A stretch of 42,589 nucleotides of DNA from Candidatus Cloacimonadota bacterium (GTDB lineage: Bacteria > Cloacimonadota > Cloacimonadia > Cloacimonadales > Cloacimonadaceae). The stretch's first letter is position 1. Every line of letters starts with the position of its first letter. Position numbers and translations under genes: made by a program. Positions 1 through 42,589 of this stretch are shown here, in pieces. The DNA lies in assembly GCA_012839325.1 (NCBI GenBank), contig DUNQ01000031.1, positions 1 through 42,589 of the forward strand, written 5' to 3'. The notes under the pieces were generated by a model. The model had not been told where the DNA came from, searched no databases, and saw only the letters and a list, made by a program, of their open reading frames with translations.

Positions 1-416
1 CTGTGCCCGTCATTCCGCCTTTTGTGGTTGACAGATTCATCAAGCACGCAGAGAAGGTTAATAGCCAAGGGGGATACTTTTTGGCTTTACCACCCAGAAA
101 TATTCATAAAAAACATTGACATTGCCTCGCAATTTTATAATCTGTCATCGAACGATAAACCTTATTTATTATCATGTAGCAATGAAGGATAAAAAGACGC
201 CTTCAGGAAGTTTGATGAACATCGTGGAATAATTTTCACGCATGTAAATCTACAAATTAACTCTTAATTTCCCTATAAGGGAAAGGATGTAGAAATTGTT
301 AATAGGCACAAAAAGTCAGAGTAAACTTGCCCCCCCCCTCAAAAAAAATAACAACAATAACAATGTCAGAATTTGTTGATAATTCCGATTCTTCGGGAAA
401 TAGCATCTTTGGCATA
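1..416. other. Upstream intergenic region, no confident gene
   Basis: No gene can be supported here. Two short frames are open from the left edge (one to about 119, one to 192) but neither resembles a known protein end, so a truncated upstream gene cannot be confirmed or excluded. The stretch holds a candidate promoter (116-141), a ribosome-binding-like AAGGGAAAGG (277-286) that leads only into ATG-TAG, and a run of nine C (330-338) followed by eight A (341-348). Confidence 0.4.
116..141 (+). promoter_or_regulatory. Candidate promoter for the first cargo gene
   Basis: TTGACA (116-121) and TATAAT (136-141) both match the sigma-70 consensus, but they are only 14 nt apart, which is short. If used, the 5' leader of the gene starting at 417 would be about 270 nt. 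Confidence 0.3.
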
Positions 417-3400
417 ATGTTTAGGCTAATAATTCCGTTATTATTATTGCTTATAAGCACAGGGCTTTTTGCCGACCAGAGAGATATACCCAACATTACC
501 GGGACTTTATCTTTAGATTTTGACCATGCAGATGTTGTATATACTAATATAAAACTTTATAATGCCGACGACAATAATCTTGTCTATGAGTTGAATCCCG
601 ATTCTACCGGAAGATTTACATTTTCCACTAATCCCGGGCAATATTATATCTCGATAGAGATGTTTCGCCCAGACTTGGGAAAGTTTACATATCCTCATAA
701 AATTCAAGATATAAATATACCTTTCAATTCTCATCTTGAAGACCTGGGAGACATCGGCTTATCTCGATATAACTTGAGTTTGGTAAGAGTGTCTTCTGAT
801 ACGTCTCTTCCTTATTTCAAGACACCTTATCATGCCCTGAATAAAATATTTAATGCTGTAAATAGCGGTTATGACGGCGATTCGGTAAAGCTGTTCATAC
901 ATCAGGGCGAATATCAGCTTTCATCGTACCCAAATTTGAACTACACAAACCCGGCAAACAATTCCTTAAAACTGAAAATCATTGGACTCCATGATGATGA
1001 CGTATATTTTGAGCCTACAGCTTCATCGGTATCCATATATGCTAATAGGGTGAATGCCACTTTTGAAAATATCAAGTTTATGAGACCGGGAACAGGTGAT
1101 TATAAGCTAAGTTTTACCTCCGGCGCTAATGCTCAATACTCATTTGTATCCTGTCATTTCGGCAGAACATCTTCTTATTCAGAAAATGTTTTCTCCACTA
1201 CCTTCAGCGGATTGTCAGGATTATCGCTTAACAACTGTATAGTAAAATATAGCAACGACATAGATGCCGGATCAATGAGGTTTTTAAACTGCTCAGACGT
1301 CTTAATAAACTCCTCATATTTCATTAGGAATCAAGCAAGGGGAGGTGGTGCAATATACTTGGAAAATTGTGAAGATGTAGATATCTCACTTTGCCATTTT
1401 TATGCAAATACTGCTACCGCATATGTATGCCCTAATACCCAAATTGGGGATGCTAACCCCGGTGGGGCTATGTATGCGGTGGATTCATCCGAGATCAATA
1501 TTAGAAACAATTGTTTTAAACATAATGTAACAACAGGAAGCGGAGGTCCGGTATATCTGCATAACATCTCACAATTTGATATATCAGATAATGAGTTCTT
1601 GTTTAACCAAGTAGATCAAGTCGGACTGTGTAATACCCATTGCGATGCTGTGGGATTTATTTATTGCGTTTTTACTGAAAATGATGTTTTCTCCGGGAAC
1701 GTTATCCATAGCGGAAGCCATGGTTCCTGCAATGACTTTATTGCTATGCACTATGAATGCTCCGGAACATTAAATATCGATCGTGGACTTTTTATCAAGG
1801 GTGATTCATTCAGTGACAAAAAGATCGTCTATTCACACTTGCCGGTCAACTTAAACTTCACAAACTGTATTTTTAAGACTATAGATATTGATGCTGTCTT
1901 TTCAAGTGGTTGTTCAAATTCTGAACCGGCCAGCATAACCGTCTCACACTGTATGTTTGATAATGAGTTTGAGGGAGTTACCTCTTTCAACAATACGAGC
2001 TGCAATGTAGAAAACATGCATCTTGATTCTTCATATCGTCCTATATGGGATGAAACCGTGATTTCTCCCTGTATCGATTCCGGCTATGGTTTCGATGAAG
2101 ATGGTACTCCTGCCGATATAGGAGCCTATGCCGCCGTTGATCATCGCTATTGGGAATATGCCTTTGAGGATCAAGCTGATGTGGAAAGATGGCATTGGGT
2201 AAGCTATCCTATTCTCAATACCGTCACGGACGGGGCACTTTATGCTAATGAATTCTTTAAGGACTTGCTGCATACACATGTAAACCATTTTGGTGAAGAT
2301 GTTCCCACTTACCTTGAAAAAATCGTATGGGTAAAAACAGGAACTATTAAGAAGCAAATTTTATGGGATGATTTAAATAGGTGGTGGAATTATGAATGTA
2401 TGCAACATATCGTCTCCAGTCCTCAGGGTTATAAGATCATGTTGCAAACACGGTTAAATCCTAATTTTCCGCAGCCCGTGGTGCTCAGGCACAGCGGATT
2501 TAAGACTCCTGATCATACAGAATTTCCCATATATGGAAATAGGGAAAATTGGATAGGCTATTTCTGCGATGATTCCCGCATGCCCGAAGATGCCTTTGCA
2601 AGCATCTGGGACGATATTACTATGATCAAAGCCAAGGATTGGAGTTTATTCCGCATAGGCGAATCAGGCGATGATCAGTGGCATATTGTCGGTAGAATAA
2701 TGCCGCTGAATCTCGGCGATATGGTGATAGTGAAGACCACAGAAGACCATATATTTAAATGGGGTGAAAATATTCCCGTTCCTCCACGAACAAAGTCAAG
2801 CCCGCAAGGCTTTGTCTATGATGAAAAAGAAGACTACATCCCCGTCTATCTCACGCTCACGGATGAGATGGTGATGCAATATGAAGAAGTCGGTTTGTAT
2901 GTGAACGGTGTGTGCAAAGGTGCAGTAGTGGTGGAAGAAAATCTGGAACAAATATCTGCCTACGTGGCAAGCGCGGATGATTTGGCTAATGGCGAAGTGG
3001 AACTGACATTCGTTCCGCGAGCATGCAAAAGCGCACTTCCCTTGCCTAAGGTCAAAAGAGTAAGTCATGAGCAATTGATGCCTAAGCACACTGCTGCGGG
3101 TGCTAACTATCAATATTTTGAGATAAACCTGGCAGATAGCAAAGAAAAGGAAGAGGTTCCCACACTTCCGAATTTGGAGCAAAACTATCCCAATCCCTTC
3201 AATCCAAATACCACCATCTTTTACTCTTTGCCTGCGGCGAGCAAGGTGAAGCTTGAGGTGTATAATCTGAAGGGACAATTGGTAAAGACATTGGTAGATG
3301 AGGATATTGAAGCGGGAATATACAACGTAACTTGGAATGGTAAAGATTCAAGTGGCAAGCCTGTGGCAAGCGGAGTCTATTTCTATCGCCTCAGCACTCC

Positions 3401-3440
3401 CGAATATAAACAAAGCAAAAAAATGCTTTTAATGAAATAA
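417..3440 (+). CDS. Secreted beta-helix protein with T9SS C-terminal sorting domain
   Basis: This is a large exported protein. The start at 417 is chosen because it puts a classic signal peptide (MFRLIIPLLLLLISTGLFA) at the N terminus. The same frame is open back to a TTG at 327 and an ATG at 363, but neither has a ribosome-binding site and both would precede the hydrophobic stretch. The first half has repeated short strands with N-x-F/C-x turns and GGA/GGGA segments typical of right-handed parallel beta-helices, and it is unusually rich in Cys. A middle region of about 250 residues rich in Trp is unassigned. The last ~90 residues have the NYPNPFNP signature, then VYNLKGQLVKTL and a GVYFYRL strand, which is the T9SS type A/FlgD-like domain. 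The protein is likely surface-displayed or released; its substrate is unknown. Confidence 0.85.
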   Translation: MFRLIIPLLLLLISTGLFADQRDIPNITGTLSLDFDHADVVYTNIKLYNADDNNLVYELNPDSTGRFTFSTNPGQYYISIEMFRPDLGKFTYPHKIQDINIPFNSHLEDLGDIGLSRYNLSLVRVSSDTSLPYFKTPYHALNKIFNAVNSGYDGDSVKLFIHQGEYQLSSYPNLNYTNPANNSLKLKIIGLHDDDVYFEPTASSVSIYANRVNATFENIKFMRPGTGDYKLSFTSGANAQYSFVSCHFGRTSSYSENVFSTTFSGLSGLSLNNCIVKYSNDIDAGSMRFLNCSDVLINSSYFIRNQARGGGAIYLENCEDVDISLCHFYANTATAYVCPNTQIGDANPGGAMYAVDSSEINIRNNCFKHNVTTGSGGPVYLHNISQFDISDNEFLFNQVDQVGLCNTHCDAVGFIYCVFTENDVFSGNVIHSGSHGSCNDFIAMHYECSGTLNIDRGLFIKGDSFSDKKIVYSHLPVNLNFTNCIFKTIDIDAVFSSGCSNSEPASITVSHCMFDNEFEGVTSFNNTSCNVENMHLDSSYRPIWDETVISPCIDSGYGFDEDGTPADIGAYAAVDHRYWEYAFEDQADVERWHWVSYPILNTVTDGALYANEFFKDLLHTHVNHFGEDVPTYLEKIVWVKTGTIKKQILWDDLNRWWNYECMQHIVSSPQGYKIMLQTRLNPNFPQPVVLRHSGFKTPDHTEFPIYGNRENWIGYFCDDSRMPEDAFASIWDDITMIKAKDWSLFRIGESGDDQWHIVGRIMPLNLGDMVIVKTTEDHIFKWGENIPVPPRTKSSPQGFVYDEKEDYIPVYLTLTDEMVMQYEEVGLYVNGVCKGAVVVEENLEQISAYVASADDLANGEVELTFVPRACKSALPLPKVKRVSHEQLMPKHTAAGANYQYFEINLADSKEKEEVPTLPNLEQNYPNPFNPNTTIFYSLPAASKVKLEVYNLKGQLVKTLVDEDIEAGIYNVTWNGKDSSGKPVASGVYFYRLSTPEYKQSKKMLLMK

Positions 3441-3450
3441 AAAGACAGTA

Positions 3451-3478
3451 GGGAAGGAAGAGTATGCTCTTCCTTCCC
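3451..3478 (+). terminator. Perfect 12-bp hairpin between cargo genes 1 and 2
   Basis: GGGAAGGAAGAG (3451-3462) and CTCTTCCTTCCC (3467-3478) form a perfect stem with a TATG loop. No U-tract follows, and the next gene's ribosome-binding site is about 10 nt downstream. This favours an intercistronic 3'-end stabiliser or partial terminator over a strong intrinsic terminator. Confidence 0.5.
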
Positions 3479-3498
3479 CATATTAAAAGGAAATAAAG

Positions 3499-5949
3499 AT
3501 GAAAAATAAAGCTTTGATAATAATGGCGATCTTGAGCGTTTTGCCTTGTATGCTGCTTTCCGTCACGATCAATGTAAAGCAAGATGGCAGCGGAGACTAT
3601 ACCCGGATACAGGATGCCTTGGATGCCGCCGATCCCGGCGATACCGTCTTAGTATATCCCGGTAGATATTTTGAAAATATAGAGATTAATAAAAATAATA
3701 TCACCTTGAAAAGCTTGGAAGCGAATAGCGGAGACTCAAGCTATATAGATTCTACTATTATTGATGGCAACAATATCAGTGTCTGTATAAGAGTAGCTCA
3801 AAATACAGAAAACACCATCATAAGAGGCTTCAGCATCACAAGGGGAGCAAGAATTGGTGGAGGTAGCGGCGGAGGCATGAGCATCACCGGGCGCACAAGT
3901 GTGATAAATTGTGTGATATTTGGCAATCAAGCACAACTGGGAGGAGGAATAAACATCATAAGGGCAAATGTATCCTTGAGTGGGGTTACAATCAGAGACA
4001 ATTATGGCATTATCCATGGGGGAGGCATACATGTTTCCGACATGTCTGATACATATCCTTTAAGCTTTGATCCCGATAACCGCTGTTCGATCTATAATAA
4101 CCGTGCCGGCGCAGGACAGGATATAAGTATTCATCGTGCTGCTCGAGATTTGGATATGCCGCTTGATACGTTTTCCGTGCTAAATCCATCGGAATATCAT
4201 GCAAGCTTTTTTTGCGATAATCTTATCAGCAATTATCAAATCAATTTTGATATTCTAAACGCATATTATGGGGAGGTTGATAGCGATCTATATGTATCCA
4301 CAGAGGGGGATGATGCAAATGATGGACTTACTCCCGATACCGCTCTGAAAACCATACATGAAGCCATCTATAGAACCGCTTCAAATAGTGAGAATAAGAA
4401 TAGCGTATTTATATTGCCGGGAGAGTATTCCCGCACGGCAAATGACCAAATCTTTCCCATTGCTTTGAAGCAGTGGGTCAAAGTTCAAGGAAGTGGAATT
4501 GACGTAACGAAAATAATATGTGAACCAAGCCCATTGATAGAACTTAGGTTAGGTGGTTATGCCTTTTCAGCTTTTATTGAGCCTCATATATATTTGGATG
4601 GTATGTCTATCACAGCACAAGGTTTTGATAACTATTGCGGTGCTCTCCACGGTGACTTTAGAACTACTGAGGCACATTTATCGAATCTACGCATACATGA
4701 TATTCCTGCCGGTTATCATGGAGCTTTCACTAACAATCCTAGGATGATTAACTTATACGTATCAGGCGAAAATGAAAGCTTCTTTGACAATATTATAATA
4801 GAAGATATTGAAACCGGTGATGTCGATCTACTTTATATAGGAGGCAGTGGAACTCCGGGTGAGGAGAGAGCCGGTTTCCGGGGCAAGATCAAAAATCTTG
4901 TAGTCCGAAATTTCACAAATAGCTTTACTTCGCAGTCTATTTGGGCATTCCCTATGATTACTATAGAAGCAGACGAAAAGCTCATAATGGAAAACTGTGA
5001 ATTTAGAAATCTGACCATGCTTGATGATGATTCCACGATCATACAGGTTATTGGGGTTCAATTTCCGCAACAGCAAAATCACTTTACTCTGAGAAATTGC
5101 TTGTTTGTGGATAATGTAGCTCCTGCGGTGGGGCAATGGGGAGGCGAAATCGCGGCAATTGTTACGACAAATAATCCAAGAATAGATTTTATTAATTGCA
5201 CTTTTGCGGGTAATCGTAGTGATAGATACACCTTAAGTACTTTAGGTGAAGTGAATTTTATCAATACTATATTTGACAACGATAGTGAATATCAGATTAG
5301 AGTGATCCCTGTGGATGATCCCAATGAACAGACTCATCTTACCTTTGATTATTGCTTGATAAAAGATGGTATAGACGGCATTTTGGAGTTTCCGGTTCCA
5401 TGGAATAGTATTGACTATCGGGATACAAATATCGATGAAGATCCACTTTTCGCCGGTGATGGATATGGCATCCCGGGTGACTTTAACTATAATCTTTCTG
5501 AATTTTCGCCCTGCGTAGATAGCGGCACTCCGGATATTAGCGATCTGGGGCTTCCGCCCTATGATCTGGCAGGAAATCAAAGGGTTTGGAACGGTCGCAT
5601 CGATATGGGCTGTTTTGAGTATAATTCCAAGCCTTGGGTTTCAAATGAAGACCTTATTTCACCTATTTTAGAGCATTTGATCTTAGAACAAAACTATCCC
5701 AATCCTTTTAATCCTGAGACCACCATAGCCTTTGAACTAAAAGAGCCGGCGATGTGTAGCTTGAAGATATATAATATGCGCGGTCAAGTGGTGAGAACCT
5801 TGGTTAATGAGGCACTTAGCAGCGGGCGACATAGCAGAGTGTGGGACGGCTTGGATGATAATGGTTCGGCTGTGGCTTCAGGGATGTATCTATACAGGGT
5901 TGAATCAGAAAAACAAAGCAAAAGCCGAAAGATGATTATGGTAAAATAA
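3499..5949 (+). CDS. Secreted right-handed beta-helix (DUF1565-like) protein with T9SS sorting domain
   Basis: An 816-residue exported protein with an N-terminal signal peptide (to about LPCMLLSVT). It has two beta-helix units. The first opens with VKQDGSGDYTRIQDALDAA, the pectinesterase/DUF1565-type entry motif, followed by GGG-rich rungs. The second starts near residue 270 with LYVSTEGDDANDGLTPDTAL, the same family motif. The final ~90 residues contain QNYPNPFNP, KIYNMRGQVVRTLV and ASGMYLYRV, the T9SS type A tail. An AAAAGGAAA ribosome-binding site lies just upstream. It sits 58 nt after the previous beta-helix gene and is probably co-transcribed. Polysaccharide binding or cleavage is typical of the fold, but no catalytic residues are identifiable here. 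Confidence 0.87.
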   Translation: MKNKALIIMAILSVLPCMLLSVTINVKQDGSGDYTRIQDALDAADPGDTVLVYPGRYFENIEINKNNITLKSLEANSGDSSYIDSTIIDGNNISVCIRVAQNTENTIIRGFSITRGARIGGGSGGGMSITGRTSVINCVIFGNQAQLGGGINIIRANVSLSGVTIRDNYGIIHGGGIHVSDMSDTYPLSFDPDNRCSIYNNRAGAGQDISIHRAARDLDMPLDTFSVLNPSEYHASFFCDNLISNYQINFDILNAYYGEVDSDLYVSTEGDDANDGLTPDTALKTIHEAIYRTASNSENKNSVFILPGEYSRTANDQIFPIALKQWVKVQGSGIDVTKIICEPSPLIELRLGGYAFSAFIEPHIYLDGMSITAQGFDNYCGALHGDFRTTEAHLSNLRIHDIPAGYHGAFTNNPRMINLYVSGENESFFDNIIIEDIETGDVDLLYIGGSGTPGEERAGFRGKIKNLVVRNFTNSFTSQSIWAFPMITIEADEKLIMENCEFRNLTMLDDDSTIIQVIGVQFPQQQNHFTLRNCLFVDNVAPAVGQWGGEIAAIVTTNNPRIDFINCTFAGNRSDRYTLSTLGEVNFINTIFDNDSEYQIRVIPVDDPNEQTHLTFDYCLIKDGIDGILEFPVPWNSIDYRDTNIDEDPLFAGDGYGIPGDFNYNLSEFSPCVDSGTPDISDLGLPPYDLAGNQRVWNGRIDMGCFEYNSKPWVSNEDLISPILEHLILEQNYPNPFNPETTIAFELKEPAMCSLKIYNMRGQVVRTLVNEALSSGRHSRVWDGLDDNGSAVASGMYLYRVESEKQSKSRKMIMVK

Positions 5950-5970
5950 GAATATATCACTAACAGCTTG

Positions 5971-6007
5971 AAAAAGCCCTCTTGCGATGAGTCGGAGAGG
6001 GCTTTTT
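5971..6007 (+). terminator. Rho-independent terminator after the beta-helix pair
   Basis: AAAAAGCCCTC (5971-5981) pairs with GAGGGCTTTTT (5996-6006), with T residues at the 3' end. It lies 22 nt after the stop codon of the second beta-helix gene. Confidence 0.85.
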
Positions 6008-6100
6008 CTATTGTGCGTTGCCGTGTTCCTCTTTTATCGGTTTGGAAACGTCCCGTTGCTACCAGCGGCAGCATTCCTTGCTGAGATTCACATAAAATAC

Positions 6101-6126
6101 TTGACTTGAAAACCGCTGCGATAATA
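6101..6126 (+). promoter_or_regulatory. Candidate promoter for the third cargo gene
   Basis: TTGACT (6101-6106) followed after 14 nt by ATAATA (6121-6126). The spacing is short, as at 116-141. It would give a leader of about 125 nt before the ATG at 6259. Confidence 0.27.
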
Positions 6127-6258
6127 CTGTGTTTATTACTGCTCAACTGGTGAAGTATTCCGGTGTAGAGCACAGCAATGTTCTCTAAAAGGTTCGTCAT
6201 AGAGAAGCGTATATTTACATTAAATTTGACATATAAGATTAAACAAAAGGAGTTAACC

Positions 6259-7605
6259 ATGAAAAAACTCAGCATTATTCTCTTATCACTACTCTTGCCC
6301 ATGATGGTCTTCGGAGCGGTATTTGGCTTAAAACCAATAATAGATTTAAAGCTCGATTCGAATATCTTCCGCAATACTGTATATGTTCCCCAGACCTTTG
6401 AATCGCAAATATGGGATATAGATGAAGAAGAATGGTTGGCTGATAGAACAGTCTTTTATGAATATCTGCCATATCATAGTGGCAGACCGCAGCTCAAACG
6501 TGTAGATCTCGATGTCTATATGTGGCTTGGTCCCTTTGGTGCTTTTGTTTTTCCTGTCCGCTTTGAATTTACTGAATATAACGCAAGTCAGCTCTGTACG
6601 GAATATGTAATGAGATTAATAGATGATGACGGGGAACTTATGGATGTCTCAATCGGAATGATAGAGTATGACGATTATGATCGAATTATAGAGTTTGAAG
6701 ATATGGCAGTTTTAGATGATGAACATGAGGGAATGCATAAGATTGAAATAGAATATCTTTCCGATAACTCTATGTTGATTAATTCCGTTGAGCAAGGTGA
6801 AGACTACTTAGAATATACAAAAATGGAAATAGAACTGGATAGTCAAAATAGAATGCAGAGTCAAACTGCGTATATCTCTGATGATGGCGAAAATTGGGAG
6901 CTGGATACCAAGTTCACATTTGTCTATCACGCGCAAGATACCTCTACTATCCAGGATTTTATCAGATATTTCAGCGATAATTTCGTGATGAGTATGTTCA
7001 CGGAAAATGAGATAATGTATGGCATGGTGACGGAACATACTCAATTGGATTGGGATGGTCAAATCTGGAGAGCCACTCATAAGGATATCTATGACTATGA
7101 TGCAGACTTCCTGAAAACCACGAAAAAATCGTATTATTATGAGGAAATTGATGATAAGAATAATACCTCAGCCGGGGGTTGGATACATGATTATCGCGAA
7201 ACTTATGTCTATGATGACCATGGTAATATGATAGAAATTCTTGGTGATGACTATCATGAAGGCGAGTATTATGAAGCCTATATTGCAGAAACGGGCTATA
7301 CGGCGCTTACGGACAATCAGGATATTAGCGCTCCGGCTATCTCGCCTATCAAACTCAGCATATATCCTCAGCCCTTTGCCGAGAATGTGAATATCCTTGG
7401 TGAATCCAAGGCGGGCGGAGAGATAAAAATGGAGATCTTTAACCTTAGAGGACAGAAGGTGAGAAGCTTTAACATGCCCTCCGGAGCTAAATTAACTTGG
7501 GATGGAAAAGACGAAAACGGTAAAGACTTGCCTGCTTCGGTGTATTTCCTAAGAGCGGGACAAGGCTCGGACTTCCAGACCAAAAAGTTGATTAAGATAA
7601 AATAA
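6259..7605 (+). CDS. Secreted protein of unknown function with T9SS sorting domain
   Basis: About 448 residues. The start at 6259 is set by an AAAGGAG ribosome-binding site (6246-6252) and the signal peptide MKKLSIILLSLLLPMMVFGA; the frame is open upstream to 6178 without either. The body is acidic and rich in Tyr, Asp and Glu, with loosely repeated phrases (YDDHGNMIEI, WDGQIWRAT) reminiscent of YD/RHS-type strands but too irregular to name. The C terminus has IYPQPFAENV, EIFNLRGQKVRSF and VYFLRAG followed by a basic end, a divergent T9SS type A tail lacking the canonical YPNPFNP. It stands alone between promoter and repeat-rich DNA. Confidence 0.82.
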   Translation: MKKLSIILLSLLLPMMVFGAVFGLKPIIDLKLDSNIFRNTVYVPQTFESQIWDIDEEEWLADRTVFYEYLPYHSGRPQLKRVDLDVYMWLGPFGAFVFPVRFEFTEYNASQLCTEYVMRLIDDDGELMDVSIGMIEYDDYDRIIEFEDMAVLDDEHEGMHKIEIEYLSDNSMLINSVEQGEDYLEYTKMEIELDSQNRMQSQTAYISDDGENWELDTKFTFVYHAQDTSTIQDFIRYFSDNFVMSMFTENEIMYGMVTEHTQLDWDGQIWRATHKDIYDYDADFLKTTKKSYYYEEIDDKNNTSAGGWIHDYRETYVYDDHGNMIEILGDDYHEGEYYEAYIAETGYTALTDNQDISAPAISPIKLSIYPQPFAENVNILGESKAGGEIKMEIFNLRGQKVRSFNMPSGAKLTWDGKDENGKDLPASVYFLRAGQGSDFQTKKLIKIK

Positions 7606-7627
7606 GAGTATATCTGTAATTTGGGCA

Positions 7628-7711
7628 GGCAACATCCTGTTGCCGCAGAAAGCGCAGCTTTCTTTCTTTTGGTGCGTAAACGCCCTCGTTTACGCATGCG
7701 CGGGAGCGCAT
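7628..7711. repeat. Chain of four hairpins, dispersed repeat family B
   Basis: Four consecutive stem-loops: GGCAACA/TGTTGCC (7628-7644), AGAAAGC/GCTTTCT (7647-7663), GCGTAAAC/GTTTACGC around a GCCCTC loop (7674-7695), and ATGCGC/GCGCAT around GGGA (7696-7711). The last three recur in the same order at 9829-9893. Confidence 0.8.
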
Positions 7712-7724
7712 GTTTAAGGAACAT

Positions 7725-7767
7725 TGACGCTCGTCGCAACGAGGGCGTTCCGACACCGACCGTGTCA
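7725..7767. repeat. Structured palindromic repeat family A, copy 1
   Basis: Outer arms TGACGC (7725-7730) and GTGTCA (7762-7767) enclose an inner CTCGT/ACGAG hairpin. The linker GGCGTTCCGACACCGACC closely matches the linkers at 31063, 31116, 32411 and 35371. One G-U pair is needed in the outer stem. Confidence 0.75.
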
Positions 7768-8208
7768 TCCCGTTTTGGCGTCCCAGTATCCATAAAAACC
7801 TATTTCCAGCCAAAAACTCACAAAAATATGCAAAATAATTGTCATTCACAAAAAGATAGCTAAAAGGCTCGATAACATAGTCTTCGCGCGGGTCATCTTG
7901 CCGCGTGCTGAAAAATACTTTAAGAAAAACAAAAATAAATGCCGTTCCAGCATCTCAATTTTCGCATTTTCGACACTATACTTATAGAGACCCAAATTAA
8001 AGAGATTAAAAAAATGAAAATACTTGACTTAAAGATAGATAATATTAAAACTGTTTTTAGTAGCTTATTTGAAAATAAGTTGCTGTGGCGAAGGATGCAA
8101 AGCATACCCTCATTAGAAGCTAAAAATCAAAGAATTAGAATTTATACCAAGCTAAAAACTTAACACTCGATTCTAAGTGAAATAAGAAAACATAATAAGG
8201 AGATTATT

Positions 8209-9729
8209 ATGAAACATGCTGTCCCTTTTCCAAAGCTTCAACTTGCAAGCTCCACACATAGGTTGCTTGCGCTGATTTGCAGTGCGATACTTCTGCTGCT
8301 ATTATACGCTCCCTTGAACGCCGAGGAAGGCTTTGTGGTGAATGTACCGCATTATTTAAGTGATCATGGATTTGCCGGCGTTTATCCTCAATCCATCTAT
8401 ACCTGTTCCGATGATGCTGTGGTAATCGTATCCAGGGTAGTATTTAGTCCGGATGATGTCTTTAACTATTATTGCGGTTCAATTACAAAGCTGAGTCCTA
8501 ATGGAAATCTGTTATGGATAAAGTATTTTCCTGATCCATCCGATTACGGGGATATTGATTGGATTGTGGGGCTCGGCATTGATGAAAACGACACTGTCAG
8601 CCTGATTACCGGTACGTTTGATAACGATCAGAAATATCTGGTTCATGTGGATAGCGATGGGGATATCGATAGCATACCCTTGGACTTGGGTGAGGGATCT
8701 ATCGGGCTGAACAAGGGATTACGTACAGCTTCAGGAGATTTCATTGCTCTCGGCGATATGGTGTCAACCGGCTTATATCCTCTAAATCTGGCATATTACC
8801 GGATTAGTTCCGATGCCCAAGTTTTGGCATCTTCTTTTATACCTCCGGACACCGAGTTTACCCGCACCAAACTCTATGATGCAGAAATAGAAGCCGATGG
8901 AAATGTTCTGATCTCTTGCAAAATAAATCCTGATCAAGACGAACTCTTACGTTTGACTATGGATGGCGTTCTCGTCGAGAGGATTGAGTTGCAGGATGCC
9001 GATTCTCCGGCTATTCTTCACCGTAGTCCGGGATCAGAGCACACGGTTGTTGCTCATAGCGTATATTCAACGGCTTCCAAGAATCAAATCTTACAAATTG
9101 CTTGGGTGGCTGAAGATGATATAACTTACCAGACAATGCTTGATTCTTCTTTCAGAGACACACGGTCAATGATATCAATCGGAGATGATGTTTATACTAT
9201 ATCCAATGCAATCTCTGAATCTGATTATTGCTTAGCTCGTTTTAATTATACAGATTCTTATGAGCTTGCTTGGTCATGGAATCATCCCGAACTCCGGTTC
9301 TATACAGGTAATGAAAATTACATCCATACCCATCATTTACTTAGCAGCACCCAAAGCGGCTGCATCTATGTGGCGGGCAGTTATCGTTATGGTCCTCATT
9401 TAGCAGTTGCTAAGGTTTTGCCCACCGGACAAGTGCCGGTTGAGGATGATATTGCCGTGCCGCCGCTTCAAAAGATAAGTGCTTATCCAAATCCCATGAA
9501 AGAGCATCTTAATCTGAAAATAGACGGCGCATCACCGGAGGAGGCTTCTGCTTGCTTAGAGGTGTATAACATTAAAGGGCAATTAGTCAGAAACTTAGAA
9601 AGCTCGCGTGCCGGCGAATATGTTTGGGATGGATATGACAGTAAGGGCAGGTCTTGTCCCACCGGTATTTACTTTATTAGAGATAGTAAGGGGATTTATA
9701 AACAGACGAAAGTGATCAAGATGAAGTAA
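8209..9729 (+). CDS. Secreted beta-propeller-like protein with T9SS sorting domain
   Basis: 506 residues, start fixed by AATAAGGAG just upstream. The N terminus has a long n-region and a strong hydrophobic core (ALICSAILLLLLYAPLNA) ending at about residue 37. The body has repeated blocks alternating trace phrases such as ITKLSPNGNLLWIKYF and VHVDSDGDID with intervening strands, the pattern of WD/PQQ-like propellers found in T9SS cargo; the blade count was not established. The C terminus has YPNPMKEHLNL, EVYNIKGQLVRNL and GIYFIRD followed by a basic end, a T9SS type A tail. The gene is bracketed by copies of the same hairpin repeats (7628-7711 and 9812-9893). Function unknown. Confidence 0.83.
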   Translation: MKHAVPFPKLQLASSTHRLLALICSAILLLLLYAPLNAEEGFVVNVPHYLSDHGFAGVYPQSIYTCSDDAVVIVSRVVFSPDDVFNYYCGSITKLSPNGNLLWIKYFPDPSDYGDIDWIVGLGIDENDTVSLITGTFDNDQKYLVHVDSDGDIDSIPLDLGEGSIGLNKGLRTASGDFIALGDMVSTGLYPLNLAYYRISSDAQVLASSFIPPDTEFTRTKLYDAEIEADGNVLISCKINPDQDELLRLTMDGVLVERIELQDADSPAILHRSPGSEHTVVAHSVYSTASKNQILQIAWVAEDDITYQTMLDSSFRDTRSMISIGDDVYTISNAISESDYCLARFNYTDSYELAWSWNHPELRFYTGNENYIHTHHLLSSTQSGCIYVAGSYRYGPHLAVAKVLPTGQVPVEDDIAVPPLQKISAYPNPMKEHLNLKIDGASPEEASACLEVYNIKGQLVRNLESSRAGEYVWDGYDSKGRSCPTGIYFIRDSKGIYKQTKVIKMK

Positions 9730-9745
9730 AAGCTATATTGATTAT

Positions 9746-9782
9746 AAAAAAGCCCTTTCCGTGAGTGTGGAGAGGGCTTTTT
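9746..9782 (+). terminator. Rho-independent terminator
   Basis: AAAAAGCCCTTTCC and GGAGAGGGCTTTTT pair (one G-U) across a short loop and end in a T run, 16 nt after the stop of the propeller-like cargo gene. It is close in sequence to the terminator at 5971-6007. Confidence 0.85.
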
Positions 9783-9811
9783 CAATTGTGTTCTGTCGCA
9801 GATGGTGCGGG

Positions 9812-9893
9812 AACGTCCTCGTTGCCGCAGAAAGCGCAGCTTTCTATAATTTGGTGCGTAAACGCCCTCGTTTACGCATGCGCGGAAGCGCAT
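9812..9893. repeat. Chain of hairpins, dispersed repeat family B, second copy
   Basis: Contains AGAAAGC/GCTTTCT (9829-9845), GCGTAAAC/GTTTACGC around GCCCTC (9856-9877) and ATGCGC/GCGCAT around GGAA (9878-9893). The order matches 7647-7711. The final tetraloop differs (GGAA against GGGA) but stays GNRA-type. Confidence 0.8.
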
Positions 9894-9941
9894 ACCTTCT
9901 GTTGGATTCTTTCGCGTCCTCGTGTCGCTCATTTTCCGGTA

Positions 9942-9980
9942 GGTTAACGCCCTCGTTAACCGAGAAAACAACAGTTTTCT
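9942..9980. repeat. Double hairpin, repeat family B variant
   Basis: GGTTAAC-GCCCTC-GTTAACC (9942-9961) followed by AGAAAAC/GTTTTCT (9963-9980). The architecture is the same as at 30931-30973, with different stem letters that still pair. It ends 10 nt from the stop codon of the convergent rtcB gene. Confidence 0.75.
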
Positions 9981-9989
9981 ACTTTCTTA

Positions 9990-11180
9990 TCAATCCGCCG
10001 CTTTAAAGTTATAAATAGGGCGGATAATCTTGAGCACATCCACGGTATCTTTAATATTCTCCATGATCTCTTCGGCGGGCTTATACACCATCGGCGCTTC
10101 GTCTATGGTGGCGCGGCTTACCGAGCTGGTATATACATTCTGCATTCTATCGCGAAACTCATCGAGCGAGACCCTCTGGCGTGCCTGACGACGGCTCATC
10201 ACCCTGCCTGCACCGTGTGGGGCAGAGTAGTTCCAATGCTGGTTTCCTTTGCCGCGACAGATCAGCGAACCGAATTGCATGTTTATCGGGATGAGCAAGA
10301 TCTCATCTTTCTGCGCTGAGACGGCGCCTTTTCTGAGTATCATATTTTTGGTGTCAATATAGTTGTGGATGGTCTGAAATTCATCCAAAACAGTCCAGCC
10401 CATGGTATTGATGATGGTCTCTGCCATGGCGCGACGATTGATGAAGGCATATTCTTGACCGATATCCATGTCGAAGAGATAATCTTGCATGAGTTCGCCT
10501 TCACAATATGCCAAGTTTTTGGGTATTCTGCCTTGGGCTTGCTTGCGTTTGGCGCGCTTGAAATCTTTCTTTTTTACTTTGCCGTCAAATTGGATTCTTT
10601 GGTTGTGCTTGGCGCTTAGGCGAAGGTGTGCTTCTTCCTGATAGTAGCCTGCAATCTGGGTTCCGAGATGGCGAGAGCCGGAGTGAATCACGAGGTAGAG
10701 CGTGCCTTCATCATCCTCATTTATCTCGATAAAGTGATTTCCGCCGCCTAAAGTGCCGATGGATTTATAGGCTCTATCGAGGTTTACGAAGTTCTTGCAT
10801 CTCAGCTCTTCAATGCGGGTTTCGCCGGCGAGAGCGTGGGGAGATTTGCGTATGGAAAATCCGGAAGGGATGCGCTTTTTAATGATATTATCCAGCTTGG
10901 CGAGGTCTATGTCCTCAGCTCTTTCTTTTAGCTTTTGAACCTTCATGCCACAGCCTATGTCCACTCCTACGAAGTTTGGAACCACTTTGTCTGTGATGAG
11001 CATGGTGGTGCCGATCACGCAGCCCAAGCCGGCATGCACGTCCGGCATCACACGAATATTTGCGCCGAGAGCAATCTGCGTCTCGGAATCTAATATCTCT
11101 TTGAGTTGGGAATACGCCGTTGCCTCCACATTCTCTGTGAAAACAATGGCTGAACCATATTTACCTGTTATTTCTATCAT
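9990..11180 (-). CDS. rtcB: RtcB family RNA-splicing ligase
   Basis: RtcB joins 2',3'-cyclic phosphate or 3'-phosphate RNA ends to 5'-OH ends using GTP and Mn2+, in tRNA or rRNA repair. At 396 residues it is close to the usual bacterial length. The metal and guanylylation motifs are present: MPDVHAG (H49), VGVDIGCGM (D74, C77), GGGNHF (H149), IHSGSRHLG (H166), TIHNYI (H272), RKGAVSAQKDE and PHGAGRVMSR (H322, the residue guanylylated in the family). The gene is convergent with the cargo cluster and divergent from the sigma-like gene. No ribosome-binding site precedes the ATG, while a good promoter sits so close that the mRNA is probably leaderless. No archease or RtcA neighbour is present. Confidence 0.95.
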   Translation of the reverse strand: MIEITGKYGSAIVFTENVEATAYSQLKEILDSETQIALGANIRVMPDVHAGLGCVIGTTMLITDKVVPNFVGVDIGCGMKVQKLKERAEDIDLAKLDNIIKKRIPSGFSIRKSPHALAGETRIEELRCKNFVNLDRAYKSIGTLGGGNHFIEINEDDEGTLYLVIHSGSRHLGTQIAGYYQEEAHLRLSAKHNQRIQFDGKVKKKDFKRAKRKQAQGRIPKNLAYCEGELMQDYLFDMDIGQEYAFINRRAMAETIINTMGWTVLDEFQTIHNYIDTKNMILRKGAVSAQKDEILLIPINMQFGSLICRGKGNQHWNYSAPHGAGRVMSRRQARQRVSLDEFRDRMQNVYTSSVSRATIDEAPMVYKPAEEIMENIKDTVDVLKIIRPIYNFKAAD

Positions 11181-11187
11181 AATTGTC

Positions 11188-11217
11188 AGTATACGCTTAT
11201 GTGGGATTTGCTGTCAA
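11188..11217 (-). promoter_or_regulatory. Promoter of rtcB
   Basis: On the minus strand, TTGACA (11217-11212), an 18-nt spacer and TATACT (11193-11188). The -10 box ends 7 nt before the rtcB ATG, so the expected start of transcription is at or beside the start codon. Confidence 0.65.
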
Positions 11218-11298
11218 GTTAAAAAAAAGCGGGGAACTGTTTAGTCTGCTGCCTTTGTGATCGATAATATGAGAAATTGCCCACTCCAAAGTTTCCAC

Positions 11299-11327
11299 TT
11301 GACGGTTTCTGTGTTTTTCCACATACT
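11299..11327 (+). promoter_or_regulatory. Promoter of the sigma-like gene
   Basis: TTGACG (11299-11304), a 17-nt spacer and CATACT (11322-11327). Transcription would start about 20 nt before the ATG at 11355. Confidence 0.55.
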
Positions 11328-11354
11328 GCATGAAATAAAATTCAGGACAAATTG

Positions 11355-12455
11355 ATGAAGCAAATTGAATATTCGGACATAAGTGATATTGCCTATAATC
11401 GTATCGTTGAATCGATTAACAAAATGATCAAAGAGCAATTCCGTTTTCTTAATATCGTTGATGATGTGACGAATCAAATATTTATTGATCTCTTTAAGGC
11501 TTCTATGCCGGGCATTGCTGATGAGGCATTTCAAGAATCAATTGATGCAGCCACTCCCAAAGCGGTTGAAAATACTTTTAAGTACTATCAGAAAATCTCT
11601 TTTTCTTATTGCTTTTCAAAAACAAAACAGCCTGAACTCTCCGAGGATATCTCGCAGGAAGCAATTATGGCTATGCTCAAATCCAAAAACAAGATCAACA
11701 ATATCAACGCATGGCTTTTTCAGGTGACAAACAACCTTTTGTGTAAATATTATGAAAGTCAGAAGCAAGAAAGAGAGCTTTTTGAGATGCTGAGAAATAA
11801 TGCAGCCGTCATCCAACAACTTGATGCGCATGATGATAGCTTTGATATTGTGAACTTAAGCGATTCTGACAAGGAAGCGATTATTGCCAGCGAAGAATTT
11901 CAGGAATATGAGAAAATGATCTCTTTTAAGAGTCTTAAGGAATTTGCTGAATCGATGGATGTAAGTGAAAAAGTGGCTCAAAAAAGAAAAGAAAAGATCA
12001 TCCGCGATCTGAAATCAAAAACTAAGGTTGCAATGGGATGGCAAGTAAGTCGAAGCATACTCAATTACAATCAATATAATGCTATACAAAAGTTCATTCG
12101 TGAGCTTTTAAGCATGGAAAACATCGAAAGATATGTAAAATCAGATGAAGAATTATCTCTGAAAGTCCAAAGCATTATGCAGGGGATAAATGAAATCCAC
12201 GATTGGAAAATAATCATGCAAGATAGCAAAACGTTCAGACTTACAGTCTTTAGTTTGGATGAAAGCATAGGTCCCAGAGCCGTCACCTTTACCCTCTTTC
12301 TAAATCATAGAAACAGCGTTTTAATTAAGGATTTCAAAGAAAATGAGTTTGTGGCAGCTCATAAGCTACCAAAGAATTTCAGAATACCGAGACAGATGGG
12401 TATGTCTATGTTGAGCTATGAAGATATTTTAGCTATGCTGAAACAAGATGAATAG
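11355..12455 (+). CDS. Sigma-70-like (ECF-like) protein with long C-terminal extension
   Basis: 366 residues; the ATG at 11355 follows an AGGAC weak ribosome-binding site and is preferred to the TTG one codon earlier. Residues ~95-135 (LSEDISQEAIMAMLKS then INAWLFQVTNNLLCKYYESQ) match the sigma region 2 pattern: acidic QE motif, short linker, then AWLxxVxxNLxxxYxxxx. A second helical segment (~193-225, LKEFAESMDVSEKVAQKRKE) could be a region-4-type helix-turn-helix. The N-terminal ~90 residues and the last ~140 match nothing I recognise and make it about twice the size of a normal ECF factor. No anti-sigma gene is adjacent. It could instead be a degenerate sigma-derived regulator. Confidence 0.6.
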   Translation: MKQIEYSDISDIAYNRIVESINKMIKEQFRFLNIVDDVTNQIFIDLFKASMPGIADEAFQESIDAATPKAVENTFKYYQKISFSYCFSKTKQPELSEDISQEAIMAMLKSKNKINNINAWLFQVTNNLLCKYYESQKQERELFEMLRNNAAVIQQLDAHDDSFDIVNLSDSDKEAIIASEEFQEYEKMISFKSLKEFAESMDVSEKVAQKRKEKIIRDLKSKTKVAMGWQVSRSILNYNQYNAIQKFIRELLSMENIERYVKSDEELSLKVQSIMQGINEIHDWKIIMQDSKTFRLTVFSLDESIGPRAVTFTLFLNHRNSVLIKDFKENEFVAAHKLPKNFRIPRQMGMSMLSYEDILAMLKQDE

Positions 12456-12478
12456 AGAGACCATAGCCTGATTTTATT

Positions 12479-12511
12479 AAGCTCGACATGCTTTTGTGTC
12501 GAGCTTTTTTG
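12479..12511 (+). terminator. Rho-independent terminator
   Basis: AAGCTCGACA pairs with TGTCGAGCTT around a short loop and is followed by a T run, 24 nt after the stop of the sigma-like gene. Confidence 0.88.
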
Positions 12512-12586
12512 CATCCCTTTTTCTGTGTTGTTGAAGATCTGTTAATAAAATTGGTTATCAAGTAAAGAAAATGAAATTAAAGCCAT

Positions 12587-12728
12587 CAAGTTTACATAAC
12601 ATTTTAAATATTTAGAAATTTGAAAATATTTCCAGCCTTATATTTCAATCACTTAGAAGAGTGATGAAAAAATAGTTGCGATATTTGGGAGTAAAATCCC
12701 GTTTTGGGCTCCTATATAAAAGTAGAGG
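12587..12728 (+). repeat. Bipartite conserved element, copy 1
   Basis: Two blocks are identical to the copy at 19474-19649: a 19-bp block (12587-12605, CAAGTTTACATAACATTTT) and a 28-bp block (12701-12728, containing CTCCTATATAAAAGTAGAGG). The DNA between them differs in sequence and length. The second block contains a TATAAA-like box and lies ~80 nt upstream of a strongly ribosome-bound small ORF, so a promoter role is plausible. Strand is assumed from that context. Confidence 0.7.
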
Positions 12729-12810
12729 CTATTATTTTTATCAAAGCCGCATCGATCAAGTTGTAATTTGGTGAAACATGAGAAATAAAAAGCACAGAAG
12801 GAGGATAAAG

Positions 12811-12921
12811 ATGAGTTTGCTTACATTATACTCGAAAAGAATTGACAGAATATGCGTATGGAAAGTAAATGGCACAATAGTAATGTTTGATGGAGAAATC
12901 GATGGATTTTCGTGTTTATGA
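12811..12921 (+). CDS. Small 36-residue ORF, probable leader peptide
   Basis: ATG at 12811 is preceded by GAAGGAGGATAAAG, one of the strongest ribosome-binding sites in the window. The predicted peptide (MSLLTLYSKRIDRICVWKVN, then 16 more residues ending FSCL) has no transmembrane segment and no recognised family. Its stop (12919-12921) overlaps the start of the next gene at 12902, whose own GGAG lies inside this ORF. A translational-coupling leader is the simplest reading; a functional small protein is also possible. Confidence 0.5.
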   Translation: MSLLTLYSKRIDRICVWKVNGTIVMFDGEIDGFSCL

Positions 12922-13999
12922 ATACCTTAGCGTGTTCATTATGGCATGGCTCTTCGTTTATGGACTCACTCCCTTGATGATGAAGCTTGCCAATAGGATA
13001 AATTTTGTGGACAAGCCGGAGGCGCGCAAGATGCACCTCAAGACAGTTCCGCTCATGGGCGGGATCAGCGTTGGGCTCGGCTTCATTTTATTGTGCGTCT
13101 ATGATGTTGCCATTTCATCCGGCAGATATTTCGATAGACCCATGCTGGGCTATCTTGCGGGCTCCATTCTCATCATAATCATCGGCGCCATCGACGATAG
13201 GCGCGGGATGCAGCCGCTGGTAAAGCTATTCGGACAGTTTTTGGTGAGCATCATCTTCATCTTTACAAATTTCAGGATCATTGAGCTGCAACAGATGTTT
13301 GGCAACATGTTTATCAGCATTCCATTGATGTTGCTCTGGATGGTGGGCTTGATGAATGCGCTGAACTTTTTGGACAATATGGATGGCATCATCAGCGGAA
13401 TGGCGGGGATCTTGGGGCTGGGCTTCTTTGCTTTCGCGCTTTCAAACAGCAATCCATCAAACGAAAATGCCATGGCGTTGATTGCGCTGATTTCTCTTAG
13501 TTTTGCCGGCTCTACCTTTGGCTTTTTGCCATATAATTTCAATCCTGCCAAGATCTTCCTCGGCGATGCAGGCAGCATGTTCATCGGCTATTTCCTATCG
13601 TCCATGGGCATATTAGTTGCGCAATATGCAGGTAATAGACACAATGACAAGTTCTTCTATCTTCTGCCCGTCTTGCTGCTGAGTTATGCCATATTCGATA
13701 TCAGCTTGGTGAGCATCACTCGCAGGCGGGATGGGCGCCACGTGATGCAGGGCGGGAAAGACCACTCTACACACAGGATAAATAACGTCTTAGGCTCTGT
13801 AAAGGTGACGGCGGGGATAGTATATACCCTCAATATCCTCATCGTTTTGACCTCCATCATCATATTCAACATCGGTTCCCGCGAATTGCTCATCGCCTGC
13901 ACCTTGCTTTTCATGGTGTTTTTCTTGCTCTTTGGGCGAAAGCTTGACCAAGTTCCAATCGTGGTTCCGGAAAATCAAAAGAAGGTGAAAAAGGCATGA
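12902..13999 (+). CDS. MraY/WecA-family glycosyl-1-phosphate transferase
   Basis: A polytopic inner-membrane enzyme of the family that transfers a UDP-sugar-1-phosphate (often GlcNAc-1-P) onto undecaprenyl phosphate, the first step of O-antigen, teichoic or capsule glycan synthesis. 365 residues from the ATG at 12902, which has GGAG 6 nt upstream (alternatives at 12890 and 12887). Family motifs: VDKPEARKMH near residue 36, GAIDDRRGM (D98, D99), NALNFLDNMDGI (152-162), FLGDAGSMFIGY (D222) and the late loop GGKDHSTHRI (H288, H291). Because it lacks MraY-specific context (no mur genes), it is more likely WecA/TagO-like than MraY. It heads an operon with envelope lipoproteins. Confidence 0.88.
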   Translation: MDFRVYEYLSVFIMAWLFVYGLTPLMMKLANRINFVDKPEARKMHLKTVPLMGGISVGLGFILLCVYDVAISSGRYFDRPMLGYLAGSILIIIIGAIDDRRGMQPLVKLFGQFLVSIIFIFTNFRIIELQQMFGNMFISIPLMLLWMVGLMNALNFLDNMDGIISGMAGILGLGFFAFALSNSNPSNENAMALIALISLSFAGSTFGFLPYNFNPAKIFLGDAGSMFIGYFLSSMGILVAQYAGNRHNDKFFYLLPVLLLSYAIFDISLVSITRRRDGRHVMQGGKDHSTHRINNVLGSVKVTAGIVYTLNILIVLTSIIIFNIGSRELLIACTLLFMVFFLLFGRKLDQVPIVVPENQKKVKKA

Positions 14000-14733
14000 A
14001 ACTCTATGCATTGGGGACGGGCTCAGGCATGGCGAGCAAGGACTTAAATTGCTCCTGCTATCTGCTTGAAAGAGAAAATAAGAGCTTCATTTTGGACTGC
14101 GGCGAAGGCTGTACGCAGACACTTTTGCGCATGGATTACGACATCCGCGAGATCGAGGCGATCATCATCTGCCACTATCATCCGGATCACCTTTGCGGGA
14201 TTTTTATGCTCATGCAAACCATGTATCTGAAAGGGCGCAAAAAGCCACTGAAACTATATCTACCGGAAAGGGAGGATGAGTTCTTGGGCTTCATGCAATA
14301 TATGTATCTCTTTGAAGAGAGATTTGCATACGAGCTTGAGATCTGCTCCATCTTGGATCTGCCCAAGGATTATCCATATTTTAGTTTAATGAAAAACGAC
14401 CATCTCATCGGCTATACGGCTGTGATAGAAGAAGGGGGCTTGCCAAATCAGCAAAGGGCATATTCGGTGAGAATAGCCGGTGAAAAAGGGGACATGGCAT
14501 ATAGCTCGGATATCGGCGATATCAAGAGCATTGAAAAGCTGATAGACGGCGTGCACACCTTCATCTGTGATGGCTTGCATCCTCCTTATGAGGAATTGGA
14601 AAGACTTTTAGAGCTATCTATTAAGCGTGTGATTTTCACGCATGAAACACCCAAGGAAGCGATCATGAAGCTAAAGGCGCAAGATGCCGGACGCTTTGAA
14701 GAAATAGTGCAAGGGGAGAGCTACACGATATGA
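13996..14733 (+). CDS. Metallo-beta-lactamase-fold hydrolase (RNase Z-like)
   Basis: 245 residues overlapping the preceding gene by ATGA. It has the MBL signature CHYHPDHLCG (H60, H62, D64, H65), the opening ALGTGSGM strand, a later AYSSDIGD with the bridging Asp, and a C-terminal FTHE histidine. This arrangement resembles the RNase Z/arylsulfatase-type subgroup, but the long exosite arm of tRNase Z is not evident, so the substrate is open. It is translationally coupled to both neighbours. No signal peptide, so cytoplasmic. Confidence 0.85.
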   Translation: MKLYALGTGSGMASKDLNCSCYLLERENKSFILDCGEGCTQTLLRMDYDIREIEAIIICHYHPDHLCGIFMLMQTMYLKGRKKPLKLYLPEREDEFLGFMQYMYLFEERFAYELEICSILDLPKDYPYFSLMKNDHLIGYTAVIEEGGLPNQQRAYSVRIAGEKGDMAYSSDIGDIKSIEKLIDGVHTFICDGLHPPYEELERLLELSIKRVIFTHETPKEAIMKLKAQDAGRFEEIVQGESYTI

Positions 14734-16148
14734 AAAATAGGCAAAATCTTGTGCTGATCATCGCTGCTTTCCTGCTTGCGGTGATGCTGATTTCCGGCTG
14801 TGAGATGAATAAGCTCAATAATGCCGAAGCTTTATACAGGCAAAAGAGTTATGTGGGCGCAATCGAGGCTGCGGATCAGCTGATACGCACGGCAAATAAC
14901 GGTGCGATCGCCACTCGTGCCGAGATCCTGCGCGGCGATAGCTATCTTGCGCTGGGCATGATGGCTCTTGAGCGCGACAATCGTCCTTTGGCAATCCGCT
15001 TTTTGAAGCTGGCAAATTCACCTGATGCGGATCATGAATTGGCTTCTCTGTACTATCGCATGGGTGAAGAAGTCTATGAAGAAGGCGATCTGGTGAAAGC
15101 CATGAGTTATATGCAGGACATCCTGCGCGAGATCCCTGAAACCGAGCTCATGCCGATGGTTGCCTATCGCCGCATCAATATCTTTGTGGATGAATATAAA
15201 GATTATGACGCCGCTTATGAGGAGTATAAGGCTCTCTATGACAATTATCCCGATCATGAATATGAGCTTTTGGCGCGCGAAGAGGTAAAGAAATTCATCG
15301 ATATGCGCGTGGAATATGCAACGAGGCTACTAAATGGCGGATATTATACAGATTCATTCCGCGAGCTTTTTGAGCTTTCGCAATATCCCGTGGTGGAGAT
15401 CGGCGTGGTGAATGCTCTCATCGGCGATGTCTATATGGCTCAGGGTGAACAGTTTGTTCAAGAAGAGGATTACATTGAAGCGGATAGGCTTTATCGCATT
15501 GCAGTTCAATATAATCCGCATAAAGAGGGCGAGGTCAAATCGCGCCTGGAAGGCATCATCGGGCTCTATATCACCAAAGGCAATGAACTGATGGGTGAGC
15601 GCAGGTTTGATGAGGCGAGGCTACACTATAACAAGTCTTTTGATATCATTCCCGATTACGAGCCCGCGAATCTGGCGCTTGCTGCTTTGGATAAGAGAGA
15701 AAGCGATATCGCAAGAGCGATTGAACTCGTGGAAGAAGCCGAAGAATATGAGCGTAAGGGACAGATCGCGGATGCGCTGAGGCTCTACAATCAGGCTATT
15801 GCCTTGGACGCCTTGCCCATATATCAGGAAAGGGCGCGTCTGGCGCAAAACATGGTGGAAGCCGAGCGCGATCCTCTCGCTTTTGCGCAAAGAATATTGT
15901 ATTCACATCGCAATGGCATCATCCCGCGGAGGGTGGAAGAGAAGCGTCAGGATATACTCAAAGAGTATAAATCAAACGAGATAAGGGATAGCGGATGGAA
16001 GTTTTTGCTCTCTTCGGGACAATATAAGTTTGAGGCTCGTTATGATCTGCTCACGCCTGTGACGACCTTCCTGTATGTCTGGCAGATAAATCTCAGGGAT
16101 AGGTCTATCATCCCGCTGAACAAACAATCAGAAGAGATGATGAATTAG
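14730..16148 (+). CDS. TPR-repeat lipoprotein
   Basis: 472 residues, overlapping the hydrolase gene by ATGA. It begins with a lipoprotein signal peptide ending in LISGC (Cys24). The rest is mostly tetratricopeptide-like helical pairs (AEALYRQKSYVGAIEAADQL, RRFDEARLHYNKSFDI, KGQIADALRLYNQAIAL), suggesting a scaffold in the periplasm or on the outer membrane. A last ~70-residue segment (SGWKFLLSSGQYKFEARYDL onward) looks beta-rich and differs from the repeats. It is followed 12 nt later by a DUF5683-like protein, so a shared envelope role is likely. Partner unknown. Confidence 0.82.
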   Translation: MKNRQNLVLIIAAFLLAVMLISGCEMNKLNNAEALYRQKSYVGAIEAADQLIRTANNGAIATRAEILRGDSYLALGMMALERDNRPLAIRFLKLANSPDADHELASLYYRMGEEVYEEGDLVKAMSYMQDILREIPETELMPMVAYRRINIFVDEYKDYDAAYEEYKALYDNYPDHEYELLAREEVKKFIDMRVEYATRLLNGGYYTDSFRELFELSQYPVVEIGVVNALIGDVYMAQGEQFVQEEDYIEADRLYRIAVQYNPHKEGEVKSRLEGIIGLYITKGNELMGERRFDEARLHYNKSFDIIPDYEPANLALAALDKRESDIARAIELVEEAEEYERKGQIADALRLYNQAIALDALPIYQERARLAQNMVEAERDPLAFAQRILYSHRNGIIPRRVEEKRQDILKEYKSNEIRDSGWKFLLSSGQYKFEARYDLLTPVTTFLYVWQINLRDRSIIPLNKQSEEMMN

Positions 16149-16160
16149 GGGAGGCTTACC

Positions 16161-16754
16161 ATGAAAAAGAAACTATTGATTTTTACTTTGGTCTTGAGCA
16201 TGCTGGGGATCTTTGGCGTGCTGGGTGCGGTGGAATTTGATCTGCAAGCTTTTGCCGATACCACCAAATATAACTGGGAAAACTATATTGATCGCAACCT
16301 CTATCGTCAAGATCTGCTAACGAGGCAAGGCAAGCTCCAGCTCTATGAAATGGAGGCTATTTCTTTTGAAGGAAACCTGCTCAAAAGCGCTGTGTTCCCG
16401 GGTTGGGGACAATTCAATACAAAGCACAATACCAAGGCTTCCATCATCATGAGTGCAGAGGTGCTCAGCGTGATGGGTGCATATTATTTCTACAATCGCT
16501 CCATGCGCTATCACGAGAAGTATATGCAGGCTGATCAGTTGGACGATATAAATACATATTGGAGTAAGGCGCAAGAGCCTTATATCTATTCCCTTTTGCT
16601 CTCGGGATTGGCGGGGATTGTGTGGTTTTATAATATCTTCGATGTTGTCCAATCCGCTAACGACTATAACGATAAGCTCTGGCTGGATATTCTTTCCAGA
16701 GATCAGGATGCGCCTGTTCGCATCAGCCCTGCCGGCATTCAAGTGAGGTTTTAG
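16161..16754 (+). CDS. DUF5683-like membrane protein
   Basis: 197 residues with an N-terminal signal peptide (to about VLGAVE). The segment NLLKSAVFPGWGQFNTK (residues 72-88) matches the SA-PGxGQ motif seen in DUF5683-type proteins that precede a transmembrane helix. Hydrophobic helices are predicted around 92-112 and 142-160. It probably sits in the envelope with the adjacent lipoproteins; the biochemical function of this family is not established. Confidence 0.7.
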   Translation: MKKKLLIFTLVLSMLGIFGVLGAVEFDLQAFADTTKYNWENYIDRNLYRQDLLTRQGKLQLYEMEAISFEGNLLKSAVFPGWGQFNTKHNTKASIIMSAEVLSVMGAYYFYNRSMRYHEKYMQADQLDDINTYWSKAQEPYIYSLLLSGLAGIVWFYNIFDVVQSANDYNDKLWLDILSRDQDAPVRISPAGIQVRF

Positions 16755-16757
16755 TCC

Positions 16758-17195
16758 ATGAAAAAGCATCTTTTATTCATCATTACATTGCTTATTGCCA
16801 TACTACTTAGCTCTTGCGGGATGAGGCGAGATAACCCCTTGGACCCCATGGGAGATCATGGAATCACGCGTCCCGGAGACGTCACCGGACTCAATGCAGC
16901 AATGGTGGGCAGCAGCCCCGATACCTATGTAGTTCGGCTGGTGTGGAACTCCGCTACGCCCGCGGACGGATATTATGTCTATCGTAGTTTGGGCTATAAC
17001 AGTCAATATCATAAAGTTGGCGAAACGATACATGTGGCGGGGGATCAGCTTCAAGATTTCTATCATAGCAGCCAGAGCGATGAAACGGTGCGCCCGGGCG
17101 ATTATTGGTATCGTGTTGCAGCTTACAAAACCTATGGGGAAAACATTCTCATAGGGCGATATACGGCGCCGGTCTTCATCAGAATACGACCCTAA
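16758..17195 (+). CDS. Small lipoprotein with fibronectin-III-like fold
   Basis: 145 residues, beginning 3 nt after the previous stop. A lipoprotein signal peptide ends at LLSSC (Cys20), followed by RRDNPLDPMG, the Cys-x-NPLDP linker common in lipoproteins of this style. The remainder (VRLVWNSATPADGYYVYRS ... DYWYRVAAYKTYGEN) is a single FN3-type beta-sandwich. Likely an envelope accessory or adhesin-like module. Its stop codon directly abuts the helicase start. Confidence 0.78.
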   Translation: MKKHLLFIITLLIAILLSSCGMRRDNPLDPMGDHGITRPGDVTGLNAAMVGSSPDTYVVRLVWNSATPADGYYVYRSLGYNSQYHKVGETIHVAGDQLQDFYHSSQSDETVRPGDYWYRVAAYKTYGENILIGRYTAPVFIRIRP

Positions 17196-19361
17196 ATGTC
17201 CAAATATCTCAAAGATCTAAACTCCGCCCAATGCGAGGTGGTGACGGATACCGAGAATCCCATACTCGTCTTGGCAGGGGCGGGAAGCGGCAAGACGCGC
17301 TGCATCATCCATAGAGTGGCATATCTCATCAAAGAAAAAGGGGTGCCGCCTTGGAAGATACTGGTTGTTACGTTCACCAATAAAGCCGCGCGTGAGCTGA
17401 GAGAGCGCTTGGAAGATCTGCTCAATATCAATGCAAGTTCGCTGTGGGTGGGAACTTTCCACTCTATATGCCTGCGCATACTTCGCTTTGAGAAAGACTA
17501 TCATCCCTTTGGTGCGAATTTCAGTATCTATGGCGATGATGAGCAGCGCTCTATACTCAGAAAGATATACAAAGAGAAGGGTTATCATCAGAAAAACTAT
17601 CCATTCAATCGTGTGTTGAGTCGCATCAGTCGTTATAAAAATAGACTCATCCTGCCGGAAGAGATCAGCGAAGAAGAGAAAAACTTGGGCGTATATCAGA
17701 GCCGAGTGATAGACATCTATCATCAGTATCAGCAGACTCTTTTGATGAATAAAGCCATGGATTTTGACGACATCCTGCTATATACGGCGAGGCTTTTGCA
17801 GAGTCATGAAATGCTACGCAATAAATATCGTGAGACCTTCCAATATATCATGATAGACGAATATCAGGATACGAATATGGCGCAATTTGAGATCATTCAC
17901 CAACTCGGGCAGGGGCATCAGCGCGTATGTGTGGTGGGTGATGACGATCAGGCTATTTATAGTTTTAGGGGTGCGAGCTTGAGGAATATCCTTGAATTTG
18001 AGAAGGACTATGATTCCGTGCGCAAGATACGCTTGGAGCAGAACTATCGCAGCACAAACTCCATCCTGAGATTGGCGAATATCGTGATCAAGGAAAATCG
18101 GCAGAGGCATCCCAAGGCGCTTTTCAGTGAGCTCGGTGAGGGGCTCAAGCCGGTTCTGAATGTATATGAAAACGCAAATCTCGAAGCGGATATGATCGCG
18201 AAAGATATCTATGATATGTGGCAGGATGGGCTTGCTTTATCCGAGATGGTGGTGCTATATAGAACCAATGCTCAAAGCAGGTTGTTTGAGATTGCGCTCA
18301 CTCAAAAGAAGGTGCCTTACACAATCGTGGGAAGTCAAAATTTCTATCAACGTAAAGAGGTGAAAGATCTCATTGCCTATCTGAATGTGATGATCAATCC
18401 GGCGGATAATGAGAGCTTGCTCAGGATTATAAACGAACCGGCGCGCGGGATTGGACAGACCACGCAGGGACGTCTGCTTTCGCATGCAGCGGATGCGCAT
18501 ATCTCGATGTTTCAGGCTGTGCAAAATGTTGACTTTGTTCCCAAGATCAATGCCGGGCTCATGGCAAAGGTCAGTGATTTTGCCGAGATGATGAAGGGCT
18601 ATGCCTCGCGGGTGGGCAAAGATCCCGTTGTGGAGCTGGTCAAGGAGCTTGTGGAGGAGCTCGGCTTCATCGGGCAATATCGCAAAAGCGGGGATCCGAA
18701 AGAGATTGCGCGGGCGGAGAACCTCATTGAGTTCGTGGCATCTGTCAGTGAATTTGCCGATCGCTTTTATGAAGAGAATAACAGAGCTGCGCTGCTTGCA
18801 GATTTCATGCCGCATGTGGCTTTGCAGACCGATCTTGATAGGGCGGAGGGGCAGCAGGAGAGCATCATGCTCATGACCCTGCACAATGCCAAGGGGCTTG
18901 AGTTTGACACCGTGTATATCGCCGGGATGGAAAACGAGCTTTTGCCGCATAGGATGAGCATGGAAACCCGCGAGGAGATAGAGGAAGAGCGGCGACTCTT
19001 TTACGTGGGCATCACGCGTGCGAAGAGAAGGCTGGTGCTCAGTTTGGCTCAAACGCGAAGGTTATACGATGCATTTATGGTTACGCGTCCCAGCCTCTTT
19101 CTTAGGGGCTTGGATACATCCGTCTTAGAGGCTCAAACGCCTGTGCCGCAGAGGCCGCAATCTACATATAGAAAGCCGAGATCGAAGGTTAGGGACAGTC
19201 AAAAGCATTATAAGATAGGGCAAAAAGTGTGGCACGATGAATATCATGATGGGGTGATTCTGGCAGTGAACGGCATGGATGAGGATGCCATCGTAACGGT
19301 ATCTTTCAAGAGCGGCAAGCTGATCAAGGTTGTGGGTAGGTTTTTAAAGACTGAGTTTTAA
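17196..19361 (+). CDS. pcrA: PcrA/UvrD-type superfamily 1A DNA helicase
   Basis: A 3'-5' DNA helicase acting in nucleotide excision repair, mismatch repair and replication-fork maintenance. 721 residues, normal for the family. Motifs in order: AGAGSGKT (Walker A, 27-34), TFTNKAARELRERL (Ia), GTFHSICLRILR, DEYQDTN (II), GDDDQAIYSFRGA (III), LEQNYRST (IV), LMTLHNAKGLEFDTVYIAGM (V) and FYVGITRAKRRL (VI). The last ~45 residues (GQKVWHDEYHDGVILAVNG) form the Tudor-like C-terminal domain found in PcrA. ATG follows the preceding TAA with no gap, so it depends on upstream translation. The last gene of the operon. Confidence 0.95.
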   Translation: MSKYLKDLNSAQCEVVTDTENPILVLAGAGSGKTRCIIHRVAYLIKEKGVPPWKILVVTFTNKAARELRERLEDLLNINASSLWVGTFHSICLRILRFEKDYHPFGANFSIYGDDEQRSILRKIYKEKGYHQKNYPFNRVLSRISRYKNRLILPEEISEEEKNLGVYQSRVIDIYHQYQQTLLMNKAMDFDDILLYTARLLQSHEMLRNKYRETFQYIMIDEYQDTNMAQFEIIHQLGQGHQRVCVVGDDDQAIYSFRGASLRNILEFEKDYDSVRKIRLEQNYRSTNSILRLANIVIKENRQRHPKALFSELGEGLKPVLNVYENANLEADMIAKDIYDMWQDGLALSEMVVLYRTNAQSRLFEIALTQKKVPYTIVGSQNFYQRKEVKDLIAYLNVMINPADNESLLRIINEPARGIGQTTQGRLLSHAADAHISMFQAVQNVDFVPKINAGLMAKVSDFAEMMKGYASRVGKDPVVELVKELVEELGFIGQYRKSGDPKEIARAENLIEFVASVSEFADRFYEENNRAALLADFMPHVALQTDLDRAEGQQESIMLMTLHNAKGLEFDTVYIAGMENELLPHRMSMETREEIEEERRLFYVGITRAKRRLVLSLAQTRRLYDAFMVTRPSLFLRGLDTSVLEAQTPVPQRPQSTYRKPRSKVRDSQKHYKIGQKVWHDEYHDGVILAVNGMDEDAIVTVSFKSGKLIKVVGRFLKTEF

Positions 19362-19473
19362 GGGCAATAATCGGGCGGACTTTTTGGGGAGAATCCTATC
19401 AGGTAAATCAGGGTTGTTTTTTTCAATTATAAAAACCACATTTCTGTAGCAAGAAAACAGAGGAATATCTCTA

Positions 19474-19649
19474 CAAGTTTACATAACATTTTCTGACTCA
19501 AAAAAATCTTCAACTTTTTCTCATCTTCGGAACATCTATGGAATCAAGCTCTTAAATGCTGTTTAGAAAACTGACTATTTTCAAGTTGAAAAATAAATCG
19601 CGTTTTTGGCCACAATTTTGGGTTTTGGGCTCCTATATAAAAGTAGAGG
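19474..19649 (+). repeat. Bipartite conserved element, copy 2
   Basis: The 19-bp block (19474-19492) and the 28-bp block (19622-19649) are identical to 12587-12605 and 12701-12728. Spacing between block starts is 148 here against 114 there, and the interiors do not align. No coding gene lies downstream on the + strand. Confidence 0.7.
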
Positions 19650-19691
19650 GTGTCGTTCACCAAAAAGAAATTTGAATAGTGAAGATGCACG

Positions 19692-19725
19692 GCTCTCTTC
19701 CTGATCAGTCGGGAGCGGTTTTCTT
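19692..19725 (+). terminator. Weak terminator-like hairpin
   Basis: GCTCTC (19692-19697) pairs with GGGAGC (19711-19716, one G-U), followed by GGTTTTCTT. It could end either pcrA read-through or a short transcript starting at the conserved element. Confidence 0.35.
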
Positions 19726-19888
19726 AATTCAAAAATCGATGGTGCGAGCGGCATTTCTCTATAGTTCTTTTATAAGTGTATAGTTGTGTAAAAATTGTGA
19801 AATTATAAGGCCAAAAGTGAATGTGGAAGCCTAAGTAGCGAAGCTGTGTCTGCCATCTCTATGGCTGGTGGTGTTTGGTGAAAATTAT

Positions 19889-20554
19889 TTATTTCATCAG
19901 AACCAGCATGCCAAAGAAGTGGCTGATACAGCCCGCTAAAACGAAGAGATGCCATATAGCATGATGGAAAGGCATCTTGCGCGCCACATAGAAGATAATG
20001 CCCAGTGAATAGCAAGCACCGCCGATGAGCATCCATGTCAGGAAGCCGCGCGGAACAGTCTGCAAGAGCGGCTTTACCGCTATCATCACCATCCAGCCCA
20101 TGAGCAGGTAGATGACGATTGAGAGCCATTTGAGCTTGCCCATTGCAAATATCTTGAGCAATATCCCGGCTATCGTGAGTCCCCAGATGATGCCAAAAAG
20201 AGTCCAACCCCAGCCGCCGCGCATCGTTCCTATCGTCACCGGCGTATATGTTCCGGCTATCAGCAGAAAGATGGAGGTATGATCTAAAATCCTGAAAAAG
20301 CGCTTCACCTTGGGCTGCGGAAAGGAGTGGTACAGCGTGGACGACATAAAGAGCGTGATCATAGTTGCGCCATAGATGCTGAAGGATACCACCTTCCAGA
20401 CGTCGCTGATCCTGGCGGCATAGACCACCAGAATTACCAATGCGGCGATGGAGAGTCCGGCGCCTATTCCATGAGTGATAGCATTTGCCAGTTCTTCGGG
20501 AAGGCTTTGTTTGGGGCTGAGCGGGATGCGATCTAAAAAGCTTTTCTTATTCAT
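19889..20554 (-). CDS. Hemolysin III family (PAQR-like) membrane protein
   Basis: 221 residues with seven predicted transmembrane segments. Family signatures: ELANAITHGIGAGLS near residue 21, STLYHS, DHTSIFLLIAGTYTPV, and the C-terminal HAIWHLFVLAGCISHF carrying conserved histidines that in PAQR proteins coordinate zinc. The family name is historical, and a hemolytic role should not be assumed. Its ATG overlaps the end of nadD by 8 nt, as the last gene of the operon. Confidence 0.9.
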   Translation of the reverse strand: MNKKSFLDRIPLSPKQSLPEELANAITHGIGAGLSIAALVILVVYAARISDVWKVVSFSIYGATMITLFMSSTLYHSFPQPKVKRFFRILDHTSIFLLIAGTYTPVTIGTMRGGWGWTLFGIIWGLTIAGILLKIFAMGKLKWLSIVIYLLMGWMVMIAVKPLLQTVPRGFLTWMLIGGACYSLGIIFYVARKMPFHHAIWHLFVLAGCISHFFGMLVLMK

Positions 20555-21179
20555 TAAACGACCTGATTATCTCTTCTTCAATAGTAGGATCTACCATGCC
20601 CGTAATGCTTTGCCCTCGTGCTATGCGGGAACGTATCTGAGTGGAAGATATCTCACACATGGGGATATCTAAAAAGTGGTGAGTGATCTCGGAAAGTATA
20701 TTGCAGGGGATGATGGCATTCGGACGCGGCAGAACGATGAATATCACGTTTTCTTTGAGCCACTGATAGTCATGCCAGAGGTGGAGCTTTTCAAGGTTAT
20801 CTGCGCCTATTATAAAGGCAAAGTTCTGATCGGGAAGTTCGCCCTTTAGCTTGCGGATGAGATCACTGGTATAGCCGCTTTCACCTCTTTCGCTATCCCA
20901 AACCTCTATGGGTGTGCTAAACTCCTCTGCCGGCTGACTTACAAACTTGAGCAGATTGCAGTTTTGAATGGCTTTTTTTAACAGCTCCAAGCGCAGATCA
21001 TAGTCCAGGAATATGTCCTTTTTCTTGAAGTTATGCCTGTATGCCGGAACCATGAGAACCTTGCTGACAGGCGTTCTTGAGAGCACCTCTCTTGCCAGAT
21101 AGATATGCCCGTTATGGACGGGATCAAAGCTTCCTCCCAAGATTGCAAAGGAACCGCGCAAGAGTTCTACAGTCTTCAT
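20547..21179 (-). CDS. nadD: Nicotinate-nucleotide adenylyltransferase
   Basis: Converts nicotinate mononucleotide and ATP to deamido-NAD, the penultimate step of NAD synthesis. 210 residues, normal length. GGSFDPVHNGH (15-25) is the nucleotidyltransferase GxFDPxHxGH motif, and ISSTQIRSRIARGQSI near the C terminus is the second substrate motif (SSTxIR). Starts 1 nt after the bamD stop. The bamD-nadD neighbourhood is unremarkable but suggests co-expression of envelope assembly and cofactor synthesis. Confidence 0.95.
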   Translation of the reverse strand: MKTVELLRGSFAILGGSFDPVHNGHIYLAREVLSRTPVSKVLMVPAYRHNFKKKDIFLDYDLRLELLKKAIQNCNLLKFVSQPAEEFSTPIEVWDSERGESGYTSDLIRKLKGELPDQNFAFIIGADNLEKLHLWHDYQWLKENVIFIVLPRPNAIIPCNILSEITHHFLDIPMCEISSTQIRSRIARGQSITGMVDPTIEEEIIRSFNE

Positions 21180-21180
21180 C

Positions 21181-21912
21181 TTACTTCTTCTTAAACTTCT
21201 TTTTTAGTTTACGATGTTCTTTAGAATCAGGATATCGGCTTGCCAATATCTGATACTTTTCCTGCGCCTTTTCAGTGTTTTTCTGATGGCGATAAAGCAG
21301 TGCAGAATAATACAGCGACTTGCAATCAAGCTCATCGATATTGCCCAGATCTGTCACTTCTTCAAAGTACATCAAAGCAGCGCTATAGTCTTTCATTTTA
21401 TAGTAGATATATCCGTTCAGATACTTCTTTTCTATGAGTTTATACTGCGCTTTACGAATGTATTCCAAGGCGTTTTCAAAGCGCGGATCGCGAGGATATC
21501 TATCGATGAAATTGCCGAAAGCATCGATGGCGAGATAGGTTTCATATTGATCCAGATGCGGTGAGAGCGACTCTTCAAAATAGCAGACGGCAACTCGATA
21601 GTAGGCATCCGAAACGTTTGAATGATCCGGGAAAGCATCGATAAATTGTTGATATTTGAGTCGCGCATCCACGAACTTATTCTGCTCGAAATAGCTGTCT
21701 GCAAGACGCACGGTGGCGTATGCAGTTGCGGCAGATTTCCTCTCAAAAGATATCTCGTCATAGATGGTGGCAGCTTTCGCATACTTGCCCTTGGCAAAGA
21801 GCTCATCGGCTTTTGCGAGCTTTTCATCGGCGCCGGGCTCATGCCTATTGCGACTGCAAGAGACGCCGAAGACCAGCACGATCACAAGTAATAGATATAG
21901 ATATCGCTTCAT
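21181..21912 (-). CDS. bamD: Outer-membrane assembly lipoprotein BamD
   Basis: A component of the BAM complex that folds beta-barrels into the outer membrane. 243 residues, with a lipoprotein signal ending in VSCS (Cys19), then TPR-like units typical of BamD: KADELFAKGKYAKAATIYDE, RLKYQQFIDAFPDHSNVSDA, AIDAFGNFIDRYPRDPRF. The repeated F-x-P-x-H/D pattern at unit ends is characteristic. The lysine-rich C terminus (RKLKKKFKKK) is unusual in charge. AAAGGA lies upstream of the ATG. Confidence 0.88.
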   Translation of the reverse strand: MKRYLYLLLVIVLVFGVSCSRNRHEPGADEKLAKADELFAKGKYAKAATIYDEISFERKSAATAYATVRLADSYFEQNKFVDARLKYQQFIDAFPDHSNVSDAYYRVAVCYFEESLSPHLDQYETYLAIDAFGNFIDRYPRDPRFENALEYIRKAQYKLIEKKYLNGYIYYKMKDYSAALMYFEEVTDLGNIDELDCKSLYYSALLYRHQKNTEKAQEKYQILASRYPDSKEHRKLKKKFKKK

Positions 21913-21927
21913 TTAGTAATAATTCCT

Positions 21928-22473
21928 TTATTCCATTGTCCACAGCAAAAAGACTATCGACGCCACAACGCTGATGGCTATCAGGGGATCAAACCATCGC
22001 AGGCGGACAGCTGAGCTGTTTGGCTTTGATTCACTATTGAGCAAGACCTCAAAACTGTCAAGCTTTAGCAGACGATTCTGTGGCAAAGAGATTTGTTTGA
22101 CCACAAAGGTGCTGATGGGAATGCGGCGCGTGGTATATGAAAAGAAGCTTTTTTCTTCCACTTGTTGCCAATCGAGATTAAGATCTATTTGCACCAAGAC
22201 GCCGGTTTCATCGGCGGGCAAAAAGCTCTCTATCGAGTGAGGCTCTCTGACATCAAACTCTCTTTTTAGCAATTCTGCGCTTAGCTCTCGCTTGAGTGAA
22301 GGAGTCCATTCCCCGCAGCGAATATCCAAAACGTGTATTTCTTCGGAGCTGAGCAGATCGGCAATCCTCAGCGCCAATACCTGGGATTGATCTTTGATTT
22401 CTGTTGCCCACGCCACAGAGACGCGGGCGAACAGAAATACAATCGTGATTGTGATCAATACACGTTTTATCAC
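21928..22473 (-). CDS. Unknown envelope protein with signal peptide and C-terminal helix
   Basis: 181 residues. The N-terminal hydrophobic segment (VLITITIVFLFARVSVAWA) looks like a cleavable signal peptide. A periplasmic alpha/beta domain of ~120 residues follows (VLDIRCGEWTPSLKRELSAE, GVLVQIDLNLDWQQVEEKSF), then a C-terminal transmembrane helix (PLIAISVVASIVFLLW) with only three residues after it. I do not recognise the family. Its position between CpoB-like and BamD genes matches where LptE-like genes are found in some phyla, but no lipobox or LptE signature is visible. Confidence 0.7.
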   Translation of the reverse strand: MIKRVLITITIVFLFARVSVAWATEIKDQSQVLALRIADLLSSEEIHVLDIRCGEWTPSLKRELSAELLKREFDVREPHSIESFLPADETGVLVQIDLNLDWQQVEEKSFFSYTTRRIPISTFVVKQISLPQNRLLKLDSFEVLLNSESKPNSSAVRLRWFDPLIAISVVASIVFLLWTME

Positions 22474-22485
22474 ATTAATTTCGTC

Positions 22486-23394
22486 TTATTTTGCTTGATT
22501 GAGGTATCTTTCTACCAAGTCCATCCGGTTGTATTTGGGATAGTTCGTTTTAACTTTGTTCAGCTCATCGCGAGCAGCTTTTTTATTGCCGAGATGCAAT
22601 TGGCACATTCCTATCTTCAGCTGAGAATCAGCCGCCTTGTGGGCACCGGGATAGTTGTTTATTACATTCTTGAATTCCTGCATAGCAAGATCCACTTTGC
22701 CTTGTGCATACAAGCTTTCGGCTTTCCAATAGACGGCATTACTTGCCAGTTTGCTGGAAGGATATTTGTTTCTGAAAGCGTCCAGTTTTCTTATGGCAGT
22801 ATTGAAATTACGCTTGCCATATTCGGCGCGTGCGGCTTCATATTCGTTTTCTTCGCCGGAAGAAGAAGCTGCTGATACACCTGCCGTGGAAGTTCCTGAC
22901 GGTGCTGCTCTGAAATCAGCTCTCAAGTCAGCAAGTTCTCTGCGCAATGTTGCAACCTCACGTTTGAGATTTTCCATTTCTTGCAGCTGTTCGGGGCTCA
23001 GCCCTTCGCCGCTTTGAACGATATATACGGGCTCGCCGTCGGCTCCGTCTTCACCGTCCACACCGTCGCGAACGCCTACAACCATGCCGTCTACGCGACC
23101 CTCGAGATTGCGGATCATATTTACGATAGCGCGGTCAGATTCCACTACAGCCGTACTGAGTTCTTCGAGCATGGAAGCCAGTTCTTTGTTTTCACGAATA
23201 ATCATTCTCATGTCGGCTTCATTTTGTCTCAATTGCTTGTCGATTGCTTCTCCGTCGATCTCGACCTTAGGTTGAGCTGATAGAGCCTGATCTTTTTGAC
23301 CCAGGGCAGCTTGCTCATCCATCTCTGCTTTGTTTCCGGCGCATGCCGCCAATAGCAGTAAAATTAGCATTAGAGGTAATATTCTTTTCATCAC
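22486..23394 (-). CDS. CpoB/YbgF-like Tol-Pal-associated lipoprotein
   Basis: 302 residues. A lipoprotein signal ends at LLAAC (Cys18 from the first of two Met). Residues ~50-160 are coiled coil, interrupted by a short glycine-rich collagen-like stretch (108-121, DGVDGEDGADGE). The C-terminal ~120 residues are three TPR-like repeats, AEYGKRNFNTAIRKLDAFRN and later QEFKNVINNYPGAHKAADSQ, matching the YbgF/CpoB C-terminal domain. In Proteobacteria the family coordinates Tol-Pal with peptidoglycan synthesis in the periplasm; lipidation here is a difference from E. coli CpoB. Followed 12 nt later by the unknown envelope gene. Confidence 0.82.
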   Translation of the reverse strand: MMKRILPLMLILLLLAACAGNKAEMDEQAALGQKDQALSAQPKVEIDGEAIDKQLRQNEADMRMIIRENKELASMLEELSTAVVESDRAIVNMIRNLEGRVDGMVVGVRDGVDGEDGADGEPVYIVQSGEGLSPEQLQEMENLKREVATLRRELADLRADFRAAPSGTSTAGVSAASSSGEENEYEAARAEYGKRNFNTAIRKLDAFRNKYPSSKLASNAVYWKAESLYAQGKVDLAMQEFKNVINNYPGAHKAADSQLKIGMCQLHLGNKKAARDELNKVKTNYPKYNRMDLVERYLNQAK

Positions 23395-23402
23395 TATACT
23401 CC

Positions 23403-24815
23403 TTAGTCTGAAGTTAAAAATGCTTTGTAAGCTTTGAAGGTTGAATAAACATCAGCTTTGGAGCTGAGCTCATACAGGGAGTGCATTCCCATGAGTCCCA
23501 CTCCACAGTCGATTACTTTGGCGCCGAGATTTGCCAGGATGTAAGCGATTGTTCCGCCTCCGCCTTCATCCACTTTGCCTAAAGATCCCATCTGCCAGAG
23601 CACATCGGCTTCATTGAATATTTTGATAACTTTTGCGGTGAATTCGGCATCGGCGTCATTACAAGATGACTTTCCGCCGGCGCCGGTGAATTTTGAGATA
23701 CCTATGCCATGGTTAAAGATCACGGCATTTTGTTTTTCATGAACTCCGGGATAGTTGGGGTTGATAGCAGCCGCAACATCCGCGCTCAAGATTTGTGAAT
23801 TGATGAATGCCTTACGCAGGTTTGCCGAGGAATTACACTCGCCGTTATGCTCCATGAGATCACTTACGAAATCTTGGATGAAAACGCTGTGCGCACCCGT
23901 TGCACCTTGGCTTCCCACCTCTTCTTTATCCGAGAAATAGGCTATCATGGTGCGCTTGGGTTTTGCGTCCAGGTTTGCCAAAAGTGCGGTGAGCGAGGTG
24001 TATGCACAAGATCTGTCGTCCTGACCGTAAGCCAAGACCATGCTTCTATCTATGCCTGCATCGCGAGCCTTTCCTGCGGGCACGAGATATAGCTCGGCAG
24101 AGAGGAAATCAGCTTCTTTGATGCCATAAAGTTCGTTCAAGATTTCCAGTGCATAGACCTTTGCAGCCTGCTTAACTTCGGCTTCAGGTTCCACTTTTCC
24201 GCTGAAGATAAGCTTCATGTGTGATGCACTGATGGCTTCGCCAATGGTCTTACCCATCTGCTGTTTGCGCGCCAAATGCGGCAAGAGATCCGGGATCACA
24301 AACACGGGATCATCTTCTTTTTCGCCGATATTGATCTCCACCGTGCTGCCATCGGCTTTGATGACCACGCCATGCAGCGCCAAGGGAGTGGAAACCCATT
24401 GATATTTCTTGATTCCGCCATAGTAGTGAGTTTGTGCACAAAGCATCTGTGAAGGACCGTCCTCAAAGAGGGGATTTTGTTTGAGGTCAACTCTGGGTGT
24501 ATCTATATGGCTTGCCACCATATTGAAGCCATTTACGATGGGCTCGGAACCGAGCACGGCAATCGCCATTGTTTTGCCTCTGAAGATACCATAAACCTTT
24601 TTTGAGCCCTTTTCGCCGCCCAATTCTACGAATTTATGTTTTTTGAGTTCATTTACAATCCATTTCACACTTTCCCTTTCGGTTTTAGCCTCATTGAGAA
24701 AGTTCTTATAGCCTGTTGCATAGTCCATTGCAGCTTCTTGATCCGCTTTCGGAGCTTCTTTCCAGAAGTTCTTCCTTTCATAAGTCAAGGAGCTATCTTG
24801 TTCTTTTTTCTCCAT
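23403..24815 (-). CDS. M18 family aminopeptidase
   Basis: A cytoplasmic zinc aminopeptidase removing N-terminal residues in peptide turnover. About 470 residues. Motifs: NMVASHIDTPR (H103 and D105 metal ligands), GQDDRSCAYTSLTALL (metal-binding Asp), FSDKEEVGSQGATGA (catalytic/metal Glu pair) and CGVGLMGMHSLYE near the C terminus (last His ligand). The ATG at 24815 is preferred over the one at 24827 because GGAG lies 6 nt upstream of it. The gene lies between greA and the CpoB-like gene, an apparently non-functional linkage. Confidence 0.9.
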   Translation of the reverse strand: MEKKEQDSSLTYERKNFWKEAPKADQEAAMDYATGYKNFLNEAKTERESVKWIVNELKKHKFVELGGEKGSKKVYGIFRGKTMAIAVLGSEPIVNGFNMVASHIDTPRVDLKQNPLFEDGPSQMLCAQTHYYGGIKKYQWVSTPLALHGVVIKADGSTVEINIGEKEDDPVFVIPDLLPHLARKQQMGKTIGEAISASHMKLIFSGKVEPEAEVKQAAKVYALEILNELYGIKEADFLSAELYLVPAGKARDAGIDRSMVLAYGQDDRSCAYTSLTALLANLDAKPKRTMIAYFSDKEEVGSQGATGAHSVFIQDFVSDLMEHNGECNSSANLRKAFINSQILSADVAAAINPNYPGVHEKQNAVIFNHGIGISKFTGAGGKSSCNDADAEFTAKVIKIFNEADVLWQMGSLGKVDEGGGGTIAYILANLGAKVIDCGVGLMGMHSLYELSSKADVYSTFKAYKAFLTSD

Positions 24816-24837
24816 TGGAGTCTCCATTTCTATTTTA

Positions 24838-25320
24838 TTAATATATTTCTATAACGCGAAGTCGTCTCTTGCCCATGGGGGCATTGATTTCGGCTATTTG
24901 ATTTTGTTTTTTACCAAGCAATCCGCGTCCTATCGGAGAGACCACGGATACCACTTGAATCTCTTTTTCGTCTTCATAAAAATTGACCTCTGCCGCACCC
25001 ACGAGGCGAAAGCGGAGCTCTTCTCCGGTAGCCTCGTCTTTGGTGAGACAATCACAGCCAAAACGAACCACATCCTTGGGCAGGGCAGCGCTATCCACCA
25101 CCTTGAGAGTGCTGGCACGGCGCCTTAAAAAATCTATTTCGGAATCAATGGCGCGCTGTCTTTCACGGGCAGCTTTATACTCGGCATTTTCGCTTAGATC
25201 GCCGAATTCCCGCGCTACAGCCACAGCTTTGATGACTTCAGGTCTTTCCGTCATCAAATCATTTATCCTTTTTTGCATCCTTTCCATTCCCTGAGTTGTA
25301 ATATAAATACTCAGATCCAC
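24838..25320 (-). CDS. greA: Transcription elongation factor GreA
   Basis: Rescues backtracked RNA polymerase by stimulating transcript cleavage. 160 residues, standard length. The N-terminal coiled coil carries the acidic tip AREFGDLSENAEYKAARERQ (D41, E44), and the C-terminal FKBP-like domain has VVSPIGRGLLGKK. Start is GTG at 25320, sharing its G with the TAG of the preceding gene, so translation is coupled. Starting here gives the expected N-terminal spacing. Confidence 0.95.
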   Translation of the reverse strand: MDLSIYITTQGMERMQKRINDLMTERPEVIKAVAVAREFGDLSENAEYKAARERQRAIDSEIDFLRRRASTLKVVDSAALPKDVVRFGCDCLTKDEATGEELRFRLVGAAEVNFYEDEKEIQVVSVVSPIGRGLLGKKQNQIAEINAPMGKRRLRVIEIY

Positions 25321-26135
25321 TACGCTTTAGCTCCTTTTTTTCTTTTTATAATCCTATATGCGGCAGTTCCCGCCTTCTTTACGCGAGCGTTACCACTTTT
25401 TGTCCACGTTTCCACGATCGGCTCGATCTCGGGGTGGTAGTCTATAACCGATGCAGCCAGCAGTTCCACGATCTGTGGATCTCTGGTAATTCCAAATTCT
25501 TCCCACACTCCAAGATAGATCTCTTTGGATTGCTTTGCAACCGTTTTTAGGAACATTGCATGCAAGCTTTGCAATTCATCAAGGGGGTAAGCCCATTGAT
25601 TTTGCAAGCAGTGCAAGATTTCATCGATGAGATCATCTCGCCTTCTGATGAGTTTTAGGCAGAGATTCGTAGCTGCCCAGGCGAGGTCTTTATTTTCGTC
25701 TCTCACCCAGCCTAACACTTTATCCAGATATTTATCGGGATGTCTGCGCAGATGGGAGAGCAAAACTCTATCCAAGAGAGCATTGATTTGAGAGCTATTT
25801 GAACCCTCAAAAGCTTCTTCTAAAAGAGGGAAGTAAACATCAGGCTTTTTGTGGATAAGTTTTTGAAGTATCGCTGCAAAAGCCAATTTGCCATGTTCGT
25901 CCTTTTCTTGCCAAAGATGGCGATAGAAAGGAAGATAGTCGGCATGTTTGCGCCCCAAGCGTGAAACAATCACTCCAGAGACATAAGTAATCACTCGGGA
26001 GGGAATCTTACCATTGACACGCTCGGGGTAGGCATTAAAGATTATTTCAAAATCATAGTCGCCATTGGGCAATTTGTTTTTCAAATAATCTTCCGTATCC
26101 AAAGTAAACCGTTCTTTCCAGTCTATGGTAAGCAT
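25320..26135 (-). CDS. Helical-repeat (HEAT/ARM-like) protein, function unknown
   Basis: 271 residues, nearly all predicted alpha-helix arranged in pairs (HADYLPFYRHLWQEKDEHGK, LLDRVLLSHLRRHPDKYLDK, AWAATNLCLKLIRRRDDL), ending in a basic tail (YRIIKRKKGAKA). The pattern resembles HEAT or DNA-alkylation-repeat solenoids, but no catalytic residues of AlkD-type glycosylases can be assigned. First gene of the eight-gene operon, with AGGAGA upstream of the ATG. Cytoplasmic. Confidence 0.65.
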   Translation of the reverse strand: MLTIDWKERFTLDTEDYLKNKLPNGDYDFEIIFNAYPERVNGKIPSRVITYVSGVIVSRLGRKHADYLPFYRHLWQEKDEHGKLAFAAILQKLIHKKPDVYFPLLEEAFEGSNSSQINALLDRVLLSHLRRHPDKYLDKVLGWVRDENKDLAWAATNLCLKLIRRRDDLIDEILHCLQNQWAYPLDELQSLHAMFLKTVAKQSKEIYLGVWEEFGITRDPQIVELLAASVIDYHPEIEPIVETWTKSGNARVKKAGTAAYRIIKRKKGAKA

Positions 26136-26241
26136 CTATATCTCCTATAAGTACAATATTTTTTATCATATAACATGTAAGCTTCATGCCAAGAAACTGT
26201 CAAGCAGAAAATATTTGACGGTATAATTTTTGAGATTTTTC

Positions 26242-26270
26242 TTGACTATAAGTTGCAATCAAGATTATCA
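26242..26270 (+). promoter_or_regulatory. Candidate promoter of the DUF1232-ITPase-mutase operon
   Basis: TTGACT (26242-26247), a 17-nt spacer and TTATCA (26265-26270), about 80 nt before the ATG at 26349. The -10 is weak. Confidence 0.35.
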
Positions 26271-26348
26271 TGTCTTTGAAATGAAAGTGCCGATATATTT
26301 CTTTTTTTAAGCGGCTTATGAACTAAATTAACTCCAAAGGAGGCAAAA

Positions 26349-26870
26349 ATGACAGACGATATTTTAGTCACTCGCGAGATCAGCCCGGAAGAGCAAGAAG
26401 AGCTCGACCACAAGATTTTTGAGTCAGACCCCGTTAAGTTTAAGTTTTATGAAGACCTCAGGCAGAAAGCCAAGGGTTGGACAAAAGAAAAGACAGGTAA
26501 GCTGGGCGGCAAACTCGGCGAATATCTCTTTTTATTGCCTGATTTCTTTATACTCCTCGGTCGCTTGATGATAGATAAGAGGGTGCCCACAAAGCAAAAA
26601 GCCTATGTGGGCGGCATCATTGCCTATGTGATCCTACCCTTTGATATCATCCCGGATTTCATCCCCGTTATCGGATATTTGGACGATCTTGTTCTCGTTG
26701 TGATGGGACTGAATATGATTCTAAACGAAATAGACAGCGCCATTATCATCGATAATTGGAGCGGTGAAGGCGATGTGTTAAAGCAAATGCAAGGCATAGT
26801 TGCCGCAGCCGAAGCCTTCTTGGATAGGCGCGTACTCAGACGGATAAAGAGATGGCTTAGAAGGTTTTAA
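26349..26870 (+). CDS. DUF1232 (YkvA-like) membrane protein
   Basis: 173 residues with AAAGGAGG just upstream of the ATG. The core (residues ~74-120) contains DKRVPTKQKAYVGGIIAYVI followed by LPFDIIPDFIPVIGYLDD, the diagnostic DUF1232 motif in a hydrophobic context. The N-terminal 55 residues are charged and the C terminus is amphipathic with a basic end. Family function is unknown; membrane association is likely. Confidence 0.85.
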   Translation: MTDDILVTREISPEEQEELDHKIFESDPVKFKFYEDLRQKAKGWTKEKTGKLGGKLGEYLFLLPDFFILLGRLMIDKRVPTKQKAYVGGIIAYVILPFDIIPDFIPVIGYLDDLVLVVMGLNMILNEIDSAIIIDNWSGEGDVLKQMQGIVAAAEAFLDRRVLRRIKRWLRRF

Positions 26871-27473
26871 GTGTTTCACAATTTATTTCTTTCTACCCAT
26901 AATGCGGATAAGATTGCCGAGCTTGGCGCCATCCTATCCGGCTTTGGTGTGGCTCTTTTCAGTAGGAGTGATTTCACGGATTTTGCAGACACTGTAGAAG
27001 ATGGCAAGACCATCTATGAGAATGCCGCCAAAAAGGCATTGGAGGGCGCGCGACACAGCGGGATGATCACGCTTGCGGATGATACCGGACTCTTTATTGA
27101 TGCCTTGGACGGCAAGCCGGGGATATATTCTGCACGCTGGGCAGGCGAGGACTGCACCTATCGCGATAACAGGCTGCTCATCTTAGAACAAATGAAGGGT
27201 ATTGAGGATAGAACCGCATATTTTAAGACGGCGATTGCGCTTACGGATGATAGCGGCTTGATCGCGCTGAGCCACGGAGTCGTGCGCGGACGTATTACTC
27301 ATGAAGAGCGCGGAGACTTCGGCTTTGGCTATGACAGCATCTTTGAAGTGGAAGGCTTTAAAAAGACCTACGGCGAGCTCGACGACGAGACCAAAAACAG
27401 GATTTCGCATCGCGCTTTAGCAATTCAAAACATCATCCCATCCATCAAACAAGTATTATTAATTAACGAATAA
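26871..27473 (+). CDS. rdgB: Non-canonical purine NTP pyrophosphatase (ITPase/RdgB)
   Basis: Hydrolyses dITP, XTP and related NTPs to monophosphates, cleaning the nucleotide pool. 200 residues. Motifs: LSTHNADKIAELGAIL (N-terminal substrate loop), YENAAKKA (E50), ADDTGLFIDALDGKPGIYSA (D70/D71), GFGYDSIF and SHRALA. Starts with GTG directly after the previous TAA. Confidence 0.94.
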   Translation: MFHNLFLSTHNADKIAELGAILSGFGVALFSRSDFTDFADTVEDGKTIYENAAKKALEGARHSGMITLADDTGLFIDALDGKPGIYSARWAGEDCTYRDNRLLILEQMKGIEDRTAYFKTAIALTDDSGLIALSHGVVRGRITHEERGDFGFGYDSIFEVEGFKKTYGELDDETKNRISHRALAIQNIIPSIKQVLLINE

Positions 27474-27484
27474 ATGAGGTTTAA

Positions 27485-28837
27485 ATGATTAAGAAAGAAG
27501 TTTTTAGACAATATGACATCCGCGGCATCGTGGATGAGCAGCTCAATGCCGAGAGCTACTATCTCATCGGCAAAGGCTTTGGCTCTATGCTGCGCGAAAA
27601 AGGCTTGAAAACAATTGTCATCGGCGGAGACGCGCGTCATACCACCCGCAGTTTTATGGATTCCTTTATCCGCGGTGCAATGGAAACCGGCTGTGATATC
27701 ACCGATGTGGGCTTGGTTGCCACTCCCGTTCTCTATTTTGCGATTTGGAAGCTTAAGATGGACGGCGGCGCGATGATCACAGCCTCCCACAATCCTTCTC
27801 AATATAACGGCTGCAAGCTCAATCTTGGCCTTGGCAGCGTCTATGCCGAAGAGCTTCAAGAGCTGCTTCAGCGCATCTTGGACGAGCGTTTTGTAGAAGG
27901 CGAAGGCACGCTTAAGCAAAACGACGAAATCTCGGACATTTATATTGACTATATTACTGATAATATTGAGATTGAGCGCCCCGTTAAGGTCATCGTGGAT
28001 GGCGGAAACGGCATGGGCGGACCCTATCTTCCCGAAATCCTGCGTAGGAAAGGCTGTGAAGTTATTGAAATGTATACAGATCCTGACGGCGATTTTCCCA
28101 ATCATCATCCCGACCCCACGGTTGAGGAAAACATGGTGGATCTCAGCCGCGATATCGTGGAAGCCGAATATGAGGTGGGAATCGGCTTAGACGGTGATGC
28201 AGACCGCATCGGAGTGGTGGACGAAAAAGGCAAAATGCTCTATGGCGATCAGATTTTGAACATACTCGCGCGCGACTATCTCAAGAAGAATCCCGGCAAG
28301 GGCGTGATAGCGGACGTGAAGTGTTCCAAAGTTCTTTTCGACGATATCGAAGCCTATGGCGGCAAAGGAATTATGTATAAAACAGGACATGCCAATATCA
28401 AGATGTATATGAAAGAAGTTGGCGTGGAATTTGCCGGCGAGATGAGCGGACACGTCTTTTTGGGCGATCGCTATCTGGGCTATGACGATGCCATTTATGC
28501 CGGTTGCCGTTTCGTGGAGATCGTGGCAAAGAGCGAGCTTCCCGTGAGCCGCTTCCTGGAAGATCAACCCAAGATGTTCAATACTCCCGAATTACATACC
28601 AAATGTGAAGATAGCCGTAAGTTTGAAGTGGTGGACAAGGTTTGCCAAGAATTCAAAGAAGAAGGCTATAACGTGAACGATATCGATGGCGCACGCATCA
28701 CTTTTGACGATGGTTGGGGACTCATTCGTGCCTCAAATACCACGCCGGTTCTCGTCACACGCTATGAAGCAACTACAAAAGAGCGCATGGAAGAAATCCG
28801 TGACCTCATAGAGGGAAAGATCAAGAAGTATCTTTAA
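27485..28837 (+). CDS. Phosphomannomutase/phosphoglucomutase
   Basis: Interconverts hexose 6-phosphates and 1-phosphates, supplying sugar nucleotides for envelope glycans. 450 residues of the alpha-D-phosphohexomutase superfamily: FRQYDIRGIV at the start, the phosphoserine loop ITASHNPSQYNGCK (S101), the Mg2+ loop GLDGDADRIGVVD, the sugar-binding loop GEMSGHVFL and the phosphate-binding RASNTTPVLVTRYEA. This set matches AlgC/ManB rather than GlmM. GAGGT precedes the ATG. It could feed the glycan pathway started by the transferase at 12902; that link is inference. Confidence 0.92.
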   Translation: MIKKEVFRQYDIRGIVDEQLNAESYYLIGKGFGSMLREKGLKTIVIGGDARHTTRSFMDSFIRGAMETGCDITDVGLVATPVLYFAIWKLKMDGGAMITASHNPSQYNGCKLNLGLGSVYAEELQELLQRILDERFVEGEGTLKQNDEISDIYIDYITDNIEIERPVKVIVDGGNGMGGPYLPEILRRKGCEVIEMYTDPDGDFPNHHPDPTVEENMVDLSRDIVEAEYEVGIGLDGDADRIGVVDEKGKMLYGDQILNILARDYLKKNPGKGVIADVKCSKVLFDDIEAYGGKGIMYKTGHANIKMYMKEVGVEFAGEMSGHVFLGDRYLGYDDAIYAGCRFVEIVAKSELPVSRFLEDQPKMFNTPELHTKCEDSRKFEVVDKVCQEFKEEGYNVNDIDGARITFDDGWGLIRASNTTPVLVTRYEATTKERMEEIRDLIEGKIKKYL

Positions 28838-28862
28838 ACCCTAATAGCCCTCAACACACAAA

Positions 28863-28902
28863 AAGGCCGCAAATTCTCCTTTTTTTGCGGCCTTGTTTTT
28901 TT
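28863..28902. terminator. Bidirectional-type terminator between convergent genes
   Basis: AAGGCCGCAAA (28863-28873) pairs perfectly with TTTGCGGCCTT (28884-28894), followed by GTTTTTTT. It ends the mutase operon and may also serve the minus-strand dehydrogenase gene. Confidence 0.9.
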
Positions 28903-28913
28903 GCTATAATTTC

Positions 28914-30245
28914 TTAGATTACTCTTGCCGGAGGCTCTTCGCCTTGCACGATCGCGATGGCATTTTTTGCGGCAAGTTCGCCCATGTCGGAGCGGGTCTT
29001 GAAGCTCGCCGAACCGATATGCGGAAGCATCACAACGTTTTCCAACTGCATAAGTTCATCCGGGATAAAGGGTTCCTGTGCAAAGACGTCTAATCCCGCA
29101 GAGAAGATTTCACCATTTTTCAGCGCCGCGATCATGGCTTCTTCATCCACGATCTGACCGCGGGCGGTATTGATCAAGACAGCGCTTTTCTTCATCATGG
29201 CGAGCTCTTTGGCGCCGATGAGACCGTCGGTTTCGGGCGTGAGCGGACTGTGTAAGCTCAGGATGTCGCTCTCCTTAAGCAGAGTCTCAAAATCCACCAA
29301 TTCGGCTTCAAAATCCAGCTCTTTTGGAGTGCGTGAGTGATAGATGATGCGCATGCCAAAGCCTGTGGCTCTTCGCGCAACTGCTTGGCCTATGCGTCCC
29401 ATTCCTAAGATTCCCAAGGTTTGACCGTGCACGTCTTGTCCTAAATATAGCATGGGTTCCCAGCCCGTGAACTTGCCCTGACGCAGGAAAATCTCGCTTT
29501 CCGGGATGCGCCGCGCGGCAGCCATGACCAGCGACCATGCGATATCGGCGGTGCTTTCCGTGAGCACACCGGGAGTGTTGCAAACCGCTATATTGCGCTC
29601 TTTTGCGGCATCAAGATCGATATTATTATAACCAACGGCATAGTTTGAAACCACTTTGAGCTTTTTGCCTTTGTCCATGAGCTCGGCATTGATTTTGTCT
29701 GAAAGCAGGCAGAGCAGCGCATCTTTATCCGCTACGGCTCCCAACAGCTCTTCACGGCTGAGTCCGCGCTCGGCGGTATTTGCATGAACTTCAAACACTT
29801 CGCTTAAAAGATCAATGGCATTTTGCGGGATGAGGCGCGTGAGCAAAAGCTTTGGTTTGCTCTCATCGGGATTGAGGATTTCTATGGGGTTTTCCGCGCC
29901 TTCCGGGCACTCACCTGGTTTAAGGAAATATTGGAATTCCAGGCTTCTGCCTTCGGGGTCTTTGCCCCAAAAATGGTAGATATTATAATCGGGATTTACC
30001 TTAGGTTTTGTGGTGGAAATCTCCTCAAAGGTCTGATAAACGGCGTCCACTTCCTTTATGGAATCATAGAGAAAGGTGATCGTTCCGGCGGTTTCAGCTT
30101 CGTCTGAATTGCAAAAGCCCAGCTTCAAATTGCCTTTTTCAAAGATCAGGCAGGAGCCTTGGTCGAGCCAGAGATTCATACCCATCTTGCCTTGATAAAA
30201 AGATTGTATCTCTTTTAATTTCTGAGTCTTATAAAAGATAATCAT
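28914..30245 (-). CDS. VOC-domain / D-2-hydroxyacid dehydrogenase fusion
   Basis: A single 443-residue frame combining two families. Residues ~1-112 resemble a glyoxalase/bleomycin-resistance (VOC) domain: YKTQKLKEIQSFYQGKMGMN at the start and GKDPEGRSLEFQYF near the end. Residues ~130-443 are a D-isomer-specific 2-hydroxyacid dehydrogenase with the NAD-binding GILGMGRIGQAVA (281-286 core), NTARG (R362), DVFAQEP (E391) and LPHIGSAS (H409), the expected catalytic Arg-Glu-His set of the glyoxylate/hydroxypyruvate reductase group. The domains are joined by a short linker. Whether the VOC part binds metal or is a sensor is unclear. A fusion of this kind is not one I know as standard. Confidence 0.88.
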   Translation of the reverse strand: MIIFYKTQKLKEIQSFYQGKMGMNLWLDQGSCLIFEKGNLKLGFCNSDEAETAGTITFLYDSIKEVDAVYQTFEEISTTKPKVNPDYNIYHFWGKDPEGRSLEFQYFLKPGECPEGAENPIEILNPDESKPKLLLTRLIPQNAIDLLSEVFEVHANTAERGLSREELLGAVADKDALLCLLSDKINAELMDKGKKLKVVSNYAVGYNNIDLDAAKERNIAVCNTPGVLTESTADIAWSLVMAAARRIPESEIFLRQGKFTGWEPMLYLGQDVHGQTLGILGMGRIGQAVARRATGFGMRIIYHSRTPKELDFEAELVDFETLLKESDILSLHSPLTPETDGLIGAKELAMMKKSAVLINTARGQIVDEEAMIAALKNGEIFSAGLDVFAQEPFIPDELMQLENVVMLPHIGSASFKTRSDMGELAAKNAIAIVQGEEPPARVI

Positions 30246-30375
30246 GTCGCACTCCCTTTTTTGGTGTATTTTTCTTATTTAAAGATAAGATATATCAGTT
30301 TTTATGAAATCTCAAATACTTTTCCTGAATATTGGCAATTTTAACGGGAGTTTTGACCTTGGAATATGCATGGGT

Positions 30376-30412
30376 AAAAGAAAAAGCCCGGGAGAAGGAA
30401 TCCGGGCTTTTT
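30376..30412 (-). terminator. Intrinsic terminator upstream of the fusion gene (possible attenuator)
   Basis: AAAAAGCCCGG (30381-30391) and CCGGGCTTTTT (30402-30412) form an 11-bp stem. Read on the minus strand the 3' side is GCTTTTTCTTTT, a good U-tract. No gene ends here: it lies between a minus-strand promoter (30564-30537) and the start of the VOC/dehydrogenase gene at 30245. Confidence 0.7.
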
Positions 30413-30536
30413 GGAGTTGTCTGAGTCGTTTTTTATCGTTTACATCTTACTGTTCTTTTTTTTGCGCGTTTATCATGTTTTTCTTGTCGAACTTTTACAC
30501 GTCAGCGCGTCTTTGTTTAATCAATAATTTAATGTC

Positions 30537-30564
30537 GATATAAATTTAGCGGCATATTTGTCAA
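30537..30564 (-). promoter_or_regulatory. Candidate minus-strand promoter for the fusion gene or a leader RNA
   Basis: On the minus strand TTGACA (30564-30559), a 16-nt spacer and TATATC (30542-30537). Transcription would run into the terminator at 30412-30376 before reaching the gene at 30245. Confidence 0.45.
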
Positions 30565-30620
30565 GCTTTATTTCGCGAAATATTTATTGATTGACCTTTC
30601 CTGAACACTTTTTCTCCATA

Positions 30621-30716
30621 GCTTCCCTATTGGGTTCTCGTGATGATGTGGTCATGATGTGGTCATAAGCATGAGCATATCATAAGCGGAAGCTAAGCTG
30701 TAATTAATAGGGAAGC
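30621..30716. repeat. Perfect 11-bp inverted repeat enclosing short direct repeats
   Basis: GCTTCCCTATT (30621-30631) and AATAGGGAAGC (30706-30716) are exact reverse complements. Between them ATGATGTGGTC is repeated twice back to back (about 30643-30665) and CATAAGC occurs twice. It could be a structured RNA or a cruciform site. Confidence 0.55.
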
Positions 30717-30930
30717 AGGGAGTTAGCCCTGATGTTTGTCATGCATGCTCTCCTCGCATGAAAAAACGCGGTTTTTACGAGCATTCGCTCGCTTTGTATC
30801 GATATTAAAATATTGACTGTGGCTTTGAGACGCAAGATGTTTTTTTCTCTGCAATCTGTTTTTGTGGAATTTGTTTTAGTTTTCTGTTTATTTATAGTTT
30901 ATGCGCCGAGGCATTCCACATAGTTTGGTA

Positions 30931-30973
30931 GGTTAACGCCCTCGTTAACCGATAAAGCGATAGCTTTCTATCC
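30931..30973. repeat. Double hairpin, repeat family B
   Basis: GGTTAAC-GCCCTC-GTTAACC (30931-30950) followed by GATAAAGC/GCTTTCTATC (30951-30972). Same layout as 9942-9980. Confidence 0.75.
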
Positions 30974-31018
30974 CGTTAAATCCTTAAATCGCTAAATCGG
31001 TGAACAAAGTGAGCGCAA
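30974..31018. repeat. TAAATCG-rich repeat block, left copy
   Basis: Repeated CTAAATCG-type units followed by GTGAACAAAGTGAGCGCAA. It closely matches 35453-35506, which lies beyond the restriction-modification genes. Confidence 0.65.
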
Positions 31019-31062
31019 TCCCTTCGATCCGTCAAATCCGAGTTCTATTTATTAAGGAATGC

Positions 31063-31105
31063 AGTCTCTCGTGGCAACGAGGACGTTCCCACCCCGACCG
31101 AGACA
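31063..31105. repeat. Structured palindromic repeat family A, copy 2
   Basis: Outer arms GTCTC (31064-31068) and GAGAC (31100-31104), inner hairpin CTCGT-GGCA-ACGAG (31068-31081). The outer pair is fully complementary despite differing from the other copies. Confidence 0.8.
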
Positions 31106-31115
31106 GCGCAACACT

Positions 31116-31158
31116 TGTCTCTCGTGGCAACGAGGGCGTTCCCAAACCGATCGCGACA
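31116..31158. repeat. Structured palindromic repeat family A, copy 3
   Basis: Outer arms TGTCTC (31116-31121) and GCGACA (31153-31158) with one mismatch, inner hairpin CTCGT-GGCA-ACGAG (31121-31134). Tandem neighbour of copy 2. Confidence 0.75.
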
Positions 31159-31178
31159 GTACCCCATATAGATTGGTA

Positions 31179-31218
31179 GGTTAAATCCCTCATTGACCGA
31201 TAAATCGCAGTTTCTATC
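31179..31218. repeat. Degenerate double hairpin, repeat family B
   Basis: GGTTAAA-TCCCTC-ATTGACC (31179-31198) followed by GATAAA...TTTCTATC (31199-31218). A diverged version of 30931-30973. Confidence 0.6.
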
Positions 31219-31258
31219 ACATTAAATCGGCGAAGGAATGTTTTATTCCATAATCTAC

Positions 31259-31285
31259 TTGACAAATATTTTATAAACTTATATC
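31259..31285 (+). promoter_or_regulatory. Candidate promoter of the SUMF1-type lipoprotein gene
   Basis: TTGACA (31259-31264), a 15-nt spacer and TATATC (31280-31285). The resulting leader would be about 150 nt. Confidence 0.35.
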
Positions 31286-31442
31286 GTGCAATCAGTAATC
31301 TTAATGAACACAAATCAAGAATAACTTGAGAGCATAATGCGCACTCATCAACTAGAGAAACAAAGAGTTAGATATTATGCCGATTCAGAACGCACCCGAC
31401 GATTTTCATTTTCACCTAAATAATAAGCAAAGGAGAAATACC

Positions 31443-32330
31443 ATGAAAAAGTTCAAAGATATTGCCTTAATCGTCTTTGTGTTGTGTTTAACCACATTGA
31501 TATTTAGTTGTGGAAATAAAACTACAGAACCGGAAATCCCGGACATTGGCGAGCTGGTCTTGGTTCCCGGCGGCACCTTCATTATGGGCGATACCAGAGA
31601 TCAGGGACATAGCAATGAGTTTCCCACTCACAGCGTCACCCTCAGCTCCTACTATATCGGCAAATATCAAGTGACCCAAGATGAATACAAAGCTATCATG
31701 GGTTCCAATCCCTCAGTCGATTGGGGAGTAGAAAACAATTATCCTGTTTACAATGTAAGTTGGTATGATGCTATTAAATACTGTAATTTACGCAGTATGA
31801 GAGAAAAGCTCGTGCCGGCATATAGCATAGCCGGTTCTACCAATCCTGATAATTGGGGAGAGGTGCCAAGCACGGGTGACGATGATTCAATTTGGAGTGC
31901 TGCGATTTGCAATTGGAACGCCAATGGTTATCGCTTGCCCACGGAGGCAGAATGGGAATATGCCGCTCGCGGTGCTACAAACAATCCGGATTATTTCTAT
32001 AGTGGCTCAGATAATGCCAGAGATGTGGCTTGGTATAATGAGAATGCCAGCACCATGTTTCATGTGGGCACAAAGGCTCCCAACGGGCTCGGGATATACG
32101 ATATGAGTGGCAATGTTTTTGAGTGGTGTTGGGATTGGTATGGTAGTTCATATTACAGCAGTAGTCCTTCCAACAATCCAAGGGGTCCTGCAAGCGGGTC
32201 AGACCGCATGATACGTGGTGGTTGTTGGAGTCTCAACGACAGATACTGCCGTGTTTCAAATCGCAGCGATAATAATCCTGCTTACAAGAATAGCATTATT
32301 GGCTTTCGGGTTTGCAGATCAGTAAACTGA
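31443..32330 (+). CDS. SUMF1/FGE-sulfatase-domain lipoprotein
   Basis: 295 residues; the ATG at 31443 follows AAAGGAG and begins a lipoprotein signal ending in IFSC (Cys23). The frame is open to 31377 but without these features. From residue ~38 it is a formylglycine-generating-enzyme-type domain: LVPGGTFIMGD, YYIGKYQVTQDEY, GYRLPTEAEWEYAARGAT, GLGIYDMSGNVFEWCWDWYG, MIRGGCWS and IGFRVCRS. Of the two cysteines of the FGE active site, only the one aligned with the second (RYC) seems kept, and the first position appears to be Leu. It may therefore not make formylglycine; many lipid-anchored SUMF1 proteins have unknown roles. No sulfatase gene is nearby. Confidence 0.88.
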   Translation: MKKFKDIALIVFVLCLTTLIFSCGNKTTEPEIPDIGELVLVPGGTFIMGDTRDQGHSNEFPTHSVTLSSYYIGKYQVTQDEYKAIMGSNPSVDWGVENNYPVYNVSWYDAIKYCNLRSMREKLVPAYSIAGSTNPDNWGEVPSTGDDDSIWSAAICNWNANGYRLPTEAEWEYAARGATNNPDYFYSGSDNARDVAWYNENASTMFHVGTKAPNGLGIYDMSGNVFEWCWDWYGSSYYSSSPSNNPRGPASGSDRMIRGGCWSLNDRYCRVSNRSDNNPAYKNSIIGFRVCRSVN

Positions 32331-32357
32331 TAAGGTAAATTAGAAAACTTATGATTT

Positions 32358-32385
32358 AAAGAGGTCCTCAGCTGAGAGCCTCTTT
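32358..32385 (+). terminator. Terminator-like hairpin after the SUMF1-type gene
   Basis: AAAGAGG (32358-32364) and CCTCTTT (32379-32385) pair around a self-complementary middle (CTCAGCTGAG). The U-tract is short. Confidence 0.55.
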
Positions 32386-32410
32386 GTATGAGATAGCTTA
32401 AATGGGATAC

Positions 32411-32452
32411 TGTCGCTCGTAGCAACAAGATGTTCCCACCCCGACCGCGACC
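32411..32452. repeat. Structured palindromic repeat family A, copy 4
   Basis: Outer arms GTCGC (32412-32416) and GCGAC (32447-32451) pair perfectly. The inner hairpin CTCGT-AGCA-ACAAG has one mismatch. It lies immediately upstream of the restriction-modification genes. Confidence 0.7.
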
Positions 32453-32606
32453 ACCGCACCACGCGACAACCGCTGTCGTTCATGGCATTGAGACTCACGA
32501 CGTTTTAGAACAAACACTGCTTTTTTATTGACACAAAAGAGAACTTAAATAGAGTTGCAAAGGTGAACTATAATTTATTACATAAAAAGATAAGAGGAGA
32601 TATTTA

Positions 32607-34202
32607 GTGGAAAGCGCAAAGGTAGACCTTATCAGCTTGAAAGACGCGAGCCTGTGGGCATCAAATCATCTTGGGAGATCAGTAAGCATATCAAACATCA
32701 GCTATTTAGTCCAGTATGGAAGAATCGAAAAGCATGATGATGCCGGCAATGTTTTAGTTTCCAAAGAAGAATTGGAGAAGTATTACAAGTCTCACAATAG
32801 TTCGCGTAAAGAACGCTGGAAAAAGATATTAGGTGATGACTTAAATTGGGATCTATCATTTGAGCAATATACCGAAGCTCAGACCACTAAACACGTGCAT
32901 AGATTGCACCCATATAAGGGAAAATTTATACCTCAGCTGGTAGAGTATTTCCTTGATCAACATACAGATAGCTTTAAGCAGGAAATCTTTTTCAAGCCTG
33001 GAGACATCGTTCTTGATCCCTTTTTGGGAAGCGGCACCACATTAATTCAAGCAAATGAATTGGGCATCAATGCAATAGGTGTAGACGTATCTGCTTTTAA
33101 TGTAATGATATCCGGCAGTAAGATCAGCAAGTATGACATACTGGATATTGAACGGGAAACAAAAAGAATCACAAAAGCCTTGCGTTTATTTCTCACGGAT
33201 TCAAAAACACTGGAACTTGATAGACGCATATTAGACGAGCTTGGTGCATTTAATGCAAAGCACTTTCCCAGCCCCGACTATAGATACAAGGTTAGAAATG
33301 GGGTAATTGATGAGAAGAGCTACGTTCCGGAAAAAGAAAAAGAGTTTTTGAAAACATATCATGCGCTCGTTGATGAATATGGAGTTAAACTATTGCAAGA
33401 TAGTGATGATACATTCCTTGATAAATGGTTTTTAACACCCGTTAGAGAAGAAATTGATTTTGTATATAAAGAAATACAAAAGGTTGAAAACCCGAAAACA
33501 AGAAAGATACTCGCAATTGTTTTAAGCCGAACAGTTAGAAGTTGCAGAGCTACTACACATGCGGATTTGGCTACCCTCAAAGATCCCGTATCAGAAAGCT
33601 ATTATTGTGCGAAACATGGCAAGATTTGTAAGCCTCTGCTATCGATATTGAGATGGTGGAACACATATTCAAAAGACACAATTAAGCGCATCACACAATT
33701 TGATAAATTAAGAACAGATACATATCAGATTTGCCTTACGGATGATAGCAGAAATGTGGATATCATCAAAAGAGTGAGCGATATCATGCCCGATTTTGCC
33801 GAAATGATAGAGTCTAAGGGAATTAAGGGCATCTTTACTTCACCGCCCTACGTGGGGCTGATTGACTATCATGAACAGCACGCCTATGCTTATGATCTCT
33901 TTGGATTTGCCCGAAATGATGATCTTGAGATTGGACCTCTATTTAGGGGGCAGGGTAGAGAGGCACAAGAGTCTTATACAAAAGGTGTTGCGGCAGTTTT
34001 AAATAATTCAAAGAGATTTTTGAGCGATGACTACGATGTGTTTTTGGTGGCTAATGATAAACATAACCTGTATCCCAAGATTGCTGAACTGGCTGGAATG
34101 CAAATAGTTAATCAATATAAACGCCCTGTTTTGAATAGAACTGAAAAAGACAAAGGCGCTTATGCCGAAACCATATTTCATCTAAAGGACAAAGAACAAT
34201 GA
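32607..34202 (+). CDS. Type II DNA methyltransferase (N4-cytosine/N6-adenine class)
   Basis: 531 residues starting at GTG (32607) with AGAGGAGA upstream. The N-terminal ~60 residues resemble a MerR/excisionase-type helix-turn-helix (LKDASLWASNHLGRSVSISN, then VSKEELEKYY). Motif I is VLDPFLGSGTT (135-145, S-adenosylmethionine binding) and motif IV is FTSPPY (410-415, catalytic SPPY typical of amino-methyltransferases). About 265 residues separate them, with motif I first, so the target-recognition segment lies between. The gene overlaps the next by ATGA. Base use is more AT-rich than the flanking operons, consistent with acquisition. The recognition sequence cannot be read from the protein. 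Confidence 0.9.
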   Translation: MESAKVDLISLKDASLWASNHLGRSVSISNISYLVQYGRIEKHDDAGNVLVSKEELEKYYKSHNSSRKERWKKILGDDLNWDLSFEQYTEAQTTKHVHRLHPYKGKFIPQLVEYFLDQHTDSFKQEIFFKPGDIVLDPFLGSGTTLIQANELGINAIGVDVSAFNVMISGSKISKYDILDIERETKRITKALRLFLTDSKTLELDRRILDELGAFNAKHFPSPDYRYKVRNGVIDEKSYVPEKEKEFLKTYHALVDEYGVKLLQDSDDTFLDKWFLTPVREEIDFVYKEIQKVENPKTRKILAIVLSRTVRSCRATTHADLATLKDPVSESYYCAKHGKICKPLLSILRWWNTYSKDTIKRITQFDKLRTDTYQICLTDDSRNVDIIKRVSDIMPDFAEMIESKGIKGIFTSPPYVGLIDYHEQHAYAYDLFGFARNDDLEIGPLFRGQGREAQESYTKGVAAVLNNSKRFLSDDYDVFLVANDKHNLYPKIAELAGMQIVNQYKRPVLNRTEKDKGAYAETIFHLKDKEQ

Positions 34203-35260
34203 ACTTGGAAAAGAAAACACAAGAAGAGATAGCAATTGAAGTTATTAGGGTGCTCGTTCACAGATTTAAACTTTTCCCAAACTCAAAACAGAGTATTAGA
34301 AATGCTCCATTTCATAAGGCTTTTTTAGCAGCATTCGCTGACAAGATCGGTCAGAGCAATATAAGTGTTGCAAGGCTAATAGGATTAAGCAGTTGGATGC
34401 ATGGTTTAAACACGACTTTGGGACAGACGTTTTTTGAGAATGTAGCCCACATTCTTTCTGATGGTGAAAAGAAGGAATGGACATCTAAGAAGCTTGGAAA
34501 CCTGAAAATAAGCTCTGCGCAGAAGAGCATGATAAGTGATCTGATAACGGATCTTAGTAATTCAAATAAATTGCCAAATCGAAGAGAAGAAGATGATATG
34601 ATATTGGCTGCAGAAGGTGGCGCGCTCGTTGAAGCTACGAATTTCTCGGCTGATGTGTTTTATGAAACTGACACAGAGGTTGTAGCAATAGAACTTAAGA
34701 CCGTTCAGCCTAATTCGGGTGAATTTAAGGGAGAAAAACAAAAGATACTAGAAGGAAAAGCTGCTTTGCGGAAAGCATATCCTGGCAAAGATGTATACTT
34801 TTATATTGGTTTCCCTTTTGATCGTACGGTTGATACGGAAGATGAGGATCCCTGTAGTTCAAACAAGCAAAGGTTTATGGAAGCCAATATCAATTGCACG
34901 AAATATTTTGCTGAGGCTGAGGTGCTACTTGCAGATGAGCTTTGGGACTTTCTTTCCGGCAAGGAAAATACCATGCAAGATATTCTTACGATAATCAATT
35001 CTATAGCCAAGCCTGACTTTGAACTTAAGTTTGAGAAGCTTTTGCAGATTAAAGAACAAGATAAAAGAGAGATGCTTGAGTTGCTGGAAGAATGGTATTT
35101 ATATTCTGAGATGAATTTGCTTAAGAATGCTGCAAGACTGAGGGATTTGGCTGTTGGGAATGGGTCTTTGTTGAGAGTGCTCAATACAAATGGGTTTAAT
35201 GTTAAGGGTCAATACAACTGGAAAAGATATACCACGTTAATGAGCTTATTTAGAGAATAG
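34199..35260 (+). CDS. Type II restriction endonuclease, probably TdeIII/MjaII-like
   Basis: 353 residues, overlapping the methyltransferase by ATGA, the expected partner arrangement. A PD-(D/E)xK-type core can be seen as SADVFYETDTEVVAIELKTV, with D152, E165 and K167. The upstream block ISVARLIGLSSWMHGLNTTL recalls the TdeIII/MjaII group (GGNCC-type specificity in characterised members), an assignment from memory and only moderately certain. No signal peptide. No separate controller gene is seen; the helix-turn-helix on the methyltransferase could serve that role. Confidence 0.75.
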   Translation: MNLEKKTQEEIAIEVIRVLVHRFKLFPNSKQSIRNAPFHKAFLAAFADKIGQSNISVARLIGLSSWMHGLNTTLGQTFFENVAHILSDGEKKEWTSKKLGNLKISSAQKSMISDLITDLSNSNKLPNRREEDDMILAAEGGALVEATNFSADVFYETDTEVVAIELKTVQPNSGEFKGEKQKILEGKAALRKAYPGKDVYFYIGFPFDRTVDTEDEDPCSSNKQRFMEANINCTKYFAEAEVLLADELWDFLSGKENTMQDILTIINSIAKPDFELKFEKLLQIKEQDKREMLELLEEWYLYSEMNLLKNAARLRDLAVGNGSLLRVLNTNGFNVKGQYNWKRYTTLMSLFRE

Positions 35261-35370
35261 TTTGCTTTATTTGTCTCAATGAAAATCTGGTAAGTTTATG
35301 GCCTCATTGACCGAGAAAGCAAAGGTTTTTGTGCTTGGTTAAGCGGCATCCTGTTGCTAATGTGGGCTGT

Positions 35371-35413
35371 TGTCGCTCGTGGCAACGAGGGCGTTCCCAC
35401 ACCGGCCGCGACA
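35371..35413. repeat. Structured palindromic repeat family A, copy 5
   Basis: Outer arms TGTCGC (35371-35376) and GCGACA (35408-35413) pair over six bases, with inner CTCGT-GGCA-ACGAG (35376-35389). It lies just downstream of the restriction endonuclease gene. A degraded family B segment precedes it (about 35295-35330). Confidence 0.8.
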
Positions 35414-35452
35414 ACGGGATATCACCGCACCGGTCGCGAAAGCATAGCAGCT

Positions 35453-35506
35453 CGTTAAATCGCCAAATCCCTAAATCGCTAAATCGGCGAACGACGTGAG
35501 CACAAC
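35453..35506. repeat. TAAATCG-rich repeat block, right copy
   Basis: CGTTAAATCG, CTAAATCGCTAAATCGG and GCGAACGACGTGAGCACAA closely match the block at 30974-31018. Confidence 0.65.
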
Positions 35507-35513
35507 AAACTCC

Positions 35514-35540
35514 TTGACTTTTCACACTATATTTTATCCT
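35514..35540 (+). promoter_or_regulatory. Candidate promoter for the riboswitch transcript
   Basis: TTGACT (35514-35519), a 15-nt spacer and TATCCT (35535-35540). The predicted transcription start (~35547) falls just before the aptamer, supporting the assignment despite the short spacer. Confidence 0.4.
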
Positions 35541-35553
35541 TGGCATCGTGACT

Positions 35554-35732
35554 TGACGGTGCTATTCATAGGTAATAGGGAATTCGCAAGCGAAGCGGCC
35601 TCCGCCACTGTATGCAGCATCACGGGTGAGTTTTGCCACTGTTTGAAAAAAATCAAATGGGAAGGCTGGGCTCGACGCTGACGGAAACACAATCCGAGCA
35701 ACCCGCTGTGAGCCAGGAAACCTGCCAGCAAG
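35554..35732 (+). promoter_or_regulatory. Cobalamin (B12) riboswitch aptamer
   Basis: Hallmarks in order: GACGGTGCTATTCATAGG-type opening stem, AATAGGGAA (35574-35582), CCGCCACTGTA (35602-35612), then TGCCACTG and TGGGAAGGC (about 35635-35656), the ACGCTGACGG segment, and the B12 box AGCCAGGAAACCTGCC (35711-35726). These match the conserved core of adenosylcobalamin-class riboswitches, which lower expression of B12 uptake or synthesis genes when cobalamin is plentiful. The only gene downstream in the same direction within 1.3 kb is the secreted propeller at 35821. Confidence 0.93.
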
Positions 35733-35739
35733 TATCTTA

Positions 35740-35818
35740 GAGGTGAGATCTCCGGAGTTTTGAGATCAATCCTGTTTAGCGTTCATCTCAAGTCACAATC
35801 ATTAAAAAAGAGGTGAAC
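35740..35818 (+). promoter_or_regulatory. Riboswitch expression platform sequestering the ribosome-binding site
   Basis: GTTCATCTC (35781-35789) can pair with GAGGTGAAC (35810-35818), which contains the ribosome-binding site of the gene at 35821. The same segment can instead pair with GAGGTGA (35740-35746), next to a nested GATCTC/GAGATC hairpin (35747-35767). The two pairings exclude each other, which fits translational control. Folding was done by eye. Confidence 0.65.
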
Positions 35819-35820
35819 AG

Positions 35821-37053
35821 ATGAAACTCAGACAAATTATCCTGATACTCTTTGCGCTTGTGCTGATCAGTGTTTTAGGCGCAGAGACGATATGGGTGGT
35901 CAATTCCCAATCGCGCACGCTCAGCCGTATTGATACCGACAACGCTCAGGCTGAAAACAACTTTGCCGTTTTAGGCAATTCTCCTAATAAGCTCGCTGTT
36001 AGCGAAGACGCCTTGTGGGTGGTCAATTCCGGCGACAATTCCATTCAAAAGATAGATCCCGTCAGCGGTCAAACTTTGGCAAATTACTTGGTGGAAGTGG
36101 GCAGCAATCCCTGGGATATGGTTTTGCACGAAGGTTTTGGCTATATCAGCGGACTATTTACGGGCAAGATTTATAAGATGGATCTCGATACGGGCGAAGT
36201 CGTGGCTTCCGTGTATGCGGGCGTAGCTCCCGAGGGGATGGCGATCTACAATGAAAAGCTCTACGCGGTTTGCAGCGGCGATTATATGTTAGATCATGCC
36301 GGTAGCGCCTTGGTGGTGATAGAATTGGATAGCTTTTCTATTGTGCATGATATTGAAATGCCGGCAAATCCGCAGTATGTGGTTGTGCATGAAGAGAATA
36401 TCCACGTCTCCTGCACGGGCAATTGGGCGGATATCAGCGGACAGATAGTAATCTTGGACGAGGATGCTGATATCATCACCACGTTTGAATTGGGTAGAAC
36501 TCCGGGGAATATCTGGTTTAATCCCGAAGGCGTGGCATTTGTGGCGGATAGCTCCGGCGATGCAATGTATTCTTACTATTTTGATGGCTTTGAGGCGGAG
36601 GCTCTTTCGGCGCCTGCCTTCAGTGCATCGGATATCTGCGGAAGTGATCAGTTTATAGCTCTGCTTTTGCCAAATTGGGGTGATAACGGCACCGTTGAGG
36701 TCTATGATGAGGATTTCATTCCGTGGGGAAGCTACACGGTTGGGATGATGCCCTCGGATATCAAGATATGGGCGGAGCCGGTTTCCATCAGCGATGAGGT
36801 GGCTCCTGCAGCGATATTTGGAGTTTATCCCAATCCCGTGCATCAGAGCGGAATGCTCAAGCTGGAAGGTGAGATGTTTGGCGAGACCACAGTCTCCATC
36901 TTCAACCTGCGCGGTCAATTAGTGAAAAAGAATATGCTGAGGCAAAACGACAGAAACTTGGATATCTCGGGACTAAACAGCGGCATATATTTCTACCAAG
37001 TAAATGATGGTAAATCACGGGCTTCAGGTAAGTTTATCGTTATAAATTCATAG
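35821..37053 (+). CDS. Secreted YncE-like beta-propeller with T9SS tail, candidate B12-capture protein
   Basis: 410 residues with GAGGTGA upstream. The signal peptide spans ~1-21 (LILFALVLISVLGA). Residues ~23-320 are repeated propeller blades of the YncE/YVTN type: IWVVNSQSRTLSRIDTD, LWVVNSGDNSIQKIDPVSGQ, GFTGKIYKMDLDTGEVV-like units and TFELGRTPGNIWFNPEG; about seven can be counted. Residues ~331-410 are a T9SS type A tail (VYPNPV at 335-340, SIFNLRGQLVKK, GIYFYQV). It is the sole gene of a cobalamin-riboswitch transcript. Bacteroides BtuG, a surface beta-propeller that binds B12 with BtuB, offers a functional analogy. B12 binding here is inference; no BtuB, TonB or BtuF gene is in the window. 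Confidence 0.85.
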   Translation: MKLRQIILILFALVLISVLGAETIWVVNSQSRTLSRIDTDNAQAENNFAVLGNSPNKLAVSEDALWVVNSGDNSIQKIDPVSGQTLANYLVEVGSNPWDMVLHEGFGYISGLFTGKIYKMDLDTGEVVASVYAGVAPEGMAIYNEKLYAVCSGDYMLDHAGSALVVIELDSFSIVHDIEMPANPQYVVVHEENIHVSCTGNWADISGQIVILDEDADIITTFELGRTPGNIWFNPEGVAFVADSSGDAMYSYYFDGFEAEALSAPAFSASDICGSDQFIALLLPNWGDNGTVEVYDEDFIPWGSYTVGMMPSDIKIWAEPVSISDEVAPAAIFGVYPNPVHQSGMLKLEGEMFGETTVSIFNLRGQLVKKNMLRQNDRNLDISGLNSGIYFYQVNDGKSRASGKFIVINS

Positions 37054-37062
37054 TGTATTAGA

Positions 37063-37092
37063 TGCCTGCAAAGAGGGAGGGCTTTGCAGGCA
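37063..37092 (+). terminator. Strong hairpin after the propeller gene
   Basis: TGCCTGCAAAG (37063-37073) pairs perfectly with CTTTGCAGGCA (37082-37092), followed by AAATTTGG rather than a U-run. Likely a transcript end or 3' stabiliser. Confidence 0.6.
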
Positions 37093-37103
37093 AAATTTGG
37101 GTC

Positions 37104-37133
37104 TTGACAAAATAGTGCCATTTAGTTCACTAT
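37104..37133 (+). promoter_or_regulatory. Promoter of the histidine kinase operon
   Basis: TTGACA (37104-37109), an 18-nt spacer and CACTAT (37128-37133). The -10 ends 7 nt before the ATG at 37141, the same geometry as the rtcB promoter. Confidence 0.45.
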
Positions 37134-37140
37134 GCTTTTT

Positions 37141-38319
37141 ATGGAAAAGGACAAAACAAAACATAGAAACAAGGACTTAGACCAACTCTCGGATCCCGCT
37201 TTTGACGGTGATGCTAAGCTGATGATGGCAAACCTATTACACAATTTGCCGGGCTTAGCATATCGCTGTAAAAACGATGGAGATTGGACTATGCTCTTTT
37301 TGTCTGAAAGATGTCATGAGCTCACGGGATACCATCCGCACGAACTCATACACAATGCAGTGCTCAGCTATGATTCACTCATCGTGCCCGAGGATAGAGA
37401 TCTCGTGCGCAATACCATCAACGAGGGAGTGGCGTCCGGTAATCAATTTCAGATAGAATATAGAATTATGCACAAATCCGGCGTAATAACATGGGTCTTG
37501 GAAACGGGCTGCGCTTTCTATGATGAAGATGGCAATCCCTTGATCTTGGACGGATTTATCCGCGATATCAGCCGGCGCAGGGAAAAGGACGAGCAGCTGA
37601 GTAGTTTGGCGCATGAACTCGCGGAGATGAATGCCAGTAAAGATAGGTTTTTCACGCTGCTTGCTCACGACTTGCAAAATCCCATATATGCGGTGATCTC
37701 ACTCTCCGAATTCATGATGGATAATTGTAATGAGTTAGAGAAAAGAGATCTGCATGCTGCATTTAGACAGGTGAATAACTCCGCGCGCACCATTCACGTT
37801 CTCTTGGAAAATCTGCTTGATTGGTCTCGCCTGCAGACGGGTAAAATCATGCTGCAAAAGGAATATGTGTCGCTGAAACCCTTGATAGAATATGCGGTTA
37901 AACAGTTTGAGACATCCATACAGCAAAAGAATTTGGAAGTCATCATAGGGATGGATGAAGATATCAGAATCTATAGTGATATGCGCTTGATCTCGGTGAT
38001 CATCAGGAATCTGGTTTCCAATGCAGTTAAGTTTTCCGAGAATGAATCGCAGGTGCGTATTACGGTTGCCGTCAAAGATGATAAGGTGGAAATCAGCGTG
38101 TTGGATCAAGGCATAGGTATTCCCAGAAAATATCTCAATAACATATTTAGTCTTAATAGCGAGCTTAGGCAATATGGCACGGCGAACGAGGCGGGCAGCG
38201 GTTTGGGGCTTATTCTTTCCTCAAATTTTGCACGCTTGATAGGTGCGGAGCTTGAGGTTGAGAGCAAATTAAACAGTGGTAGCTGCTTCACGTTGATTCT
38301 TCCCTTAAAAATAGATTGA
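37141..38319 (+). CDS. Cytosolic PAS-domain sensor histidine kinase
   Basis: 392 residues from the ATG at 37141 (an ATG at 37132 is in frame but overlaps the -10 box). No transmembrane segment or signal peptide. A PAS domain spans ~30-145 (LSERCHELTGYHPHEL ... YRIMHKSGVITWVLETG), then the HisKA dimerisation helix with FFTLLAHDLQNPI (phospho-acceptor H176), and the HATPase domain with RNLVSNAVKFS (N293), DQGIGIP (321-327) and GSGLGLIL (351-358). A soluble ligand or redox state is the likely signal. No response regulator is adjacent; the next gene is a PTS EIIA. No ribosome-binding site precedes the start. Confidence 0.92.
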   Translation: MEKDKTKHRNKDLDQLSDPAFDGDAKLMMANLLHNLPGLAYRCKNDGDWTMLFLSERCHELTGYHPHELIHNAVLSYDSLIVPEDRDLVRNTINEGVASGNQFQIEYRIMHKSGVITWVLETGCAFYDEDGNPLILDGFIRDISRRREKDEQLSSLAHELAEMNASKDRFFTLLAHDLQNPIYAVISLSEFMMDNCNELEKRDLHAAFRQVNNSARTIHVLLENLLDWSRLQTGKIMLQKEYVSLKPLIEYAVKQFETSIQQKNLEVIIGMDEDIRIYSDMRLISVIIRNLVSNAVKFSENESQVRITVAVKDDKVEISVLDQGIGIPRKYLNNIFSLNSELRQYGTANEAGSGLGLILSSNFARLIGAELEVESKLNSGSCFTLILPLKID

Positions 38320-38372
38320 CGGTTGCAGGGATTAAAAAACAATGGCTTTTAACATAAAAAACAGGTGAAAAC

Positions 38373-38873
38373 ATGAACACTCTTTTTCGGCGAGAGATGA
38401 CCCGCAAAGTGGAAGGATTCGCTTCCAAAAACCAGTGTTTGGAACATATGGTAAAGCTCCTTCATGAGCATGATGTTCTTGCTTATACGGATACTTTTAT
38501 CAAAGCGGTGAAAAGCAGAGAAGAGGCGATGAGCACGGGGATCGGGCGCGCAATAGCCATTCCTCATGCGCGTGATCACAGCGTGAACAAGCTGGGGATT
38601 GCGCTTTGCCTGCTAAATGAGGGGCTGGACTTTGGTTCGGTGGATTCCGAGCCGGTCTATTTGGTCTTTATGATCGCTGTGCCCCAGGATTCTAACGTTC
38701 AATATATGCAAGTCTTGAGGCATCTTTCCGAATATCTGCGTCAGGACGATAAACGGCATGCCATGTTGCAAGCCAAAAATGAAGAGGAATTGTATCAGAA
38801 TGTTCAACAAATGGAAAGCATTATTCTTGCTGCTCTTGGCGGGCTCGATAGCGCTGCTCCCGGCTCAAAGTGA
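38373..38873 (+). CDS. PTS EIIA type-2 (PtsN-like) domain protein
   Basis: 166 residues forming a single EIIA fructose/mannitol-type domain. The phosphorylation-site signature STGIGRAIAIPHARD puts the active His at 65. FMIAVPQDSNVQYMQVLRHL is the second conserved motif of the family. No EIIB or EIIC partner is present, so a regulatory PtsN-like role is more likely than sugar transport. It follows the kinase by 53 nt. Its last 74 nt overlap the signal-peptide region of the next gene, and it runs slightly longer than a typical ~150-residue EIIA. Confidence 0.9.
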   Translation: MNTLFRREMTRKVEGFASKNQCLEHMVKLLHEHDVLAYTDTFIKAVKSREEAMSTGIGRAIAIPHARDHSVNKLGIALCLLNEGLDFGSVDSEPVYLVFMIAVPQDSNVQYMQVLRHLSEYLRQDDKRHAMLQAKNEEELYQNVQQMESIILAALGGLDSAAPGSK

Positions 38874-39753
38874 AAATGCCGGCAGCACCGGGTTTGCCAC
38901 GCTGAGACACAACTATCAGGCTCGCAGTTCCGCGATGGGCGAAGCTTTTAACAGCATCCCCGCAAATGCCGAAGGGCTGTTTTTCAATCCTTCCGTGATA
39001 CTACAAAGTCCCGGCAAAAGCGTATCCAGCAGCCTTGCTTCATACTTTGTGGGAAGCGGCGGCGGCAGCGTGCAATACGTTCATCCCGTGGATGATAAGA
39101 TGGCTTTTGGCGGCGGGATAAAATATTGGAATAGCGGGTTGATGGATAGAACGGAGATCTCGGCTTCCAACGAGTATGTGGATACAGGGGAAACATTTGG
39201 TGCACATAGCTTTATCCTCTATGGCAGCATGGCTCATTATATCAATGACGGCATAGATATCGGCGCAACTCTTAAGATGATCTCGGATAGTATTGACGAT
39301 AAATCTGCAAGTGCCGTAGCGCTGGACTTCGGGCTTTTGCATCACACTGCAAATGAAAAGATCAAGGTGGGGCTCAGCATACGAAATCTTGGGTTGCAGA
39401 CCTCTTATTACACGGAAGCAAAGCACAGAGAAGGGCTTCCGCTGATCTACTCTGCCGGCATCAGCATGCAGGCAAACGAGAAGCTTTTGGGCTCTTTCGA
39501 GCTGGAGAAGGCGAGTTCTGAGAGCGTCCGTGCGCGCATAGGTGCGGAGTATCTGCCTCTCTCGGTTTTGGCGCTTAGAGCAGGACTGAGAACTGATTTC
39601 GGCGATTATAATATGGGTGGTAATATGGGGTTCCTGGGTGGATTTAGCATGGGTGTGGGCTACACTCTTTCAAAGCTGCAGCTGGATTATGCAGTGGTCT
39701 CTTTAGGAGACTTAGGGCTTAGCAATAGGCTTTCTTTGGGGTATAAGTTTTGA
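38800..39753 (+). CDS. PorV/PorQ-family outer-membrane protein
   Basis: 317 residues from the ATG at 38800, chosen because it starts a signal peptide (MFNKWKALFLLLLAGSIALL, then PAQS) and has a GAGGAA site upstream; the frame is open to 38758. The mature protein begins with GFATLRHNYQARSSAMGEAF and NAEGLFFNPS, the opening motif of the PorV/PorQ (UPF0164-like) family, and continues with amphipathic beta-strands ending in the aromatic terminal LSLGYKF typical of outer-membrane barrels. PorV shuttles cargo in T9SS of Bacteroidota. Its presence together with five T9SS-tailed proteins in the window is consistent, though paralogues of this family also have unrelated roles. Confidence 0.82.
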   Translation: MFNKWKALFLLLLAGSIALLPAQSENAGSTGFATLRHNYQARSSAMGEAFNSIPANAEGLFFNPSVILQSPGKSVSSSLASYFVGSGGGSVQYVHPVDDKMAFGGGIKYWNSGLMDRTEISASNEYVDTGETFGAHSFILYGSMAHYINDGIDIGATLKMISDSIDDKSASAVALDFGLLHHTANEKIKVGLSIRNLGLQTSYYTEAKHREGLPLIYSAGISMQANEKLLGSFELEKASSESVRARIGAEYLPLSVLALRAGLRTDFGDYNMGGNMGFLGGFSMGVGYTLSKLQLDYAVVSLGDLGLSNRLSLGYKF

Positions 39754-39781
39754 AATATAAGTTTAGGTTAAGGAAATATAT

Positions 39782-41881
39782 TTGAAGTCATTTTTATTTG
39801 AACTGGGAACAGAAGAGTTGCCGGATGGCTTTTTAGCACCGGCACTGAAACATCTGCAAAATTCATTTGAATCAACCCTGAAAGAAGCAGGCTTGAGCGC
39901 GGAAAAGATCACTGCATACAGCACTCCGCGTCGCTTGAGCATTCTCGCAAAAGGCATCCCTGAAAAGCAAGAGGATGTCAAAGTGGAAAAGACCGGTCCC
40001 TCTAAAAAGATTGCTTTCGACGAAGAAGGTAATCTCTCCAAAGCAGGCGCAGGATTCTTGCGTAGTAGCGGCGCCGGAGAAGAGGATTGGAGCATCGTCG
40101 ATACTCCCAGGGGTGAGTTCATGGCGGTCAGCTTTATCCAAAAAGGAAGGCTGAGCCAAGAGATACTCAAAGACTGGATATTAAAGGTTGTTCCCACCAT
40201 CCCGCTACCAAAGAAAATGCTTTGGAAGGATAAAGACTTCGGCTTCCTGCGTCCCGTTCGCCATATCATAGCAATGATGGATGAGAGCGTGATAGAGCTT
40301 GAGTTCCACGGCATCAAAAGCGGGAATATCAGCTATGCAAATAGATTTTTAGGACTTGATAAAGAAATTGTTATCCCAAGTCCCGCCAAATATGAAGAGC
40401 TCTTGGAAGCTCATTATGTGATCCCCTCGCATGATAAAAGAAAGGCAATCATCAGAAAAGAGACCGATGCGCTATTTGAGGGAAGTCCCTATCGCGTAAA
40501 AGAAGACGAAAGGCTCTTGGATATGGTGAGCAATCTTGTGGAATATCCCACGCCCGTGATAGGCAGCTTTGATGAGGGATATCTGAGCTTGCCGGAGAGG
40601 GTAATCACCTCCACCATTAGCCAAAATCAGAGATATTTCTCTGTGTATGACGAAGATGAGAAGCTGACAAATAAGTTTGTTTTCGTCTCCAATGGCGATC
40701 CCGAGGCTTCGGACATCATCCGTGCAGGCAATGAGAAGGTGGTCAAAGCGCGTTTGGACGATGCGCTGTGGTTTTTTGAAGAAGATAGTAAAACGCCTTT
40801 AGAGAGCTATCTGCCTAAGCTCAAAGATGTGGTCTTTCAGGCGAAACTGGGCTCTTTGGATGACAAGCGTCTGCGCATCATGGCGCTGGTGGAGATCATC
40901 TGCGACAGGCTCGGTGCCGATGAAGCTGAGAAAAGCCGTGCCCTGCGTGCAGCCGAGCTGTGTAAGGCAGATCTCGTCACCCTCATGTTGGGCGAGAATG
41001 AATTTGCCGCATTGCAAGGATATATCGGCAAAGAATATGCCTTGGTGAGCGGAGAAGACCCCACCGTAGCCGAAGCCATCTATGAACACTATATGCCCAG
41101 AGGCGGCAATGATAGCTTGCCCACCACCTTTGAGGGTGCGGTTTGTGCAGTTGCAGACAAACTGGATACAGTGGCGGCAATAGTGGGCGTGGGACTTTTA
41201 CCCACCGGCAGTGCCGATCCCTTTGCCTTGCGTCGTGCCGCGGGCGGTGCGGTTCAGATCATCGCCGAAAGAGAGTGGGATCTGGATATGGTTGAGCTAA
41301 TAAGCGATGCAATCAGGATCGTGGGGCCCAAAGAAGGCGGTCCCGAAGATTTAAGTGGATATTTGAAGAATTACTTCGTGCAAAGAGTGGAATGGCTGCT
41401 CAAACAAAGTGGCATCCCCTATGATGTGATCGCCGCCGTAATCCGCGCAAGGATACGCAGCATCCCGGATATCATCGCCAAAGCTCGCTCTTTGCAATCC
41501 CAAAAAGAAGAGGACGATTTTATTCGCCTCGTTACGGGATATAAGCGCGTGGCAAACATCATTGCCAATGAAAAAAGCTTTGCATCGCTGGATGAAGGCA
41601 AGTTTGAGCACGAGGCAGAGCGCAGGCTGCATGAAGCCTTAGGCGGGCTCAGCATCAGGATAGGCGAGGCGCTCAAGAAGCTGGACTATCAACGCGCGCT
41701 GAAAGAATTAGTGAGCCTCAGCCCGGATATCGATCACTTCTTTGACGAGGTCTTGGTGAATTGTGAAGATGAAAAGATCAGGCAAAACCGCTATGCCTTG
41801 CTTTATAATATACGCCGTGAGTTCAATCGCGTTGCCGATCTTTCTCAGCTCGTTGTCGAAATTGAAACAAATGGAGAATAA
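39782..41881 (+). CDS. glyS: Glycyl-tRNA synthetase beta subunit
   Basis: The beta chain of the bacterial alpha2-beta2 GlyRS, needed for tRNA(Gly) binding and catalysis. 699 residues, the normal size. It starts LFELGTEELPDGFLAPALKH, the family N-terminal signature, with YSTPRRLSIL, FLRPVRHIIAMMD and ENEFAALQGYIGKEYA further on; the C-terminal anticodon-binding-like segment includes NRYALLYNIRREFNRVADLS. The start is TTG (39782) with AAGGAA 6 nt upstream. The alpha subunit gene glyQ is not in the window. Directly abuts pta. Confidence 0.95.
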   Translation: MKSFLFELGTEELPDGFLAPALKHLQNSFESTLKEAGLSAEKITAYSTPRRLSILAKGIPEKQEDVKVEKTGPSKKIAFDEEGNLSKAGAGFLRSSGAGEEDWSIVDTPRGEFMAVSFIQKGRLSQEILKDWILKVVPTIPLPKKMLWKDKDFGFLRPVRHIIAMMDESVIELEFHGIKSGNISYANRFLGLDKEIVIPSPAKYEELLEAHYVIPSHDKRKAIIRKETDALFEGSPYRVKEDERLLDMVSNLVEYPTPVIGSFDEGYLSLPERVITSTISQNQRYFSVYDEDEKLTNKFVFVSNGDPEASDIIRAGNEKVVKARLDDALWFFEEDSKTPLESYLPKLKDVVFQAKLGSLDDKRLRIMALVEIICDRLGADEAEKSRALRAAELCKADLVTLMLGENEFAALQGYIGKEYALVSGEDPTVAEAIYEHYMPRGGNDSLPTTFEGAVCAVADKLDTVAAIVGVGLLPTGSADPFALRRAAGGAVQIIAEREWDLDMVELISDAIRIVGPKEGGPEDLSGYLKNYFVQRVEWLLKQSGIPYDVIAAVIRARIRSIPDIIAKARSLQSQKEEDDFIRLVTGYKRVANIIANEKSFASLDEGKFEHEAERRLHEALGGLSIRIGEALKKLDYQRALKELVSLSPDIDHFFDEVLVNCEDEKIRQNRYALLYNIRREFNRVADLSQLVVEIETNGE

Positions 41882-42589
41882 ATGCACATCCTTGAAAACT
41901 TGAAAAAACGTGCCCAAGAAATCGGAGGCACAATTGTATTACCCGAAGCGCTTGATGAAAGAATCATCAAAGCTGCTGCCATTATCGTGAGTGAAAAGCT
42001 TGCAAAAGTAGTTTTGCTTTCAAACAAAGATCAGGTCACAGCTAAGGCTGCTGAAATCGGCGTGAAGCTGGACGGCATGGAGATCATCGATCCCGCCAAC
42101 CATGAAAAGCTTCAAGACTTTGCCGAGATCTTCTATGAAAAGCGCAAAGAAAGAGGCGTCACTAAAGAAACCGCGCTTGAAACCATGCAAAATCCGCTCT
42201 TCTTCGGAGCCATGATGGTGCATGAAGGACTGGTATCCGGAATGGTTGCCGGAGCAGCAAATACCACCGGTAATGTCTTGCGCTCTGCTTTGCAGGTCGT
42301 GGGCGTGATGCCGGGACTCAAGACGGTCTCATCCTCCTTTATCATGGTCTCTCCCAATGAAGGTGAGGAGAGTCTGCTTTTCTCAGACTGTGCCGTAGTG
42401 CCGGATCCCACCGATGCACAATTGGCTGATATTGCCACCTCCACTGCCACTACGCGTAAAAGCATTATGGGCGACGATCCGAAAGTCGCGCTGCTCTCTT
42501 TCTCTACAAAAGGAAGCGCTGAGCATGAACTCGTGGAGAAAGTCCGCTCTACTATGAGCATTTTAGAAGAGAGAAAAGTTGATTTTATC
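41882..42589 (+). CDS. pta: Phosphate acetyltransferase, 3' end beyond the window
   Basis: Converts acetyl-CoA and phosphate to acetyl phosphate, feeding ATP production by acetate kinase in fermenters. The first 236 codons are present and open to the edge. The ATG directly follows the glyS TAA. MHILENLKKRAQEIGGTIVL, PEALDERIIKAA, the GLVSGMVAGAANTTGNVLRS loop and CAVVPDPTDAQLADIA are typical of the short, single-domain Pta family. The C-terminal part of the CoA-binding site is not visible. Confidence 0.94.
   Translation, partial: MHILENLKKRAQEIGGTIVLPEALDERIIKAAAIIVSEKLAKVVLLSNKDQVTAKAAEIGVKLDGMEIIDPANHEKLQDFAEIFYEKRKERGVTKETALETMQNPLFFGAMMVHEGLVSGMVAGAANTTGNVLRSALQVVGVMPGLKTVSSSFIMVSPNEGEESLLFSDCAVVPDPTDAQLADIATSTATTRKSIMGDDPKVALLSFSTKGSAEHELVEKVRSTMSILEERKVDFI

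Follow-up and report, generated by a model that had tools for sequence, protein, structure and literature searches.

A BtuG-like propeller with a predicted type IX secretion tail behind a cobalamin riboswitch in Cloacimonadota

The locus, its leader and the predicted export of its product

In this work we have examined a cobalamin riboswitch and the gene that follows it in a genome of Candidatus Cloacimonadota. The window, by which we mean the whole stretch of 42,589 nucleotides that was analysed, is one entire contig (C13) of a genome of 2.0 Mb in 147 contigs that is 94.9% complete. The features of the locus are collected in Table 1.

Table 1. Features of the riboswitch leader and of the propeller gene
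Feature	Position in the window	Strand	Evidence or remark
Cobalamin riboswitch aptamer (RF00174)	35540..35743	+	74.2 bits against a gathering cut-off of 31.5, E 1.3e-16
GTGACTTGA, 5' strand near the aptamer base, proposed switching strand	35548..35556	+	9-nt complement to 35788-35796
B12 box	35710..35726	+	exact GAGCCAGGAAACCTGCC; same motif ahead of most orthologues
Anti-Shine-Dalgarno GTTCATCTC	35781..35789	+	pairs with 35810-35818
TCAAGTCAC, alternative partner of the aptamer 5' strand	35788..35796	+	complementary to GTGACTTGA, directly 3' of the anti-Shine-Dalgarno
Shine-Dalgarno region GAGGTGAAC	35810..35818	+	sequence; kept across orthologues
Whole propeller gene, 410 aa	35821..37053	+	open reading frame
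Signal peptide, about residues 1-21, without lipobox	35821..35883	+	read from the sequence
BtuG-like seven-bladed beta-propeller, residues 22-318	35884..36774	+	AlphaFold2, Foldseek, profile matches
T9SS type A C-terminal sorting domain, residues 335-407	36823..37041	+	PF18962, TIGR04183

The aptamer match spans the full length of the Rfam model, is the sole Rfam match within the window and ends 77 nt before the start codon of the propeller gene. TTGACT at 35514-35519 is suggestive as a promoter element, and no clear -10 element to go with it was found by eye. The cobalamin aptamer with its B12 box, which the initial annotation had recognized from the sequence alone, is borne out by the Rfam score and the exact box, and its proposal of a translational-type platform is upheld by the pairing of the Shine-Dalgarno (SD) region with the anti-SD. 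The two strands are complementary at all nine positions, including one G.U, and a complement of at least 7 nt is kept in 20 of the 22 orthologous leaders; in the leader of L018 both sides are changed (ATTCATCTC with GAGGTGGAT) and the pairing is retained. Within a single leader such a match is only moderately rarer than in shuffled sequences (0.06 for the window), so it is the conservation across leaders that carries the argument for the platform. Of the 22 leaders, 17 have both halves of the long-range helix, GTGACTTGA and TCAAGTCAC, one of them with a G.U, and the remaining five have neither. In the window, the anti-SD hairpin has two bases in common with this helix; the two cannot nest, and their duplex energies are nearly equal (-11.8 kcal/mol for the helix and -10.9 kcal/mol for the hairpin). 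We infer a strand exchange between the two. When B12 is scarce, the long-range helix would form and leave the SD open, and the propeller protein would be made; when B12 is bound, the base stem of the aptamer would keep its own 5' strand and the anti-SD hairpin would close translation.

The window protein searched alone against Pfam gave no named propeller above cut-off, and a family alignment was therefore needed. AlphaFold2, run on the alignment of orthologues, modelled the propeller protein with a mean pLDDT of 90.9, and the strands of the model form seven four-stranded blades, as assigned by us, and a closing C-terminal strand. The C-terminal tail scores 56.4 bits with PF18962 (cut-off 27) and 54 bits with TIGR04183 (cut-off 23), and a lipobox scan found none in the window protein or its closest orthologues. 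Our check of the type IX secretion (T9SS) machinery covered PorU and SprA, and both are encoded in the genome (549 bits with a cut-off of 420, and 472 bits combined with a cut-off of 200). The signal peptide, propeller blades and type A tail described in the initial annotation are thus confirmed by sequence, model and tail profiles, and the protein is supported as a predicted T9SS type A cargo that would be attached to the cell surface. Is it possible that the tail fails to work as a T9SS signal, leaving the protein in the periplasm as a B12 carrier? The machinery evidence is made up of PorU and SprA and secretion is predicted, which leaves some room for this reading. However, the tail lies above the cut-off of two curated models, PF18962 matches 29 of 30 family members at E 0.01 or better and many other open reading frames (ORFs) of the genome end in similar T9SS-like tails, and we consider a periplasmic carrier very improbable.

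Several other features of the contig were recorded. Further large ORFs with T9SS-like C-terminal tails lie between 327 and 9729 (matches at 3180, 5689 and 9466), so T9SS cargo is abundant on this contig. The stretches 35355-35500 and 30978-31158 hold a repeat with its core near TTGTCGCTCGTGGCAACGAGGGCGTTCCC; the genome holds 55 matches to it, including four at other places on this contig, and it looks like a dispersed intergenic repeat. Of the two overlapping genes at 32607-35260, the first has by eye a motif like that of DNA methyltransferases (TSPPY), and the second is a candidate for the nuclease that would complete a restriction-modification pair. A 443-aa ORF on the reverse strand (28914-30245) resembles, again by eye, a glyoxalase-type domain fused to a D-2-hydroxyacid dehydrogenase.

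Relation of the propeller to BtuG

We compared the family with known structures by a profile search against the PDB and by a Foldseek search with the AlphaFold2 model. In the profile search, 12 of the 13 best matches were BtuG chains (6e-21 to 4e-12), the top match was 1L0Q at 5e-27 and E. coli YncE was matched at 1e-5. Foldseek placed 1L0Q first and BtuG at ranks 2-17 (1.7e-15 to 2e-13), with TM-scores by target length of 0.72-0.80 against most BtuG entries; a gap followed and then nitrous oxide reductase, the first unrelated match having a value of 1.4e-11. The Pfam family DUF5074 is shared as well, being matched by a BtuG1 fragment over the cut-off, by a BtuG3 fragment just below it and by 11 of 30 members of our family. 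These three lines of evidence support the relationship to BtuG that had been proposed for this gene, at an identity of only 13-18%. The similarity is not exclusive to BtuG, since both searches rank 1L0Q first, a YVTN propeller with a PKD domain from an archaeal S-layer. To our knowledge this surface layer protein has no link to B12, and YVTN/YncE propellers bind varied ligands. Could the propeller bind some other ligand, and belong to the B12 regulon since that ligand is needed when B12 is low? A generic surface propeller as the top match would agree with this, whereas BtuG structures dominate the Foldseek list and, in one locus described below (L070), the annotated same-strand neighbours from the B12 box to the propeller are all B12 import genes. 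We therefore regard another ligand as improbable.

The initial annotation had suggested a comparison of the binding faces. The aromatic residues of the B12 pocket of BtuG2 are Trp194, Trp272 and Tyr316, of which we compared the two tryptophans that narrow the upper-ligand pocket (PMC10404256). They sit in a BC and a DA loop (chain numbering), and in our family the BC/DA loops are more conserved than the AB/CD loops (0.63 versus 0.44), so the face that bears these B12 contacts in BtuG is the conserved face here. The tryptophans themselves are not conserved: by hand mapping from the alignments they fall at about L112 and A182/N183. BtuG1 likewise has no Trp at the mapped places, yet it was solved with cyanocobalamin according to the title of 8ptd. 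Acidic residues are commoner on the AB/CD loops than on the conserved face, a placement unlike that expected if BtuG electrostatics were simply copied.

The B12 regulon and the neighbourhood of the orthologues

In the whole genome there are two cobalamin riboswitches, the one in the window and one on contig C129, which lies directly ahead of the gene for a 731-aa TonB-dependent receptor (TBDR). The best NCBIfam model for this receptor is TIGR01779 (TonB-B12) with 104.8 bits, below the cut-off of 599.7, so the receptor is a relative of that family that falls short of a formal equivalog. When 18 such receptors were combined into a profile, its ten best PDB matches were all BtuB, from B. thetaiotaomicron and E. 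coli (2e-57 to 1e-49). Judged by these matches, the C129 receptor, whose gene has the coordinates L003:8771-10966, is a BtuB-type TBDR. The genome thus does have a BtuB, as a further unit of the B12 regulon to which the propeller gene belongs. A relative of this receptor occurs in 37 of 40 genomes, nearly always as a single gene. The description of the propeller as a single gene without a co-transcribed BtuB holds on this contig and has to be amended for the genome, where the BtuB-like receptor stands under the other riboswitch. The claim that the protein acts without BtuB is not supported: btuB is present in trans with its own riboswitch and adjoins the propeller gene in many relatives, and for these reasons a split BtuB-BtuG pair appears more likely than a stand-alone catcher.

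Near full-length orthologues of the propeller were found in most of 40 relatives. Across the phylum, 90 of 104 genomes have a match at E 1e-20, usually one each, a count that includes a few tail or fragment matches (for example in G036 and G066) and is best read as about 90. The closest genome, G001, has an orthologue that is 73% identical and preceded by the same riboswitch, on which ground contamination as the source of the gene was set aside. Orthologues under cobalamin riboswitches, which the initial annotation had proposed to look for, were indeed found: of 22 same-family orthologues that were retrieved, 21 have the riboswitch just ahead. A remnant riboswitch was sought before the exception among these (L022, from G020) and before L047 and L048 of the named set, and none was found. 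In G002, G003, G004 and G006, btuB adjoins the propeller gene and each of the two has its own riboswitch, and in G024, G034 and other families the propeller gene lies directly 3' of btuB. In the GTDB set a TBDR is immediately upstream of the propeller in 36 of 68 loci, and 21 of the 68 have their own B12 box, two of them together with a TBDR. In L070 a B12 box is followed by genes for a periplasmic binding protein and a FecCD permease, by a pair of opposite-strand genes and then by genes for an ABC ATPase, a TBDR and a propeller that carries a T9SS tail; from its annotation this is a btuF-btuC-(two opposite genes)-btuD-btuB-propeller locus behind one B12 box.

The propeller thus resembles BtuG1, BtuG2 and BtuG3 of B. 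thetaiotaomicron in its predicted seven blades, its riboswitch control, its btuB partner gene and its place in the DUF5074/YncE family. The linkage to btuB under a cobalamin riboswitch that is typical of BtuG is found in the family, whereas in the present genome, which is from Cloacimonadota, the propeller gene is linked to a riboswitch and unlinked to btuB. BtuG proteins, which bind corrinoids very tightly and form stable complexes with BtuB, are moreover surface lipoproteins with a lipobox and a LES, neither of which is present here, and a T9SS C-terminal tail stands in their place. As with the BtuB1/2/3-BtuG complexes, a BtuB-type TBDR belongs to the same regulon; the tether is N-terminal in those complexes and would be C-terminal in the putative complex here. 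Likeness also extends to BtuJ (DUF4465) and BtuH, which serve in accessory surface capture of B12 under riboswitch control (PMC13398666) but have other folds, a jelly roll in the case of DUF4465, and are mostly lipoproteins. Could the propeller then be a surface or extracellular store of B12, similar to the role proposed for BtuJ1, that forms no lid on BtuB and is linked to btuB by shared regulation only? Lipoproteins are lipidated at their N-terminal side, where the linker of BtuG2 would lie; this linker touches BtuB (PMC10404256), and the predicted C-terminal anchor of our protein, as well as the separate positions of the propeller gene and btuB in this genome, each with its own riboswitch, would suit a store. 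On the other hand, btuB is the gene immediately ahead of the propeller gene in many relatives from different phyla, frequently at a distance of no more than 60 nt, and the single copy of each per genome is what is expected of partners; we find a store unlikely.

Further genes of the genome bear on the use of B12. A FecCD permease lies at a contig end, and there are three B12-binding domains, among them those of a methylmalonyl-CoA mutase-like gene and of an aminomutase-like pair. CbiC was not found in the genome. The presence of B12-dependent genes and the failure to find CbiC suggest that the host depends on imported B12, although CbiC is one marker in a genome that is 95% complete and this is not proof.

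Proposed working of the propeller and its wider distribution

Taken together, the gene quite probably encodes a BtuG-like cobalamin-capture propeller that is displayed by T9SS and has as its partner a TonB-dependent transporter, BtuB, whose gene lies elsewhere in the genome. The signal peptide would take the protein across the inner membrane, and the C-terminal tail would direct it to T9SS for passage through the outer membrane. Following processing of the PorU type, the C-terminus would hold it on the surface. Its conserved BC/DA loop face, left free in this way, would bind corrinoids and hand them to BtuB. B12 binding, the direction of the switch, surface attachment and contact with BtuB are all proposed parts of this explanation. 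Since the lipoprotein feature is lacking and B12 binding is among the proposed parts, we do not file the protein as BtuG proper; BtuG-like working with T9SS export is the best-supported explanation. Of the T9SS-attached B12 scavenger imagined in the initial annotation, the kinship to BtuG, the place in the B12 regulon and the T9SS export are retained, with comparative support that includes a conserved linkage to btuB and, once, to btuFCD; working without BtuB is not supported.

Homologues adjoin TBDRs in records labelled Zixibacteria, KSB1, Calditrichota and others, which are other phyla of the FCB group. TIGR01779 was the best model for all nine of the TBDRs tested, each of them below its cut-off. 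T9SS-like tails are found at the ends of most of these wider homologues, and a Cys lipobox without a tail is found in L082, L091, L092 and L095, of which only L082 has a detected neighbouring TBDR. The propellers of L083, L084 and L085 end in a dockerin type I domain over the cut-off; these dockerin-ended BtuG-like propellers lie beside B12-receptor-like TBDRs, and a dockerin is an unusual anchor for a transporter-linked protein. In L078, a Zixibacteria record, two consecutive propeller ORFs follow a TBDR (7546-15584), with a second TBDR beyond; two B12 boxes lie upstream, and the B12 locus may be duplicated here. Perhaps, at what we would call even chances, BtuB-BtuG-type capture is spread over the FCB group with its anchor freely exchanged between T9SS tail, lipid and dockerin, and the propeller of Cloacimonadota, tethered by its C-terminus, forms a lid on a BtuB encoded at another locus.

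According to an earlier report, BtuG homologues are surface lipoproteins found exclusively in Bacteroidetes (PMC6143338), and lipoprotein-capped transporters have been called seemingly exclusive to that group (PMC10404256). A 2026 paper on DUF4465 makes no mention of T9SS (PMC13398666), and our literature search, which covered few subscription papers, found no BtuG or cobalamin protein displayed by T9SS. The BtuG-like propeller described here is close to universal, and single-copy, in a phylum other than Bacteroidetes, with a different predicted export route, and homologues also lie beside B12-receptor-like genes in several further phyla that were believed to lack BtuG. If binding is confirmed, B12 capture by BtuG-like lids would reach beyond the setting of the gut Bacteroides, and the anchor of a transporter-linked capture protein would be exchangeable. 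The propeller would then also be a substrate of T9SS that has a clear role in the nutrition of uncultured anaerobes apparently reliant on imported B12.
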